Source: Solidesulfovibrio carbinoliphilus subsp. oakridgensis (GTDB lineage Bacteria; Desulfobacterota; Desulfovibrionia; Desulfovibrionales; Desulfovibrionaceae). From it: a stretch of DNA of 64,000 bases. Positions 1 to 64,000 of this stretch are shown piece after piece. The stretch spans positions 124,001 to 188,000 of the forward strand of contig NZ_CM001368.1 of NCBI RefSeq assembly GCF_000177215.2, in the 5' to 3' direction. The notes beneath the pieces are model-generated. The model had not been told where the DNA came from and made no database searches. It worked only from the letters and a program-made list of their open reading frames with translations. A program made the translations under genes and the position numbers. How positions within the stretch are numbered: the stretch's first letter is position 1; each line of letters starts with the position of its first letter.

Positions 1-212
1 TGGGATCGACCCTTTCCCTCAGCCGCATCGGTTCCGTGGCCAGCGGCGACAGCGCCGACCGGTATTACCTGACCGCGGAAATGCGCTACCAGCTGCCGAA
101 GGACGCCTCGGTCAAGCTCTACTACCAGTACAAACGCAACGAGGCCGCAAGCAGCGGGGAATCCTCCTACAACGTGAACATCATCGGCCTGGCCCTCAGC
201 AAGTCGTTTTGA
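1..212 (+). CDS. C-terminal fragment of an outer-membrane beta-barrel protein
   Basis: Only the last 69 codons are in the window, in frame from base 3 to the TGA at 210-212. The fragment shows alternating polar/hydrophobic strands rich in Tyr (RYYLTAEMRYQL, VKLYYQYKR, YNVNIIGLALSKSF) and ends in Phe, as expected for the BAM recognition signal of an outer-membrane barrel. It lies 7 bp before the PEP-CTERM-type deacetylase, so it is probably the locus-associated outer-membrane protein that accompanies exosortase-type exopolysaccharide clusters. That assignment is inferred from position. The barrel fold itself is supported by strand pattern and C-terminus. Confidence 0.7.
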   Translation, partial: GSTLSLSRIGSVASGDSADRYYLTAEMRYQLPKDASVKLYYQYKRNEAASSGESSYNVNIIGLALSKSF

Positions 213-219
213 GGCCGCC

Positions 220-1131
220 ATGCCGCAAGAGAGCCGCAATGCCCTGACCGTGGACGTGGAAGACTACTTCCACGTCAGCGCCTTCGAAGGCGTCATCCGG
301 CCGGGGCAGTGGGGCGGGTTCGATTGCCGGGTGGCGGCCAATACCCGCCGCATCCTCGCTCTCTTTGACGAATACGATCTTACGGCCACGTTTTTCGTCC
401 TCGGCTGGGTGGCCAGGCGCCATCCGGACCTGGTACGGGACATCGCGGCCGCCGGCCACGAGATCGCCTGTCATGGGTTCGGCCACAAGCGCATCCGCTT
501 CCAGACGCCCAAGGCCTTTCGCCGCGACGTGGCCGCGTCCAAGGCCCTGCTGGAAGACATCGCCGGCCGGCCGGTCCTCGGCTACCGGGCACCGAGCTAT
601 TCCATCACGCCCGAGACCGCCTGGGCCCTGGACGTCCTGATCGAGGAAGGATTCGCCTACGATTCGAGCATCTTTCCCATCGTCCACGATCTGTACGGCT
701 TTCCCGGGGCCTCGCCGCATCCCCACCGCATCCGGCGTCCGGCCGGGGAGATCCTGGAATTTCCTCCCACCACCCTGCGCCTGCGCCTCCTTGGCCGGTC
801 GCTGGCCCTGCCCATTTCCGGCGGCGGCTATCTGCGCCTTTTCCCGGCCTGTTTTTTGCGGTGGGGCCTGGCCCGCGTCAACCGCCGCGAAGGCCAGCCG
901 TGCGTCCTTTACTTCCACCCCTGGGAGATCGATCCCGGCCAGCCCCGGATACCCGCCTGCCTGAAATCCCGGTTTCGCCACTACCTCAACCTGGACAAGA
1001 CGGAAGACCGGCTGCGCACCCTGTTCGAGGGACTTTCTTTCGGGCCCATGGGCCTCCTGCTGGCCGGCCTCGGTCCGCTGCCGGCCATTTCCCTGGACCA
1101 ATCCCCAACACCCGCCCGCATGGAGCGGTGA
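220..1131 (+). CDS. Polysaccharide deacetylase, PEP-CTERM/exosortase locus type
   Basis: 303 aa NodB-fold deacetylase with no signal peptide. It opens with LTVDVEDYFHVSAFE (residues 9-23), the hallmark start of the PEP-CTERM-locus deacetylase subfamily, where D12 and the DVED acids form the metal/base motif. Further NodB motifs are ATFFVLGW, the metal histidines H85 and H89 (CHGFGHK) and YRAPSYS at about 122-128. The C-terminal part matches the DUF3473 extension, with YFHPWEID. It would remove acetyl groups from amino sugars of the exopolysaccharide or its lipid-linked precursor. It starts 7 bp after the barrel gene, so it is probably cotranscribed with it. Identity to the subfamily is strong; the substrate is unknown. 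Confidence 0.9.
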   Translation: MPQESRNALTVDVEDYFHVSAFEGVIRPGQWGGFDCRVAANTRRILALFDEYDLTATFFVLGWVARRHPDLVRDIAAAGHEIACHGFGHKRIRFQTPKAFRRDVAASKALLEDIAGRPVLGYRAPSYSITPETAWALDVLIEEGFAYDSSIFPIVHDLYGFPGASPHPHRIRRPAGEILEFPPTTLRLRLLGRSLALPISGGGYLRLFPACFLRWGLARVNRREGQPCVLYFHPWEIDPGQPRIPACLKSRFRHYLNLDKTEDRLRTLFEGLSFGPMGLLLAGLGPLPAISLDQSPTPARMER

Positions 1132-1168
1132 ACCGCATCCCTGCGTGGAGGCGGCCAGGACGGAGCTC

Positions 1169-2578
1169 ATGGGCATCAATACGCTGCTTGGAATTTTCGG
1201 CTACGCCACCTTCAGCCAGCCCTGGATCATGACCCTGCTGTTCGTGGCCTTCTACCTGGTGCTCGGCCTGCTCGCCCTGACACGGCCCGTGGCCGCCATG
1301 GTCCTTTATTTCGGCACCTCCATCATGAACCCCCAGGCGAGCTACCCCTTTCTCATGAATATCCCCCTGGCCAAGATCGCGGCCGGGGTGGGGCTTCTGG
1401 CCTGTCTGATCAATTTCAACAAGATCTCCGTGCGGGTGCCGCTGGCGCTTTTCCCCATGGTCGCCTTCCTGGTCACGGTTGTGGTCAGCGCCTCCTCGGC
1501 CCTGCGGCCGGAACTGGCGGACCAGCGTTTCGAGGAATTCCTCAAGGTGGGGCTGATGACGTTCCTGACGGTCTGGGCCGTCACCACCCGCCGGGACTAC
1601 ACCTTCTTTTTCTGGGGCATCCTCGGCAGCGTGTCCTACGATGTCCTCAAAAACCTGGTGGAGACCCAGACCAAGGAGGCCTGGGTTTCCGTCAGCGGCG
1701 TGGCCGGCTGGATCAGCGATTCCAATGACTGGGCCCTGGCCCTGGCCATGGGCATGCCGCTTTTCTACACCGCCCTGGCCCTCAACTGGGACCGGGGATG
1801 GAAGGCCCGGACCGTGTTCGGCCTGGCCGCCATCGGCGCGCTGTTGACCCTGACCCTGACCTCGTCCCGGGGCGGTTTTCTGGCCGCGGTCGTCTCCGGC
1901 GGGGTATTCCTGCTCATGGACCGCAAGCCCTGGCGGTCCGTGCTGGTCGGGGGCCTGATCGCGGTGGTGGTCTCCTTTTACATGCCCACATCCTACGTCG
2001 ACAAGGTGCAGACCATTTTCGGCCTCGGCGGAACGGCGGAATCGGCCTGGGAGAAGCAGATGGACGAGGACCAGGAGTACACCGGCGCGGAGCGGGTGTT
2101 CTACTGGAGGATCGCCTACGAGATCATGTTGGAGCATCCCCTGACCGGCGTGGGATGGGGAAATTTCATCAAGGAATTCGAACGCCGGGAAAACCTGGCC
2201 GAAGGCGTGGTGGCCCACAGCACCTGGTTTCAGGTCGGCTCGGAAGCGGGGGTCATAAGCCTCTCCACCTATGTCCTCATGATCCTTTGCGCCCTGGCTT
2301 CGGCCTTTCGGACCTGGTGGCGCGCCCGCAGGGGCGGGGACCGCTGGCGGGAGTGGCAGGCCCGGGCCGTCTTTTGCGGGGTGGTCGCCTTTTGCATCGG
2401 CGCGACGTTTCTGAGCCGGGAAAACTCCGAATTCCTGTTCATCTACCTGGCCATGTCGGCCATCCTGGCCCGGCTGGCGCCCCAGGAGCAGGCCGTGGCC
2501 GTGGTCAAGGCCGGCCGGTCCGTGGCCGGGGGCCTGCTCCCCCGGCCACGGGCGGCCAAAAAGGAGAGCCTGGCATGA
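1169..2578 (+). CDS. O-antigen ligase-like membrane protein (exosortase-associated putative O-glycosylation ligase)
   Basis: About 469 aa with roughly ten hydrophobic segments and a large periplasmic loop containing YTGAERVFYWRIAY and HPLTGVGWGNF, the WzyE/WaaL-type ligase or polymerase signature. It resembles the ligase family found in exosortase-A clusters, which is thought to transfer or polymerise lipid-linked glycan at the periplasmic face. The ATG at 1169 follows an AGGACGGAG ribosome site; an in-frame GTG at 1145 is possible but has no better site. Its stop overlaps the next start by 4 bp (ATGA). It may act as polymerase or ligase for the glycan made by the downstream enzymes. Confidence 0.82.
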   Translation: MGINTLLGIFGYATFSQPWIMTLLFVAFYLVLGLLALTRPVAAMVLYFGTSIMNPQASYPFLMNIPLAKIAAGVGLLACLINFNKISVRVPLALFPMVAFLVTVVVSASSALRPELADQRFEEFLKVGLMTFLTVWAVTTRRDYTFFFWGILGSVSYDVLKNLVETQTKEAWVSVSGVAGWISDSNDWALALAMGMPLFYTALALNWDRGWKARTVFGLAAIGALLTLTLTSSRGGFLAAVVSGGVFLLMDRKPWRSVLVGGLIAVVVSFYMPTSYVDKVQTIFGLGGTAESAWEKQMDEDQEYTGAERVFYWRIAYEIMLEHPLTGVGWGNFIKEFERRENLAEGVVAHSTWFQVGSEAGVISLSTYVLMILCALASAFRTWWRARRGGDRWREWQARAVFCGVVAFCIGATFLSRENSEFLFIYLAMSAILARLAPQEQAVAVVKAGRSVAGGLLPRPRAAKKESLA

Positions 2579-3345
2579 TCGCGGAAGAACGCAAGATGCG
2601 CGAGCGGGCGTTTCACGACCGGCGGTTTGGCGTCGCGGACGGGTCGCGTCCGGTGCTCGAGACCGCCTACCGCCTGATGCTCCCCGCCAACCGGCGCTAC
2701 CACCAGGCCATGGAGGCTGTGCGTCCCCTTGGCCGGGTCCTCGACTACGGCTGCGGCAACGGCGACAACGCCCTGGTCTTTGCCCGGCGGGGCCTGGACA
2801 TCACCGGCATCGACATCTCCCGAAGCGGGGTGGAGCACGCCCGGGCCGAGGCGGCGCGGGTGGGGCTCGATACGGAGTTTCAGGTCATGGACGCCGAGGA
2901 CCTGGATTTTCCGGACAACACGTTTGCGGCCGTGTCCGGCAAGGGCATCCTGCACCACCTGAACCTCGATCGGGCGTTGTCCGAAATCGGCCGGGTCCTG
3001 ACGCCGGCCGGCCGGGCCGTCTTTATCGAGCCGCTCGGGCACAATCCCTTCATCAACTGGTACCGGCGCCGCACGCCCGAGGCCCGCACCCCGGACGAAC
3101 GGCCGCTTCGGGCCACGGACCTGGATCGGGTCCGGACCTATTTCCAGGACGTCAAGTTCACCTATTTCAACCTGACCACCCTCTGCGCCCTGCCGTTTGG
3201 CGACGGGGAAACGTTCGATACGGTCTTTTCCCTGTGCGGCCGGCTCGACGGCTGGCTTCTGGGTGCGTTCCCCTGGCTTGGCCGCTATTCCTGGGTGGTC
3301 TTCATGGACATGCGCGGCCCTGTCAAACCGTCCGGACGCCCGTGA
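2575..3345 (+). CDS. Class I SAM-dependent methyltransferase
   Basis: 256 aa. Motif I is VLDYGCGNGDNAL, followed by ITGIDIS (the acidic residue that binds ribose), then DAEDLDFPDNTF and GKGILHHL, giving a standard Methyltransf_11/25 core over residues 55-160. The ATG overlaps the preceding TGA (ATGA) and sits behind AAAGGAG. It probably methylates a sugar or sugar-linked group of the exopolysaccharide, since it lies between the ligase-like protein and a glycosyltransferase. The substrate cannot be read from the sequence. Confidence 0.85.
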   Translation: MIAEERKMRERAFHDRRFGVADGSRPVLETAYRLMLPANRRYHQAMEAVRPLGRVLDYGCGNGDNALVFARRGLDITGIDISRSGVEHARAEAARVGLDTEFQVMDAEDLDFPDNTFAAVSGKGILHHLNLDRALSEIGRVLTPAGRAVFIEPLGHNPFINWYRRRTPEARTPDERPLRATDLDRVRTYFQDVKFTYFNLTTLCALPFGDGETFDTVFSLCGRLDGWLLGAFPWLGRYSWVVFMDMRGPVKPSGRP

Positions 3346-3353
3346 CCCCTCCC

Positions 3354-4580
3354 ATGCGGATTCTTTTTTACTCCTCCCTCTATCCCACGGCCAAAAATCC
3401 CGTGCACGGCATTTTCGTGCGCGAACTGGCCCGGGAGGTGGCCCGGCTGGCCGAGGTCCGGGTGGTGGCCCCGGAAAACGGCCTTCGAAGCCTGCTGGCC
3501 CGTCCGGCCGGGACCGCCGGCCCCCCGAGGCCGGAAGCCCACGTGGACCGCTGCCGGTTCTGGACCGTGCCGAAACTGTTCAAGCACCTGGACGGCCGCC
3601 TCCTGGCCGCCTGGAGCCGGGGGGCCTTCGAGCGGGCGGCAGGCTTCGAACCGGATCTGGTCCACGCCCACTACGCCTATCCGGACGGCGCGGCGGCGGC
3701 CCGGCTCGCCGCCGGGGCCGGCCTGCCCCTGGTCGTCACCTGCCATGGTTCGGACATCCATGTCCTGGCCAGGGATCCGGCCCGGCGCGGGCCCATTGCC
3801 GCAGCCCTTGGCCAGGCCGCGGCCGTGGTCGCGGTCTCGCGGGATCTGGCCGGCCGGATCGCCGAACTTGGCGTCGATCCCGGGCGCATCCATCACATTC
3901 CCAATGGCGTGGACCTGTCCCGTTTTCCCCTGGCCGGGAAGGCCGCGGCCCGGCGAGCCCTCGGTCTTGCCGAGGACGGGCCCCTTCTTGTGGCCGTCGG
4001 CCGCCTGGAGCCGGTCAAGGGCTACGACCGGCTGCTGCGGGCCCTGGCCCTCCTTCCCGGCGTCCGGCTGGTCCTGGCCGGCGACGGCAGCCTGGGCCAG
4101 GCGCTTGCGCGTCTGGCCCGGGAATGCGGCATTTCCGGGCGCGTGCGTTTCGCCGGGGCCGTGCCCCACGAGGCCCTCGCCCCGTATTACCAGGCCGCCG
4201 ACGCCCTGGTCCTCGCCAGCCACAGCGAGGGCTGGCCGACCGTGATCCACGAGGGACTCGCCTGCGGCACGCCGGTGGTGGCCCCGGCCGTTGGCGGCAT
4301 TCCCGAGGCCCTGGCCGAACCCGGCCTCGGGGTCCTGGTCGCCTCGGCCGAACCCGCTCCCCTGGCCGAGGGCATCCGGCAGGCCTTGGCGCGGCCCTGG
4401 GACGCCGCCGCGCTTCGCCGGGCGGCCGAGGCCCATGGCTGGTCGGCCGTGGCCGGGCGGCACCTGGCGCTTTACGCCGAGGTCCTCGGCCTGTCCCCGT
4501 CCCCCGAAAAGGAGGTTTCCCCCCATGTCGCTGTTGCGCCGGATCCTGCTTGCGGTCCTCGGACCGCTTCTGCTCGTTGA
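3354..4580 (+). CDS. Glycosyltransferase family 4
   Basis: 408 aa GT-B fold enzyme. The N-terminal domain begins MRILFYSSLYPT and carries HAHYAYPDG and TCHGSDIH. The C-terminal donor domain has VAVGRLEPVKGYD and LVLAGDGS, and the E-x7-E region SEGWPTVIHEGL near residue 290. It is a cytoplasmic retaining transferase that adds one sugar during repeat-unit synthesis. The ATG at 3354 was chosen because the protein then starts like other GT4 enzymes; a GTG at 3342 is also in frame. The last 56 bp overlap the start of the next gene in another frame, so the extreme C-terminus past about residue 385 may be unimportant. Confidence 0.9.
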   Translation: MRILFYSSLYPTAKNPVHGIFVRELAREVARLAEVRVVAPENGLRSLLARPAGTAGPPRPEAHVDRCRFWTVPKLFKHLDGRLLAAWSRGAFERAAGFEPDLVHAHYAYPDGAAAARLAAGAGLPLVVTCHGSDIHVLARDPARRGPIAAALGQAAAVVAVSRDLAGRIAELGVDPGRIHHIPNGVDLSRFPLAGKAAARRALGLAEDGPLLVAVGRLEPVKGYDRLLRALALLPGVRLVLAGDGSLGQALARLARECGISGRVRFAGAVPHEALAPYYQAADALVLASHSEGWPTVIHEGLACGTPVVAPAVGGIPEALAEPGLGVLVASAEPAPLAEGIRQALARPWDAAALRRAAEAHGWSAVAGRHLALYAEVLGLSPSPEKEVSPHVAVAPDPACGPRTASAR

Positions 4581-5553
4581 GGCCGCCCTGGCCGCGGACA
4601 TCCAGATCCGGCCCACGGACGCGCCGGCCGGCCTGGAAGCCCGGCTTCGGTCCGTGCCGCCGGGCACGGTGCTTCGGATCGCCCCCGGCCTCTATCCGCA
4701 AGGCATCCAGCTCTCGGCACTGCGCGGCACCCCGGCCGCGCCCATCCGCATCACCGCCGACCCGGGCGGCGCCGGCATGGAGGGATGGCGGGACAAGAAG
4801 GCCAAGGCATTCGGCCATGGCGCGGGCATCCTGCTTGAGAAATCGAGCCACGTGGTCATCGAGGGCGTGACCATCGCCGGGTTCGAACGGGGCGTGACGC
4901 TCGGCAGCTGCCAGGACGTGACCATAAAGGACAGCACCATCACCGACGTGGTCAGCTACGGCATCATGTCCTACCGCAGCAACGGCACGACGATTGAGGG
5001 CAACACCATCGAGCGGGCCTCCAGCGAACACGGGATCTACATAAGCGACGTGGCCGCCAGGATCGTCATTACGAAAAACACCATCCGCGACACCCACATA
5101 AACGGCATCCACATCAACGGCGCCGTGGCCGGGCCGGTCATCTCCGGCAACCGGCTCGAGCGGACGGGTTCCTTTCCGACCAAGGAAGGCGGCGCCGGCC
5201 TGACGCTGATCGGCGGGACCACCGCACCCGTGGTCGAAGGCAACCGGTTCAGCCATATCCACGGCCAGGGCATCACCCTCGACGCCCCGAACGCGACGAT
5301 CACGGGCAACACCTTCGAGGCCTGCTCCTGGAGCGCCATCCTGGGCCTGCCCCACGGCACCAACCTGCGTATGACGGACAACGTCTTCAAGGACACGGGC
5401 GTCATCCCCCTCCAGTTCCCCCCCGGCATCCTCGGCTCGATCACCGCCTCCGGCAACCGGTACGCCGCCAACCAGCCCGTGTGCGAGGTCGGCGACGGAC
5501 AGCGGAAGCTTGGCCTCAAGGACTGGCAGGGGATGGGCAAGGATGTCCGCTGA
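4525..5553 (+). CDS. Secreted right-handed parallel beta-helix protein
   Basis: 342 aa. A Sec signal peptide (positively charged MSLLRR, hydrophobic core, cleavage near LAA) is followed by parallel beta-helix repeats from about residue 90 to 310, visible as recurring G-N-x-I/F rungs (IEGNTIERA, ISGNRLERT, VEGNRFSHI, ITGNTFEAC). The fold is shared by pectate lyases, mannuronan C5-epimerases (AlgG) and NosD/CASH proteins. It is therefore a periplasmic polysaccharide-modifying or -binding protein, and which reaction it carries out is not clear. The start follows AAAAGGAGGT. It overlaps the upstream glycosyltransferase by 56 bp and the next one by 11 bp. Confidence 0.82.
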   Translation: MSLLRRILLAVLGPLLLVEAALAADIQIRPTDAPAGLEARLRSVPPGTVLRIAPGLYPQGIQLSALRGTPAAPIRITADPGGAGMEGWRDKKAKAFGHGAGILLEKSSHVVIEGVTIAGFERGVTLGSCQDVTIKDSTITDVVSYGIMSYRSNGTTIEGNTIERASSEHGIYISDVAARIVITKNTIRDTHINGIHINGAVAGPVISGNRLERTGSFPTKEGGAGLTLIGGTTAPVVEGNRFSHIHGQGITLDAPNATITGNTFEACSWSAILGLPHGTNLRMTDNVFKDTGVIPLQFPPGILGSITASGNRYAANQPVCEVGDGQRKLGLKDWQGMGKDVR

Positions 5554-6703
5554 CACGGGAAGGCCCGTTGTCGTCTACCACCACCGCACCCAGGGCGTGG
5601 ACGCCCAGGGCATCCACGTCCGCGAGATGTGCCGGGCCTTTGCGAGGATCGGCTACCGGGTGGCCAAGGTGGCCCTCCATGCCGACGAACAGGTCGGCCG
5701 GGACAGCCGGCCGGGCCTTTTAAGCCGCCTGGTCTCCCGGCTGCCGCCCCTGGCCTACGAGCTGCTGGAACTGGGCTACAACCTGGTCGGCATTCCGAGG
5801 CTCTACCGGACCGTGCGCCGGGAGCGGCCGGCCTTTCTCTACGAACGCTATTGCCTGTCCAACCTGAGCGGGGTGGTGGTCTCCCGCCTGACGGGCGTGC
5901 CCCTGGTCCTGGAGGTCAATTCGCCCCTGGCCCGGGAGAAGGCCGCCCACGGCGGGCTGGCGTTTCCGCGCCTGGCCCAGGCCCTCGAGACCTGGATCGT
6001 CAACCACGCCGACCGGACGGTGGCGGTCTCGGAGGTGCTACGGCGGATGCTCGTGGAAAAGGGCGCCGACGCCGCAAGGATCACGGTCATGCACAACGGG
6101 GTCAATCCCGAGGATTTCGCCGGCCTGGAGATACGGGAACCGGCCGGCCGGGCCACGGTCCGGGTCGGGTTCACGGGCTGGTTTCGGCCGTGGCACGGGC
6201 TGGCGGAGATGGTCGCGGCCCTGGACGACCAGGGGCTTTTCGCCTCCGGCCTGGAGGTGGTCCTGGTCGGCGATGGGCCGGTGCGGCCGGAGCTTGAGCG
6301 GCTGGTACGGGAGCGGTCCCTGGAAGGGCGGGTGGCCATCACCGGCCCGGTCGACCGGGAGACGCTGGTCGGGCATCTGGCCGCCATGGACATCGCGGTC
6401 CAGCCGGCGGCCACGGCCTATGCCTCGCCCATGAAGCTTTTCGAATACCTGGCTGCCGGCAAGGCCGTGGTGGCCCCGGACCAGGACAACATCCGCGAGG
6501 TGGTCCGGGACGGAGTGGAGGCCGTGCTCTTTCCCCCGGGTGATTTTGCCGGTTTCGCCCGGCGGGTGGAGGAACTCGCCAAGGACCCTGGCCTGCGGCA
6601 ACGGCTCGGCGAGGCCGGCCGCCGGTCCATGGCCGCGGGCAGGCGGACCTGGGAGGAAAACGCCGCCCGGGTCGCGGCGCTGGTGGCCGCCCCCGCCGCC
6701 TGA
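5543..6703 (+). CDS. Glycosyltransferase family 4
   Basis: 386 aa. The N-terminal domain has HRTQGVDAQGIHVREM, the acceptor-side loop after strand 1, and FLYERYCLSNLSG. The donor domain shows VGFTGWFRPWHGL, LVGDGPVRPELE and the ASPMKLFEYLAAGKAVV stretch holding the C-terminal catalytic Glu. It resembles the EpsH-associated sugar transferases that recognise a nucleotide sugar with this ASP-KLFEY motif; the 17,518 gene product shares the same element and is likely a paralogue. The start ATG overlaps the beta-helix gene by 11 bp behind GGGCAAGG. This is the last gene of the first + strand run and is followed by a strong hairpin. Confidence 0.9.
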   Translation: MSADTGRPVVVYHHRTQGVDAQGIHVREMCRAFARIGYRVAKVALHADEQVGRDSRPGLLSRLVSRLPPLAYELLELGYNLVGIPRLYRTVRRERPAFLYERYCLSNLSGVVVSRLTGVPLVLEVNSPLAREKAAHGGLAFPRLAQALETWIVNHADRTVAVSEVLRRMLVEKGADAARITVMHNGVNPEDFAGLEIREPAGRATVRVGFTGWFRPWHGLAEMVAALDDQGLFASGLEVVLVGDGPVRPELERLVRERSLEGRVAITGPVDRETLVGHLAAMDIAVQPAATAYASPMKLFEYLAAGKAVVAPDQDNIREVVRDGVEAVLFPPGDFAGFARRVEELAKDPGLRQRLGEAGRRSMAAGRRTWEENAARVAALVAAPAA

Positions 6704-6759
6704 GCCATCGCCCGCCGTTCCCGTCTTCTCGTCTCCGCGCCTTTTGTATCCTCCGCAAA

Positions 6760-6802
6760 AAACGGGGCGGCGGAACCGGATACCGGTCCCGCCGCCCCGT
6801 TT
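6760..6802. terminator. Bidirectional hairpin terminator between convergent genes
   Basis: A 14-bp perfect stem (6760-6773 with 6789-6802) whose arms begin AAACGGGGCGG and end GCCCCGTTT. A second small stem, ACCGG/CCGGT, fills the loop. A-run and T-run flank both sides, so it can terminate the + strand glycosyltransferase transcript and the minus-strand epimerase transcript that converge here. Confidence 0.75.
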
Positions 6803-6821
6803 CGCCCGCCTCTCCGGAAAA

Positions 6822-7793
6822 TCAGTGGTCCGTCTTGCCGGCCAGCCGGCGCATCCCCTCCAGGGTCAGGGCCAGCCCCTGTTCCAGGGGCGTGCTCGGG
6901 ATCCAGCCGGCATGGCGCAGGAGCTTGGAATTCTCGGCCACGGAAAAGTGGATGTCGCCCTGGCGCACGGGGCTGAATTCCGGTTTCTTGGGCACGTGGG
7001 CCAGACGCAGGCTGAGGTCGGCCAGGTCCCGGATGGAGGAGCCCCGGCCGGTGCCCACGTTGAAGACGCCGGTCAGCGGTCCGCCGGGCAGGATCCCGGC
7101 CGCCGTCAGGAGGGCCCGCACCGCGTCGCCGAGAAACAGGAAGTCCCGCATCTGCGACCCGTCCCCGTGGATGACCGGGGAGAGCCCCTGCTCGGCCCTG
7201 GCCAGAAACTGCCGGACCACGCCGTCGTAGGGGCCGGGCTTGGCCCGGGTCGGCCCGTAGATGTTGAAAAAACGCAACGAGCAGCCGTAGCCGGATTTCT
7301 GGATGGCCGTCGACATCAGGTGTTTGGACAGCCCGTAGGGGCTCAGGGGGTCGCCGGCGTCCTCTTCCGTGGCCGGCCGGGACAGCGGCTTGCCGTATTC
7401 GGCGGCCGAACCGGCGAACACGAAGGCCCCGCACCGAAAGGCCCGGGCCAGGGTGTGCAGGGACAGCGAGGCGTCGTAATTGATCTCCATGGTCTCTGCG
7501 GCATGGTCCATGGAATAGGGGACGCTGATGATGGCCGCCAGGTGGAAGGTGGCCACGAGCGGGGCGTTTTCGGCCAGGAGTCCGGCCATGGAGGCCTTGT
7601 CCGTGATGGACCGCTCATGGAACTCGAAGGCCGGGTGGTCGTTGAAGTCCCGCATGTTCTCAGGCGCACCCGAGAAGAAGTTGTCCACGCCGACCACGGC
7701 ATAGCCCGCTTCGAGCAGCCGTTGGGTCAACTGGGAGCCCACATTTCCCGCACAACCGGTCACCAGGCATGTCGGCATCGTCTTTCGGGCCAT
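6822..7793 (-). CDS. NAD-dependent epimerase/dehydratase (extended SDR)
   Basis: 323 aa. Rossmann motif TGCAGNVGS at residues 13-20, D37 after the second strand (VVGVDNF), catalytic Tyr153 and Lys157 (SPYGLSK) and a Ser/Ala-Ala-Glu-Tyr (AGSAAEYGKP) before it. It is an UDP-glucose 4-epimerase/dTDP-dehydratase-like enzyme that would supply a nucleotide sugar for the flanking glycosyltransferases. It is read against the surrounding operons and is the only minus-strand gene in the first 34 kb. The ATG at 7793 follows GGGAGGAGCT; an internal ATG at 7778 lacks a comparable site. Exact sugar specificity is unknown. Confidence 0.88.
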   Translation of the reverse strand: MARKTMPTCLVTGCAGNVGSQLTQRLLEAGYAVVGVDNFFSGAPENMRDFNDHPAFEFHERSITDKASMAGLLAENAPLVATFHLAAIISVPYSMDHAAETMEINYDASLSLHTLARAFRCGAFVFAGSAAEYGKPLSRPATEEDAGDPLSPYGLSKHLMSTAIQKSGYGCSLRFFNIYGPTRAKPGPYDGVVRQFLARAEQGLSPVIHGDGSQMRDFLFLGDAVRALLTAAGILPGGPLTGVFNVGTGRGSSIRDLADLSLRLAHVPKKPEFSPVRQGDIHFSVAENSKLLRHAGWIPSTPLEQGLALTLEGMRRLAGKTDH

Positions 7794-8438
7794 AGCTCCT
7801 CCCTGTTGTAAACTCGTTGCACCGCCTTCCTTCCCGGCGCGCCGGAAAGCGCCTCGCGCGCTTCACTCCTTTTGGACCGCTCTTTTTCCCTCTATGCGGT
7901 CTGGCCGGAAGACGGTCCCTTCCTTTTTTCAATGCAGCGCCGTAATGCGCCACGCAGGTTAAGCAAGGGCCGTGCCTTGCAATGAATTCCATAACATCGC
8001 CAAATTCCATTGATAAATTTGACGTTGTGAAGACTGTTTCGATTGGTTCGTAGCATTCTCCGACAGATCTTGTCGAAGTTCCTTACATCGTGACGAGGAT
8101 CAGGCGTGGCTCATACCCGATGATGGGGGCTGCTCCGGTAGTGGAATGGGGGCAAGCCCCCATAGGAGGACTTCCCGTTTGCATGGAGAAATGGCGTTGC
8201 ATTTCAAAAAAACCATGGTATGGAAATAGTATATGAAAACCCCGGTCAATTTATCGCCTTGCTTGTGGATACAGGGATTCCGAGAAGATCGGCGTCGTCG
8301 GCCAGGGGCGGGGAGAGCCGGGCCCAAGCCGTCGCCGGGGGCGTTTGCCGGCCTGCCGCGGCGGGTCCAGGCGGCAAACCGTCCGGCCCCTGGGGGCACG
8401 CACGGCAGGGCCGCACCCCATCCGGGGGGAGGGCGGCG
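7794..8438. other. 645-bp divergent leader, no convincing gene
   Basis: This gap separates the divergent epimerase and the 17-gene operon. Bases about 7,920-8,270 are clearly more AT-rich than anything around them. Visible elements are an inverted repeat at 8146-8153/8156-8163 (ATGGGGGC, loop AA, GCCCCCAT), directly followed by AGGAGG (8164-8169); a GCAAGG/CCTTGC stem near 7965-7982; and a TTGACG at about 8029 without a good -10 at the right spacing. A 17-codon reading frame starting at 8182 could follow the AGGAGG, but the spacing is poor. It most likely holds the operon promoter(s) and a structured 5' leader. Confidence 0.5.
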
Positions 8439-9695
8439 ATGAGCGGCGCCATGGCCGGGCCACGGACGGCCGTGGCCGTGGCGGAGGGAGCCCTTGGCCG
8501 GGAAATCCTCGTCCTTTGCCACCGCATCCCCTATCCGCCCAACAAGGGGGACAAGGTCCGGTCCTACCATCTCGTGCGCCATCTGGCCGAGCGGGGCTGG
8601 CGCGTCCACCTCGGGGCCCTGGCCGACACGCCGGACGACATGGCCTATCGGGACAGCCTGCGTCCGCTGTGTGCGAGCCTCGCCGTCGAACCTCTGCCGG
8701 CCTGGCGCAAGTTCTGCTCCCCCCTCGGCGCGATCCGGGGCACGTCCCTGTCCGTGGAGTGTTTCCGCAACCGGCGGTTGCAGGCCTATGTGGACAAGGT
8801 CCTGGCCTCGGGAACGGTATCCGCCGCCCTGGCCGTCAGCGCCCCCATGGCCGAATACCTCCGCTGCGCCGCCTCGCCGCTCCCCGGGCGGCGGATCCTC
8901 GATCTGGTGGATGTGGATTCCGAAAAATGGCGGGCCTATGCCGGCCGGGCCGCCTGGCCGGCCAGCCGGATTTACGGCCTGGAGGCAAAGCTCCTTGGCC
9001 GCTACGAACAGCGCGCCGCCGACCTCTTCGAGGCCGTGCTCCTGGTCTCGGAAGCCGAAGCCTCGCTCTTCCGCTCGCTTGGCGGCCGGGGCGGCCAGGT
9101 CAGAACCGTGTCCAACGGCGTGGACCTCGACTATTTCTCCCCGGCCCCGGACCGGCAGGGGCCTTCCGCCAGTCCGTCCACGGTCTTTTGCGGGGCCATG
9201 GACTATCCGCCCAATATCGACGCCGTGGCCTGGTTTGCCGAAGCCGTCCTGCCGCGCCTCGGCGAGCGGCTGCCCGGGCCAGCCTCTTTTTCCATCGTGG
9301 GGTCCAACCCGGCCCCCCGGGTCCGGGCCCTGGCCGGGCTGGCCGGGGTGCGGGTGACGGGCCCGGTGCCGGACGTCCGGCCGTTTGTGGCCGAGGCCGC
9401 CGTGTCGGTCGCGCCCATGCGGATCGCCCGGGGGGTGCAGAACAAGGTCCTCGAGGCCATGGCCATGGGCAAGGCGGTGGTGGCCACGGAGCAGGCCTTC
9501 GAGGGCATCGAGGCCGTGGCCGGCGAGGATTTGTGCGTGGTCCCGGACGAGCCGGAGGCCTTTGCCGCGGCCGTGGCCGGCTTGCTCGCCGATCCGGCCG
9601 GGGCCGCGGCCATGGGGCGTCGGGCCAGGCGGTGCATGGAGCGCCGCTACGCCTGGGCCGCCCGCCTTCAAACCCTTGAGGAGCTTTTGGGGTAG
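8439..9695 (+). CDS. Sugar transferase, PEP-CTERM/EpsH1 system-associated (GT4)
   Basis: 418 aa. It starts with EILVLCHRIPYPPNKGDK, the signature opening of the PEP-CTERM/EpsH1-associated Stp1 family. The core has DLVDVDSEKWRAY, VSNGVDLDYFSP, FCGAMDYPPNIDAV and PMRIARGVQNKVLEAMAMG. It is a cytoplasmic GT-B enzyme of exopolysaccharide assembly. The ATG at 8439 follows GGGGGAGGG; upstream codons in the same frame are Gly/Ala/Pro-rich and non-homologous, so longer versions were rejected. It is the first gene of the 17-gene run and ends 5 bp before the FemAB gene, the usual neighbour in exosortase loci. Confidence 0.9.
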   Translation: MSGAMAGPRTAVAVAEGALGREILVLCHRIPYPPNKGDKVRSYHLVRHLAERGWRVHLGALADTPDDMAYRDSLRPLCASLAVEPLPAWRKFCSPLGAIRGTSLSVECFRNRRLQAYVDKVLASGTVSAALAVSAPMAEYLRCAASPLPGRRILDLVDVDSEKWRAYAGRAAWPASRIYGLEAKLLGRYEQRAADLFEAVLLVSEAEASLFRSLGGRGGQVRTVSNGVDLDYFSPAPDRQGPSASPSTVFCGAMDYPPNIDAVAWFAEAVLPRLGERLPGPASFSIVGSNPAPRVRALAGLAGVRVTGPVPDVRPFVAEAAVSVAPMRIARGVQNKVLEAMAMGKAVVATEQAFEGIEAVAGEDLCVVPDEPEAFAAAVAGLLADPAGAAAMGRRARRCMERRYAWAARLQTLEELLG

Positions 9696-9700
9696 CCGCC

Positions 9701-10732
9701 ATGCGGATCGTTGTCGCCGATTCCACCCGCAGCCAGGCCTGGGACGCCTTCGTGGCCGGACAGGCCGGGGCCGGGCCGTACCACGCCTGGGCCTGGCTCG
9801 AGGCCGTGCGCCGGGCTTACGGCTTCCAGGTCTTCCCGCTTCTGGCCCTTCGGGACGGCGCGGTGGCCGGCCTTTTGCCCCTGGTCCGGCTGCGCCTGCC
9901 CGGCCTTCGCGGCAGGCTTGTTTCCCTGCCGTATTGCGACTGGGCCGGTCCGCTGGCCGCCGAGGCCGACGTGCGCCAGGGCCTTTTGGACCAGGCCCTG
10001 GATCTGGCCGCCAGCCTCGGCGCGACGGGCCTCGAAATAAGGGAGCAGGCGGCCGATGCCGGGGCCTCGGCCAAGGTCCTCATGCGCCTGGCCCTGCCGG
10101 ACGGAGCCGAGCGGCTGATGGCCTCCTTTCCGGCCAAGCTGCGCAGCCAGATCCGAAAGCCGTCCCGGGACGGGCTGACGGCCAGGACCGGCGGCCTGGA
10201 ACTCCTGGAGGCTTTCTACAAGGTCTTTTCCCGCAACATGCGCGACCTCGGCTCCCCGACCCATTCCCTTGCCTGGTTCCGGGCCGTGCTGGCCGGCTTC
10301 GGCGGGCGGGCCCGGATCACGGTGGTCTTCCTGCCGGACGGAACGCCTGCCGCCGGCGCCGTGACCCTGGCCCAGGGCCGCAACATCGCGGTGCCCTGGG
10401 CCTCGTCGCTCAGGCGCCACAACCGCCACAGCCCGAACATGCTCCTTTACTGGACGCTTTTCTCCCAGGCGGCCGAGGAGGGCCGGCAGATGTTCGACAT
10501 GGGCCGTTCGACCCGGGGCGAGGGCACCTACCGGTTCAAGGAGCAGTGGGGCGCCCGGGAAGTGGGGCTTTCCTGGCAACGGTTCGATGCGAGCACGCGG
10601 CAGCGCCGGCCGGCTCTGACGAACAGCGGGCCCGGGCGGCCGCGCCAATTGCTCGCGGCCTGCTGGCGGCGTTTGCCGGTGGGCCTGGCCAATGACATGG
10701 GGACGCTTTTGCGCCGGTACATCTCACTGTGA
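9701..10732 (+). CDS. FemAB-related acyltransferase, PEP-CTERM system type
   Basis: 343 aa, cytoplasmic. Two GNAT-like halves as in FemAB proteins. Diagnostic stretches are GPYHAWAWLEAVRRAYG near the N-terminus, FPAKLRSQIRKP near residue 145, and FDMGRSTRGEGTYRFKEQWG near 265-285. It matches the FemAB-like family regularly found next to Stp1 in exosortase clusters, which is thought to transfer an aminoacyl or acyl group to a sugar precursor. The actual donor and acceptor are not known. It starts 5 bp after the sugar transferase and is followed 13 bp later by the exporter permease. Confidence 0.88.
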   Translation: MRIVVADSTRSQAWDAFVAGQAGAGPYHAWAWLEAVRRAYGFQVFPLLALRDGAVAGLLPLVRLRLPGLRGRLVSLPYCDWAGPLAAEADVRQGLLDQALDLAASLGATGLEIREQAADAGASAKVLMRLALPDGAERLMASFPAKLRSQIRKPSRDGLTARTGGLELLEAFYKVFSRNMRDLGSPTHSLAWFRAVLAGFGGRARITVVFLPDGTPAAGAVTLAQGRNIAVPWASSLRRHNRHSPNMLLYWTLFSQAAEEGRQMFDMGRSTRGEGTYRFKEQWGAREVGLSWQRFDASTRQRRPALTNSGPGRPRQLLAACWRRLPVGLANDMGTLLRRYISL

Positions 10733-10745
10733 AAAGGTGGTTGGC

Positions 10746-11570
10746 ATGCTGCAGCTGAAATCGGCCCTTCGCCTCTGGGACTACAGGGAACTCATGTGGA
10801 CGCTGGTCTGGAAGGAGATCGTGGTCCGCTACAAGCAGGCCTATCTCGGCGTCATCTGGACCGTACTCAAACCAGTCATGCTCACCCTGGTCTTCACGCT
10901 CATGCGCGGCTTCATCGGCATCGACAGCGGGGACATCCCCTATCCGGTCCTGACGTTCGCGGCGCTCATTCCCTGGGTCTTTTTCCAGGAGGGCGTGGCC
11001 CTTGGGGTGGTGAGCATCGTGCTCAACTCGGCCCTGGTCAAAAAGATCTATTTTCCCAGGGAAGTCTTTCCGGTGGTGGCCGTGCTGACCAAGGGCGTGG
11101 AATTTTTCGTGGATATCGCCGTCCTGTTCGGCCTTATGGCCTGGTACGGCATGTACCCGTCGTTCCAGATCCTGTGGCTGCCGGTGCTGCTCCTCTATCT
11201 GGTCCTGGCCGCCCTGGCCGTGAACCTCGTCGGCGCGGCCCTCAATGTCTTTTACCGCGACGTGGCCCAGTTTCTGCCCGTGGCCATCTCGCTTGTCATG
11301 TACGCCTCGCCCATCATCTATCCCCTGTCCCTGGTCAAACGGGTGCTGCTCGAATCCCAGGCCGCCGGCCCCTATTCCAAGCAGCTCTACATGCTCTACA
11401 CCGTCAATCCCCTGGTCGGCATCATCGACGCCTTTCAGAACGTCCTGCTCCACAACCGGCCGCCGGACATGCAGGTCATCTGGCCCGGGGCCCTGCTCGT
11501 GGCCGTGCTTTTGCCCCTCAGTTACGGATATTTCAAACACGCGGAAGCGTCTTTTGCGGACGTCATCTAA
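10746..11570 (+). CDS. wzm: ABC-2 type polysaccharide exporter permease (Wzm-like)
   Basis: 274 aa with six predicted membrane segments. The N-terminal amphipathic stretch WKEIVVRYKQAYLGVIW is the classic entry of Wzm/TagG/KpsM permeases. Conserved loops PWVFFQEGV, KIYFPREVFPV and LNVFYRDVAQFLP follow. With the adjacent ATPase it forms the inner-membrane exporter that flips or extrudes lipid-linked polysaccharide to the periplasm. The ATG at 10746 sits behind AAAAGGTGG. The ATPase gene begins 25 bp downstream. Confidence 0.93.
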   Translation: MLQLKSALRLWDYRELMWTLVWKEIVVRYKQAYLGVIWTVLKPVMLTLVFTLMRGFIGIDSGDIPYPVLTFAALIPWVFFQEGVALGVVSIVLNSALVKKIYFPREVFPVVAVLTKGVEFFVDIAVLFGLMAWYGMYPSFQILWLPVLLLYLVLAALAVNLVGAALNVFYRDVAQFLPVAISLVMYASPIIYPLSLVKRVLLESQAAGPYSKQLYMLYTVNPLVGIIDAFQNVLLHNRPPDMQVIWPGALLVAVLLPLSYGYFKHAEASFADVI

Positions 11571-11595
11571 CAAGCTGCAGAGGGGGGAAGCGGTT

Positions 11596-12819
11596 ATGGC
11601 CGTGATCGAAGTCTCGGATATGACGAAAGAGTTTCAACTGGGCCAGTTCCACACCCTCAAAACCGGCGTGCAGAACCTGATGCGCCGGGTCTCGGGGCGG
11701 GCCGTGGAGGGGCCGCGGCTTTTCCAGGCCCTCCGGGATATCGGCTTTTCCGTGGAGGCCGGCGAGGTGGTCGGGGTCATCGGCTCCAACGGGGCGGGAA
11801 AATCCACGCTCCTTAAAATCCTGTCCGGCATCACCACCCCGACCCGGGGCACGGCCCGGGTCAACGGCCGGGTGGCCCCCCTGATCGAGGTGGGGGCCGG
11901 GCTCCACCATGAATTGACCGGCCGGGAAAACATTTTTTTAAACGCCTCCATCCTCGGCGTCTCCCACCGTCGGATCGAGAAACTGGTCGATCCCATTCTG
12001 GAGTTCGCGGAAATAAAGCCCTTCGCGGACACGCCGGTGAAAAAATACAGTTCCGGCATGAAGGTGCGCCTGGGGTTCGCCATCGCCACCAACATCGAGG
12101 CCGACATCCTGATCGTGGACGAGGTGTTGGCCGTCGGCGACATCGCCTTCCAGCGCAAGTGCTTCGACAAGATGGAGGACCTGATCCTCAAGCAGAAAAA
12201 GACCGTGCTGCTGGTCAGCCACAACATCCGCCAGGTCCAGCGCATCTGCACCCGGGTCCTTCTTTTCGAAGACGGCCGGCTCCTTGCCGACGGCCCGACC
12301 CAGGAGGTCTGCCAGACGTTTTTCGAGAAAAGCGACCAGGAGATCTACGACCGGGAGGCGGCCCACGGCGGCGGGTTCCAGATCGTCAACGGCTTCGAGC
12401 TGCTCTCCCTTTCCATGCACAGTCCCGACGGCCGGCGGCTGACCCGGGTACGTGTCAACGAGCCCGTCAATATCCGCATCCACTACCGCAACACCGACGC
12501 CCTGGACCAGCCGAAGTTCGGCATCGGCGTGCACACCTCCGACTTTCTCTACCTGACCACCTACGACAGCCGCCACGAGATCCAGATGGAAACCGTGGAG
12601 CCGGGCGAGCACGAGGCCGTGTGCCACATCACGCGCCTGCCCTTCACCCCGGGCGTCTACTCCCTGCGGCTCGGGGTCAGCAGCGGCGGAGTGGAGAAGA
12701 CCATTTTCTACGGCGAGAACCTGCTCAATTTCCAGGTGGTCGGGGAGGAGCGGTTTCGCAACGTGGCCGGCTCGGAAGGGCTGATCCTCCTCGACGCCAA
12801 GTGGCAGCAACTGGCCTAG
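11596..12819 (+). CDS. wzt: ABC exporter ATPase with C-terminal glycan-binding domain (Wzt-like)
   Basis: 407 aa. Residues 1-245 form the ABC ATPase: Walker A GSNGAGKST (63-71), signature YSSGMKVRLGFA, Walker B ILIVDEVLA, then H-loop VSHNI. Residues from about 265 form a beta-sandwich like the Wzt C-terminal carbohydrate-binding module, which reads the chemical cap of the finished chain before export. Presence of this module suggests that chain length is set by a non-reducing-end modification, plausibly made by one of the methyl- or acyltransferases in the locus. It starts after AGGGGGGAAG. Confidence 0.93.
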   Translation: MAVIEVSDMTKEFQLGQFHTLKTGVQNLMRRVSGRAVEGPRLFQALRDIGFSVEAGEVVGVIGSNGAGKSTLLKILSGITTPTRGTARVNGRVAPLIEVGAGLHHELTGRENIFLNASILGVSHRRIEKLVDPILEFAEIKPFADTPVKKYSSGMKVRLGFAIATNIEADILIVDEVLAVGDIAFQRKCFDKMEDLILKQKKTVLLVSHNIRQVQRICTRVLLFEDGRLLADGPTQEVCQTFFEKSDQEIYDREAAHGGGFQIVNGFELLSLSMHSPDGRRLTRVRVNEPVNIRIHYRNTDALDQPKFGIGVHTSDFLYLTTYDSRHEIQMETVEPGEHEAVCHITRLPFTPGVYSLRLGVSSGGVEKTIFYGENLLNFQVVGEERFRNVAGSEGLILLDAKWQQLA

Positions 12820-12853
12820 GCCGGCCAAACGGCCGCAAAGGGAGCCCCGGGAC

Positions 12854-13903
12854 ATGGTCACCTACGAACTGATCGAGACGCCGGCGGATCTGTCCGCCCT
12901 GTCGGACGCCTGGCCGGAACTTTCGCGCCAGGGGGGCCATACCCCGTTCCAGGAGTGGAGCTGGCATCGGGCCTGGTGGGAGCACCTCGGGCCGGGGCTC
13001 GGCCAGACGCCCTTTTTCATGACGGCCTGGGAGGGCGGGCGGCTGCGGGCGGTGGTGCCCCTGGCGGCCGCCAAAGAGGGAAGCGTGCTCCAGTGGTCGG
13101 CGGCCGAAGTCTCGGACTACTGCGACCTGGTCCAGGCGGAAGGGGCCGGGGACGTGGCGGCAACGGCCATGGACAAGGCATTTTCCCGGTTCCGGGGCGA
13201 CGCCGTGCGCCTGCGGCAACTGCGGCCGGAAAGCCGGGCCCTGGCCATCCTGGCCGGGAACAAGCGGTTCTCCCGGGCCGGGGATGTCGCCTGCCCCCAT
13301 CTCGTCCTCCACGCGGCCGGCTACGCCGGATGGGCGGGGACCGCCAACCGCAAGGACATGGCCGACGCCAACCGGCTGCGGCGGCGGCTCGGAGAGATCG
13401 GGGACGTGGGGCTGACGGAAGTGGCCGAGGCCTCGGCCGTGGCCCCGTTCGTGGGGGCGCTTGTCGCGGACAAGCGGGAGTGGCTCGACCGCCGGGGCGC
13501 GGGGAACCTCTTGTGCTCCAAGGCCGGCGAACGGTTTTTGGCCGACGCCGTCCGCGGCATGCCGGCCGGCATGGCCCATCCGGCCGCCCTGACCTGCGGC
13601 GGCCAGGGCATCGCCCGGTACCTGTCGTTCGTCGGCAACGGCCGCTACCACTATTACCTGGGCTCCTGGAACTACGCCTGGAAGCGGTTCGCCCCGGGGC
13701 GGCTGTTGATGCTCGATCTCATCCGGTGGGCCCACGAGAACGGATGCCGCGAATTCGACCTCCTGCGCGGCGAGGAGGCCTACAAGGATTCGGTGGCCAC
13801 CGGGGCCACGGTCCTGTCGCGGTTTGAAAGGCAGGCTCCCCCTCCCGGACCCGTGGCCTCCCTGCTGCGGCGCGTGCACCGCCGGCTGCGTCCGGCCCTG
13901 TAG
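12854..13903 (+). CDS. GNAT/FemAB-like acetyltransferase (CelD/BioF2-like family)
   Basis: 349 aa. It shows the two-lobed GNAT layout of the CelD/BioF2-like family: FQEWSWHRAWWEHLG near residue 35, the acidic-aromatic YHYYLGSWNYAWKRF around 258-272, LLMLDLIRWAHENGCREFDLLRGEE, then EAYKDSVATG. These proteins accompany exopolysaccharide operons and are believed to acylate sugars. It is one of three such enzymes in the operon, each distinct in sequence. A 34-bp gap separates it from wzt, which is the largest gap inside the operon and includes a GGGAG ribosome site. Confidence 0.8.
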   Translation: MVTYELIETPADLSALSDAWPELSRQGGHTPFQEWSWHRAWWEHLGPGLGQTPFFMTAWEGGRLRAVVPLAAAKEGSVLQWSAAEVSDYCDLVQAEGAGDVAATAMDKAFSRFRGDAVRLRQLRPESRALAILAGNKRFSRAGDVACPHLVLHAAGYAGWAGTANRKDMADANRLRRRLGEIGDVGLTEVAEASAVAPFVGALVADKREWLDRRGAGNLLCSKAGERFLADAVRGMPAGMAHPAALTCGGQGIARYLSFVGNGRYHYYLGSWNYAWKRFAPGRLLMLDLIRWAHENGCREFDLLRGEEAYKDSVATGATVLSRFERQAPPPGPVASLLRRVHRRLRPAL

Positions 13904-13928
13904 GAAACCTCTCTGTAGGGGTGCAGCC

Positions 13929-14951
13929 ATGGAACCATCGATACGTAAACGGATACGGGACGGCCTGGCCTGGCGGATGCGGCCGGTCACCCGGTACGTC
14001 AGCCGCTACCGGCCGGTCTTTATCGTCCAGAACTACCACCGGCTCTTTCGGGACACGCTTACCACGGACTTTGACGAGGGCGTCTTCGGCGGCATCTCGG
14101 AGGAGTATTTCCGCAGGCAGCTTGCCCACCTGGCCCGGGACTACGACGTCCTGAGCGAGGGCGAGGTGATCGACTGCCTGGGCGGGAAGGGCCGTTTCCC
14201 GCGAAAAGCGCTGCTCCTCACCTTCGATGACGGGTACAAGGACAACTACACCCTGGCCTATCCGGTGCTGCAGGGCCTGCGCCTGCCGGCCCTTTTTTTC
14301 ATTCCCACCCTGCCTTGGTCGACGCGGCAACTTGGCTGGTGGGACCTGATCGCCTGGTGTGTCAAGAAAACCGACAGGCCGACCGTTACGATCGACGGCG
14401 AGGCCCGGCCCCTCGGGACCACGGCCGAAAAGGCGGCCGCCATCACCCGGCTGCTCCAAAAGTTCTACCGGCTGCCGGACGCCGAGACCCGGGATCTTCT
14501 TGAAACTCTTTCCCGCGACCTGGACGTGGCCCTGCCGGACACGGACGTCCAGAGCCGGGAGCTCATGACCACGGCGGAGATCCGGGAGATGCTGGACCAC
14601 GGCATGGCCGTTGGGGCCCACACCCATTCCCACAAGGTGCTCTCCACCCTGGACAGGCAGGCCCAGGACCGGGAGATCGGCACCTCCAAGCAGCTGCTGG
14701 AAGAAGGGCTCGGCGTCGCGGTCCGCTCCTTCGCCTATCCGGTCGGCACGGCTCATTCCTTTGACGACGGGACCAAAAAGCTCGTCCGGGACCACGGGTT
14801 CTCCCTGGCCTTTTCTTTCTATTCCGGGGTCAACGACCCGGCCGGCGGCATCGATCCCTACGACATCCGGCGGACCTTCCGGGGACACCCCTACGCGGGG
14901 TTTCTCGAAAGCTTTCGCGAGCCCTACACCTTTATCCACCCCAGGCAGTGA
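13929..14951 (+). CDS. Polysaccharide deacetylase (NodB family)
   Basis: 340 aa. Motif 1 LLTFDDGYKDN (F99, D100, D101) and motif 2 GAHTHSHK (H231, H235) give the base and the Asp-His-His metal site; FAYPVGTAHSF follows. The region VFIVQNYHRLF and FFIPTLPWS marks the subfamily with an extended loop. There is no signal peptide, so it acts in the cytoplasm or at its membrane face on a precursor. It is paralogous in layout to the deacetylase at 23,302. The start follows AGGGGTGCAGCC. Confidence 0.9.
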   Translation: MEPSIRKRIRDGLAWRMRPVTRYVSRYRPVFIVQNYHRLFRDTLTTDFDEGVFGGISEEYFRRQLAHLARDYDVLSEGEVIDCLGGKGRFPRKALLLTFDDGYKDNYTLAYPVLQGLRLPALFFIPTLPWSTRQLGWWDLIAWCVKKTDRPTVTIDGEARPLGTTAEKAAAITRLLQKFYRLPDAETRDLLETLSRDLDVALPDTDVQSRELMTTAEIREMLDHGMAVGAHTHSHKVLSTLDRQAQDREIGTSKQLLEEGLGVAVRSFAYPVGTAHSFDDGTKKLVRDHGFSLAFSFYSGVNDPAGGIDPYDIRRTFRGHPYAGFLESFREPYTFIHPRQ

Positions 14952-14963
14952 GGAGCGAGGCAG

Positions 14964-16289
14964 ATGGCGATGCACATCGCGTTTGTGGCCAGGGAAGCCG
15001 CCGGTCCGGGCGGCCCGGGCCAGGCCGGGGGCATCGGCCGGTACGCCGCCACCCTGGCCGCCGGCCTGGCCGCCCGGGGAGCCCGCGTCGCGCTTGTCGG
15101 CCAAAGCCCGGACGCCACGTTTCGCGTGCAGGACGCGGGCGGCCTGCGCCTGGCCTGGCTGCCGAAATGGGAAGACGCGTCCGGCCTGTCCTGGCGGCTG
15201 CGGCGGATGGAGGAGGCGTTCTTGCGTACCCGGCCCGGCCGGGCCCTGTGGGCCGATCTGGCCGGCAAGGTCCGGCGGGCCCTGCTCGTCAACCGCTGGC
15301 TGCCGCGCCTGGAGGAGGCCTGGGGCGAGGCCTTCGACGTGGTGGAATTCGCGGAGTGCGGCGCCGAGGGCCTTTTCTACCTGCGCCGCCGCAACCGGCC
15401 GCCTTGCGCGGTCCGCATCCACTGCCCGACCCAGCTCCTCATCGAAAAAAACTTCGACCGGGTGGCCCCCGGCAAGCGGCTCTTGGTCCGCCTCGAACGC
15501 CTGGCCGCCCGGCGGGCCGACGCCGTCACGGCGCCGGGCTCCTCGGCCGCCGACCTGGCCGCGGGCGCGTGGCGGCTGGCCGCCACGGAGCCGGCCGTCC
15601 TGCCGAATCTCTACGACGGGAACATTTTTTCACCCGCCACAGAGGAAGGCCGGGCCGGGGCCTTCACCATCTTCTATTCCGGCCGTCTGGAGCGGCTCAA
15701 AGGCCTGCCCCATTTTCCGGGCATCCTGTCCCGTCTGGCCGCCCGGGGCGTGGACTTCCGGGTCCGGCTGGCCGGCGGCGACACGGCCACGGCCCCGGGC
15801 CAAACGTCCATGAAGGCCTGGCTCCTGGCCGCCCTGGAGCCGGCCGTGCGGGAGCGGGTCACGTTTCTCGGCCACCTGGGCGAAGGGGCGCTGGTGGCGG
15901 AGCTTCGGGCCGCGACCGTCGGCCTTTTCCTCTCGGCCTACGAGACCTTCGGCTACACGGCCCTGGAGGCGCAGGCCTGCGGCCTGCCGGTCATCGTGTC
16001 CCGAACCGGCGGCCTGGCCGAGGTGGCGGTGGACGGAGAAACCGGCTTTCTGGTCGATCCCAACGACCACGAGGCCGTTGCCGCCGGCCTCTTACGCCTG
16101 GCCGGAGACCGGGAGCTCGGCCGGCGCATGGGTGAAGCCGCCGCCCGGCACGCCGCCCGGACGTTTTCCGTGGCCAGCCGGTCCGGCGCCTTTCTGGATT
16201 TCTACGCGGCCGTGGCGGCTGCCGCCGGCTCCAGGCGCAAGGCGCCGGCAACCCGCATCGCCGGACCGACGGCAGGGGAGGAGGCATGA
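14964..16289 (+). CDS. Glycosyltransferase family 4
   Basis: 441 aa GT-B enzyme. It begins MHIAFVAREAAGPG followed by the GGIGRYAATLA acceptor loop. The donor domain contains FYSGRLERLKGLPHFP, RLAGGDTA and the catalytic region SAYETFGYTALEAQACGLPV, with the two Glu of the E-x7-E motif. It is a cytoplasmic retaining transferase. It overlaps the next glycosyltransferase by 4 bp (ATGA) and opens the densest block of the operon, where most start codons overlap the previous stop. Confidence 0.9.
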   Translation: MAMHIAFVAREAAGPGGPGQAGGIGRYAATLAAGLAARGARVALVGQSPDATFRVQDAGGLRLAWLPKWEDASGLSWRLRRMEEAFLRTRPGRALWADLAGKVRRALLVNRWLPRLEEAWGEAFDVVEFAECGAEGLFYLRRRNRPPCAVRIHCPTQLLIEKNFDRVAPGKRLLVRLERLAARRADAVTAPGSSAADLAAGAWRLAATEPAVLPNLYDGNIFSPATEEGRAGAFTIFYSGRLERLKGLPHFPGILSRLAARGVDFRVRLAGGDTATAPGQTSMKAWLLAALEPAVRERVTFLGHLGEGALVAELRAATVGLFLSAYETFGYTALEAQACGLPVIVSRTGGLAEVAVDGETGFLVDPNDHEAVAAGLLRLAGDRELGRRMGEAAARHAARTFSVASRSGAFLDFYAAVAAAAGSRRKAPATRIAGPTAGEEA

Positions 16290-17521
16290 AACCGCGCCCC
16301 ACGCCCGATGCCCCGCGCCTGGGCTATCTGCTGCGGACCTTTCCGGTCCTGTCCGAGACCTTCGTGGCCGGCGAGATACGGAGCGTGGCCGCCCTGACCG
16401 GACAGGCACCCGTGGTCGCGGCCCTCTACCGGCCGGGTCCTGGCCAGGCAGGGGGCTGGAGCCCGGCCCCCGGGGACGCGCTCCGGTACTGGAACGACAT
16501 CGACAAGCGCCACTTGGGCGGGTTGGCCCTGGCCCACGCCGGGCTTCTGGCCAAGGCCCCGGCCCGGTGCCTCGACTGTCTGCTCTGGCCGGGACCGGGG
16601 CGCCTGGCCCTGAAGGACCGGATCAAGGCCCCGGCCCTGGCCCGGTTTTTCCTCGACCATGGCGTCACCCATCTGCACAGCCATTTCGGCTGGGAGCAGG
16701 CCGACATGCTGGCCCACCTGCACCGGCTGACCGGCCTGCCTTTTAGCCTCACGCTTCACGCCGCCGACATCTTCGTCTCCCCGGACTGCCTGCGCCAACG
16801 GCTGGCCGACGCGGCCTTCGTAGCCACCATAAGCGACTACAACAAGGCCCTGCTTCTGGACCGCCTGGGCCTGCCCGGGGAGCGGGTCCACGTGGTCCGC
16901 TGCGGCGTGGACCTGCCCACCTTTCCCTTTGGCCCGGCGCCCGAAGCCTCGCCGCCGCGCCTGGTGTCCATCGGCCGGATGGTGCCCAAAAAGGGCTTCG
17001 ACGTTTTGCTGCGCGCCCTGGCCCTCTTGCGGGACGACGGGGTGGCCTTTGCGGCCGAACTGGTCGGGGACGGGCCGTTGCGCTCCGACCTTGCCCGTCT
17101 GGCCGGCCAACTGGGCCTTGCGGACGCGGTCACCTTCACCGGGACCCTGGAGCCGTCCGAGGCCGCCTGTCGGCTGGGCCGGGGAAGCGTCTTTGTCCTG
17201 GCCTGCCAAAAGGGGCCGGACGGGGACATGGACGGCATCCCGGTGGCCCTCATGGAAGCCATGGCCCTGGGCCGGCCCGTGGTCTCCACCCTTCTCAGCG
17301 GCATCCCGGAGCTGGTCGCGGACGGCTGCGGCCTCCTCGCCGCCCCGGGCGATCCCCGGTCCCTGGCCGAAGCGTTGCGGCGGGTTCTTTCGGAAAAGGA
17401 TCTGGCCGGACGGCTGGCCGCCGCCGGACGGCAACGGGTGGAGGAGGCCTTCACGTTGGACGGCCAGGCCCGGCGCATCCTCGAACTGGCGGCCGGTCGC
17501 GGCCCGGAGGGCCAGGCATGA
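16286..17521 (+). CDS. Glycosyltransferase family 4 (colanic acid WcaL/AmsK-like)
   Basis: 411 aa. GYLLRTFPVLSETFVAGEI at residues 12-30 is the characteristic opening of WcaL/AmsK-type transferases. It then has HLHSHFGWEQADMLAHL, SLTLHAADIF, the donor-domain segment SIGRMVPKKGFDVLL and a C-terminal catalytic region DGDMDGIPVALMEAMALG. The long linker with DMDG before the second Glu is typical of this subgroup. It is coupled by 4-bp overlaps to the genes on both sides. Confidence 0.9.
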   Translation: MKPRPTPDAPRLGYLLRTFPVLSETFVAGEIRSVAALTGQAPVVAALYRPGPGQAGGWSPAPGDALRYWNDIDKRHLGGLALAHAGLLAKAPARCLDCLLWPGPGRLALKDRIKAPALARFFLDHGVTHLHSHFGWEQADMLAHLHRLTGLPFSLTLHAADIFVSPDCLRQRLADAAFVATISDYNKALLLDRLGLPGERVHVVRCGVDLPTFPFGPAPEASPPRLVSIGRMVPKKGFDVLLRALALLRDDGVAFAAELVGDGPLRSDLARLAGQLGLADAVTFTGTLEPSEAACRLGRGSVFVLACQKGPDGDMDGIPVALMEAMALGRPVVSTLLSGIPELVADGCGLLAAPGDPRSLAEALRRVLSEKDLAGRLAAAGRQRVEEAFTLDGQARRILELAAGRGPEGQA

Positions 17522-18906
17522 GAATCCTTGTCTGCTGCGCCGACTGGGGCGTGCCGGTCGGCGGCAGCGCCGGCTCCTCGGTCCACCTGCGGGCCATGGC
17601 TGCGGCCCTTTCCCGCCTCGGCCACGAGGTCCGGCTGCTGGTCAGTAACGGCGCCGGCCCCTGTCCGCCCGGCCTGTCGGTGGCGACCGTGCCCCACCGG
17701 CGGCTTTGGCCGGCGATTTTCGGCCTGGTCGAGCGGGCCCGGGGTTGTCCGGCCCCGGCCGCCCTTGAAACCGGGGGCGTTTCGACCGTCCCGGCTCCCG
17801 GGGCCGTGACCGATGCCCCGGCCCCGGGAGCCGTCTCCTTAAAGACCCGGCTCTATTACGAGACCCTGCCCGCCCTGGCCGACCGGGTGGAGGAATGCCT
17901 TGTCCATCCGATCGCTTTTGGCCGGGCCGTGTCCCGGATGCTGGCCGATTTCGCGCCCGAGGCCGTGTACGAGCGCTACGCCCTGTGCCAGACCGGCGCG
18001 GCCGGGGCCCTGGCCCGGGCCGGCGAGGGCCGCGTGCCCCACATCCTGGAGGTCAACGCCTCCCTGGCCCGGGAACGGACCGAGAAGGCCGACGACTGGC
18101 TGGCCGGCCCCTGGCGCTTGTTCGCCGGCCGGCAGGAGGCCCGGCTGTGGCGCGGGGCGGACCGGGTGGTGTGCGTCTCCGAGGCCCTTGGCCGCCGGAT
18201 AGCCGAGGCCGGGGCCGACCCGGACCGGGTTCGCGTGGTGCCAAACGGTGTCGACGCCGAGGCCTTCAGCCCGGACCGGCCCAAGGGAGCCCTGCGCCGG
18301 CTCCTCGGCCTTGGCGACGGCGCGGTCCTCATCGGCTGGCTCGGAGCCCTGTCCCCGGGCCGGGGGGCAGAGGAGTTTGTGCGCCTGCTCGGACAGACGC
18401 TCCCCCAGGTCCCGCAAGCCCGGGGCGTGGTCATCGGCGGCGGGCCCCTCGACGGGACCTGCCGCACGCTCGCCCGGGAGCTTGGCCTGGCGGACCGGGT
18501 TCATTTCACCGGTCCGGTCGCCCACGACCGGGTGCCGGACTTGCTCGTGGACCTGGACATGGCCGTGGCCTGCTACCCGCCCCAGGCCGATTTCTACTTT
18601 TCGCCCATGAAGGTGGCCGAATACCTGGCCTGCGGCCTGGCCGTGGCCGTCGGCCGGACGGGCCGGGCGGACCAGGCGGTAACGGACGGGGTGAGCGGCC
18701 TGCTTGTGGACCCGGACGCCCCCGGCGCCTTTGCCAGGGCCCTCGTCGGCCTTTGCCGCGACCCCGATCTGCGGGCGCGCCTGGGGGCCGGGGCCAGGGA
18801 GCAGGCCATGGCCGGGCCGACCTGGCTTGGCAACGCCCGGCTGGTGGAGCGGGAAATCGAAGCCTGTTTCGAGGCCCGGGTGGCCGGAGGTGGCAAGTGG
18901 GCATGA
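17518..18906 (+). CDS. Glycosyltransferase family 4
   Basis: 462 aa. The N-terminal domain starts MRILVCCADWGVPVGGSAG with SSVHLRAMA and YERYALCQTG. The donor domain has GWLGALSPGRGAEEF, GGGPLDGTCR and YFSPMKVAEYLACGLAV. The SPMKVAEYL element is shared with the SPMKLFEYL of the 5,543 gene product, so the two may use the same donor. A Pro/Ala/Gly-rich insertion around residues 75-105 is probably a disordered loop. Both ends overlap neighbours by 4 bp. Confidence 0.9.
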   Translation: MRILVCCADWGVPVGGSAGSSVHLRAMAAALSRLGHEVRLLVSNGAGPCPPGLSVATVPHRRLWPAIFGLVERARGCPAPAALETGGVSTVPAPGAVTDAPAPGAVSLKTRLYYETLPALADRVEECLVHPIAFGRAVSRMLADFAPEAVYERYALCQTGAAGALARAGEGRVPHILEVNASLARERTEKADDWLAGPWRLFAGRQEARLWRGADRVVCVSEALGRRIAEAGADPDRVRVVPNGVDAEAFSPDRPKGALRRLLGLGDGAVLIGWLGALSPGRGAEEFVRLLGQTLPQVPQARGVVIGGGPLDGTCRTLARELGLADRVHFTGPVAHDRVPDLLVDLDMAVACYPPQADFYFSPMKVAEYLACGLAVAVGRTGRADQAVTDGVSGLLVDPDAPGAFARALVGLCRDPDLRARLGAGAREQAMAGPTWLGNARLVEREIEACFEARVAGGGKWA

Positions 18907-20495
18907 CGGACTATGTGGCCCTGGTGCCGGAGGACGAGGCGGGTGCGGTCGGCCCGGGGCTGGCCGACCGGCTGGCCGGCCTGGCCGGCCGGGAGCGTCT
19001 GGCTTTCCCTCCGCTCGGGGCGGACCCGGCCGGATTGGCCGGCGTGCTGCTTCTGACCCCGGGCCGGCCGGGAACGGTCACGGTCAACGGCCGGCCGGCC
19101 ACGCCCCTGTGGCGACGCGGCGGCCGCCTGCTCTTTTCGCCGGAACTCTTTCGCCGCCACGAGAACGTCGTGGCCCTTGGCCGTGGCGCCGGGGAGCCGA
19201 GGCTCGCTCCGGTGGTGGCCGACGCCGGCCGTGTCCGCGACCTGGATCTCTGGCCCGAGACGGCCTGGCGCATGCAGACCCTTTCCGGCGCGGACCTGGG
19301 GCCGGCTCCGGCCCGGAGCCACGCTCCCGTTTGTGCCCCGGGCCTTCTCGACGGCCTGGCCCGGGGGCTTGGGGCCATGGTGGCCCCGGACGGCGAGGTC
19401 TGGTCGTTTTACGACCTGGAGGCGGCCACGTTTCGCCTGTCCGGCTGGCGGTGGGATACGGGCATCGTGCTGGAAGGCCTGGCGGCCGCGGCTGCGGCCG
19501 GGATCGGCGCCGGCTCGGCCACGGCCGCCCGGACCGTGGGCGACCGGTTGCTGGCCGTGCGCCTGGCTGACCCGGCCTGTCCGGGCGGATTCCCGGAGTG
19601 GACGGACCTGCGGTATTTTCCGTCCCCCCGGCAGGTCTGCCAGTGGGTCGTGCCGTTTAACGCCGCCTTTGTCGCCGCCGGCCTCATGCGGCTGGCCGAC
19701 CTGACCGGCCTGGCCGCCTACCGGGAGGCCGCCCGGGAGAGCCTGCTCCTGGCGGCCGCTTCCGGCCTGACCCCGGCCGGCGGGGTGGCCGGCTACTATT
19801 TCGAGGACGCCCGGCAGTGGCGCTACCTCGGCCAGATAAACGATTCCGGCGTCCTCGGCCGGGGCCTGGCCCTTTTCCCGGACGAGGCCTGGGCATCCAC
19901 TGCCGCCGCCCGGGCCGGGGCCTACATCCTTGGCAAGGCGGCCCGGCCCGACGGCCACATCGGCCGGGCCTGGTGGGATCCGGACGGGGCACGGCCGGCC
20001 GGCGCGCCGCTTTTCCCGGAATGGGCCAAGCACCCCGGCCGGATGGTGGCCAAGGTCTTCCTGCGCGGCCAGGCCTGGGTGCTCATGGGCCTTGCCGGTG
20101 CGGTGCGGCTTGGCGCGAACAGGGCGCTCGCGGACGGGGCCAGGCAACTGGCCGATTTCGTCCTGGCCGCCCAGCAGGCCGACGGCTCCTGGCGCTACAG
20201 CCAGAACCAGCCGGAACTCGGCGCCTGCGCCAAGACCACCGCCGCCCTGGCCCTGGCCCTGGCCGAATGGTCCAAGGCTTCCGGCGACGCCGGGCCGCTC
20301 CCCGCCGTGTCCCGGGCCCTCGGCTACCTGGAAACCTGCCGCCGGCCGGACGTGGTGCCGCCGGAACTGGCCGGAATGCCGGTCGACACCTCGGGCGAGG
20401 GCTGCATCGTCTATTTCCGGGACCGGCCCGTGGTCTGCGCCTATGCCGGGGCCCTGGAGCTTCTGGCCCGGCTGGCCGTGGGGGAGCGGCCGTGA
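18903..20495 (+). CDS. Alpha/alpha-toroid glycosidase-like protein
   Basis: 530 aa, no signal peptide. Residues from about 140 on show repeated helical hairpins typical of an (alpha/alpha) toroid, with conserved aromatic/acidic patches GEVWSFYDLE, GWRWDTGIVLEGL, WVVPFNAAFVA, YYFEDARQWRYLGQINDSG and a QQADGSWRYSQN repeat-like segment. The fold occurs in six-hairpin glycosidases, unsaturated glucuronyl hydrolases and polysaccharide lyases. I cannot name a family with confidence. Residues 1-130 form a separate Gly/Ala/Arg-rich region without obvious homology. The ATG overlaps the preceding stop by 4 bp and its own stop overlaps the GTG of the glycosyltransferase fusion. Confidence 0.65.
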   Translation: MTDYVALVPEDEAGAVGPGLADRLAGLAGRERLAFPPLGADPAGLAGVLLLTPGRPGTVTVNGRPATPLWRRGGRLLFSPELFRRHENVVALGRGAGEPRLAPVVADAGRVRDLDLWPETAWRMQTLSGADLGPAPARSHAPVCAPGLLDGLARGLGAMVAPDGEVWSFYDLEAATFRLSGWRWDTGIVLEGLAAAAAAGIGAGSATAARTVGDRLLAVRLADPACPGGFPEWTDLRYFPSPRQVCQWVVPFNAAFVAAGLMRLADLTGLAAYREAARESLLLAAASGLTPAGGVAGYYFEDARQWRYLGQINDSGVLGRGLALFPDEAWASTAAARAGAYILGKAARPDGHIGRAWWDPDGARPAGAPLFPEWAKHPGRMVAKVFLRGQAWVLMGLAGAVRLGANRALADGARQLADFVLAAQQADGSWRYSQNQPELGACAKTTAALALALAEWSKASGDAGPLPAVSRALGYLETCRRPDVVPPELAGMPVDTSGEGCIVYFRDRPVVCAYAGALELLARLAVGERP

Positions 20496-23305
20496 AGATC
20501 CTCCACGCCTGCAAGCATTTCTACCCCCGGGTGACCGGCGTCACGGCCCACGTGGAGCACCTTGCCCGGGAACAGGTCCGGGCCGGCCATGCCGTGGCCG
20601 TGGCCACCTGGGGCGAGGCGGCCGGCGAGGAAACGCGGCAGGGCCTCTCCGTCCTTCGTGCCCGGCCCGGCGACCGGGAAGGCCTCAGGCGGCTCATGGC
20701 GGACTTCGAACCGGACGTCTTGCACGCCCATTCCGTCTGGGACGTCTCCCACGCCGCCGCCCGGACCGCCCGCCGCCTGGGCCGGCCCTACGTGGTCACC
20801 GCCCACGGCACCTGGCACCTCCTGGCCGGGACCCTGGCCGCAGGCCCGTGGTGGGAGCGGCTGCGCTGGGGCCTGTGGCAACGGCGGGTCCTGTGGCCCC
20901 GGCTCTTGCGCGGGGCCGGGACGGTCATCGCGCTCAATGCCGGGGAGGAAGCGGACGCCCTGGCCGCCGGCGTTCCGGCCGGCCGGCTGGTCCGCATCCC
21001 CAACGCCGTGGACACGGACGTGTTTTTCCCCGGCGAGGCGGGTGGCGGCGGGGAGGACACCTTCCCGGTGCTTTTCGTCGGAGCCATGGAAGCAAACAAG
21101 GGCATCCTGGAAGTGGTGGCGGCCGCTGGCCTGCTGCGAAAAAGCCTGCCCCGGGCCCGGTGGCTCCTGTGCGGCGACGGACCGGACCTCCCCCGGGCCA
21201 GGCGGGCGGCCGTGGCGGCCGGGGTGGGGGAAGTGGCCCATTTCCTCGGCCGGGTGGACCGGTCCGACATGCCGGCCCTCTACCGCCGGGCCGGGCTGGT
21301 GGTGGCCCCGTCCCGGGCCGAGGCCTTTTCCACGGCCCTCCTCGAAGCCATGGCCACGGGCCTGCCCTGCGTCGGCTCGCGGGTCGGCGGCACGCCGGAG
21401 ATCATCGACCACGGCGGCACGGGACTGTTGATTCCCCCGAACGACGCCCGGGCCCTGGCCGACGCCGTCCGGTGGCTGGCCGAGCATCCCCGGGAAGCCG
21501 GGGCCATGGGCCGGGCCGGCCGGGAAAAGGCCGGCCGGCGTTTCGCCTGGCCGCTGGTGGCCGGCCGCATCGAGCAGGCCTACCGGCTGGCCCTGGCCGT
21601 TTTCCTGGCCTGTCTGCTCGGCCTGGCCTGGCTTGGCCGGCCGGCCGAGGCGGCCCGGGTTTTTCCGGCCGACATCCTGGCCATGGTCGATCCCCGCACC
21701 GGGCAGGCCGTGGCCGGGGAGGACGGCCAGTGGCGGGAGGCGAGCGCCGTGTGGGACGGCCGGACGGTCCGGGTGGCGGCGGCCCGGGGCGAGGCCACGG
21801 CCTTCCAGCTGGTCCTCGTGCCGGACCCGGGCGAGCGTCTGGAGGATATCCGCATCATTGTGGACCTGCCAGGCGGCGTGTCCTCCCGGGCCTACCGGGC
21901 CTGGCATATCTGGGACGTGCCGGAAGTGGCCGTGCCGCTCGGGCCGGATGGGGCCCCCTTCGCCATCCCGGCCGCGTCCCCGGCCGAGCGGGCAACGACT
22001 TCCGGCTATGCGGCCTTTGCCACGGTGGTGGAACTGGCCGTGCCCCGGACGGCGGCGGCCGGAGCCGCAACCGGCGAAGTCCGGGTGGCCTGGAACGGCG
22101 GCGGGGTGGCTCTGCCCCTGGCCCTGACCGTGCTGCCGCTCGATCTGCCCCGTCGTCCGTCCTTCTCCCTGGAGATGAATTCCTACGGCGACTACCAGAA
22201 GCGCCTGCCGGCCGGACCGGAGACGTTTTTGCGCATCCACCGGCTTTTCAGAAGGTTTCGCGCCACCTTCACCCTGGTTCCCTACCGCCACGACGGCAGC
22301 CCGGTCGAGGACTTCCTGGTCCCGCCCCTGGCCTCCGACGGCAGTCCGGACTTCGCCGCCTTCGACGCCGTCCTGTCCGGGCTTTTCGACGGCACGGCCT
22401 TTGACGACGGGGAGCCGGTCGACCATTTCGTCCTGCCCTTTGCGACCGGCTGGCCGGCCGCCTGGGGCACGGACCGGGCCGCCTACGCCCGGCGCAACAT
22501 CGGCCTGCGCCTGGCCCTGGCCCGGCATATCCGGGAGAGGGGCTGGTGTTCCACCCGGTTCCAGGAGTTTCACAACGAGAATCCGGAACACGGGGCCAGG
22601 GTTCCCTGGCGGCTCGACGAGCCGGTCACCGCCCTGGACATGGCCGGCCACGACCTTTTTGCCGGCTTCAACCGGACGGCCGGCCGGGTCCTGGCCGGGC
22701 CGAGCCCGATTTCCTACCGCATCGACATCTCGGCCTGGCAGCCGCTGCGCGCCCGCCTGCGCCGCCTGGCCGGCCGGCAAGTCACGGACTGGTCGGTCTC
22801 GGCCGAGCCGGCCTATCTGGACCGGGAGGCGGTGGCCTTTTTCCGGGGACTCGGCGCCCAGTGGCTGGTGGCCTACGGCGAGCTCCCCGGCTTCGCCGCC
22901 GGGGGCCAATCCACGCCGTGGTGGCGGTTTCCCCTGCTCCTGGCCCGTTTCGAGGCCCGGGGCCTTGACGGCTACGCCCAGTGGCAGGTCGACCGGTGGC
23001 AGGAACGGGACATGCCGGACCTGCCGCGGGAAGCGGTGCCGTTTTTTTATTCGAGCGCCTCGGGAGCCCGGGATTTCATCTGGCCGGGAACGTTTTTCGG
23101 TTTGCCGGGGCCACTCCCGTCGCTGCGGCTTTTCGCCCTGCGCGAGGGCCTAAACCTCCTCGATTACCTCTCCCTGGCCTGCGCCCGCCGGCCCGACCTG
23201 GCGGCAGGCCTTCGGGCGCGGCTGGCCGGCCTGGCCGGAGCCGACGCGCTTCGGGCCTTTAAAACGCAGCTCGCCAGCCTGGCGACGGGACGGAGCGGAT
23301 CATGA
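20492..23305 (+). CDS. Fusion: GT4 glycosyltransferase - membrane helix - GH123/DUF4091-like glycosidase
   Basis: 937 aa from a GTG overlapping the previous TGA. Residues 1-360 are a complete GT4 enzyme (FYPRVTGVTAHVEHLA, VTAHGTWHL, VGAMEANKGILEV, catalytic SRAEAFSTALLEAMATG). Without a stop it runs into a hydrophobic helix at about 366-382 (ending LLGLAWLG) followed by RPAEA, which looks like a signal-peptide core plus cleavage site. Residues about 390-937 resemble a secreted GH123/DUF4091-type glycosidase (SLEMNSYGDYQKR, FQEFHNENPEHG, DWSVSAEPAYLD, YAQWQVDRWQ). An in-frame GTG at 21557 could start a separate secreted form. As one chain it would place the transferase in the cytoplasm and the hydrolase in the periplasm. 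Confidence 0.75.
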   Translation: MKILHACKHFYPRVTGVTAHVEHLAREQVRAGHAVAVATWGEAAGEETRQGLSVLRARPGDREGLRRLMADFEPDVLHAHSVWDVSHAAARTARRLGRPYVVTAHGTWHLLAGTLAAGPWWERLRWGLWQRRVLWPRLLRGAGTVIALNAGEEADALAAGVPAGRLVRIPNAVDTDVFFPGEAGGGGEDTFPVLFVGAMEANKGILEVVAAAGLLRKSLPRARWLLCGDGPDLPRARRAAVAAGVGEVAHFLGRVDRSDMPALYRRAGLVVAPSRAEAFSTALLEAMATGLPCVGSRVGGTPEIIDHGGTGLLIPPNDARALADAVRWLAEHPREAGAMGRAGREKAGRRFAWPLVAGRIEQAYRLALAVFLACLLGLAWLGRPAEAARVFPADILAMVDPRTGQAVAGEDGQWREASAVWDGRTVRVAAARGEATAFQLVLVPDPGERLEDIRIIVDLPGGVSSRAYRAWHIWDVPEVAVPLGPDGAPFAIPAASPAERATTSGYAAFATVVELAVPRTAAAGAATGEVRVAWNGGGVALPLALTVLPLDLPRRPSFSLEMNSYGDYQKRLPAGPETFLRIHRLFRRFRATFTLVPYRHDGSPVEDFLVPPLASDGSPDFAAFDAVLSGLFDGTAFDDGEPVDHFVLPFATGWPAAWGTDRAAYARRNIGLRLALARHIRERGWCSTRFQEFHNENPEHGARVPWRLDEPVTALDMAGHDLFAGFNRTAGRVLAGPSPISYRIDISAWQPLRARLRRLAGRQVTDWSVSAEPAYLDREAVAFFRGLGAQWLVAYGELPGFAAGGQSTPWWRFPLLLARFEARGLDGYAQWQVDRWQERDMPDLPREAVPFFYSSASGARDFIWPGTFFGLPGPLPSLRLFALREGLNLLDYLSLACARRPDLAAGLRARLAGLAGADALRAFKTQLASLATGRSGS

Positions 23306-24336
23306 AGGCGATGTTGAAGCGGATATTGGGCAAGGGCTGCGCCAGCCTCGGCTTCGCCCGGCTGGCGGACCGGCTGGGGCCCGGCCGGTTCACGGTCCTC
23401 ATGTTCCACCGGATCGTGGACGGCCCGACCCTGCGCGCCAGCGCCAACGCGCCCTTGATGCTGGAGGAGGGGCTTTTCCGCGACATGGCCGAGACCCTGG
23501 CCAGCGAGTGCCGCTGCCTGCCGCTCACCGAGGCCATGGCCTGGGCCGGGACGGACGGGGCTTCCGTGCGGCCCGTGGTGGCCCTCACCTTTGACGACGG
23601 GTACGGCGATTTTCGGGACAAGGCCTTTCCCATCCTGCGGCGGTTCGGCCTGCCGGCCACCATGTACCTGCCGACGGGCTTTCTGGACGAGGAAGACCGG
23701 TTTTTCTGGTGGGACGCGGTGGAGGCCTTTTTCTCCTCGCGCCCGGAAAAAGGCCGGTTCGACGCGGCCGGCCTGCCGGCGGCGTTCGCGGACGCGGTCT
23801 TCGCCCTGGCCGTCGATCCGGGTCCGGACAAGGTGGAGGCGTTTATCCGGGGGCCCCTTCGCCGACTGGCCCCCCGGGATCGGGCCCGGTTCGTGGATAG
23901 ACTCGCCCCCCCGCCGGTCCGGCGGCCGGCCATGCTCGACTGGGACGCGGTCCGGGAGCTGGCCGCCACGGGGCTGGTCGAATTCGGGGCCCACGGCGTC
24001 ACCCACCCGCTCCTCGACGAGGTGGACCTCGAGCCGGCCCTCCAGGAAGTGGCCACGTCCAAGCGGCGCATCGAGGAGGAGACGGGCCGGACCGTCACCT
24101 CGTTTGCCTATCCCTCGGGCTGCGTGCCGCCCTACCACCGGCAGATGCTCGCCCGGGCCGGCATCGGCCTGGCCGTCACCACCCGGTTCGGCGGCAATGG
24201 CGCCGCCACCGACCCGCTGCTCCTGCGGCGGGTGGATGCCCGGCTGTGCCTGGCCGGGGAAACGTTTGATCCGTCGTATTTTCTGGCGGTCTGTTCCGGG
24301 TGCCTGGACTGGCTCCACGGGACGAAGGAGGCGTGA
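23302..24336 (+). CDS. Polysaccharide deacetylase (NodB family)
   Basis: 344 aa. Motif 1 ALTFDDGYGDF (F97, D98, D99) and motif 2 GAHGVTHP (H231, H235), then FAYPSGCVPP. The N-terminal VLMFHRIVDGPT and the FFWWDAVEAFF insertion match deacetylases in capsule and exopolysaccharide clusters. It is cytoplasmic or peripherally membrane-bound, with no signal peptide. It overlaps the fusion gene by 4 bp. It and the 13,929 enzyme have the same motif spacing and may be ancient duplicates acting on different residues. Confidence 0.9.
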   Translation: MKAMLKRILGKGCASLGFARLADRLGPGRFTVLMFHRIVDGPTLRASANAPLMLEEGLFRDMAETLASECRCLPLTEAMAWAGTDGASVRPVVALTFDDGYGDFRDKAFPILRRFGLPATMYLPTGFLDEEDRFFWWDAVEAFFSSRPEKGRFDAAGLPAAFADAVFALAVDPGPDKVEAFIRGPLRRLAPRDRARFVDRLAPPPVRRPAMLDWDAVRELAATGLVEFGAHGVTHPLLDEVDLEPALQEVATSKRRIEEETGRTVTSFAYPSGCVPPYHRQMLARAGIGLAVTTRFGGNGAATDPLLLRRVDARLCLAGETFDPSYFLAVCSGCLDWLHGTKEA

Positions 24337-24337
24337 G

Positions 24338-25333
24338 ATGGCCTGGTCGACGGTTCCCCTCGAAACGGTCCGGGCGGGCACGGCCCTGACGGACAGGCCG
24401 GCCTGGCTCAAGGCCTGCGCCGACGTCGAATACGGCACCCCCCTCGTCCTTTGCTGCGGCGAGGGATTCCTGCCGCTTAGCCTGACCAGGCGCCAGGGCC
24501 TGACCGTGGCCCGGGGGCTCGGCCAGGCCCACCGGTCCGTGGCCGGCCCGATCCTGGAGGGCGGCGCGGCCATGCCGGCGCTTGAGCCCGGCGACCTGCC
24601 CGGAGAGGTCGATCTGGTCGATCTCCGGCGCTTTCCCCGGGCCTTCGTGGAAGCCGTGCTCCCGTCGAGCCCAGCCCGGCTGGCCCGGCCCGACATCCTG
24701 CACTTCGACCGGCCCCTGGAGGCGAGCGGGGAGGCCTTTCTGGCCTCCCTGTCCAAGGGCACGCAAAAAGACCTCCGGTACGTCCTTCGCCGGGTGGAAA
24801 AGACGTTCGGAAAGGAAGGAATCACCCGGCAAACCGTCCGCCTGGACGGGGATAATAGGGACGCGGCCTGGGCCAGGGCCGAGGCCTTTGCCCGAAACAG
24901 CTGGCAGGGGCAGGCGGGGGTCTCGGTCCTGGCCAATCCGGAGAAAAGGAGGTTTCTCTCTCGGTTGCAGCGAAACGGCATGGCGGTGAAGCTGCATTTC
25001 TACGCCTTGGGCGAGGAGGTCGCGGCCGTGGCCGTCACCATGGAAGACCACGGCCACATCCTCATCTATGCCCATGAATACCACGCCGGATACGCCAAAT
25101 ACCAGCCCGGCCATATCCTCAACTACCACATCATGGCCGGGGCCATAGACGAGGGCCTGACCACGCTTGATTTCGGCGTGGGCGAGACCCCGCACAAGTA
25201 TGCCTGGCAGTGCCGTTCCCATCCGCTGTGGCGGGTCATGGTGCCGCTCACCTGGAAGGGGTGGCTGGCCCTTGGCTATCAGAAGACGCGGTGGCAGGTG
25301 GCGGCCCTCTGCAAGGGCGGGGCAACCGCATGA
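24338..25333 (+). CDS. GNAT/FemAB-like acyltransferase
   Basis: 331 aa. The C-terminal lobe carries the family hallmarks: SKGTQKDLRYVLRRVEK (residue about 140), AVKLHFYALGEEVAAVA, LIYAHEYHAGYAKYQPGHI and TLDFGVGETPHKYAW, as in CelD/FemAB-related proteins that acylate sugars. The N-terminal lobe is more variable. The ATG at 24338 follows GAAGGAGGCGTGAG and is 1 bp past the preceding TGA; the 3' end overlaps the next glycosyltransferase by 4 bp. It is the third acyl/aminoacyl-transferase of the operon. Confidence 0.8.
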   Translation: MAWSTVPLETVRAGTALTDRPAWLKACADVEYGTPLVLCCGEGFLPLSLTRRQGLTVARGLGQAHRSVAGPILEGGAAMPALEPGDLPGEVDLVDLRRFPRAFVEAVLPSSPARLARPDILHFDRPLEASGEAFLASLSKGTQKDLRYVLRRVEKTFGKEGITRQTVRLDGDNRDAAWARAEAFARNSWQGQAGVSVLANPEKRRFLSRLQRNGMAVKLHFYALGEEVAAVAVTMEDHGHILIYAHEYHAGYAKYQPGHILNYHIMAGAIDEGLTTLDFGVGETPHKYAWQCRSHPLWRVMVPLTWKGWLALGYQKTRWQVAALCKGGATA

Positions 25334-26538
25334 ACGCCTTTTCCTCCGGCTACCAAGCGCCCCTTCACCGGGAGGCCGGCCGGCCAGCCGGTCCGGCGCC
25401 TTCGTTCGACGGCCTGGGCCTGGCCCATCTCATTCTGGACATGGGATTTGGCGGGGCCGAGCGACTGGCCCAGAACCTGGCCATTGCCATGGGGAAATGC
25501 GGGGCCAGGTGCCATGTCCTGTGCCTGGACGCCGTTTCCGGCAATACCGAGCCCCTCGCCCGACACGGCATCCCGGTCGAACTGGTCAAGCGCAGGCCCG
25601 TCCCCTTTGATCCGGTCGTGTGCCTGCGCCTCGTGCGGCGGTTAAGAGCCCTCGGCATCGGCCTCCTCCACGCCCACGACCTGGCCAGCCTGGCCTACGC
25701 CGTGGCCGCCGGACGGGTGCTCGGCATCCCGGTGGTCATGACCGAGCACAGCCGCCACTACATCGAGGAGCGGCGGTTGCGCCGGCTGGAAAAACGGCTT
25801 TTGTGCCTCGGCGTCGGCCGGCTCGTCACCGTGTCGCCGGAACTGGCCGCGGCCAGCGCCAGCCGCGACGGCGTCCGGCCGGACAAGGTGACGGTCATCG
25901 AAAACGGGGTGGACGCCGAGCGCTTCGCCTGCGCCTGCCGGCAGGTCCTGCGGCAGGAACTCGCGCTTGCCGACGACGCCCTCCTGGTCGGCATGGTCGG
26001 CCGGCTGGAGACGATCAAGGGCCCGGACGTGCTCTTGGCCGCTTTTGCCGGGCTGGCCTCCCGGTTCCCCGAGGCCCGGCTCGCCTTTGCTGGCGAGGGC
26101 ACCCTCGAGCCCGGCCTGCGGCGGCAGGCCCTGGCCCTGGGCCTTTCGGACCGGGTCCATTTCCTGGGCTCCCGGGCCGACATCCCGGACGTCATGGCCG
26201 GGCTCGACGTCCTGGCCCTGCCGTCCCGGTCCGAAGGGCTGCCCTTCGCCCTGCTCGAAGGCATGGCCGCCGGACGGGCCGTGGCCGCCACGGCCGTCGG
26301 CCGGGTGCCCGGGCTTGTCAAACCGGCAGAGGGGCCGCCAAACGGGCTCCTCGTGCCCCCCGGCGACGCGGCGGCCCTGGCCGGGGCCCTGGCCTCGCTG
26401 CTGGCCGATGCGGCCCTTCGCCTGCGCCTTGGCGGCACGGCCCGGGATTTCGTGGAGCGGCGCTACGACCAGCGGGTCATGGTGCGCGATTACCAGACGG
26501 TCTACCGCCGGGTGCTGGCGGGGCGGGGCGGCCTATGA
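25330..26538 (+). CDS. Glycosyltransferase family 4
   Basis: 402 aa. After a 30-residue variable leader the GT-B fold begins GLAHLILDMGFGGAERLAQN, similar to PEP-CTERM-associated Stp2-like transferases. Other motifs are HAHDLASLAYA, MTEHSRHYIEERRL, ENGVDAERF, GMVGRLETIKGPDVLL and the catalytic RSEGLPFALLEGMAAG. It is cytoplasmic. 4-bp overlaps on both sides imply translational coupling with the acyltransferase before it and the lyase-GT fusion after it. Confidence 0.9.
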   Translation: MNAFSSGYQAPLHREAGRPAGPAPSFDGLGLAHLILDMGFGGAERLAQNLAIAMGKCGARCHVLCLDAVSGNTEPLARHGIPVELVKRRPVPFDPVVCLRLVRRLRALGIGLLHAHDLASLAYAVAAGRVLGIPVVMTEHSRHYIEERRLRRLEKRLLCLGVGRLVTVSPELAAASASRDGVRPDKVTVIENGVDAERFACACRQVLRQELALADDALLVGMVGRLETIKGPDVLLAAFAGLASRFPEARLAFAGEGTLEPGLRRQALALGLSDRVHFLGSRADIPDVMAGLDVLALPSRSEGLPFALLEGMAAGRAVAATAVGRVPGLVKPAEGPPNGLLVPPGDAAALAGALASLLADAALRLRLGGTARDFVERRYDQRVMVRDYQTVYRRVLAGRGGL

Positions 26539-29438
26539 TGCCGCCATTCGCCAGCCCGGCCGTTGCCGATCCCCTGGCCCTGGCCGATCCGGCCCTGGCC
26601 TGGCTGGCCCGCTGCCAGGTCACGGAGCCGGGCTACGACCAGGGCGGCATCCGCGATCCCCTGGACGGCCGGGTGGTCGGGGACCACTACGCCGCCACCC
26701 ACTTCGCCTGGGCCTGTGCCCTGCGCCAGGCCGTCCGGCCCGATGCCGGCCGCCGCGCCGCCGCCCTGGCCGCCATGACCTTTCACGTGCGGACGTCCAA
26801 GGACGAGTACGCGCCCGGAACCTGGTCCTACCACTGGGATTTCAACAACCTGGCCTCCATCGAAACCTACGTCCTGCTGGAGGGGGCCGCGAAGGCGGAG
26901 CCCGGGTCCCTGGACGAAGACTGGCGCGGCAGCCTCCACATCTGGAAGACCAATGCCCACTGGGCCGTCAACTGGGTGGCCATGCGGGCCCTGGCCCATT
27001 TCCGCCGCCACGACCTGTTTGGCCGCCGGCGCGATCTGCTGACCGCCAGGAAGTGGCTGGAATACGTCCTTGACGCCCAGCTTCCGGACGGCGGCATCGA
27101 GGACGTGAAGGGCAAAAGCCTGCCGAGCCAGTACCACGCCTACACCGCCTGCCTGCTCCACCGGATGCTCGCCCGCCACCCGGCCGTGCCCCAGACGGTC
27201 AGGAGCGCCGCCCTGTGGCTTTTGGCCCTTATCGGCCCGGACGGGGAGTGCAACGCCTTCGGCCGGGGCCAGGGCCAGATCTTCGGCTACGCCTGTGCGG
27301 TCTACCTCTTTCGGGCCGCGGCCGCCCTGGACCCGGAGCTGGCCCCCCGGTGCCGGTGGGCCTCGGCCAAGGTGCTCGAACGCCTGGCCCGGTTCCAGGA
27401 CCCGGAGGGCTGGTGGCCCCTGGTCACTAATCGCCTGCCGGTCGCCCGCCGGGCCGGCTGGTACGACTACCACCACCAAAGCGTCTACAACGCCTTTGCC
27501 GCCCTCTGGCTGACGCTGGCCTCCGGGATCCCCCTGTCGCCGGGTCCGGAGGAGGCCCCGGAGCCGGGCGTTGTGTGGCTCAAGGATTCCGGGCTCCTGG
27601 CCGTGCGGCGAAAGCGCTGGTTCGCGCTCTTTGCCGCCGGCAGCCAAGGTGCGGGCTACGCCACCGAGGCCGGGATCACGCCGCACCAGCTTGTCTGGGA
27701 GGGCCATGACCTTTTCCGCTATCCCTTGGGCCCGGGGGCCGGGAAGTACGGTGAGGGAGCGAGAAACCAGGGCCAGGAGGCCAACTGCTGGTCGCCCTTG
27801 TGGCGGGACGGGGACGGGCCCTGGCAGGCCCCGGCCGGGGCTGAGGGGACGCTTGTTCCCGGACCGGGGCACAACCGGTGGCAACTGCGCCTGGAGCGGG
27901 ACGGCGCGGTCTGGCAGCGGGAGCTGGTGCTCGGCCGCCGGTTCCTTGCGGCCCGGGACAGGCTGACGCTGCCCGAAGCCCCGGCCGGGGCCGAAACCCG
28001 GACGGTTCGGAGCCGCAATTTCGCCTGGGCGGCCGGCCGGGCCCGGGAGGCCGGGCCGGCCTTCGTCCGGGACCTGGCCAGCGGGGCGGTCCTTCGGACC
28101 TTTGGCGACGGTGCCCTGGCCCCGGCCGGAACCGTGGCCACGGCCTGGGATGAGACCGACATCCTGGCCGCTTCCGGCTCCGGGACCCGCGTGGATTCCG
28201 GCTGGCGCCTGCGCCAGGGCCCGGCCCGGACCGGCGGGAAACTGCCGGGCATCGTCTGCCTGAGCTGGGACCCCTGGTCGTCCCTGTGGAAACGCAAGCA
28301 GCGGCTTCTTTTCGAACTGTCCCGCTCGGGCCGGTCGCCGCGAACCCTGTACGTGGAACCGCCGACATCCATCACCGACGTCATCGAAGGGGCAGGGCGG
28401 TTTTTCAGGCCGGCTGGCGACCGGCTGCGCCGCTGCCTGCGGTCCCGGCCGGCCCACCTCGGCCACGGTTTCCACCTGGCCTCGCCGCTGTGGCCCTGGC
28501 CCGGGCAGCGGACCTTCGACCGGCTGGCCCGGGCCAACCGCCAGGCCTGGCGCAACCAACTGCGCCGCTCCGTCAGGGACGTGGGCTTCCCGGACGGCTA
28601 CGTCCTGTGGCTCTACCATCCTTCCCAGATCGACGCTCTGGACGTGCTCGGGGACGACGCGGAGCTGGTGGTCTACGACTGGACCGACGACTGGCCGGCC
28701 GCCCTGCCGGAGAGCCACGGTGAGGAGGAGCGGCGGCGGCTCGAAGCGCGGCAGCACGAGCTCCTTTGCCGGGCCGATGTGGTCTTCGCGGTCTCGACGG
28801 CCCTGGCAAAGCGGGCGGCGAAATGCTGTCCCGAAGTCCGCCACCTGCCGAACGCCACCGATCCCGAGGTCTTCAGGCCCTTCGATCCGTCCCGGCCCGG
28901 CCATGCCCTGGCCGCCCGCCGGCCGGTCCTGGTCTATCTGTCCCAGATCACCGAGCGCCTGGACGTGGATCTCGTCCGGGACATGGCCCGGGAGCGGCCC
29001 GACTGGACCGTGGTCCTGGCCGGGCCGCTGGCCTGTCCGCCGGAGGTGGTCGCGCCGCTTGAAAAGTGTGATAACGTCATCCTGGCCGGCCCCCTGGCCT
29101 ACGAGGAGGCGGCCGGGCTGGCGGCCCAGGCCGACGTCTGCCTGCTGCCCCACAAGGAGGACGCCCTGACGCGCTCGCTTGATCCGATAAAGCTCTACGA
29201 CTACCTGGCCACGGGCCGGCCCATCGTGTCCACGGAGGTGGCCATGCATCCGGCCCTGGCCGGCTTCGTCCGGGTGGCCAGCGGGCCAAAGGCCTTCATC
29301 CGGGCTGTGGAAGCGGCCCTGGCCGAGCCGGCCGGCGAGGCGGACCGACGCCGCGCGGCGGCCATGGCCCATACCTGGGCGGCCCGGGCCACGGAAGCGG
29401 CGGACCTCCTGGAACGGTTTTTCCCGGAGGACGGGTAG
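26535..29438 (+). CDS. Fusion: alpha/alpha-toroid lyase-like domain + glycosyltransferase
   Basis: 967 aa, starting at tandem ATGATG. Residues 1-330 look like an alpha/alpha toroid (HYAATHFAWACALR, NNLASIETYVLLEG, KWLEYVLDAQLPDGGIED, SLPSQYHAYTAC, YDYHHQSVYNAFAAL). Residues about 345-560 look like the beta-sandwich that follows in heparinase or alginate-lyase-type proteins (DSGLLAVRRKRWFALFAAGS). Residues about 570-967 are a GT-B transferase that starts like a free-standing enzyme (GIVCLSWDPWSSLWKRKQR), with DWTDDWPAALP, LPNATDPEVF and LDPIKLYDYLATGRPIV. There is no signal peptide or membrane helix at the junction, so the lyase-like part should be cytoplasmic. The fold assignment for the first half is tentative. 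Confidence 0.7.
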   Translation: MMPPFASPAVADPLALADPALAWLARCQVTEPGYDQGGIRDPLDGRVVGDHYAATHFAWACALRQAVRPDAGRRAAALAAMTFHVRTSKDEYAPGTWSYHWDFNNLASIETYVLLEGAAKAEPGSLDEDWRGSLHIWKTNAHWAVNWVAMRALAHFRRHDLFGRRRDLLTARKWLEYVLDAQLPDGGIEDVKGKSLPSQYHAYTACLLHRMLARHPAVPQTVRSAALWLLALIGPDGECNAFGRGQGQIFGYACAVYLFRAAAALDPELAPRCRWASAKVLERLARFQDPEGWWPLVTNRLPVARRAGWYDYHHQSVYNAFAALWLTLASGIPLSPGPEEAPEPGVVWLKDSGLLAVRRKRWFALFAAGSQGAGYATEAGITPHQLVWEGHDLFRYPLGPGAGKYGEGARNQGQEANCWSPLWRDGDGPWQAPAGAEGTLVPGPGHNRWQLRLERDGAVWQRELVLGRRFLAARDRLTLPEAPAGAETRTVRSRNFAWAAGRAREAGPAFVRDLASGAVLRTFGDGALAPAGTVATAWDETDILAASGSGTRVDSGWRLRQGPARTGGKLPGIVCLSWDPWSSLWKRKQRLLFELSRSGRSPRTLYVEPPTSITDVIEGAGRFFRPAGDRLRRCLRSRPAHLGHGFHLASPLWPWPGQRTFDRLARANRQAWRNQLRRSVRDVGFPDGYVLWLYHPSQIDALDVLGDDAELVVYDWTDDWPAALPESHGEEERRRLEARQHELLCRADVVFAVSTALAKRAAKCCPEVRHLPNATDPEVFRPFDPSRPGHALAARRPVLVYLSQITERLDVDLVRDMARERPDWTVVLAGPLACPPEVVAPLEKCDNVILAGPLAYEEAAGLAAQADVCLLPHKEDALTRSLDPIKLYDYLATGRPIVSTEVAMHPALAGFVRVASGPKAFIRAVEAALAEPAGEADRRRAAAMAHTWAARATEAADLLERFFPEDG

Positions 29439-29441
29439 GCC

Positions 29442-30566
29442 ATGCGCATCGCCGTGGACGCGACCGTGCTCGCCTTGCCGGAGCTGCGGGGCATCGGCTC
29501 GTATCTGTGCGAGGTTCTGGCCGCCTGGCCCGAGCCGGACGACACGTTTCTCCTCCTTGCGCCCGGGCCCATTGCGGCCGACCGGCTGGCCGGGCCGGCC
29601 GGCCTGGAGGTCCGGGTGGTGCCGGAGCCGCGCGGCAGCCGGTTTCACGTCTGGCAGTGGTGGTCCCTGCCCCGGGCCGCGCGCCGGTTCGCCCCGGACC
29701 TCTTCTGGAGTCCGGCCAATGTCGCCGCGCCGCTTGCCGGCCTGCCCCAGGCCGTGACCGTCCACGACACGCTCTTGCAGGAACTGGTCCGCCACGACGG
29801 CCTGGCCGAGCGGGTCTTCCACCATTTGGTCACGCCGTGGTGGCTGCGGCGCTTTGCCACCCGCATCGTCACGGTGAGCGCCTTTTCGGCCCGGCGCATC
29901 GAGACGGTCCTCGGCTGCGATCCGGCCGGCATCCGGGTGATCCGAAACGGCGCGAGCCTGCCCGGCCGTCCCTTTGCCGGCCGGGACGAGGCCCGCGCCC
30001 ACGTGCGGGCCAAGGGGCTGGTCGACCGGCCCTATGTCCTGGCCCTTGGCGCGGAAAGCTCCTGGAAAAATACCGAAGGGGCCCTGCGCGCCTTTGCCCT
30101 GGTCGGCCGCGAGGCCGAAGGGATGGACTTCGTGGTGGCCGGGGTGCAGGAGCGGGCCCGGGAGCGGTTTGCCTCCCTGGCCCGGGAACTGGGGCTTGCC
30201 GGCCGGTTGCGCCTGCCCGGATTCGTGGCCCCGGCCGACCGGGACGCCCTCTATCAGGGGGCCGAGGTTTTCGTGTATCCTTCCCTCTTCGAGGGCTTCG
30301 GCCTGCCCCCGCTCGAGGCCATGGCCCTCGGGACGCCGGTCGTGGCCTCGCGGGCGGCGGCCATCCCCGAAGTGGTGGGGGAGGCGGCGCTTCTGGCCGA
30401 TGCCGCCGATCCCGAGGCCCTGGCCCGGGCCATCCTGCGGGTGCTCGGCTCCCCGGACCTCGGCCGCCGGCTCGTCGCGGCCGGCCGGGATAATATCGGA
30501 CGGTTCCGCTGGACCGAAGCGGCCACGGCCCACCGGGACCTTTTTACGGAGTGCGCGCACGCATGA
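29442..30566 (+). CDS. Glycosyltransferase family 4 (mannosyltransferase-like)
   Basis: 374 aa. MRIAVDATVLALPELRGIG followed by a short GT-B N-terminal domain, DLFWSPANVAAPL, VTVHDTLLQEL, VSAFSARRIE, IRNGASLPG, GAESSWKNTEGALRAF and catalytic YPSLFEGFGLPPLEAMALG. The xDxRxLxxxxGIG-like opening and SLFEGFGLPPLEAM are typical of WbaZ/MtfB-like mannosyl- or rhamnosyltransferases. It is cytoplasmic, starts 3 bp after the fusion gene behind GGACGGGTAGGCC, and overlaps the last gene of the operon by 4 bp. Confidence 0.9.
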   Translation: MRIAVDATVLALPELRGIGSYLCEVLAAWPEPDDTFLLLAPGPIAADRLAGPAGLEVRVVPEPRGSRFHVWQWWSLPRAARRFAPDLFWSPANVAAPLAGLPQAVTVHDTLLQELVRHDGLAERVFHHLVTPWWLRRFATRIVTVSAFSARRIETVLGCDPAGIRVIRNGASLPGRPFAGRDEARAHVRAKGLVDRPYVLALGAESSWKNTEGALRAFALVGREAEGMDFVVAGVQERARERFASLARELGLAGRLRLPGFVAPADRDALYQGAEVFVYPSLFEGFGLPPLEAMALGTPVVASRAAAIPEVVGEAALLADAADPEALARAILRVLGSPDLGRRLVAAGRDNIGRFRWTEAATAHRDLFTECAHA

Positions 30567-31789
30567 AACGTATTTTGGTGGTCGAGACCGGCGCGGGATT
30601 CGGCGGGGCCCTGACGAGCCTGGCCAGCCTGCTGTCGCTTCTGGACGCGTCCCGCTTCGAGGTCCACCTGCTGACGGCCTATCCCCAGGACTGCATCCGG
30701 CCCGGGGGAGCGGTGGGGCGGGTGGAAGTCCTGCCCCGGGAACGCCGCTACGGCCCCGGAACCGTGGTGGAGGCGGCCCTGCGTCCGGTCCTCGGCCGCC
30801 GGGCCGGCAACGCCGCCTTTCTGGTCGACCTCACCACCACGGGCCGCCGGTTCGCCGCGTCCGTGGCCGCCTACGCCCGGCTCCACGGCATCGACATCAT
30901 CCAGGGCAATAACGGCATCCTCATCAACGACGCCGTGATCCTGGCCGCCCGCCGGGCCGGCCTGCCCTGCGTGGTCCACGCCCGGGGCGGCGAATACCCG
31001 AGCCGGCTCGGGAGCTGGCTGGCGGAAAGCGTGGCCCGGGTCCTGGCCGTGTCGGGCTATGTGGCCGAAACCGTGGCCGCCCTCGGCCTGCCGGCCGACC
31101 GCATCGTGGCCGTTCCCGAGGGGCTCGACGCGGCGGCCTTCGCGCGCGGGGCCGACGGCCGGGCCTTCCGGGCCCGCCACGGCCTGCCGGCCGACCTGCC
31201 GCTCGTCGGGCTGGTGGCCTGCCTGGTCGATTGGAAGGGGCAGGACGTGTTCCTGGAGGCCTGCGCCGAGGCCCTGCCCGGGAGCGGAGCCGGAGCCGTG
31301 GTGGTCGGGGCCGAGCCGGACGGCTCGGGCCGGGAACTGGCCCGGCTGCGGGAAAAGGCCCGGACCCTCGGCCTTGGGGAGCGGGTCTGGTTCACGGGCC
31401 ACGAGACGGACGTGGCCTCGGCCATGGACGCCTGCCAGGTGGTGGTCCACGCCTCCACGAGCCCGGAGCCCTTTGGCCGGGTGCTGCTCGAAGCCATGGC
31501 CCTTGGCCGGCCGGTCATCGCCACCGGGGCCGGCGGTCCCAGGGAAGTCATCGAGCCGGATACCGACGGCCTGCTGGTGCCGCCGGGCGACGCCCCGGCC
31601 ATGGCCGGGGCCATGGGCCGGCTCCTCGCCGACGCCGGGCTGCGGGAAAGGCTCGGCCTCGCCGGCCGGCGAAAGGTCCGGGAGCGCTACACCCTGGCCG
31701 CCCACGTGGACACGGTGGCCGGGGTCTGGGAGGAGCTTGCGCCCGGCGCGGCCCGGGGGCGGCGTTTCGGGACCGGCGGCGTCGGCTGA
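30563..31789 (+). CDS. Glycosyltransferase family 4
   Basis: 408 aa, the last gene of the 17-gene operon. [21 protein letters not shown] is a glycine-rich acceptor loop. It then has [65 protein letters not shown] and catalytic [19 protein letters not shown]. It starts within the preceding stop (ATGA). No clear rho-independent terminator follows; the next gene, recQ, starts 97 bp downstream on the same strand. Confidence 0.9.
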
Positions 31790-31886
31790 CGCCCGGCTCC
31801 GGCAAGGGGCAGGGGGGCGCATTGCCTTTCCGGGGCCAAGCGATTATCCCGAAAGCCGGTCCGCCCGGGAGGCGACCGTTGCCGTC

Positions 31887-34145
31887 ATGCCAAATCCCCG
31901 CCAGATTCTCAAAGAAGTCTTCGGACACGACCGTTTCCTCGGGCCGCAGGAGGAAATCATCAGCCACGTCGTGGCCGGCGGGGACGCGCTGGTCCTCATG
32001 CCGACCGGCGGCGGCAAGTCCCTTTGCTACCAGATTCCGGCCATGGCCCGGCCGGGCACGGCCGTGGTCCTCTCGCCGCTCATCGCGCTCATGCGCGACC
32101 AGGTCCGGGCCCTGGACGCCCTGGGGGCCCGGGCCGCCTGCCTCCATTCGGGCCTCGCCCCGGCCGAGGCCCGCGACGTCCTTTCCCGGCTGCGGGCAGG
32201 AACCCTCGACATCCTCTACGCCGCGCCGGAACGGTTCATGACCCCGGGCTTCCAGCAGGTGCTCGGGGAAATCCGGCTCGCCCTGTTCGCCATCGACGAG
32301 GCCCACTGCGTGTCCCAGTGGGGCCATGATTTTCGGCCCGAATACTTGCAGCTCGCGGTCATCGCCGAACGGTTTCCGGGCGTGCCGCGCATGGCGCTGA
32401 CCGCCACGGCCGACGGCCCGACCCGAAAGGACATCCAGGCCCGGCTCCATCTGGAAGAGGCCCGGGTCTTTGCCACCGGCTTCGACCGCCCCAACATCCG
32501 CTACCGCGTCGAGCCCAAGGACCACCCCCGCCGCCGGCTCCTGCGCTGGATCACCGACGAGCACCCCGGCCAGTCCGGCATCGTCTACCGCCTGTCGCGC
32601 AAGAAGGTCGAGGATCTGGCCGAGTGGCTCACTGCCCAGGGCGTTGCGGCCCTGGCCTACCACGCCGGCCTCCCCCCGGCCGAGCGGGACCGCCGGCAGG
32701 ACCGGTTCATGCGCGAGGAAGGGCTGGTCATGGTGGCGACCGTGGCCTTCGGCATGGGCGTGGACAAGCCCGATGTCCGGTTCGTGGCCCACCTCGACCC
32801 GCCCAAGAGCATGGAGGCCTACCACCAGGAGACCGGCCGGGCCGGCCGGGACGGGGCCCCGGCCGAGGCGCTCATGCTCTACGCGCCGGCCGATTTCGCG
32901 GCCCTTCGCCGGCTGATCGCGCCGCAGGACGGGGGGGACGGGCCGGACGGCCCGGGCGGGGGGGAGTCGCCGCGAAAGCGGATCGAGCTGGCCAAGCTGA
33001 CCGCCCTGGCCGGCTACTGCGAGACCGACGCCTGCCGCCGCCAGATCCTGCTCGGCTACTTCGGCCAGGATCTTCCCGAGCCCTGCGGCAACTGCGACGT
33101 GTGCGACGATCCGACCGAACCCGTGGACGCCACCGTCCTGGCCCAGAAAGCCCTGTCCTGCGTCTTTCGCACCGGCCAGCGGTTCGGGGCCCGGCATCTG
33201 GTCGACGTGCTTCTTGGGAAAAACACCACCCGGGTCGTGCGCTTCGGCCACGACGCGGTCAGCACGTTCGGCATCGGCGGCGAGGCTTCCGAGTGGCAGT
33301 GGCAGGCCGTCTACCGCAGGCTTGCGGCCATGGGGGCCCTTGCCCCGGACGCCGCGGGCCACGGCAGCCTGGTTTTGACCGACACGGCCTGGGACATCCT
33401 GAAGGGCCGGCGGCGCTTCGCCATGCGCCTGCCCGCCGAGCCCGAGCGCCGCGCCTCCCGCAAGTCCCGGACGTCGGAGGGCCGCAAGAGCTGGGTCCAC
33501 GAACATCTCGCCGATGCCGGGGACGCGGCCCTGTGGGACCGGCTGCGGGCCTGGCGCTCGGAAACGGCCAAGGCGGCCGAGGTGCCCCCCTACGTGGTCT
33601 TTCACGACCGGACGCTTCTCGATGTCGTGCTTCTCAAGCCCGGGAAGGAAGCCGATCTGGCCCGGGCCGGGGGCATGGGCCGGGCCAAGCTCGAAAAATA
33701 CGGCCCGGCCCTGCTCGAGATCCTGGCCGGGCACTATGCCGCCCATGGCCGAGGTCCGGCCCGGGAGCCGCTGGCGGCCGAGGCCGAGTCCGCCCCTCCT
33801 GTCCGGGAGCCCGGCGAGACGGCGGCCGAGAGCCTGGCCCTTTTCCGGGAGCTCGGATCGGTTGCGGCCGTGGCCGCCAGGCGGGGGCTTCGGCCGGGGA
33901 CCGTCCAATCCCATCTGCTGGCCTACGTCCGTTGGGGAAAACTTTCGGCCCGGGCCGTGGCCGGGCTGCCGGACGCGGTGGCCGCCTGCGTGGAGGAGAC
34001 CATCACGGCCCTGCGCCAGGCCGGCCAGGTCGGGCTCGGGCCGGTCCACGAGGCCCTGGCCGGCGGCATCGACTACGACGTCCTGCGGTGCCTGGAGGCC
34101 GGCCTCTTGGCGGCCCGGCGGCCCGGGAACGGGGACAGGGCCTAG
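31887..34145 (+). CDS. recQ: ATP-dependent DNA helicase RecQ
   Basis: 752 aa. Motif I PTGGGKS with K44, motif II DEAH at 137-140 in [20 protein letters not shown], motif III LTATAD, motif [17 protein letters not shown] and motif [13 protein letters not shown]. The RQC zinc site is [10 protein letters not shown] plus CGNCDVCDD, followed by a winged helix ([17 protein letters not shown]) and an HRDC domain (about 555-630). The last ~120 residues form an additional helix-turn-helix-like tail ([19 protein letters not shown]), as in longer RecQ forms. It unwinds 3'-5' in recombination and repair. The ATG at 31887 lies behind GGGAGGCGACCG; upstream sequence in frame is non-homologous. Confidence 0.95.
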
Positions 34146-34161
34146 CCGGGCGGCCGCCCGC

Positions 34162-35277
34162 CTACCAAATGTCCTTGAGCCGGGGATTGGGGCGGTAGTG
34201 CCGGCCGTTTTTGGCCAGGTCGCGCCCGTCCACGCGCACGATGTCGGCCGTGGCGCTCCAGCTTTTATACAGCCCGCCGATGCCAAGCGACGAGAAAAGC
34301 CGGCGGCCGTATTGCTTCTCGGCCGCGACAAAGGCTTTTATCTTCTCCAGGTTGCCGAACCCGCTCGACAGCACGATGCCCACCTCCGAAAACCCGGCCG
34401 CGTCCAGGGCCTGGCGCACGGCCAGGGTTCCGGCCACGGTGACGCCCCGGCCGGTCAGGTAGGGCCGGCCGTCGTCCGGCACTCCGCCCTGGCCGACGAG
34501 TTCGCCGGCCGTGTCCAGGCGCACGGCCGAAAGCCGGCTTCCCAGGGCCCGGGCCGTGTCCAGGGCGTCGTCCACCTCGTGGTTGAAGGTGTCGACCAGG
34601 GCCACGCGCGGGCAGTCCGGCTCGATGTGGCGGTCAAAGGCCAGGGTGGCCTCCCGGGTGGCCTGCTCCTTGCCGAGTTTTCCCGCAAAGGCCAGGACCA
34701 GGGCGTGGGGGATGGTGCCGACCCCGGACGGGCGGCCCGCCGCCCGGGCCCCGGCGTCCGTGGCGCAGGAGTCGAACCCGGCCGAGACGGCCGCCCGGCA
34801 AAAGGCCTCCTCGGCCGCGAAGTGCCAGTGCCGGGCTCCGAAATACATGAGATGCCGGTCCGGCACGGCCGCCCGGATGGCCCGGGCCTTGGCCGCCACA
34901 CCCTCGGGGGTGGGCTCGGGCTGGCCGTTTGCCAGCGAAGTGGCCGCGCTCATGACCCCGAGGTACAGGGTCTCCAGTTCGATGAAGTCCTTAAGCGGTC
35001 CCTCGATGTGCAGGACCGGCTCGAGCGGCGCAAACGGCGCGCCTTCGGGCAGGATGCGGACCGTGCCGCCGTGGCCGGCCAGGGGCGAATAGGCGTTGAG
35101 GATGGCGGCCGCTTCCGCGCCGCCAGCGAAGACACCCGGCCCGTCCCGGAAAAACACCTGCATGGTGACCAGGGGATTTAGGCCTTCGCGTTCGAGGATC
35201 AGGCGCGAGCGCAGGAAATACTTGTCCGTGTAGGGCCGGTGGTCCGGGGGCAGGTTGCACATGGCCGAGGCTACCAT
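34162..35277 (-). CDS. Nicotinate phosphoribosyltransferase family protein
   Basis: 371 aa. The N-terminal half has YTDKYFLRSRLILEREG, the quinolinate/nicotinate phosphoribosyltransferase-like opening, and the barrel contains YFGARHWHFAAEEAF, DSCATDAGA, GTIPHALVLA, VALVDTFNHEVDDAL, RLDTAGEL and SSGFGNLEKI. It converts nicotinate and PRPP to nicotinate mononucleotide in NAD salvage. The single-domain length matches the archaeal/deltaproteobacterial type rather than enteric PncB. It lies 37 bp downstream of the SRAP gene on the same strand and converges on recQ with only 16 bp between stops. M6 (35262) is an alternative start. Confidence 0.87.
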   Translation of the reverse strand: MVASAMCNLPPDHRPYTDKYFLRSRLILEREGLNPLVTMQVFFRDGPGVFAGGAEAAAILNAYSPLAGHGGTVRILPEGAPFAPLEPVLHIEGPLKDFIELETLYLGVMSAATSLANGQPEPTPEGVAAKARAIRAAVPDRHLMYFGARHWHFAAEEAFCRAAVSAGFDSCATDAGARAAGRPSGVGTIPHALVLAFAGKLGKEQATREATLAFDRHIEPDCPRVALVDTFNHEVDDALDTARALGSRLSAVRLDTAGELVGQGGVPDDGRPYLTGRGVTVAGTLAVRQALDAAGFSEVGIVLSSGFGNLEKIKAFVAAEKQYGRRLFSSLGIGGLYKSWSATADIVRVDGRDLAKNGRHYRPNPRLKDIW

Positions 35278-35314
35278 TCCTCGCCATGGCCTTCAAGGCG
35301 GTCGCCGGCCGGGA

Positions 35315-35980
35315 TCACTCCCGGCCGACGGCGTCCGGGGGCGGGGCCTGGGGCGCTCCACCCGCTTCCATGTTGAATCGCTCCGGCGGCGGCACGGTGA
35401 GGAGCGAGGCGATGTCCCGCCGTTCGGTCAGGAGCGGGTCGAGCCAGGCGGCAAAGGTGTGGGGCGGCAGGATGAGCGGCATCCGGTCGTGGATGCCGGC
35501 CATGGCCGGAGACGCCTCGCGGGTCAGGATGGCGGCCGAGTCCAGGACCTCGCCCGCCGGCGTGGCGGCCCGTTCGTAGATGCCGGCCAGGGCCATGACC
35601 GGCGCGTCCGGCAGGGTCAGGAAAAAACGGGTCTTGGACCCGTCCGGCTCCTTGCGCCATTCAAAAAAACCCTGGGCCGGGATCAGGCAGCGGCGGTAGC
35701 GGGCCGCGGCCCGGAAGGACGGCTTGTCGAGGACCGTCTCGGCCCGGGCGTTGATCATGGGCCGGGCGGCCTGCGGGTTTTTCATGAAGATGAAGGCGGG
35801 CACGAAACCCCAGCGGAAAAGGCCGGCCATCCGCCGGCCCGCCTGCCGGTCGACGAAGACGGCTTCGATCAGCTCCGACGGAAAGATTTCCGGCCGGGCC
35901 GGAACGTCGGGCATCCCGGGCAGGCCCATGGCCTCGGCCACCAGCCGGCGCGGGACGGCCAGGGCGAATCTGCCGCACAT
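35315..35980 (-). CDS. SRAP domain protein (YedK/HMCES-like abasic-site crosslinker)
   Basis: 221 aa. Catalytic Cys2 directly follows the initiator Met (MCGRF), which needs Met removal. The other active-site residues are present: N77 in INARAET, E107 in FFEW and H164 in HDRMPLIL. Known members crosslink covalently to abasic sites in single-stranded DNA and shield them. The usual PRYNIAPTQ segment after the first helix is replaced here by ARPEIFPSELIEAVF, marking a divergent subfamily. The ATG sits behind AAGGAGGAACC. It is likely cotranscribed with the phosphoribosyltransferase gene and divergent from the HD-GYP gene. Confidence 0.9.
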   Translation of the reverse strand: MCGRFALAVPRRLVAEAMGLPGMPDVPARPEIFPSELIEAVFVDRQAGRRMAGLFRWGFVPAFIFMKNPQAARPMINARAETVLDKPSFRAAARYRRCLIPAQGFFEWRKEPDGSKTRFFLTLPDAPVMALAGIYERAATPAGEVLDSAAILTREASPAMAGIHDRMPLILPPHTFAAWLDPLLTERRDIASLLTVPPPERFNMEAGGAPQAPPPDAVGRE

Positions 35981-36168
35981 GGCGGTTCCTCCTTGTTTGG
36001 GGCGGGGCGGCCGCCCGGTCAGGCCCGGCTTTTGCTAAACCCGGAAAAGCAAAACCGACCGCCGGGCAGGGAAATGAGCCAAGCCGCAGAAAACCCAGTC
36101 TCTTTGTGGCCTGCAACCAGCGGGGGCTCAGCCGGCGGGAGTGAATTTGTAACAAACTCAAACGCCGC

Positions 36169-37158
36169 ATGACGCCGCTGCCGCCTCCCCCGGCCCGCGA
36201 TCCCGCGAGCGACTACCAGCCCATACCGGTCGGGCATCTCTTTTCGCACGCGCCCGGGGATTTTGAAATCTATTTGCGCCACGGCGACAAGCACACGCTT
36301 TTTGCCCCCAGCGGCGAGGCCCTCACTCCGGACCGGCGCGGCCTGCTCGAAGACCACGGCGTGCGCGTGGTCTACATCCACCGGGAGGAGCGGGACCGCT
36401 ACCGGCGCTACATGCGCCGGCATCTGGCCGGGGCACTGCTCGGCCCGGAGATGCCGGCTGCGGAAAAGGCGGCCGTTTTCTACCACAACTGCTGCGACAT
36501 CGTGCGCGATCTCATCCGCGACAAGCTGCCCCAGGGCGTCTCCGACATGCACGGCCGGCTCTTTGTGGCCTATGCCCGGGACTCGGTGGCCTTTTTGTGC
36601 ACCGAGGCCGGGCTTTCGCGCATGGGTTCGCTCATGGCCCACGACTACGAGGTCTACAGCCACGGCGTCCACGTCTTTGTCTACACCGTCTTTCTCCTCA
36701 AGTCCCTTGGCCTGCCGTCTCCGGCCATTGTCCAGGCCGGGGTAGGGGCCCTCCTGCACGACAGCGGCAAGGAGGCGGTCGACGCCTCGATCCTCAAAAA
36801 GCCCGGCCGGCTGGCTCCGGAGGAATTCCTGGCCATCCGGGAGCATCCGGCGCGCGGGGTGCGGCTTTGCCGGGCCCTGTCCCTGTCCCGGCTGGCCGAG
36901 GAGTGCATCCTCATGCACCACGAGAAGCTCGACGGCACGGGCTATCCGCGGGGGCTCGCCGGCGCGGACATCCCGCTCCACGCCCGGGTGGTGTCCCTGG
37001 CCGACGTCTACGACGCCCTGACCTCCAGGCGCGTCTACGCCGACGCGGTCCGGCCCTTCGAGGCCCTTCGCATCATGCGCCACGAAATGGCCGGCTCCTT
37101 CGACCTGGAGCTTTACAAGCGCTTCGTCATGCTTCTAAGCGGCGCGGCCCTGCTCTAG
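36169..37158 (+). CDS. HD-GYP domain cyclic-di-GMP phosphodiesterase
   Basis: 329 aa. A DUF3391-like N-terminal region (to about 110) precedes the HD-GYP domain: metal ligands H197-D198 (LLHDSGKE), H250-H251-E252 and D255-G-T-G-Y-P (GTGYPRGLAG), then DVYDALTSRRVY. With all metal residues and GYP intact, it should hydrolyse c-di-GMP. No ribosome binding site precedes the ATG; the 5' flank ends AACTCAAACGCCGC, and no other in-frame start gives a complete domain. An imperfect palindrome, TTTGTAACAAA (36146-36156), lies just upstream. Confidence 0.93.
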   Translation: MTPLPPPPARDPASDYQPIPVGHLFSHAPGDFEIYLRHGDKHTLFAPSGEALTPDRRGLLEDHGVRVVYIHREERDRYRRYMRRHLAGALLGPEMPAAEKAAVFYHNCCDIVRDLIRDKLPQGVSDMHGRLFVAYARDSVAFLCTEAGLSRMGSLMAHDYEVYSHGVHVFVYTVFLLKSLGLPSPAIVQAGVGALLHDSGKEAVDASILKKPGRLAPEEFLAIREHPARGVRLCRALSLSRLAEECILMHHEKLDGTGYPRGLAGADIPLHARVVSLADVYDALTSRRVYADAVRPFEALRIMRHEMAGSFDLELYKRFVMLLSGAALL

Positions 37159-37212
37159 GCCTTTGCCCTGCGACCGCCCCGGCTGGCTTCGCCCGGGGCC
37201 AAGGAGAATCCC

Positions 37213-37893
37213 ATGGCCCCATCCGCGTCACCGGCCGTTGCGGCCGTCCCGCCCGTCCGCCGGCGCTTCCATTTCCTCTTGGCCGCCCTGGTCGGCCAGC
37301 TGGTGGTGTCGCCGTTTCTGCGGGGCCCGACCGCCAACATCCTCCAGGACCTCATCTTCCTGGCCATCCTCTTCGCCGCCCTCAAAGGAGTGCGCCAAAG
37401 CCGGGTCTTCTCGTTGATCCTCGTCCTGACCGTGCTGTGCGGCCTGGCCCTGGTGGCCAAGTACCTGGCCGGCTGGCCCGGGACCGGGCTTGCCAGCGAG
37501 GTCCTCGGCATGGCGGTGATCCTTTTGACCGTGGTCCAGGTCTCGAAGTACCTGGCGGCCCAGCGGCGGGTGGACCTCGATACGGTCCTTGGCGGCCTTT
37601 GCGTCTACCTCTTCCTGGGTACCCTGTGGTATTCGCTCTACGGCCTGGTCTACAGCCTGGTGCCGGACGCCTTTGCCTTCACCCTCCACGGGCGGGACCT
37701 CGCGCCCCGCGACATCAACGGGTTGCTCTTTTTTTTCAGCTACGTGACGCTTCTGACCACCGGCTACGGCGACATCGTGCCGCTCGCTCCGGTGGCCCAG
37801 ACCCTGGCCATGCTCGAAGGCATCGCCGGCCAGTTCTACCTGGTCTTTTTCATGGCCCGTCTGGTGGGACTCCATGTCGCGTCCAGGGAGTGA
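37213..37893 (+). CDS. Two-pore-domain-like potassium channel protein (Ion_trans_2)
   Basis: 226 aa, about five hydrophobic helices. The selectivity filter TTGYGD (182-187) with the pore helix FFFSYVTLL is unmistakable. The preceding segments (LAALVGQLVVSPFL to LGMAVILLTVVQVSKYLA) form four helices, giving a short channel with no RCK or cyclic-nucleotide domain. It should form a tetrameric K+ pore in the inner membrane. The start follows CCAAGGAGAATCCC, 54 bp after the HD-GYP stop. Confidence 0.88.
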   Translation: MAPSASPAVAAVPPVRRRFHFLLAALVGQLVVSPFLRGPTANILQDLIFLAILFAALKGVRQSRVFSLILVLTVLCGLALVAKYLAGWPGTGLASEVLGMAVILLTVVQVSKYLAAQRRVDLDTVLGGLCVYLFLGTLWYSLYGLVYSLVPDAFAFTLHGRDLAPRDINGLLFFFSYVTLLTTGYGDIVPLAPVAQTLAMLEGIAGQFYLVFFMARLVGLHVASRE

Positions 37894-38076
37894 GCCGGCA
37901 TCGTCCCCCGGGTGCCGGTGCCGCTGATCGTTCTTGGCGGAGCCGGGCTCCCGGGCCGCTCCTGGAAGCGGCCGGTCCGCGGCCCTGTCCGGCCGGCGGC
38001 GGGAGCCCGGGCATGGACATTCCCCCGGGGCATGGTAGGACCACGGTGCCGCCTCCCGCGCGGCAAGGGGAAAGCT

Positions 38077-38685
38077 ATGCGATTCGACCTGCACGTCCAT
38101 ACCCGTTTTTCCGCCTGCAGCCGGCTGGCCCTGTCGGCGATCCTCGAAAACGCCCGGAGCCTTGGCCTCGACGGCGTGTGCCTGACCGACCACGACACCA
38201 TGGACATGGCCCAGAAGGTCCGGGAAGGCGTCCAGGACGACGGGCTATGCGTCCTTATCGGCATGGAATACACCACGCCCGAGGGGGATATCCTGCTCTA
38301 CGGACCGTTCGAGGACCTCGGCCCCGGCCTTTCGGCCCCGGAGGTCCTCGAAGCGGCCGAGGCCCTTGGCGGCCTGGCCGTGGCCGCCCATCCTTTCCGG
38401 GCCCGGCAGCCGGCCTGGCCGGACCTCCTCGACCATCCGCTCCTTCGGGCCGTGGAAGTGGAAAACGGGCGCAACAGCCCGGTGGAAAACGCGGCCGCCA
38501 AGGCTTTTGCCGGGCGGCACGGGAAGTGCTGCCTCGGCGGTTCCGACGCCCACGACCTGTCCGAACTCGGCCGGGTGACGGTCCGGATCGAGACGCCGGT
38601 TTGCGGCCGGGCCGCTTTCGTGGCCGCCTTGCGCGCCGGCCGCTGCTGCCTGGGCGGTTCGGCCCCGGGAAGGAAGTGGGTCTAG
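38077..38685 (+). CDS. PHP domain phosphoesterase
   Basis: 202 aa. Motif I DLHVHTRFSACS with H6 and H8, motif II LTDHDTMD, motif III AVAAHPFRA and motif IV GGSDAHDLSELG give the trinuclear metal site of PHP enzymes (nucleoside-3',5'-bisphosphate or other phosphomonoester hydrolases). The length fits a minimal single-domain PHP protein. The start follows CAAGGGGAAAGCT. Its stop overlaps the stop of the convergent nupC-like gene by 4 bp, sharing CTAG at 38682-38685. Confidence 0.9.
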   Translation: MRFDLHVHTRFSACSRLALSAILENARSLGLDGVCLTDHDTMDMAQKVREGVQDDGLCVLIGMEYTTPEGDILLYGPFEDLGPGLSAPEVLEAAEALGGLAVAAHPFRARQPAWPDLLDHPLLRAVEVENGRNSPVENAAAKAFAGRHGKCCLGGSDAHDLSELGRVTVRIETPVCGRAAFVAALRAGRCCLGGSAPGRKWV

Positions 38686-39926
38686 AACGAGGTAAGGATG
38701 CCAACCACCGTGCCGGTCATGAGCGAGGCGATCACCCCGGCGAGCAGGGCCCGGCCACCCAGGGCCGTGATCTCGGCCTTGCGCTCCGGGCACAGCGAGC
38801 CCATGCCGGCGAGCAGGATGCCGACACTGCCGCAATTGGCGAAGCTGCACATGGCGTAGGTGAGGATGAGCCGGGCGTGGGGCGAGAGGGCGTCGGCCGG
38901 AAGTTTGGCCATGTCGATGAAGGCGATGAATTCGTTGAGCACGATCTTGGTGCCAAGGAGGCTTCCGGCCGTGGCCGCCTCGGCCCAGGGCACGCCAAGG
39001 AGCCAGGCCACCGGCGCCATGGCCAGGCCCAGCATCCGCTCCAGGGTCACAGGCCCGCCGCCGACGGCCGGCAGGACGCCGAGCACGATGTTGGCGAGCT
39101 TGACCAGGGCCACGAACACCAGGAGCGTGGCCACGATGCTCCAGAAAAGTTTCAACCCGTCGGCCGTGCCCGAGACCACGGCGTCCATGGCCCCGGTGGC
39201 CGGCGAGGCGGGCAGCACCCGGCCAAGGGTCGGGGCCCCGGTCTCCGGCACCATGAGCGCGGCCACCAGGAGCGCCGCCGGGGCGTGGATGACCGAGGCC
39301 GTGAGGATATGCCCCACCGCGTCCGGGATGACGGCCGCAAGGACCGTGGCGTAGAGCATGAGCATGGTGCCGGCGATGCACGACATGCCCGTCGCCATCA
39401 TGGCGAAGAGCTCGCTTCGGGTCATGCGCTCCATGTAGGGGCGGATCAAAAGCGGCGATTCGATCATGCCGAGAAAAATGCAGCCCCCGGCCCCCACCCC
39501 GAGCACGCCGCCGATGCCCATGGTTTTTTCCAGCACGCAGGAAAAGCCCCGCACCACGCGCGGCAGGATGTTCCAGTAATAAAGGAGCGCGGTCAGGGCG
39601 GCGATGACGATGACCAGGGGCAGGGCCTGGAAGCCGAGGATGAAGCTCGATCCGGGATCGGTGACCGTAAACGGGGCCGGGCCGCCGCCCACGTAGCCGA
39701 AGACGAAGGCCGTGCCGGCCCGGGTGGCCGTATCCATGGCCGCGACCAGGGCGTTGAGGCCGAGAAACACCCCGCGCAGGAAGGGGGCCTTGAGCATGAA
39801 GGCGGCAATGGCCACCTGGAGCCCCAGGCCCCCGACCACCATGCGCCAGGGGATCACCCCCCGGCGTTCGCTGACCGCGGCGGCCAGGGCCAGGAACACG
39901 GCCAGTCCGAAAAGGCTTTGGGCCAC
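38682..39926 (-). CDS. NupC-family concentrative nucleoside transporter
   Basis: 414 aa membrane protein with the CNT family motifs: GFQALPLVIVIAALTALLYY, FLGMIESPLLIRPYM, GTKIVLNEFIAF and SFANCGSVGI. It would import nucleosides with Na+ or H+. The initiator is GTG at 39926 behind ACAAGGAGACCGTC. It is the last gene of the minus-strand run that begins with pgpA and overlaps the convergent PHP gene by 4 bp. Confidence 0.92.
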   Translation of the reverse strand: MAQSLFGLAVFLALAAAVSERRGVIPWRMVVGGLGLQVAIAAFMLKAPFLRGVFLGLNALVAAMDTATRAGTAFVFGYVGGGPAPFTVTDPGSSFILGFQALPLVIVIAALTALLYYWNILPRVVRGFSCVLEKTMGIGGVLGVGAGGCIFLGMIESPLLIRPYMERMTRSELFAMMATGMSCIAGTMLMLYATVLAAVIPDAVGHILTASVIHAPAALLVAALMVPETGAPTLGRVLPASPATGAMDAVVSGTADGLKLFWSIVATLLVFVALVKLANIVLGVLPAVGGGPVTLERMLGLAMAPVAWLLGVPWAEAATAGSLLGTKIVLNEFIAFIDMAKLPADALSPHARLILTYAMCSFANCGSVGILLAGMGSLCPERKAEITALGGRALLAGVIASLMTGTVVGILTSF

Positions 39927-39947
39927 GACGGTCTCCTTGTCCCGGAT

Positions 39948-40751
39948 CTAGAACAGGCTCCACAGCATGCGCGTGGCCATGGCCAGCAGGAAGACGGCGA
40001 AAAAGCGCTTGAGGGCGGCGACGGGCAGCTTGTGGGCCAGGCGCGCGCCGTAGGGCGCGGTCAGGATGCTGACCGCGGCCACGCCCACAAGGGCGGGCAG
40101 GGAGACGTAGCCAAAGGACAGGGGCGGGAGGTTGGCCGCGCCCAGGCCGTTTACGATGTAGCCGACCGATCCGGCCACGGCGATGGGAAAGCCGATGGCC
40201 GCCGAGGTGCCGACCGCCATGTGGATGGGCACGTTGCACCAGACCAGAAACGGCACGGACATGGTGCCGCCGCCGATGCCGACCAGGCTCGACACCGCGC
40301 CGATGGCAAAGCCCATGGCGGACATCCCGGGCCCCCCGGGAATCTGACGCGTGGGCTTGGGCCTGATGTTCAGGAGCATCTGGACGGAAACATAATAGAG
40401 GAAGCAGACGAAAAAGCCCTTGAGAAACCCGGTGGAAAGCCTGGCGGCCAGGCAGGTGCCGGCAAAGGTGCCGATGAGGATGCCCGGGGTGATGCGCTTG
40501 ACCACGGGCCAAAGGACCGCGCCCCGGCAGTGGTGGGCCCGGCAGCTCGAAATCGAGGTGAAGGCGATGGCGGCAAGCGACGTGCCAAGGGCCATCTGCA
40601 TGATCGTTTCCGCGGGAAAGCCTTGGGCCGTGAAAAACCAGACCAGGGCCGGCACCACCACGATGCCGCCGCCGACGCCGAGCAGGCCGGCGATGATGCC
40701 GGCCACGCCGCCAAAGGCCAGATAGGCCAGCCAATAGGTCAGAGAGGGCAT
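39948..40751 (-). CDS. TauE/SafE family sulfite/anion exporter
   Basis: 267 aa with the two-fold internal repeat of the TauE/SafE family: GLLGVGGGIVVVPAL near residue 20 and SLVGIGGGTMSVPFL near 150, each starting a four-helix half. Family members export sulfite, sulfonates or related anions. In a sulfate reducer such a carrier could handle sulfur oxyanions, but the substrate is not evident. The ATG at 40751 was chosen because upstream in-frame codons are non-homologous. It lies 21 bp upstream of nupC on the same strand. Confidence 0.9.
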   Translation of the reverse strand: MPSLTYWLAYLAFGGVAGIIAGLLGVGGGIVVVPALVWFFTAQGFPAETIMQMALGTSLAAIAFTSISSCRAHHCRGAVLWPVVKRITPGILIGTFAGTCLAARLSTGFLKGFFVCFLYYVSVQMLLNIRPKPTRQIPGGPGMSAMGFAIGAVSSLVGIGGGTMSVPFLVWCNVPIHMAVGTSAAIGFPIAVAGSVGYIVNGLGAANLPPLSFGYVSLPALVGVAAVSILTAPYGARLAHKLPVAALKRFFAVFLLAMATRMLWSLF

Positions 40752-40824
40752 GGACTGCTCCCGGATCGTACGTTGCGATCCGGTTGGCTGTATCGGAAAA
40801 GTGAAGGAAAAGGAAGGCGCAGGT

Positions 40825-42180
40825 TCAGGCGGGATCGGCGAGCACGGCGTCGAGGTCCGGCCCGAACCGGGCGAGCAGGCCGGCCAGGGTTGCCTGCCGG
40901 TCGCTCGCGTCCGCCGCCTCGAAAAGGGGGGCGAACTTGGGGAAGGACTCGGCCAGGGCCGGCGGGGCATGGCCGTCCCGGCGGCTGTCCAGGGCCCGGG
41001 CCACCTCGGCCACGGTCACGTCCTCGGGCCGGGCCAGGGAGGTGAAGGCCCGTCCGTCCGGCGAGGCGGCCTCGACCACGAGGCCGGCCGTGGCCAGGTC
41101 CTCCCACAGGCCGGCCAGGACCGGCTCCGGCAGGCCGAAGAGCCCGGCCAGCCGGGAGACGGGCGGGGGCAGGCGACGGGCCGCGGCGGCCCGGGCGGCG
41201 AGCAGGGCCAGGAAAAGGGCCAGCCCGTGCCGCTGGGCCTGGGTCAGGCGGCGGGCCCGGTCCTCGAGCAAAAACTGGCGGTAGCACTGGCTGGTGTGGC
41301 TGATCTGGGCGCCAAGAAGCACGATGACCCAGCTCACGTAGAGCCAGACCAGAAGCAGGGGAATCTGGGCGAAGCTGCCGTAGATGGCGTTGTAGCTGGC
41401 CGAGCCGAACTGGAATTTGAGATAGGCCCACTGCACGACCTGCCAGACCGTGCCGGCCGTCACGGCCCCGAGGAGGGCCGAGGCGGGTTTGACCCGGGTG
41501 TTGGGCAAAAACTGGTAGAGGAGGTAAAAGACGCCCCAGATGACCACCACCGGGGCAATGGTCAGCAGGGCCTTTTCCAGGCCGGAAATGAAAGAAATCG
41601 CCAGCAGGCGGTGGGTCACGTCCAGGGCCTGCAGGGTGGCCGTGACGCTTAAGGCGGCGAAAAGGAGCGGCGGGCACAGGACGATGAAGACGAAATAGTT
41701 GGTGAACCGGCTCCAGACCGTGGCCTTTGGCGCCATGCCCCAGGCCGCGTTGACCGCCACCTCGATGTTGAAAAGGAGCGAGACGGCCGTAAAAAGGAGC
41801 AGGATCGTGCCCACGGCCCCGAGCGTCTGGAGGTTGGTGTTCTGGATGTAGAGCAGGATCTGGTCGGCCACGTCCTCGCGGCCGGCGAAAAGGCGCAGCA
41901 AAAGCCCGCGCACCTGGGGCGAGTTGTAGAGCCCGAGGCCCTTGGCCAGGGAAAAGGCCACGGCCAGGAACGGGACGATGGAAAGCACCGTGGTATAGGA
42001 CAGGGCCGAGGCCTGCAAGATGCCTCGGGTGTCGAGAAACGAGCGGCTGATGGCGAAAACGGGGCCAAGCCAGGCGGGCAGGGGGCTTTCCGCCGGCAGG
42101 TGGCCGGTTTCAAAGGCCGTGGCCAGGGCGGCCAAGAGGCCGGGCCGGGCCCGGGCGGGGCTGGCGTGGGGATCGGGCAT
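40825..42180 (-). CDS. YihY/BrkB family inner-membrane protein
   Basis: 451 aa. The membrane domain over residues 40-330 has about six helices with the family stretches RGILQASALSYTTVLSIVPF, NYFVFIVLCPPLL, YQFLPNTRVKPASALLG, QWAYLKFQFGSASYNAIYGS and PLLLVWLYVSWVIVLLGA. A C-terminal cytoplasmic region (340-451) is longer than in E. coli YihY and contains a winged-helix-like segment (RLPPPVSRLAGLFGLPE). The function of the family is unsettled despite its old RNase BN label. No strong ribosome site is visible. Confidence 0.88.
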   Translation of the reverse strand: MPDPHASPARARPGLLAALATAFETGHLPAESPLPAWLGPVFAISRSFLDTRGILQASALSYTTVLSIVPFLAVAFSLAKGLGLYNSPQVRGLLLRLFAGREDVADQILLYIQNTNLQTLGAVGTILLLFTAVSLLFNIEVAVNAAWGMAPKATVWSRFTNYFVFIVLCPPLLFAALSVTATLQALDVTHRLLAISFISGLEKALLTIAPVVVIWGVFYLLYQFLPNTRVKPASALLGAVTAGTVWQVVQWAYLKFQFGSASYNAIYGSFAQIPLLLVWLYVSWVIVLLGAQISHTSQCYRQFLLEDRARRLTQAQRHGLALFLALLAARAAAARRLPPPVSRLAGLFGLPEPVLAGLWEDLATAGLVVEAASPDGRAFTSLARPEDVTVAEVARALDSRRDGHAPPALAESFPKFAPLFEAADASDRQATLAGLLARFGPDLDAVLADPA

Positions 42181-42241
42181 GGGCGGCTTTGGAGCGTCCC
42201 GACCCGGAGGGCCTCCGGGCCGGCGACGCGGCTTCTCCGGG

Positions 42242-42502
42242 CTAGGCGATGCCGTACCCGCTGATATGCTTCATGTATTCGTCCACTTCCTGGGACATGT
42301 TCTGGAAGAGCTTGCTGACGCCCTTGTCCGGTTCCGAGCCGATCCGGCTGAATATCTTGCCGGCCTTGCCATAGGCCTCCTCGAAGAGGGACTCGTCTAA
42401 GCCGCACAATTCCTTGGCTTCCTCACGGGTCAGATAGCCGGTATGGGCAAAGTAGGCGCAAACGACGGCATTGACCTTTTTGACGTGTTCCTTGTTGGAC
42501 AT
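42242..42502 (-). CDS. Small conserved-looking protein of unknown function
   Basis: 86 aa, hydrophilic, predicted mainly helical, with no signal peptide or membrane segment. Start MSNKEHVKKVNAVV is well supported by AAAGGAGCCCCGC upstream. It contains TREEAKELCGLDESLFEEAY and a C-terminal NMSQEVDEYMKHISGYG. I do not recognise a family. Codon usage and the ribosome site argue that it is a real gene, inside the minus-strand housekeeping run between trmO and yihY. Confidence 0.7.
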   Translation of the reverse strand: MSNKEHVKKVNAVVCAYFAHTGYLTREEAKELCGLDESLFEEAYGKAGKIFSRIGSEPDKGVSKLFQNMSQEVDEYMKHISGYGIA

Positions 42503-42561
42503 GCGGGGCTCCTTTGGTGGAATGGGTGGACGATCCTGAAACAACTAAAGCATTTGTCTGC

Positions 42562-42579
42562 CCCAAGGCAAGCCTTGGG
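42562..42579. repeat. Perfect 8-bp inverted repeat downstream of trmO
   Basis: CCCAAGGC, loop AA, GCCTTGGG. On the minus strand it is preceded by seven T residues and by a second GC palindrome (GGGCGGCCGCCC within about 42601-42625). It sits in the 124-bp gap between trmO and the 86-aa gene and may terminate or stabilise the trmO message. The order of T-run and stem does not fit a textbook terminator. Confidence 0.4.
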
Positions 42580-42626
42580 CCGGAAAAAAACCAAGGTCCC
42601 CGGCGGGCGGCCGCCCGGGCCGGCGG

Positions 42627-43034
42627 TCAGGTCCGCGGCGCGCGGTCGGGCAGGGGCTTTATGTCGATGACCGGGGTGCCGTTTACCGCCTCGATCCCGT
42701 CCACGGTGATGACGTCGCCGTTTATGGCCGTGATGCGGACCTGGTGCAGGCCGATGGGGTTGGGGCGGTCCGGGGAGCGGGTATTGAAGACCCCGGTCAG
42801 CGGCCGGCTCAGGTCGTGGCGGGGATGGACCTCCTGGCAGGACCGGTCGGCCAGGTGGAACCAGGTGAAGACCAGGATGGTCTGGCCGACTTCGAGGGAG
42901 CCGGCCGCCGTGCGATAGGCCGGGGCCATGACCAGATCGGCCTGGGGCGCGTTGTCGGTCTCGACACGCGGGGCCGTGGCCGGATCGTCAAGGGGCGAGC
43001 GCACCAGGCCAAGGACGCGAAGGGTCAGGTCCAT
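42627..43034 (-). CDS. trmO: tRNA (N6-threonylcarbamoyladenosine37-N6)-methyltransferase TrmO
   Basis: 135 aa beta-barrel methyltransferase of the YaeB/TsaA family. The signature GVFNTRSPDRPNPIGLHQV and the closing GTPVIDIKPLPD are intact, with HPRHDLSRPLTG forming the substrate loop. It adds a methyl group to t6A37 of tRNAs reading ACY codons. The start follows AAGGAGGATTTCC, which immediately follows the TGA of a small DMT-like fragment (43047-43223), so translation is probably coupled. Confidence 0.9.
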   Translation of the reverse strand: MDLTLRVLGLVRSPLDDPATAPRVETDNAPQADLVMAPAYRTAAGSLEVGQTILVFTWFHLADRSCQEVHPRHDLSRPLTGVFNTRSPDRPNPIGLHQVRITAINGDVITVDGIEAVNGTPVIDIKPLPDRAPRT

Positions 43035-43046
43035 GGAAATCCTCCT

Positions 43047-43223
43047 TCAGGTTGGCCGGTCCGGGCCGGAGTGGACCGAACCGAGGGAGATGCCGCCAAG
43101 GGCCAGGGCCACGCCGCCGATGCCAAGCCGGCAAAAGGCCGATACCGAAGGCGCGACCCCGGCCAGCTTGACGAAAACGGCGGAGAAGCCGATGCAGACG
43201 GCCCCGAAAAAGAGCCGCCCCAT
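43047..43223 (-). pseudogene. Truncated EamA/DMT transporter remnant (58 codons)
   Basis: An open frame ATG 43223 to TGA 43047 encodes 58 residues beginning [17 protein letters not shown], then [20 protein letters not shown] and [11 protein letters not shown]. This is recognisably the first two transmembrane helices of an EamA/DMT drug-metabolite transporter (compare the intact gene at 51,171). A full protein would need about 280 residues; here the frame ends after helix 2 and runs straight into the ribosome site of trmO. It starts 2 bp past the thiL stop. It is either a deletion remnant kept for coupling thiL and trmO translation, or a two-helix mini-protein. Confidence 0.65.
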
Positions 43224-43225
43224 GC

Positions 43226-44188
43226 CTAGCCGAAGTGGTCGAAGCCGCGCGGGTCAAAGGGCGCGCCGTTTAACGTAGAGGCGGCGTTCCCGGCCACCAG
43301 GCCGATGGCCTTGGCCTGGGGCAGGGCGGCCCTGACCTCGGGCCAGCCGGCCGGGGACACGGCCGCGAGGAGCGCATAGTCCTCGCCGCCGAAGACGGCT
43401 TCCTTTTCCGGCTTGCGGCCGTGGCCGGCGGCATGGGCCGTGACCTCGGGATGGAGCAGGGCCGGCGTCAGGAAAAGGTCCGCCCCGAGCCCGGGCGGGA
43501 GAAGGCGCGGCAGGTCCCGGGCCAGGCCGTCGGAGACGTCCATGCAGGCCGTGACCCGGGACAGGCCGGCCAGCGCCAGCCCGGCCGCCACCTGCGGCTC
43601 GGGCCGCAGGTGGGCGGCCACGGCGTCCGGGAAACGGGCGGCCGCGTCCGGGCCGTCCTTTTCCAGCACAGTAAGCCCGACCCGGGCCAGGCCGATGTCG
43701 CCGACGACAAAAAGCACGTCCCCGGGCGTGGCCGCGCCCCGGGTCAGGAACCGGCCCGAGGGGCCGGGCGTTCCCCAGAGGGTGACCGAGAGGCCGACCT
43801 TGTCCCCCCGGCTGAGATCCCCGCCGGCCAGGGGCAGGTCGAACCGGGCGGCAAGGGTGGCCATGCCGGCCAGGACCCCGTCCCAGTATTCCCGGTCGGC
43901 ATCCTCGGGGCTCACGAGCCCGAGGACAAATCCCGTGGGCCGGCAGCCCATGGCGGCCACGTCGCTGATGTTGACGGCCAGGGCCTTGTAGCCGGTGTCT
44001 TCGGGCGCAAAATAGCCGCGCCGGAAGTGCACGTCCTCCAGGAACAGGTCCGTGGTCAGGCAGACCGGGCCCGGACAGGCCACCACCGCCGCGTCGTCGC
44101 CGCGCGGCAGCACGATGCCGTCGCCCTCGCGGGGGAAGTGCCGGTCGATCAGGGCCAGGAAGTCGTCTTCGGAGCGCAGTCGCGTCAT
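43226..44188 (-). CDS. thiL: Thiamine-monophosphate kinase ThiL
   Basis: 320 aa. ATP-binding acidic motifs [22 protein letters not shown] and [11 protein letters not shown], with [13 protein letters not shown] and [12 protein letters not shown], identify ThiL of the PurM/SelD fold. It phosphorylates thiamine monophosphate to the diphosphate cofactor. I chose ATG 44188 (protein starts [13 protein letters not shown]); an in-frame TTG at 44218 adds ten residues but has no better ribosome site. It is 63 bp after pgpA and 2 bp before the DMT remnant. Confidence 0.93.
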
Positions 44189-44251
44189 AGTATGCAAGAC
44201 CCTCGTTTGTTTTTGCAATTCGGAGACACGGATTTTCGAGGGCGGGTCCGG

Positions 44252-44716
44252 TCAGCGCAGCCAGTGGAGCACGGCCAGGCACAGGCAGGCGTAGATGCCG
44301 GCCAAGACGTCGTCGATCATGACGCCGTAGCCGCCGGGCAGCCAGTGCTCCGAGGCCCGCACCGGCGGCGGCTTCAGGATGTCGAAAGCCCGGAAAAAGA
44401 CGAATCCGGCCGCCAGCTCGAAGGTGGTCGGCGCGGCAAAGGGCAGGAAGGTGAGCCACTGGCCGATCAGCTCGTCGATGACCACGTGGCCCGGGTCTTT
44501 TTTGTCGAGCAGCTTTTCGGTGCGGGTGGCCGTGACGCCGCCGACGTAGAAAAGCGCGGCCAGGACAACCACGCGCCAGAAGCCGGGCAGGGGCACGAAC
44601 AGGGCCGGCGCGGCCAGCACGGCCACGGCCGAGCCCCAGGTGCCGGCCGCGTGGGGGATCTTGCCGATGGGGCCAAGCCCGGAGACGAGAAGGGACAGCC
44701 GGTCGCCCGTGGTCAT
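44252..44716 (-). CDS. pgpA: Phosphatidylglycerophosphatase A (PgpA family)
   Basis: 154 aa. N-terminal [17 protein letters not shown], metal-binding [21 protein letters not shown] and [16 protein letters not shown] are the diagnostic PgpA motifs, alternating with four membrane helices. It dephosphorylates phosphatidylglycerophosphate in phosphatidylglycerol synthesis at the inner membrane. The ATG at 44716 follows CGGAGGCCTCGACC. It is the first gene of the minus-strand run and divergent from the small membrane protein at 44,873. Confidence 0.92.
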
Positions 44717-44872
44717 GGTCGAGGCCTCCGTCAGGGAATTTGAAGAGCTTGGGGACGTTACACCGGCCCCGGGGGCGGGGCAAGGCCGGCGTGGCCTTGA
44801 GTTCGGGGCCGAAGTATGGGAAAGAGCCCTTGGCAGCGAATTGGCGCGCCGGAACCCCAAAGGATGGTCTCG

Positions 44873-45166
44873 ATGCTCAGCCTGCGTTACGCCCTGGTGC
44901 TCTTCGTAGCCTACTTTCTGCTCTTCTATCTGTACTACCGTCTCTATTTCCGATCACGTATCTACCTGCTGCTGTTGTCGGAACACGCCTACATGGACCA
45001 TTATATCGACCGGTTGCCGCATATGCGGGACAGGCCCGACGAACGGCTCGGCATGATCGAGTTCATGCTGGCCAAGCGCAAGCGATTCGTCCGCAACATG
45101 CGCCAATTCGTCTTCACGGTGACCGCCATTTACGTGATCCTGCTCGTTTTCGGCTCCTCCCTGTAA
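44873..45166 (+). CDS. Small two-helix membrane protein of unknown function
   Basis: 97 aa. Helix 1 (about residues 4-25, [20 protein letters not shown]) and helix 2 near the C-terminus ([17 protein letters not shown]) flank a charged 45-residue loop with [20 protein letters not shown] and [12 protein letters not shown]. This gives a membrane hairpin with the basic loop in the cytoplasm. No family is recognised. AAAGGATGGTCTCG precedes the start, and a terminator hairpin follows, so it is likely a single-gene unit. Confidence 0.72.
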
Positions 45167-45190
45167 TCCCATTCCGCCAGCTTGAGGACG

Positions 45191-45224
45191 GCCGGCCCGA
45201 TTTTCGGGCCGGCGTCCCTTTTCC
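45191..45224 (+). terminator. Rho-independent terminator
   Basis: A 9-bp perfect stem GCCGGCCCG (45191-45199) and CGGGCCGGC (45205-45213) with loop ATTTT, followed by GTCCCTTTTCC. It ends the transcript of the small membrane protein 25 bp upstream and separates it from the chemoreceptor gene. Confidence 0.8.
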
Positions 45225-45249
45225 CCGTTCCCAACAAGGAGTGTCGGCC

Positions 45250-47058
45250 TTGAAAAACCTCCACATCAGAACCAAACTGTTGCTTCTTTTTCTCATTTCC
45301 ACCCTGTCGGCGGCCGTCCTCTTCGGCGTGGGCGCCTATTCCTCCCGGCGGCTGGCCGAGACCGGGGCACGTGAGGCCGCCGAGGCCATGATGGCCGGCG
45401 AACGGGCCAAGATCAAAGTGGCCACGGACTCCCTGGCCTCGGTCCTGTCCAAGTCCCTGTCGTCCCTCGAAGGCGAGGCGGCCCGGACCGCCTTCCTGCG
45501 CCAGGCCGTCAAGGACGCCTTCTTCGAAGAGGACCGGTCCGGCTACTATTTCGTCTACACCGGCACGACCAACGTGGCCCACCCGGTCAACCCGACCCTG
45601 CAAGGCAAGGACCTGGCCGAGCTCAAAGGCCCCGACGGCGTCTATTCGGTGCGGGATCTCGCCCGGGCGGCCGCGGCCGGCGGCGGCTTCGTCACCTTCA
45701 GCTGGGCCAAGCCCGGCAAGGGCGACATGCCGAAAATCGGCTACGCCACCAGGATCCCGGGCTCCGACTACTGGATCGGCACGGGCGTGTACGTGGACAA
45801 CGTCAACGAGGCGGCGGCGAACATCGTCGCCCACATGCAGGCCGAAGGCGACCGCATGATGTATATCGACGGCGCGGTCTTCGCCGTCATGTTCCTGCTC
45901 GTGCTCCTGCCGCTGAGTATCATGATCTCGCGCGGCATCGTCCGTCCCATCCGCGAGACCACCGAGGCGGCCCGCCGCATCGCCGCCGGCGACCTCGACG
46001 TGCGTCTCGCCGCCACCGGCGACGACGAGGCCGGCCAGCTCCAGCAGGCCCTCGACAGCATGGCCGGCTCCCTCAAACGCAATCTCGACGCCCTGACCGA
46101 AAAAGAGGCCGAGGCCAAACGCGAGGCCGGGCGGTCGGCCCAGGCCGCCGAAGAGGCGCGTGAGGCGGCCGGCAGGGTCGAAGCCGCCAACGCCGCCATG
46201 CTCGGGGCCGTCCACGGCCTGACCGGCGTCGTATCCGAGGTCGGCGCGGCCACCCACGATTTGACCAGCCTCGGCCAGGACATCCACCAGGGGGCCAGGC
46301 AGCAGCAGGAACGCCTGGAAAACACCGCCCAGGCCATGGGCGAGATGCGCGACGCCGTGGGCGAAGTGGCCCGAAACGCGGCCGAAGCCTCCAAGGCCAC
46401 GGGCCAGACCCGCGAAATCGCCCTCGAAGGCGCGGGTATCGCCAAAAAGACCGCCCAGGCCATGACCGAACTCAAATCCATGGCCGATTCGCTCAAAACC
46501 AACATGGGCCAGCTCGGCACCAAGTCCGAAGGCATCGGCGCGGTCATCCAGGTCATCTCCGACATCGCGGACCAGACCAACCTTCTGGCCCTCAATGCCG
46601 CCATCGAGGCGGCCCGGGCCGGCGAGGCCGGACGCGGCTTCGCCGTGGTCGCCGACGAGGTCAGAAAGCTCGCCGAGAAAACCATGGCCGCCACCGGCGA
46701 AGTCGGCCAGAACATCAAGGCCATCCAGGCCATGACCCGCGAAAACATGGATGGCGTGGACAATACCATGCAGTCCGTGGACGCCACGGCCAGGCTCGCC
46801 GAACAGTCCGGCGAAATGCTGCGCCAGATTCTCGAAGCCGCCGAGCACTCGGCCTCCCAGGTCCGGGCCATCGCCTCGGCCGCCGACCAGCAGGCCGCCT
46901 CGGCCCAGGCCATCATGGAAAGCGTCGCCCAGGTCAGCGACATCGCCCGGGACAACGCCGGCCGGGCCAAGGACGCCTCCCAGCACTTCCAGAACCTCTC
47001 CGACCAGACCGGCGCGCTCTCGGGGCTGATCAAGCAGCTTGGGAGTTTGGACGGGTAA
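45250..47058 (+). CDS. Methyl-accepting chemotaxis protein with single Cache sensor domain
   Basis: 602 aa. TM1 is at about 9-28, followed by a periplasmic sCache_2 domain (residues about 35-195; [36 protein letters not shown] and [15 protein letters not shown] are typical). TM2 is near 206-228 and is followed by HAMP ([20 protein letters not shown]) and a long coiled-coil signalling domain with hairpin tip [19 protein letters not shown] and [16 protein letters not shown]. It senses a small extracellular ligand and controls CheA. The initiator is TTG at 45250, 9 nt after AAGGAG; a GTG at 45241 abuts that site and is less likely. Confidence 0.93.
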
Positions 47059-47070
47059 GGGGGGAGGGAA

Positions 47071-47135
47071 GATGCCTCCGGCGGCCGGGGCTCTGCCCCG
47101 GACCCCGCCGGGGGGATCATCCCCCCGGACCCCCT
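47071..47135 (+). repeat. Dispersed GC-rich palindromic repeat, copy 1 (forward)
   Basis: It begins GATGCCTCCGGCGGCC, then the stem-loop GGGGCTCTGCCCC, then CCGGGGGGATCATCCCCCCGG, a second perfect palindrome around GATC. It starts 12 bp after the chemoreceptor stop. Paired with the inverted copy at 47355-47429. Confidence 0.8.
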
Positions 47136-47314
47136 GAACGGGGCGTGCGGGAGTCTGGGTCGGGACGGTCGGGTGGCGGTGCTGCGGGAATTAAGCGCCA
47201 GCGGCGAAGCGCCGCAGGGTTCGAGGAGAGCTTGCGTAGCATTTTTGGAGGAATGGAACTTTGATCGTTCCTTGAGCTTCGTCTCGAAGATGGTTCTCGA
47301 TAAGGGGAAACGCT

Positions 47315-48142
47315 ATGGCGGATGAGGGGAAAAAAATTATGAAAGATGACCAGTCCCCCCTTCCAGGGGGTTCGGGGGGGATGATCCCCCCCGACGGGTC
47401 CAGGGCAGCGCCCTGGCCGCCGGAGGCATTGTTATCCCTGCCTTCGCAGGTGATGGAGGCGGTGCGGCAGATCGCGGTGCATTACGGCTTGTGGCTGGCC
47501 GAGGCGGCGCACCAGTTCGGGCCGGAGGCGGCCGTGGCCATGGAGTCGCGGGTCGGGGACGCCTATTTGCCGCTGCTCTCGCGCCGCATCGAGCGGGCGC
47601 TCGACCTGCCGGGCGACGTGCCGGGGCTCTTGGCCGGCCTTGGCGAGGAGCGGCTGGGGAAGCTTCTGGACGCCCTGTCCGTGTCGTGGCTGGCGGCGGA
47701 CGGGGTCTGGTTCCGGGAGGTCGAGGAGGCGCGCGGCATGCACGACGCCAAGCGGGTCAACGATTCGTGCTGGTCGCGGCTCGGGTACTACGAGGCCATC
47801 CGGGCCAAGGCGGCGCTGGGGCTGCCCGAGGCGGGCGGCCTGCCGGCCTTGCAGGCGGCTTTCGGGGCCCGGCTCATCTCCCGGATCAACCAGTGGGACA
47901 TCGTGGAGGAGACGGCGGATTCCTTCGTCTTTCGCATGGTCAAATGCCGGGTCCAGTCGTCGCGGACGCGCCAGGGCCTGCCGCCCTATCCCTGCCAGTC
48001 CGGCGGCACGGTGGAATATACGGCTTTTGCCGCCGGCATCGATCCGGCCATCAAGGTCGCCTGCGTGAGCTGCCCGCCGGAAATCACACGCGACGACTGT
48101 TCCTGCGCCTGGCGCTTCTCCGTGCCCGCCGCCAAAGCCTGA
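47315..48142 (+). CDS. DUF6125 family protein (cytoplasmic, Cys-rich C-terminus)
   Basis: 275 aa. The core from about residue 47 (VMEAVRQIAVHYGLWLAE, GMHDAKRVNDSCWSRLGYYE, ISRINQWDIVEETADSFVF) to the end carries the features I associate with DUF6125: RVQSSRTRQGLPPYPCQSGG, VEYTAFAAGIDP and a C-terminal cluster CVSCPP with DDCSCAW. The function is unknown. Residues about 14-39 (PLPGGSGGMIPPDGSRAAPW) are encoded entirely by a palindromic repeat, so the true N-terminus is uncertain. ATG 47315 has AAGGGG 8 nt upstream; ATG 47453 lies after the repeat but has only a weak site. Confidence 0.72.
   Translation: MADEGKKIMKDDQSPLPGGSGGMIPPDGSRAAPWPPEALLSLPSQVMEAVRQIAVHYGLWLAEAAHQFGPEAAVAMESRVGDAYLPLLSRRIERALDLPGDVPGLLAGLGEERLGKLLDALSVSWLAADGVWFREVEEARGMHDAKRVNDSCWSRLGYYEAIRAKAALGLPEAGGLPALQAAFGARLISRINQWDIVEETADSFVFRMVKCRVQSSRTRQGLPPYPCQSGGTVEYTAFAAGIDPAIKVACVSCPPEITRDDCSCAWRFSVPAAKA
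47355..47429 (-). repeat. Dispersed palindromic repeat, copy 2 (inverted), inside a coding region
   Basis: CGGGGGGGATGATCCCCCCCG, then CAGGGCAGCGCCCTG and the terminal GCCGCCGGAGGCAT, i.e. copy 1 in reverse orientation with compensatory differences in the small stem. It lies in frame within the first 40 codons of the DUF6125 gene. Confidence 0.8.
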
Positions 48143-48152
48143 TTTCCCTTTT

Positions 48153-48230
48153 GGGGGGTCCGGGGGGGGATGATCCCCCCCGGCGGAGAGGTCCAGGAGA
48201 GGCAGAGCCTATCCTGGCCGCCGGAGGCAT
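48153..48230 (-). repeat. Dispersed palindromic repeat, copy 3 (inverted)
   Basis: GGGGGGTCCGGGGGGGATGA, the matching C-run, a degenerate middle stem AGGAGAGGCAGAGCCTATCCT and terminal GCCGCCGGAGGCAT. It fills the whole 89-bp gap between two convergent stops (DUF6125 and the sigma-54 activator) and could terminate both transcripts. Confidence 0.8.
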
Positions 48231-48231
48231 C

Positions 48232-49749
<1,518 letters not shown>

Positions 49750-49908
49750 GGTGCGTACCGGCCGGGTCGTGGTTGCGTGCGAAGCGTGCGGGATCACGCG
49801 GCAAAAGGCTTGCCGCCGGCGACCATGCCGGAAAAGCGGATGCGGGGCAAGGCTTGGAAGCGGCAGGCGGCGGCCGCGTGGCTTCGCGGGCCGCCTGCCG
49901 GGGAAGGA

Positions 49909-50226
49909 CTAATGCGTGGAATAGGAGCGTTCGCGGATGCGCCAGAAATCCTCGGGGATTTCCAGATAGAGGTCGTTGTCGGGCAGCGGGATGACGCACA
50001 GGAGCGTGCCTGTGGATTCGACCCAGTACATATGGCCGTTTAAGCGGTGCATGACGTCGTCGTAGCTGACGCCCGTCTGGGCGGCCACTTCCTTCATGGC
50101 CCGCTGCATGGTGGACAGGGCCCCATGGCCGAACTCCACTTCCAGGATCGAGACATGGTGGATGGCCAACGACTCGTCGGACAGTTCGGGAGGGGCGGTT
50201 TTTCGCAGCGTCAAAGCTGATTCCAT
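49909..50226 (-). CDS. 105-aa protein of unknown function
   Basis: 105 aa, acidic, soluble. Start MESALTLRKTAPPELSDESL lies behind a strong AGGAGGTCGCC. The middle has HHVSILEVEFGHGALSTMQR and VSYDDVMHRLNGHMYWVEST, ending IPEDFWRIRERSYSTH. The alternating strands and helices suggest a small alpha/beta domain; I recognise no family. It is upstream of and codirectional with the sigma-54 activator (159-bp gap) and preceded by a sigma-54-type promoter candidate, so it may be its regulated gene or part of the same unit. Confidence 0.72.
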   Translation of the reverse strand: MESALTLRKTAPPELSDESLAIHHVSILEVEFGHGALSTMQRAMKEVAAQTGVSYDDVMHRLNGHMYWVESTGTLLCVIPLPDNDLYLEIPEDFWRIRERSYSTH

Positions 50227-50294
50227 GGCGACCTCCTGGTGAAAGTGGCCCTCGCCGGATCGGATCATCGGGCTCGGGCTGTGTCTAGTTATAA

Positions 50295-50309
50295 GCAATT
50301 CCCGTGCAA
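50295..50309 (-). promoter_or_regulatory. Sigma-54-like -24/-12 promoter
   Basis: On the minus strand the sequence reads TTGCACG-GGAA-TTGC, one mismatch from the consensus TGGCACG-N4-TTGC, although that mismatch falls in the highly conserved -24 GG. The start of transcription would be near 50283, about 57 nt before the ATG at 50226. Upstream sequence is AT-rich. Confidence 0.5.
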
Positions 50310-50325
50310 TGTACACCTGTGGAGT

Positions 50326-50462
50326 GGACAAACGATTGCGGCATTTTTTAATAATATGTATTTATTGAGTTAATTTTCTTGATGCGCCCTTGTCCGAAAA
50401 GGGGACGTTTTTGCCAGGGATCACGGAACCTGCAAAAAAGAAGGAAGAGCGACAAATTTGTC
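50326..50462. promoter_or_regulatory. Triple GGACAA motif / palindrome cluster upstream of the sigma-54-like promoter
   Basis: GGACAA at 50326-50331, TTGTCC at 50390-50395 and a perfect 12-bp palindrome GACAAATTTGTC at 50451-50462, spaced about 60 bp apart in an AT-rich island. This looks like enhancer sites for a dimeric regulator such as the nearby GAF/sigma-54 activator. The activator assignment is inference. Confidence 0.4.
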
Positions 50463-50514
50463 CCACGCGAGGCAGCCGGAGCGTCGAAGGCGGCCGGGCA
50501 GGCCTGCCCGGCGG

Positions 50515-51063
50515 TCAGCCGTTCCGGAGAGGTACCGCGCCGGGCCGGGCGGCCAGGAAGAGGTCGGTGTAGGCGGTCGGATATTCGCGCCTGAGTCCAA
50601 GGTCGGCGGCAAAGGCGCGCAGGACGGCCAGGGCGGCCAGGGCGGCCTGGCGCGTGGCGGCCAGGTGCTCGATCTCGACGAAGGTTTCGGGAGCGAAATC
50701 GACCGTGACCACGGTGACGGCCAGAACCAACCCGGCGTGGGCGCACCGGGAGCGGCGGCAGGTTTTGGCAAAGGCCAGACGCGGCACATAGCCGAGGTTT
50801 GCGAGGACGGCGCCCATGGCCGGGCCGTCGGTCACGTCCGTCTCCAGTTCTTCCTTGGAGACCGTGGCCGGGTCGAAGGACGGATTCTTGTAGGTGAGGG
50901 TGGTCCGGCCGCCGGCTTGGCGCAGGCGCAGCTCCCGGCCGGAGGCGTAGAAGCTGCCGTCCGGGGAATCGAAATAGACGTCGCGATAGACCGCGTCCGG
51001 GAGCCGTTCTCCCGGCGGATCGAAGGACGGCGGGGCGAGGTATTTGATTTCGGCTTCGAACAT
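50515..51063 (-). CDS. CYTH domain protein (class IV adenylate cyclase/ThTPase-like)
   Basis: 182 aa. The ExExK motif is E3-A-E5-I-K7 at the very N-terminus, followed by the strands of the triphosphate tunnel: YRDVYFDSPDGSFYASG, ELRLRQAGG, TTLTYKNPSF, EELETDV, VTVDFAPETFVEIEH and REYPTAYTDLF. These residues bind a triphosphate plus metal. CyaB-like members act as adenylate cyclases or thiamine triphosphatases. Substrate cannot be assigned. There is no strong ribosome site. It is divergent from the DMT transporter gene. Confidence 0.85.
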   Translation of the reverse strand: MFEAEIKYLAPPSFDPPGERLPDAVYRDVYFDSPDGSFYASGRELRLRQAGGRTTLTYKNPSFDPATVSKEELETDVTDGPAMGAVLANLGYVPRLAFAKTCRRSRCAHAGLVLAVTVVTVDFAPETFVEIEHLAATRQAALAALAVLRAFAADLGLRREYPTAYTDLFLAARPGAVPLRNG

Positions 51064-51170
51064 GGTGGCGTGGCGGGCGGCTTGAAACCCGGCGCGTTTG
51101 GGTTCATGGTTCCGGGCCGTTCCGTGCCCGTTTTCCTCTTGGCCTCAGCCTGAACACAGGAAGCGTCCCC

Positions 51171-52006
51171 ATGTCCGACCACGGCCGCGCGGCGGTCCTC
51201 ATGGCCGTCACGGCCCTCCTCTGGAGCACCGGCGGCCTGGCCATCAAGCTCGTGACCCTGTCTCCCCTGGCGGTCACGGGCGGCCGGAGCCTGCTTGCGG
51301 CCCTGGTCCTGCTGGCCCTTTTCCGGGGCCGGGCCCGGTTTCGCCTGACCCGGGCCTTTGTCGCCGGGGCCCTCGGCTATGCCGGGCTCCTCGTCACCAA
51401 CGTGGCCGCCACCCGGATGACGACGGCGGCCAACGCCATCCTGCTTGCCTACACCGCGCCGGTCTACGTGGCCCTGCTCGCCCCGGCCGTGCTCGGGGAG
51501 AAGACCCGGCGGTCGGACTGGCTGTTCATCGGCGCGGTCCTTGGCGGCATGGTCCTTTTCTTCTTGGACCGGCTGTCGCCGGCCGGGCTGGGGGGAAATC
51601 TCCTCGCCGTCGGCACCGGGCTTTCCTACGCCGTCTTCACGCTGGCCATGCGGGCCGGCCGGGACGGGTCGCCGGTGGCGGCCGTCATCGCCGGGCACGT
51701 GCTGACGGCTGCGGTCGGCCTGCCGTTTCTCGTGGCCGAACTGCCGCTTTCGCCCGGCGACTGGCTCGGCCTCGGCTACCTGGGGCTGGTGCAGCAGGGC
51801 CTGTCGCTTTGCGCCTATGTCTGGTGCATCCAGCGGCTGCGCGCCCTGGAAGCCATCCTCCTCATGACGCTGGAGCCGATCCTGAATCCGGTGCTCGTCG
51901 CCCTCGGCTACGGCGAGGTGCCGGGACCCTGGGCCATGGCCGGCGGCCTGGTGGTGGTTGGCGCGGTGACGCTACGGGGTGTCCTCGGTAGCCGGGGCCT
52001 CACGCG

Positions 52007-52010
<4 letters not shown>
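51171..52010 (+). CDS. EamA/DMT superfamily transporter
   Basis: 279 aa, ten hydrophobic helices in two EamA repeats: repeat 1 around residues 10-130 (LMAVTALLWSTGGLAIKL, GGRSLLAALVLLALF, TTAANAILLAYTAPVYVALL) and repeat 2 from 145 (LLAVGTGLSYAVFTLAM, LEAILLMTLEPILNPVLVAL). A metabolite exporter; substrate unknown. ACAGGAAGCGTCCCC precedes the start. The stop overlaps that of maf by 4 bp (TTAG, 52007-52010). Confidence 0.92.
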
Positions 52011-52600
<590 letters not shown>

Positions 52601-52624
52601 AAGCACCTTGTCGTAATGAAGAAT

Positions 52625-52676
52625 CGGGGCTCTGCCCCGAACGCCGCCGGGGGGAATGATTCCCCCCGGACCCCTC
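52625..52676 (+). repeat. Dispersed palindromic repeat, copy 4 (forward, 5' truncated)
   Basis: CGGGGCTCTGCCCCG stem-loop, then GCCGGGGGGAATGATTCCCCCCGG; the GATGCCTCCGGCGGCC end is missing. It is inverted relative to copy 5, which lies 52 bp away. Confidence 0.75.
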
Positions 52677-52728
52677 AATGGTGAAGGACAAAGGAACGCG
52701 AGGCCATATGGTGGGCGCCACCCCATTC

Positions 52729-52774
52729 GGGAGGGTCCGGGAGGGGGTGACCCCCTCCCGGCCGCCGGAGGCAT
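52729..52774 (-). repeat. Dispersed palindromic repeat, copy 5 (inverted)
   Basis: GGGAGGGTCCGGGAGGGGGT, the palindrome GGGAGGGGGTGACCCCCTCCC with a TGA core, then GCCGCCGGAGGCAT. It stops 20 bp short of the downstream stop codon at 52794. Confidence 0.75.
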
Positions 52775-52793
52775 CTTCCTGCTTTGTTACACG

Positions 52794-53639
52794 TCAGGCC
52801 GGCTTTGGGGCGGCGAACTTGGGGACTTCGGTGTCCCAGTTCTGGGTGACGGGGCGGTCGCGTTTGTAGCGGAAGTCGCAGACCGGCGCGCCCTGGGCGA
52901 TGGTGCCTGTGCGCACGAGTCCCGTGCCCTGGGCCCGGGAGGCCAGGAAGTCGTTCAGGCAGTAGTACGGGGCCACCTCGGCCACGCCCTGGGCCTTGAA
53001 GTATTTGACCGCGCCGCACTCGGTGTAGTCGTAGCCGAGGTCGAAGGTCTTGCCGTCGCCGGGCACGGCCTTGCCCACCCAGTCGCCGGGATGCTGGCGC
53101 TTCTGGCTGGTCGCGGCCCAGTCCTCCAGGGAGGCGAAGTAGGCCGGGGAGAAAAGGGACGCGCCCATGGCCTTGGCTTTCTGCGGCGGCACGGCGGCCC
53201 AGTCCGCGGCGTAGAGGTCGTAGAGAAGCCGGCCGGCGTCCTTGGCGGGCAGGCTTTTTTCGCGCATGGCCTGGGTCAGGGCGGTCAGCCAGCCGGCCAT
53301 GGTCAGAAACGGCTGGTTGCGGTTGGACTGGCCGCCGATGTCCGGGATGCCGGGGAGAAGCGTTTCGTAGCGGCGCAGGGCGTCGGCGGCCACGGTCTTG
53401 GCCGTGGGCCCGGAAGTCCGGGCGGCCAGCCAGGTTTCGGCCCCGGCGCACACGCCCTTGAAATCGGCCAGCAGCCGGTCGCGGTTGGTCACGTAAAAGC
53501 CGGCCGGGGGCGCGACGGGAGCGGCCGGCGCGGCTTGCGGCCCGGTATTTTTGGCCAGGGCCGGCCAGGGCAGGAAACAGGCGCAGGCTCCGACCAGACC
53601 CGCCCGCAACACCATCCGTCTGGTCACACCCTGCCGCAT
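52794..53639 (-). CDS. Secreted L-2-amino-thiazoline-4-carboxylate hydrolase-like protein
   Basis: 281 aa. The N-terminus has a Tat-like signal (TRRMVLRAGLVGACACF, then PWPALA cleavage region). The mature part resembles the ATC hydrolase family by its C-terminal core: FDLGYDYTECGAVKYFKAQG, VAPYYCLNDFLASRAQGTG, APVCDFRYKRDRP. The founding enzyme opens a thiazoline ring on the way to L-cysteine; in this periplasmic form the substrate is unknown. ATG 53639 is supported by GAGGACGATTCG; starts at 53660 and 53687 are possible but have weaker sites. It is separated from lpd by a 17-bp perfect hairpin. Confidence 0.78.
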   Translation of the reverse strand: MRQGVTRRMVLRAGLVGACACFLPWPALAKNTGPQAAPAAPVAPPAGFYVTNRDRLLADFKGVCAGAETWLAARTSGPTAKTVAADALRRYETLLPGIPDIGGQSNRNQPFLTMAGWLTALTQAMREKSLPAKDAGRLLYDLYAADWAAVPPQKAKAMGASLFSPAYFASLEDWAATSQKRQHPGDWVGKAVPGDGKTFDLGYDYTECGAVKYFKAQGVAEVAPYYCLNDFLASRAQGTGLVRTGTIAQGAPVCDFRYKRDRPVTQNWDTEVPKFAAPKPA

Positions 53640-53722
53640 CGAATCGTCCTCGCCGCGCATTGCCACCGCCTGCCCTTGTTTACGCACCTGGCCGTCCCCA
53701 TGGAAAGTTCTTGAAAGGGGGC

Positions 53723-53758
53723 GCGGGGGAAAACTTCTTTCAAGAAGTTTTCCCCCGC
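53723..53758. terminator. 17-bp perfect hairpin downstream of lpd
   Basis: GCGGGGGAAAACTTCTT (53723-53739) and its exact complement (53742-53758) with a 2-nt spacer. It lies 11 bp after the lpd stop on the minus strand and 84 bp before the next start. A flanking TTCTTGAAAG (53708-53717) can pair with CTTTCAAGAA inside the hairpin, giving a competing structure. It probably terminates or protects the gcv transcript. Confidence 0.65.
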
Positions 53759-53768
53759 ATCTTCGCCT

Positions 53769-55154
53769 TTATGCTTCTCTTGTTTTCACGTCCGCGAGCA
53801 GCGCCGCGCGCAGGGTCTCGTCCAGGCCCGGGTGGGGGAAGACGAGGGCTTCGGCCTGCTCGCGCGTCCAGGCCTGGGCCACGATGACCGTGGCCAGCGT
53901 GCCCATGGCCGAGGCGCCGTGGCCGACAGCCGTGATGCCGGCCACCTTGCCGTCCTTCCAGGTGACCCGGGCGAAACCGGCCGTGTCGGCATGGGCCTGG
54001 GCGATGGGGTTGGCCACGAAGGCAGCTTCGGACATGGCCTCGCCCGGGGCGGCGATGTCGCCCACGCGCATGATCTCGGGCACGCCGTAGTAGCAGCCCG
54101 GGATCGGTCCCGGCGCGTAAGGACTGGTCACGAGGCCGGCGGCGTGGCGGGCGGCGTAGGCCCCCTGGCTGGAGGCGGCGTGGGCCAGGAGCAGGCGGCC
54201 GTTGCAGTCGCCCACGGCATAGATGCCGGGCGCGGCCTGCAAGGTGTCGTCGGTGCTGATCCAGGCCTTGTTGGGCGAGGGGCTGGCAAAGGCCGCGCCG
54301 AGTTCGGCCAGGCCCGGCACGGCCGTGGGCGCGAAGCGGCCGATGGCCACCAGCGCCTTGTCCGCCACGAAGACCTCGCCGCCGGCCAGGGTCATCCTGG
54401 CCTTGCCGTCCTCGGTCACAAGCGAGGTGACCGACACCCCGGCCCGGGCGTCGATGCCGCGCCGGCGCATGACTTGGGCCACCACCTTGGACACGTCCGG
54501 ATCTTCGAGCGGTGCCAGGCGCGGGGCGGCGTCGACCATGGTCACCTTGGTGCCGAGCCGGTGGAAGACTTCGGAGAATTCGAGGCCGATGGCCCCGGCG
54601 CCGACGATGATGAGGCTCTCCGGGGCCTCGGTCAGGTCGAGGACCGGCGAGACGCCGAGCACGGCCTGGCCGTCCGGCTTGACCCCGGGAAACGAGGCGG
54701 CCCGGGACCCCAACGCCAGGATCAGGGCGTCAAAGGGCAGGGCCTCGGCGCCCGTGCCCACGGACACGTGGGCCACCCGGCCGGCCCCGTCGCCCGACAC
54801 GCCGGTCAGGTTGCCGGTCACGAGCCGGACCCCGGCCTTTTCCAGGGTCTTGGCCATGGCCGACTGGGTGGCGGCCAAGAGCTTTTTCTTCTTGGCCTGA
54901 ATGGCGGCCAAGTCCGGCACGACCGTGCCGGACGCGAGCTTCTGCCTGGCCTGGGCTTCCAGGGCGTCCACGGCCAGCGTGGTGGCCAGGAGATGCTTGG
55001 TCGGGACGCAGCCCCAGTTGAGGCACACCCCGCCGAGCTTGCCGCGCTCGACCAGGGTCACAAGCAAGCCCGCTGCCGCGCCGGTAAGGGCCGCTTCGTA
55101 GCCGCCGGGCCCGGAGCCGACCACCACGAGGCGTTTGGCCGGGCTAGAGGTCAT
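53769..55154 (-). CDS. lpd: Dihydrolipoyl dehydrogenase
   Basis: 461 aa flavoprotein disulfide reductase. FAD motif VVVGSGPGGYEAA, redox disulfide GGVCLNWGCVPTK, NAD motif VGAGAIGLEFSEV, second FAD motif YAVGDCNGRLLLAHA and C-terminal dimer-interface HPGLDE in place of the usual HPTLSE. It reoxidises the lipoyl arm of GcvH in the glycine cleavage system. Its start overlaps the end of gcvPB by 11 bp, so it is the dedicated E3 of this operon rather than of a 2-oxoacid dehydrogenase. Confidence 0.93.
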   Translation of the reverse strand: MTSSPAKRLVVVGSGPGGYEAALTGAAAGLLVTLVERGKLGGVCLNWGCVPTKHLLATTLAVDALEAQARQKLASGTVVPDLAAIQAKKKKLLAATQSAMAKTLEKAGVRLVTGNLTGVSGDGAGRVAHVSVGTGAEALPFDALILALGSRAASFPGVKPDGQAVLGVSPVLDLTEAPESLIIVGAGAIGLEFSEVFHRLGTKVTMVDAAPRLAPLEDPDVSKVVAQVMRRRGIDARAGVSVTSLVTEDGKARMTLAGGEVFVADKALVAIGRFAPTAVPGLAELGAAFASPSPNKAWISTDDTLQAAPGIYAVGDCNGRLLLAHAASSQGAYAARHAAGLVTSPYAPGPIPGCYYGVPEIMRVGDIAAPGEAMSEAAFVANPIAQAHADTAGFARVTWKDGKVAGITAVGHGASAMGTLATVIVAQAWTREQAEALVFPHPGLDETLRAALLADVKTREA

Positions 55155-56592
55155 CGGTGATCTCCATGGCCCGGGCGGCGTAGGTCTCGTCCAGCCGGCC
55201 GACGGGCAGGGTGGTCGGGCAGGCGCGCACGGCCTCGGGATCGGTCTCGGCCAGGGCCAGGATGGCGAGCAGATCGTCCACGAAGGCGTCGAGCGTGTCC
55301 TTGCTCTCGGTCTCGGTCGGCTCGATCATGAGCGCTTCCTTGACGATGAGCGGGAAGTAGATGGTCGGGGCGTGGTAGCCGCGATCGAGGAGCGCCTTGG
55401 CGATGTCCAGGGCCCGGACGTTTTTCGTGGCCGCGAGCGTGGCGGCCGAGGCCACGAACTCGTGCATGCAGATCCGGTCGTAGGGGACCTCGATGGCCGC
55501 GTCGAGCCGCTTTCGCAGGTAGTTGGCGGCCAGGACCGCCGCTTCCGACACCCGGACCAGCCCCTCGCGCCCCAGGCGCAGCATGTAGGCGTAGGCCCGC
55601 AGCACGATGCCGAAGTTGCCGTAGAAAGGGGCCACGTAGCCGATGGACTTGGGGTGGTCGTAGCTGAGCGAATACCGGCCGGCCTCGTCCTTTTCCACCC
55701 GGGAAATGGGGAGGTAGGGGATGAGCTTTTCCGACACCCCGACCGGCCCGGCGCCCGGGCCGCCGCCGCCGTGGGGCGTGGCAAAGGTCTTGTGGAGATT
55801 GAGGTGCACCACGTCGAAGCCGGCGTCCCCGACCCGAAGCTTGCCGAGGATGGCGTTCAGGTTCGCGCCGTCGTAGTAGAGCAGCGCGTCGACCTTGCGG
55901 CAAAGGGCCACGATCTCGGGCAGGTGGGCCTCGAACAGGCCAAGCGTGTTCGGCACGGTCATCATGACGCCGGCCGTCTCGTCGTCAATGGCCGCGGCCA
56001 GGGCGGCCGGGTCGATGATGCCGTCCTTGGACTCGATGGTGACCACCTCGAACCCGGCGATGTGGGCCGAGGCCGGATTGGTGCCGTGGGCCGAGTCCGG
56101 ACAGATGATCTTGGTCTTCTTGTTGCCCCGGTCCGCGTGGTAGGCGGCGATCATGAGGGCGCCGGTCAGTTCGCCGTGGGCCCCGGCCATGGGATGGAGG
56201 GTGAAGGCGGCCATGCCCGTGATCTCGCCGAGCATCCGCTCGGTCTCGTACATGACCTCGAGGGCCCCGGCCGTCATGTCGCCGCCGCCCGGCAGCTGGG
56301 GCGTGAGCGGATGGAGCCTCGCGAACCCCGGCAGGGCGGCCACTTCCTCGGTGAACTTGGGGTTGTACTTCATGGTGCACGACCCCAGCGGATAGAAGTT
56401 GGAGTCCACCCCGAAGTTCTTGCGGGAAAGGCCGGTGAAATGGCGCACCACGTCGAGCTCGGACAGGGAGGGCAGCCGGCTTTTGCCACCGCGCAGGAGG
56501 TTGCCCGGGATGAAGTCCAGGGGCTCGGTCTTGGGCGCGTCCGGCCACACGCCTTCGCGGCCGGGCCTGGATTTGGAAAAAACGGTGCTCAT
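55144..56592 (-). CDS. gcvPB: Glycine dehydrogenase (aminomethyl-transferring) subunit 2
   Basis: 482 aa. PLP-binding Lys in HLNLHKTFATPHGGGGP, preceded by PDSAHGTNPASA and YYDGANLNAI. The N-terminal NFYPLGSCTMKYNPK and PLTPQLPGGGD are characteristic of the beta subunit of split P-protein. With GcvPA it decarboxylates glycine and passes the aminomethyl group to lipoyl-GcvH. The ATG overlaps the TGA of gcvPA (ATGA). The size is normal for the split form. Confidence 0.96.
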   Translation of the reverse strand: MSTVFSKSRPGREGVWPDAPKTEPLDFIPGNLLRGGKSRLPSLSELDVVRHFTGLSRKNFGVDSNFYPLGSCTMKYNPKFTEEVAALPGFARLHPLTPQLPGGGDMTAGALEVMYETERMLGEITGMAAFTLHPMAGAHGELTGALMIAAYHADRGNKKTKIICPDSAHGTNPASAHIAGFEVVTIESKDGIIDPAALAAAIDDETAGVMMTVPNTLGLFEAHLPEIVALCRKVDALLYYDGANLNAILGKLRVGDAGFDVVHLNLHKTFATPHGGGGPGAGPVGVSEKLIPYLPISRVEKDEAGRYSLSYDHPKSIGYVAPFYGNFGIVLRAYAYMLRLGREGLVRVSEAAVLAANYLRKRLDAAIEVPYDRICMHEFVASAATLAATKNVRALDIAKALLDRGYHAPTIYFPLIVKEALMIEPTETESKDTLDAFVDDLLAILALAETDPEAVRACPTTLPVGRLDETYAARAMEITDDL

Positions 56593-57920
56593 AGGATTTT
56601 CCCCAGCCGCCGGGCCAGACGGTCGATGTCGGCGCGGCCGTGCTTTTCGGTGCAGCAGATGAGTAGGGCGTTTTGCATGCCCTGGTAGTAGCGGCCGAGC
56701 GGAAAGCCCGGAATGATGCCCTCGTCCATGAGCTTTCGGGCCGCGAGCTTGGCGTTGACCGGGAAGACGGCGGTGAACTCGTTGCCAAACGGCGCGTCGT
56801 TTAAGAGCCGCACGCCCGGGATGGCGGCCAGCTTCATGGCCGCGTAGTGGGCGTTCTCGATGGACAGGGCGGCCTGGCGCGCCAGGCCCTCGTCGCCGGT
56901 CAGGCAGACGTTTATGAGCGCCCGCAGGGCGCAAAGGGCCTGGTTGGAGCAGATGTTGGACGTGGCCTTCTGGCGGCGGATGTGCTGCTCCCGGGCCTGC
57001 AAGGTCAGGACGTAGCCCGTGCGGCCGGCGGCGTCCCTGGTGCGGCCGGCGATGCGGCCGGGCATCTGGCGGACAAGCGATTTTTTGCAGGTCATGATGC
57101 CAAGATACGGCCCGCCGAAGGAGAGCGGCAGCCCGAGGCTCTGGCCCTCGGCCGTGGCGATGTCCGCGCCCATGGCGCCGGGGGTCTTGAGCACGGTCTG
57201 GAGCACCGGGTAGCACGACAGCACGGACACGGCTCCGGCCGTGGCGGCCTTGGCGAAAAGCTCGGTGAAATCCTGGATCTGGCCGAGAAAGTTCGGGTTT
57301 TGCACCACGACCGCCGCCGTCTTGTCGTCCAGGGCCGCGCCGAGGGCCGCCATGTCGTCCAGGCCTTCGGCGTGGGGCACGGTGACGAGCTCCAGGTGGA
57401 GGTTTTTGGTGTAGGTGGCCAGCACGATGCGGTAGATGGGGCTGACCGTCTCGCTGACCACCACCTTGCGGCGCCGGGTGTGGCGCACGGCCATCATGAG
57501 GGCCTCGTACAGGGCCGTGCCGCCGTCGTAGACCCCGGCGTTGGCGCACTCCATGTCGAGCAGGCGGCAGGCGGCGGTCTGGAATTCGAAGATGGCCTGG
57601 AGGGTGCCCTGGGACGCCTCGGGCTGGTACGGCGTGTAGGCGGTGTAGAATTCCCCGCGCGAAAGGAGCAGGTCCGAGGCGGCCGGCACGTAGTGGTCGT
57701 AGAAGCCGCCGCCGAGGAAGCTGACCATGTCGGTGCGGTTCTTTTCGGCCAGGCGCTCCATGGTCTCGCGAACGGCCATTTCCGTGGCGCCCCGGGGCAG
57801 GTCGAAGCTCTTCGGGCGCAGATCCTCGGGGATGTCGGCGAAAAGGTCGGCCACATTCCTGACGCCGATGACGTCGAGCATGGCCCGGACTTCGTCCGGG
57901 GTGTGGGGAATATAGGGCAT
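56589..57920 (-). CDS. gcvPA: Glycine dehydrogenase (aminomethyl-transferring) subunit 1
   Basis: 443 aa. MPYIPHTPDEVRAMLDVIG is the typical start of the alpha subunit; GGGFYDHYVPA, YTPYQPEASQGTLQ, ETVSPIYR, SFGGPYLGIM and RMPGRIAGRTRDA follow. It lacks the PLP lysine, which is in GcvPB, and completes the active-site dimer. CCGGAGACGCC gives the ribosome site; 12 bp separate it from gcvH. Confidence 0.96.
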   Translation of the reverse strand: MPYIPHTPDEVRAMLDVIGVRNVADLFADIPEDLRPKSFDLPRGATEMAVRETMERLAEKNRTDMVSFLGGGFYDHYVPAASDLLLSRGEFYTAYTPYQPEASQGTLQAIFEFQTAACRLLDMECANAGVYDGGTALYEALMMAVRHTRRRKVVVSETVSPIYRIVLATYTKNLHLELVTVPHAEGLDDMAALGAALDDKTAAVVVQNPNFLGQIQDFTELFAKAATAGAVSVLSCYPVLQTVLKTPGAMGADIATAEGQSLGLPLSFGGPYLGIMTCKKSLVRQMPGRIAGRTRDAAGRTGYVLTLQAREQHIRRQKATSNICSNQALCALRALINVCLTGDEGLARQAALSIENAHYAAMKLAAIPGVRLLNDAPFGNEFTAVFPVNAKLAARKLMDEGIIPGFPLGRYYQGMQNALLICCTEKHGRADIDRLARRLGKIL

Positions 57921-57932
57921 GGCGTCTCCGGA

Positions 57933-58307
57933 TTAATGCTCGGCCTTGGCGATTTCCTCGTATTCCTCGGGCGAGAGGAGCCCCGCCGGCTCGGCCGACA
58001 GGCGCACCCGAAGCATCCAGCCCTCGCCGAAGGGGTCGGTGTTGACCTTCTCCGGGGTGGCTTCGAGCTCCTCGTTTATGGCCACGACTTCGCCGGAGAC
58101 CGGGCAGTAGAGTTCGCTGGCGGCCTTGACGGATTCGACCGAACCCATTTCCTGGCCGGCTTCGAGCACCGTGCCGACGGCCGGCAGTTCCACATACGTG
58201 ATGTCGCCGAGCTGTTCCTGGGCGAAATCGGTGATGCCGATCACGGCGATGGCATCCTCGACCCGGACCCATTCGTGGGTTTTGGTGTAGAGAAGGTCCT
58301 TTTGCAT
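57933..58307 (-). CDS. gcvH: Glycine cleavage system H protein
   Basis: 124 aa. Lipoyl-lysine K61 in [15 protein letters not shown], with THEWVRVED at the N-terminus and [11 protein letters not shown]. It carries the aminomethyl intermediate between P, T and L proteins. First gene of the gcvH-gcvPA-gcvPB-lpd operon; AGGGAGACGCGCC precedes it. The 226 bp upstream, shared with a divergent methyltransferase gene, contains no recognisable glycine riboswitch. gcvT is not in the window. Confidence 0.95.
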
Positions 58308-58533
58308 GGCGCGTCTCCCTCGATGATAGGCTGCTCTTTGCCTTGGCCGTCCGGCGGACGGCGGGCTGGCCTCAAATACCCCTTTGCGTGGCGTCGGGCA
58401 AGCCGGGGCCGGCGTCCGCCCGCTCACCATACCGAACAATCGTCGGCCGTATCTCCGGGTTGCGCGGTTTGCCCTTTCGCGGTAACACGCTTGATGCGCC
58501 AAATCGCGCTTTTGATCCGTCAGGGAGTTTTAC

Positions 58534-59229
58534 GTGCCTGTCAAACATGCCTCCACACCGCTTCTGGCCGCCACATCCACGCCGCCGGACTGGATTGCGG
58601 GACGGTTGCGGCTGCGGATCGCGGACCGCGAGTTCACGCTTTGCCGGGACCAGGACATGGAGGCGTTGTGGGAGAGCCTTGGCCAGGAGCATTTCGGCGC
58701 GGACGAGCACATGCCGTACTGGGCCGAAATCTGGCCGGCAAGCCTCCTTCTTTCCGCCTGGCTGACGGCCCGCGCGGGCGATATCATCGGCCGGCGGTGC
58801 CTGGACCTCGGCTGCGGCATGGGGCTCTCGGCCCTGGCCGGGGCGGCGGCCGGGGCCCGGGTCGCGGCCGTGGATTACGAGGAGGCGGCCCTGGCCCACG
58901 CGGCCCGCAATGCCCGGACGAACGGCCTGGCCGTGGACCTGGCCGTCATGGACTGGCGGCGGCCGTGCTTCGTCCCGGCCGCCTTCGACGTCATCTGGGG
59001 CAGCGACATCCTCTACGAGAACCGTTTTTACGAGCCCCTTGTGCCGCTTTTCCGCACCCTCCTCGCGCCCGGCGGACGCATCTGGCTGTCCGAGCCGTGG
59101 CGGCAGGTCTCCCAGCCCGTCTGGGGCCGGCTGGCCGCCGACGGCTTCCGGGTGGCCAAGCTGCACGAGGAATCCGTGTCTTTTTCCACGTACCGCAGTA
59201 CGGTGAGCCTTTACGAGATCCGTCTCTAA
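58534..59229 (+). CDS. Class I SAM methyltransferase, METTL/Nnt1-like (protein-lysine type)
   Basis: 231 aa from a GTG behind CAGGGAGTTTTAC. DEHMPYWAEIWPASLLLSAW precedes motif I LDLGCGMGLSALAG, then AVDYEEAALAHAARNA, WGSDILYENRFYEPL and IWLSEPWRQ. The MPYWAEIWPAS block is shared with Methyltransf_16 / ETF-beta lysine methyltransferase-like proteins, so a protein-lysine substrate is plausible but not shown. It is divergent from gcvH and 12 bp upstream of nikR. Confidence 0.82.
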   Translation: MPVKHASTPLLAATSTPPDWIAGRLRLRIADREFTLCRDQDMEALWESLGQEHFGADEHMPYWAEIWPASLLLSAWLTARAGDIIGRRCLDLGCGMGLSALAGAAAGARVAAVDYEEAALAHAARNARTNGLAVDLAVMDWRRPCFVPAAFDVIWGSDILYENRFYEPLVPLFRTLLAPGGRIWLSEPWRQVSQPVWGRLAADGFRVAKLHEESVSFSTYRSTVSLYEIRL

Positions 59230-59241
59230 CCAGGAGGGCGC

Positions 59242-59661
59242 ATGGGCCAGACCATCCGCTTCGGCGTTTCGCTCAATTCCGAGCTTTTGGAGAAATTTGA
59301 CGCGCTTTGCGACGAAAAAAGCTATCAGACCCGTTCCGAAGCCATCCGGGACCTCATCCGGGGGGTGCTGGTGCAAAAGGAGTGGGAGCAGTCCGACAAG
59401 GAGGTGGCCGGCGTCCTGACGCTGGTCTACGACCACCACACCTCCGACCTGGCCCAGCGGCTGATCGAGATCCAGCACGACGACCACGACGTGATCCTGT
59501 GCTCCATGCACGTGCACCTCGACCACAACAACTGCCTGGAGGCACTGACCCTCAAAGGGCCGGGCGAAGCCGTGCAAAAGCTCTCCCAGAAGCTCATCTC
59601 CACGCGCGGCGTCAAATACGGCAAGCTGACCCTGGCCACCACCGGCCAGGAGATCGTTTAA
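59242..59661 (+). CDS. nikR: Nickel-responsive regulator NikR
   Basis: 139 aa. Ribbon-helix-helix DNA-binding domain (residues 1-45: [26 protein letters not shown]) and the ACT-like C-terminal domain with the nickel ligands aligned to E. coli NikR: H79, H90, H92 and C98 ([12 protein letters not shown]). It represses nickel uptake genes when Ni(II) is bound; Ni-dependent hydrogenases make this relevant to sulfate reducers. No nickel transporter is in the window. CAGGAGGGCGC precedes the start. Confidence 0.95.
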
Positions 59662-59663
59662 GA

Positions 59664-59741
59664 GTTGGGAGGGGCGTCGCCCCTCCCAAACCCTCCCCAT
59701 CGGGGGGGGATCATCCCCCCCGAACCCCCTGGAGGGGGGGA
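59664..59741 (+). repeat. Dispersed palindromic repeat, copy 6 (forward, variant)
   Basis: The first stem is GGGAGGGGC, loop GTC, GCCCCTCCC; the second palindrome is GGGGGGGATCATCCCCCCC. It starts 3 bp after the nikR stop and may act as its terminator. Confidence 0.75.
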
Positions 59742-59891
59742 TGGGACTTCCGCCCACGTGCCGATGAGGCCCCGGAAACGGATGGCAACGGACATTTTCG
59801 GGTTGGCAGATTGATTTTGTTGCCCTTTTTCTTTCCCTTTACAGGGCGGGGCGTCAAAACGTACTGACGACCTCCCCAAACCCCTCAATCC

Positions 59892-59960
59892 ATCGGGGGG
59901 GGCCGGGGGGAATCATTCCCCCCGGCGGGGTCCGGGGCAGAGCCCCGGCCGCCGGAGGCA
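59892..59960 (-). repeat. Dispersed palindromic repeat, copy 7 (inverted); supplies folE2 ribosome site
   Basis: CCGGGGGGAATCATTCCCCC, then GGGGCAGAGCCCC and the conserved end GCCGCCGGAGGCA. The GGAGG of that end (59954-59958) is 11 nt before the folE2 ATG and is the only ribosome-binding-like sequence there. Confidence 0.75.
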
Positions 59961-59969
59961 CATCCCACC

Positions 59970-60761
59970 ATGCGAGACATCCAAAGCGGGCCGCCCGACG
60001 TGGCCATTGCCGTGGACCGGGTCGGCATCAAGAATTTCCGGCTGCCGCTTTCCGTGCGCGACCGGGCGAGCAAGGGACGGCAGCACACCGTGGCCGAGGT
60101 CGAGCTGTCCGTGGACCTGCCGGCCCGGTTCAAGGGCACGCACATGAGCCGGTTCGTGGAGGCCCTGTCGGGGTTTACCGGCGAACTGGATCTGGTTTCG
60201 TTCCGGGCCCTCCTTTCGGACGTGCGCGCCCGCCTGGAGGCGGAAAACGCCCACATGACCCTGACCTTTCCCTATTTTCTGGCCAAGTCCTCGCCATCCT
60301 CCGGCGCGGCCTCGCTCATGGACTACGTCTGCCAGGTGTCCGGCGAATTCGAGGGCGAGAAGTTCCGGCAGACCCTTGGGGTCGAGGTGCCGGTCATGAC
60401 GGTCTGCCCGTGTTCGCTGGCCATCTCCGACCAGGGGGCCCACAGCCAGCGGGCGGTGGTGTCCATCCGCTGCCGGTTTTCCGGGTTCGTCTGGCTGGAG
60501 GAGCTGATCGAGATGGCCGAGGCCGCCGGATCGTCGCCGGTCTACGCGCTTTTAAAGCGCGAGGACGAGAAGCACGTCACCGAGCAGGCCTTTGCCAATC
60601 CGACCTTTGTGGAGGACGTGGCCCGGCGGGTGGCCAGCGCCCTGGCCGCCCACCCCAAGGTGACCTGGTACCGGGTGGAGGTGGAAAGTTTCGAGTCCAT
60701 CCACAACCACAGCGCCTTTGCCGGCATCGAGGGCCGCAATGGGCCGCCGCCGGCCGCCTGA
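59970..60761 (+). CDS. folE2: GTP cyclohydrolase FolE2 (type IB)
   Basis: 263 aa. [25 protein letters not shown], the active-site [14 protein letters not shown] with the catalytic/metal Cys, SQRAVVSI and C-terminal [11 protein letters not shown] identify the FolE2/MptA-like family. It converts GTP to 7,8-dihydroneopterin triphosphate for folate (and queuosine-type) synthesis, using metals other than zinc if needed. The only ribosome site is provided by the repeat just upstream. Confidence 0.94.
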
Positions 60762-60772
60762 CCTGTTTTCGC

Positions 60773-60801
60773 TTGGAGTCGATCGGTTTTTCGCATATAT
60801 C
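60773..60801 (+). promoter_or_regulatory. Candidate sigma-70 promoter for the hybrid sensor gene
   Basis: TTGGAG (60773-60778), 17-bp spacer, TATATC (60796-60801), in the 187-bp gap after folE2. About 140 nt would separate the start site from the ATG at 60949. Weak matches in each box, correct spacing. Confidence 0.35.
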
Positions 60802-60948
60802 CGCCTCCTGTTGGGTCGGACGATATCGACAGGCTGGTGGAGGAATTTCCGGCCGGGGCAACGGGCGGCCGGAGATCGGGCTGCGAATAAGGCGATGGTG
60901 ACGGCCAATCCCCTTGCGGGGCGTTGGCGGCCCGGTTAAGGATATCCC

Positions 60949-62934
60949 ATGTTCGGCCAAGGCCTGATTGCCGCCAATTGCGAGCAGATACTCCAGTTTG
61001 CGCCGGTGTCCATCATGACGATAGACGCCTCGGGCGTCATCACCTTCGTCAATGAGTGGCATCTGGCCAATTTCGCCAGGGGCAAGCGCGACCTGGAATT
61101 TTTTCTCGGCAAAAAGCTCCAGTGCCTGCCTGGCATCGTGTCGGCCGGCATCGCGGAAGACATACAGTCCATCCTGTCGGGCCGCACCATCCATCTGGAA
61201 GCCGTCTACACCGACGAGTGCAGCGGCGGCCAGTCGGCCTACCAGAACATCCGGGGCATTCCCATCCTGGAGGACGGGGTCGTGACCGGCGGCATCGTCA
61301 TCCGCGAGGACGTGACCAAGCTCGTTCTGTCCCAACACCTGCTTTCGGAAAACCAGGCCATCTTCAAGGCCCTGCTCGACGCCACCCACGATTCCATCAT
61401 CCTGTCCGACCTCGACGGCTACATCCTGATCCTGAACGAGGAGGCGGCCCGGCGGCGCGGCCAGACCGTGGACGCCCTGATCGGGGCCAGCCTTTACCGC
61501 TACATGGCGGCCGAACTGGCCGAGGAGCGGCGGGCCCACCTCCTGGAGGCGGCCCGCCGCAACGAGCTCCTGTGTTACGAGGAGCGGCAGGAGAACCGCT
61601 ATTACCTGATCAGCCTGTGCCCCATTGCCGACGACTCGGGCCGCGTCATCTACATGGCCAGCTACTCCCGGGACATCACCGCGCTCAAGGAAACCGAAAG
61701 CCAGCTGCGAAAGGAAAAGGAGCTGGTTTTTTCCGCCAGCCAGGCCAAGTCGCAGTTTCTCGGCAACATCACCCACGAGCTGCGCACGCCCCTAAACGGC
61801 ATCATCGGGGCCACCCAGCTCGCCTTGCAGGGCGGCAGCGGCGAGGACCAGGAAGAACTGTGGGGCATCGTGGAGGACTCGGGCAAACGCCTGCTGTCGA
61901 TCGTCAACAACGTTCTGGAATTGGCCGACATCGACGCCGCGGCCATCGAGCCCGTGCTCTCGGTGTGCGATGCCCGCGACCTGCTCGCCGCCCTGGTCAG
62001 GAGCTATTCGGTCCGGGCCAAGGTGAAAGACATCCGGTTCGTGACGACCGTCGATCCCCGCATCCCCCACCGGCTGGTGGGGGACGTGTTCCGGTTGCGC
62101 CAGATCCTGTCGAACCTGGTGGACAATGCCCTCAAATGCACCGGAGCGGGCTCCATCGAGATCCGGGTCAAGAAAATCTCCACCAGCCGGGTAGCCTTTG
62201 CCCCCCACTACTGCACGCTCCTTTTCATGGTCCGCGACACCGGCATCGGCATCTCGAAGGACCTGCAAAGCAAGATTTTCGAGGATTTCGAACTGGCCGA
62301 GCACTATCTGACCAAGCGGGTCAGCGGGGCGGGCCTGGGCCTTAGCATCGCCCGGCATCTGGTCGAGATGCTCGGCGGCCAGATCTGGGTCAAAAGCGCG
62401 CCCAAGTGCGGCAGCACCTTTTATTTTACCGTTCCCTTCGCCCTGCCGGACTACGAATGCCTCGGTGAGACGGTCGTCTACGCCAGCGAGGACCCGGTGT
62501 TCTTCCCGGCCGGGTACACCGTGCTTCTGGTCGAGGACGAGCGCATCAACCGCCTGACCACCGGCCGGACCCTGACCAAGCTCGGCTACAAGGCCCTCGA
62601 GGCGACAAACGGCCAGGAGGCCCTCTCCGTCCTGGCCCGGGAACCGGTGGATCTCATCCTCATGGACATCCAGATGCCGGTCATGGACGGCATCGAATGC
62701 ACGCACCACATTCGAAACGGCGAGGTGCCCGGGGTCAGCAAGCGCATCCCCATCGTGGCGCTCACCGCCTATGCCAGCGAAAAGGACCGGGAGCGGTTTT
62801 TGCGCCTGGGTATGAACGACTACCTGGCCAAGCCGCACACCATCGAGCAGCTCGGCGAGGTCCTCGAGGTCAGCCTCAAGCGCGAGAGGGAGGCCGCCGC
62901 CCGGCCGCAAGGGCCGACCGGCGTGGCCGACTAG
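60949..62934 (+). CDS. Hybrid sensor histidine kinase/response regulator (PAS-PAS-HisKA-HATPase-REC)
   Basis: 661 aa, no membrane segments, so a cytoplasmic sensor. Two PAS domains (about 10-125 and 135-255; VSIMTIDASGVITFVNEW, DSIILSDLDGYILILNEEAA) precede HisKA with phospho-acceptor H276 (ITHELRTPLNG), the ATPase (LVDNALKCTGAG, RDTGIGISKDL, SGAGLGLSIARHL) and a C-terminal receiver with phospho-acceptor D573 (LILMDIQMPVMDG), T/K signature LTAYAS and AKP. No separate output gene is adjacent. AAGGATATCCC gives the ribosome site. Confidence 0.95.
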   Translation: MFGQGLIAANCEQILQFAPVSIMTIDASGVITFVNEWHLANFARGKRDLEFFLGKKLQCLPGIVSAGIAEDIQSILSGRTIHLEAVYTDECSGGQSAYQNIRGIPILEDGVVTGGIVIREDVTKLVLSQHLLSENQAIFKALLDATHDSIILSDLDGYILILNEEAARRRGQTVDALIGASLYRYMAAELAEERRAHLLEAARRNELLCYEERQENRYYLISLCPIADDSGRVIYMASYSRDITALKETESQLRKEKELVFSASQAKSQFLGNITHELRTPLNGIIGATQLALQGGSGEDQEELWGIVEDSGKRLLSIVNNVLELADIDAAAIEPVLSVCDARDLLAALVRSYSVRAKVKDIRFVTTVDPRIPHRLVGDVFRLRQILSNLVDNALKCTGAGSIEIRVKKISTSRVAFAPHYCTLLFMVRDTGIGISKDLQSKIFEDFELAEHYLTKRVSGAGLGLSIARHLVEMLGGQIWVKSAPKCGSTFYFTVPFALPDYECLGETVVYASEDPVFFPAGYTVLLVEDERINRLTTGRTLTKLGYKALEATNGQEALSVLAREPVDLILMDIQMPVMDGIECTHHIRNGEVPGVSKRIPIVALTAYASEKDRERFLRLGMNDYLAKPHTIEQLGEVLEVSLKREREAAARPQGPTGVAD

Positions 62935-62963
62935 AAAAGAGGGGCATGGAAACGAGCGGGGGG

Positions 62964-62996
62964 AAAGCCTCCGGCGGCCAAAGGGCTTGGCCCGTG
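62964..62996 (+). repeat. Degenerate partial copy of the palindromic repeat (copy 8)
   Basis: GCCTCCGGCGGCC (62967-62979) followed by AAAGGGCTTGGCCCGT, matching the outer end and the first stem-loop of copy 1; the GATC-centred palindrome is absent. It lies in the 213-bp gap between two convergent genes. Confidence 0.5.
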
Positions 62997-63147
62997 GAAG
63001 TCCGCCGCGGATGGCCGTCGCAACGCCGGCGGTTTTTCCGCACCGCCCGATTTTTGGGAAGGCCTCGAGAGGGGAATATTTCAAGGAAGAGAAGTATTGA
63101 AGGGCCTTGTTTCGAAGTCCGCCTGAAGGACAGGGAGGCGGGACGGC

Positions 63148-63708
63148 TCAGTCGTTCCGGGTCGGGGGCTGGTGCAGGAAGAAGGTGCCTTCCGAGCGCA
63201 GGATGTCGTCGTCGCAGGGCGAGGTGGCGGCTTTGAGTTCCGCTTCCGAATGGCCGAAGACGTAGGACGTGATGGTGTAAAGGAGCCGGCCCCGGGCAAG
63301 AAACGTCTGGCGCACGAGCTGGAATCTGACCGCGCCGGCCGCGTCGGCCACGTTGCGCAGGTAGATGGCGTCGTAGGTGCGCCGGCCCTGGAGCAGGGAC
63401 GGCTTGCACTGGACGCCGTACCCCTTGAGCTTTTCCGCCACATAGTCCTTGACCAGCTCGCAGTTGGCGAAATCCGAGGTTGTCGGCAGGAAGTCCTCCG
63501 GCCGTTCGCTCACGCAGACGTAAAAGCCGCATGCGCCGTTTCCGGCGGAAACCGAGGTCAGGCACGAGGGGGTCTGCTCGGCCGTCACCCGCCAGCCCCG
63601 GGGCGGCACGAAGCTGAACAGATACCGCTTGTCCACATAGCGCGTGAGCGTCGGTTCGTTGCAGCCGCACAAAAGGGCGGCCGCCAGGAGGAGGGCGAAA
63701 AGGCGCAT
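63148..63708 (-). CDS. Putative lipoprotein of unknown function
   Basis: 186 aa. Signal peptide MRLFALLLAAALLCGC ends in a lipobox-like LCGC, with the lipidated Cys followed by NEPTL. The mature part is a compact alpha/beta domain with four further Cys (SCLTSV, GACGFYVCV, FANCELV, VQCKPS) that could form disulfides, then LLYTITSYVFGHSEAELKAA. Its layout (signal, single domain, VPPRGWRVT near the N-terminus) recalls PsbP-like lipoproteins; that is a guess. ATG 63708 follows AGAGGCGGGC. Confidence 0.72.
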   Translation of the reverse strand: MRLFALLLAAALLCGCNEPTLTRYVDKRYLFSFVPPRGWRVTAEQTPSCLTSVSAGNGACGFYVCVSERPEDFLPTTSDFANCELVKDYVAEKLKGYGVQCKPSLLQGRRTYDAIYLRNVADAAGAVRFQLVRQTFLARGRLLYTITSYVFGHSEAELKAATSPCDDDILRSEGTFFLHQPPTRND

Positions 63709-63836
63709 GCCCGCCTCTAGCATGCCGCCCCGGCCCCTTCAACCGCGGGGCCGTCCCTTTCCCGGCCCTTGCCGGCCGGACCGGGCTGCGCTACCGTCAA
63801 AACCTCTCCAGCCATCGCCGCCAAGGAAGGTGGGCC

Positions 63837-64000
63837 ATGACCGACGCCCTTTCCATAGCCCAGTCGGCCTTAAGCGCCATGGGCACGACCATGGCCGTTG
63901 CCGCCAACAACGTGGCCAACGCCGCTACCGACGGCTACCGGTCCAGGGAGGCCCGCCTCGAGACCGGCCCGGACGGGCAGGGCGTGCGGGTGGCGGACAT
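63837..64000 (+). CDS. Flagellar basal-body rod-type protein (N-terminal fragment)
   Basis: 54 codons before the window ends. MTDALSIAQSALSAMGTTMA followed by the flagellar rod/hook signature NNVANAATDGYRSREA. This N-terminal heptad helix plus ANN-x-AN motif is found in FlgB, FlgC, FlgF, FlgG and FlgE-like proteins. Which member it is cannot be decided from this fragment. CCAAGGAAGGTGGGCC precedes the ATG. It is divergent from the lipoprotein gene. Confidence 0.8.
   Translation, partial: MTDALSIAQSALSAMGTTMAVAANNVANAATDGYRSREARLETGPDGQGVRVAD

Follow-up and report, generated by a model that had tools for sequence, protein, structure and literature searches.

A single gene at 20492..23305 (+) of the window, by which we mean the whole 64,000-nucleotide stretch of Solidesulfovibrio carbinoliphilus subsp. 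oakridgensis DNA that was analysed, joins a GT4 glycosyltransferase (residues 1-367) through one hydrophobic segment ending in A-E-A (residues 385-387) to a domain of ~550 residues with remote homology to the GH123 superfamily. Our main reading, to which we give a probability of roughly 0.6, is that adjacent, overlapping genes for a cytoplasmic GT4 and an exported GH123-like glycosidase have merged within an exopolysaccharide operon of the exosortase A (XrtA) type, and that the glycosidase acts in the periplasm on the polymer of the GT4. The old signal peptide would now work as an internal signal/anchor, keeping the GT4 at the cytoplasmic face of the membrane and pushing the glycosidase into the periplasm, where it would trim or cut the polymer whose synthesis the GT4 serves. 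The sequence features described below suggest that both halves work on one polymer, each from its own side of the membrane.

Translation of the gene, which lies in a host genome of 4.2 Mb, gives 937 residues from a GTG start with a lone stop at the end, and the frame is also found at three further loci (L015, L016 and L017). Of 14 genomes of the genus that were searched, four, its own included, carry the in-frame GT4-GH fusion with no stop between the halves; the fused proteins of the other three are 52-62% identical to that of the window, and among the relatives a Solidesulfovibrio MAG and Desulfovibrio sp. DV bear names. The single uninterrupted frame of the original prediction therefore stands, recurring in four genomes, and relatives do not always encode two genes with a conserved stop, the outcome that had been named as fatal to it: two genomes of another genus have two genes, while all four carriers in this genus have one. 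Unfused relatives do exist, as would be expected had an assembly or sequencing error deleted a stop here, but four separate assemblies agree on the fusion while their junctions differ in length without loss of frame, and the identical frame across the carriers, with the A-x-A kept in all four, indicates that the fusion is not an artefact; we reject such an error as barely credible. Simple Nei-Gojobori counts over four genome pairs put dN/dS at 0.27-0.38 in the GT4 part, at 0.35-0.76 in the 28-residue junction, which has few codons, and at 0.35-0.46 in the GH part (up to residue 815), values consistent with purifying selection acting on both enzymes. In the G013 copy (L017 and L028; near a contig end) the reading frame is broken towards the end of the GH domain, which may be a draft error or the mark of a decaying gene.

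The GT4 half (20492..21592, +) was delimited by Pfam, NCBIfam and alignments. Pfam Glyco_transf_4 matches at residues 15-176 (88.1 bits, curated cut-off 28.5) and Glycos_transf_1 at residues 190-345 (129.4 bits, curated cut-off 26.4), and seven Pfam glycosyltransferase models match within residues 1-376. Several NCBIfam GT4 models extend as far as residues 365-368 and stop two or three positions before their own ends (stp3 395/397, stp2 371/374, glgA_Coryne 388/391, MshA 404/406), and because they run nearly to these ends the half is complete, as had been predicted. The best NCBIfam matches, TIGR04063 stp3 (118 bits, cut-off 442) and TIGR03088 stp2 (114 bits, cut-off 409), come from PEP-CTERM/XrtA loci, the type of locus considered here; both scores fall far under the cut-offs, and membership in either equivalog was rejected. 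The E-x7-E motif of GT4 enzymes is represented by E277 and E285, which are invariant in the alignment of four fused and two unfused proteins. At E<=1e-40 the GT4 half matched 4 of 36 genomes only, the same four that carry the fusion.

For the C-terminal domain (21653..23302, +; residues 388-937), which is predicted to be exported, the original GH123/DUF4091 label held as remote homology and failed as a Pfam assignment: none of the four family members gave a match to PF13320 or to another Pfam family at E<=10, whereas profile searches led to PDB entry 8k2f. A four-sequence profile of the domain matched NgaCa (8k2f) at E 2.6e-14 and NgaDssm (8k2j) at 0.0064; these two enzymes of the superfamily were the only chains at E<=0.01 among the seven PDB chains listed (E<=10), and the remaining five scored E 0.34-0.93, one of them again from the GH123-type superfamily. 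Once four distant stand-alone relatives had been added, the eight-sequence profile matched 8k2f at E 6.9e-20, with six of the seven chains listed (E<=10) being GH123-type enzymes (E 6.9e-20 to 5.8e-4) and the seventh an unrelated chain at E 1.7. A third domain profile is not an independent test, since it included GH123 rows. We also built one profile from five members of the clade, both fused and unfused and free of Pfam GH123 matches where scanned, and aligned it with a profile of four GH123-type proteins, two of which have PF13320 over the cut-off and two of which came from the class-wide profile search; this gave a probability of 97.9 and E 4.1e-13 over 417 columns, with DE falling on DE. 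AlphaFold models, built from three sequences only, were of poor quality, with a pLDDT of 48.4 for the whole protein and 44.7 for its C-terminal domain. The fold of the GH123-type superfamily is a beta-sandwich with a (beta/alpha)8 barrel behind it, and Foldseek with this low-confidence domain model returned members of that superfamily in all of the top 15 rows, at TM near 0.2; at E<=0.001, 20 of 32 rows were GH123-type, and the other 12 comprised six sialidases and assorted proteins with shorter alignments. The absent Pfam GH123 match and the poor structure models count against the main reading.

Within this domain, D709-E710 (22616..22621, +) fall in the alignments on the DE pair that is catalytic in GH123-type beta-N-acetylgalactosaminidases, a role described in PMC11087588. 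The surrounding DEP motif is well kept in a 14-row superfamily alignment, with E and P in 14 of 14 rows and D in 13. PMC11087588 also gives nine residues common to all characterised groups of these enzymes, which we mapped by motifs and spacing, the NgaLy sequence itself standing outside the alignment; five of the nine (D709, E710, G827, W831 and R879) are kept in both alignments. The positions of W115 and Y466 are changed to V512 and W864 in both, that of D95 is non-Asp (E478 in the 14-row alignment, Pro in the profile-profile alignment), and the counterpart of Y392 is uncertain by alignments and spacing, with Y795 nearby. By these comparisons the catalytic pair and a substrate-proximal Trp are kept, and the three changed positions are ones that hold domains together in the known enzymes. 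The three structural changes, together with an active-site Tyr that has no clear placement, count against the main reading and would suit an inactive domain that serves as a polymer-binding scaffold or as a chaperone for the export machinery; we consider this unlikely, as fused and unfused members of the clade, where they cover the positions, keep the two catalytic residues as well as Gly and Trp of the substrate-proximal G-x-x-x-W motif. An active glycosidase, as our main reading supposes, would be predicted to cleave a beta-HexNAc-type linkage by substrate assistance.

The locus is an XrtA exopolysaccharide cluster, and the predicted placement of the GT4-GH gene in a polysaccharide locus was upheld by XrtA-system models that exceed their cut-offs. 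These comprise an XrtA-system polysaccharide deacetylase at 223..1131 (+; TIGR03006, 392 bits, cut-off 276) and the PEP-CTERM/XrtA-system glycosyltransferase stp1 at 8220..9695 (+; TIGR03087, 451 bits, cut-off 317), the true start of which probably lies downstream because the match begins at residue 96 of the frame. An XrtA exosortase (217.7 bits, cut-off 208) is encoded ~15 kb before the window (C1:108016-108795), and the exosortase-A-associated O-ligase model scores 156 within the window, under its cut-off of 188. The fused gene sits in a run of 4-nt overlaps (14964-16289, 16286-17521, 17518-18906, 18903-20495, 20492-23305, 23302-24336), overlapping in this way both a downstream polysaccharide deacetylase gene (23302..24336, +) and an upstream gene for a 530-aa protein (18903..20495, +). 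The latter has no Pfam or NCBIfam match; a protein resembling it by eye also lies 5' of the unfused GT4 in both genomes described below, and we regard it as a candidate further enzyme for the same polymer. A second large protein of fused appearance (967 aa) is encoded at 26535-29438, with a TuaH-like glycosyltransferase at its C-terminus and ~600 N-terminal residues that look toroid-like by eye and match no Pfam family; G004 (963 aa, L016:1408-4296) and L066 (1013 aa, 8982-12020) have frames comparable to it in length and start.

The distribution of the C-terminal domain is sparse. It was found in 5 of 59 genomes, the host included, namely as the four fusions and a distant separate copy in G053, and because the other 10 of the 14 genus genomes (two of the ten <90% complete) gave no match, the fused gene is accessory, a further point against the main reading. 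A class-wide profile search matched 11 of 348 genomes at E<=1e-5: the four fused and G053, which are themselves rows of the query profile, G606 and G613, and four weaker matches (G492, G599, G678 and G682), those in G492 (831 aa) and G599 (813 aa) being separate proteins. Of 395 genomes sampled across the phylum 5 matched, again with the host among them, and the other four matches (L019-L022) are separate proteins with an N-terminal export-type segment by eye; the L019 copy (locus L023) lies ~6 kb from an exosortase, with the XrtA model over its cut-off, and adjoins a PEP-CTERM protein. Three of these relatives (L019, L020 and L021; 964-992 aa) have an extra N-terminal region of ~370-390 residues.

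An unfused GT4 and GH pair is present in G606 (L066) and G613 (L067), two genomes of the same family and another genus (g22), and the pair is not found throughout that genus, as G034, also of g22, gave no match in the 59-genome search. Both loci have a gene order related to that of the window, running through two GT-like genes, the 530-aa relative, GT4, GH and more GT-like genes (by eye except for the scanned genes), with Pfam supporting the GT4 identity for L066; the stretch of deacetylase, acetyltransferase and GT genes that follows the fused gene is absent at both. The unfused proteins are 41% (GT4) and 42-43% (GH domain) identical to the window's. The unfused GT4 stops five codons past a Tyr aligned with Y364, and the GH ATG begins within that very Tyr codon, giving a 20-nt overlap with the GT4 in another frame; both GH genes have GAGG six bases 5' of the ATG and encode an N-terminal signal-peptide-like segment. 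This start makes the predicted export of the GH domain likely. Most likely the GH used to be exported on its own, by a signal peptide that became the internal signal/anchor, and since such a signal peptide accounts for both the internal hydrophobic segment and the A-x-A, parsimony favours a change from the separate to the fused state.

At the junction, a hydrophobic helix and its end (21587..21643, +; residues 366-384) are followed by a putative signal peptidase I site, A-E-A (21644..21652, +), in the context R-P-A-E-A-A-R, so that the helix with an AEA cleavage-like site behind the GT4 was borne out by Kyte-Doolittle analysis and alignment. Residues 363-381 form the top 19-residue hydrophobic window of the fused protein (Kyte-Doolittle mean 2.00; next best 1.45), and the best windows of the three relatives reach 2.24-2.51, their next best 1.36-1.62. 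The matching sites of the relatives read S-A-L-A-A, P-A-L-A-A and P-A-L-A-A; by alignment the helix is 2-4 residues shorter in the relatives than in the window protein, and A385, A387 and A388 are invariant in all four fused proteins while the hydrophobic core varies. GT4 enzymes are cytoplasmic and use nucleotide-sugar donors, and from this location and the known behaviour of signal peptides we infer an N-in/C-out topology for the fused protein. With enough hydrophobicity for a membrane helix and a position directly behind the end of the GT4 domain, the segment might act as an uncleaved type II anchor that keeps both enzymes physically joined; we rate this a little short of an even chance, given that an A-x-A after P or S is kept in all four fused proteins despite varying helix length and sequence and would be superfluous for a pure anchor. 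We give about even odds to cleavage by signal peptidase behind A387, in which event the gene would encode a polyprotein. If the A-x-A were cut, the GT4 and the GH would be left with only a common mRNA and 1:1 synthesis; cut or uncut, the glycosidase would reach the polymer in the periplasm.

A second lineage joins a GH123 domain to a membrane protein. In this family of genomes (f12) 8 of 22 matched at E<=1e-20, and the three of genus g78 (G197, G102 and G315) have a ~984-residue frame encoding a polytopic membrane protein followed by a GH123 domain (L038:7793-10744 (-), L037 and L071). The GH123 domain matches PF13320 at E 2e-18 and 6e-20 in the two proteins scanned, and the polytopic part has a weak PMT_2 match under the cut-off. 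The halves are separate neighbours, 7 nt apart and beside a GT4, in G394 (L070:6181-9190 (-)); match coordinates suggest that they are separate in G728, G735 and G729 too, and only the GH half was matched in G412. On two or more occasions, once with a GT4 and once with the polytopic protein, exported GH123-type glycosidases may have come into frame with a glycan or membrane gene that lies upstream, because they edit the product of the upstream enzyme and need to be made in matched amounts; in the fused gene the internal signal peptide would insert a single product, a glycan polyprotein, from which signal peptidase releases the periplasmic glycosidase and leaves the GT4 anchored in the membrane. 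We offer this tentatively, as a possibility with the odds somewhat against it.

The original prediction had also proposed an internal start at GTG 21557..21559 (+; V356), from which one gene would yield two products. The codon does exist in frame and would give a signal-peptide-like N-terminus, but a start function found no support. GTG is shared with G010, and G013 has a GTG two codons downstream, yet at the position itself G013 has GTC and G004 has GTT, and from residue 340 to residue 371 G004 lacks any in-frame ATG, GTG or TTG. Within the 18 bases that precede 21557 there is no Shine-Dalgarno match of three or more bases, in contrast to the GAGG ahead of the unfused GH ATGs, and as the unfused GT4s have the valine as well, it is probably kept for the GT4. 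In all three g78 genomes, unlike in the window's gene, the signal segment is preceded by an internal ATG that has a GGAGG-like sequence, and the conservation of this ATG there makes two products plausible in that lineage. For the gene in the window, with its varying codon and missing Shine-Dalgarno, we rejected the internal start, which we hold to be very improbable.

The merger, as we read it, ties one particular cytoplasmic glycosyltransferase to a GH123-like enzyme that is probably periplasmic, and thereby provides a testable lead on what glycosidases do in XrtA exopolysaccharide loci. The fused and unfused states together would show how an exported enzyme can join a cytoplasmic one by turning its signal peptide into an internal signal, with the direction of that change inferred from the comparison above.

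Among known systems, the C-terminal domain resembles GH123 and the related groups 1-4 beta-N-acetylgalactosaminidases (NgaCa 8k2f, NgaDssm 8k2j, BvGH123 and CpNga123) in its DE pair, GxxxW, PSxR and predicted export, and the remote homology covers the sandwich and the C-terminal barrel part; it differs from them in having no PF13320 match, in the changes at D95, W115 and Y466, and in its place behind a GT4 in a biosynthetic locus. The FbcH cytochrome b/c1 precursor of Bradyrhizobium is a polyprotein split at an internal signal-peptide site, and the likeness would apply only if cleavage occurs here; FbcH concerns respiratory proteins of unrelated sequence. A parallel in layout is NdvB and the pseudomonad 'Orphan' GT2-GH17 protein, for which PMC10237404 predicts a cytoplasmic GT and a periplasmic GH in one polypeptide, with the GH processing the product of the GT. 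As described there, the GH comes first and the GT last with a BcsA-like membrane region, whereas the present protein has the GT first and a single hydrophobic segment. The fused protein resembles NdvB in having a GT and a GH split by a hydrophobic segment, the topology being predicted, and at E<=0.01 the whole fused protein matches only GT4-type Pfam families and neither GT2 nor GH17. The limited literature searched contained no earlier report of a GT4-GH123 fusion. The principle of a glycosyltransferase and a glycosidase in one protein is known from NdvB (GT2-GH17), and the pairing of a GT4 with a GH123-like domain would represent a new variant of it.
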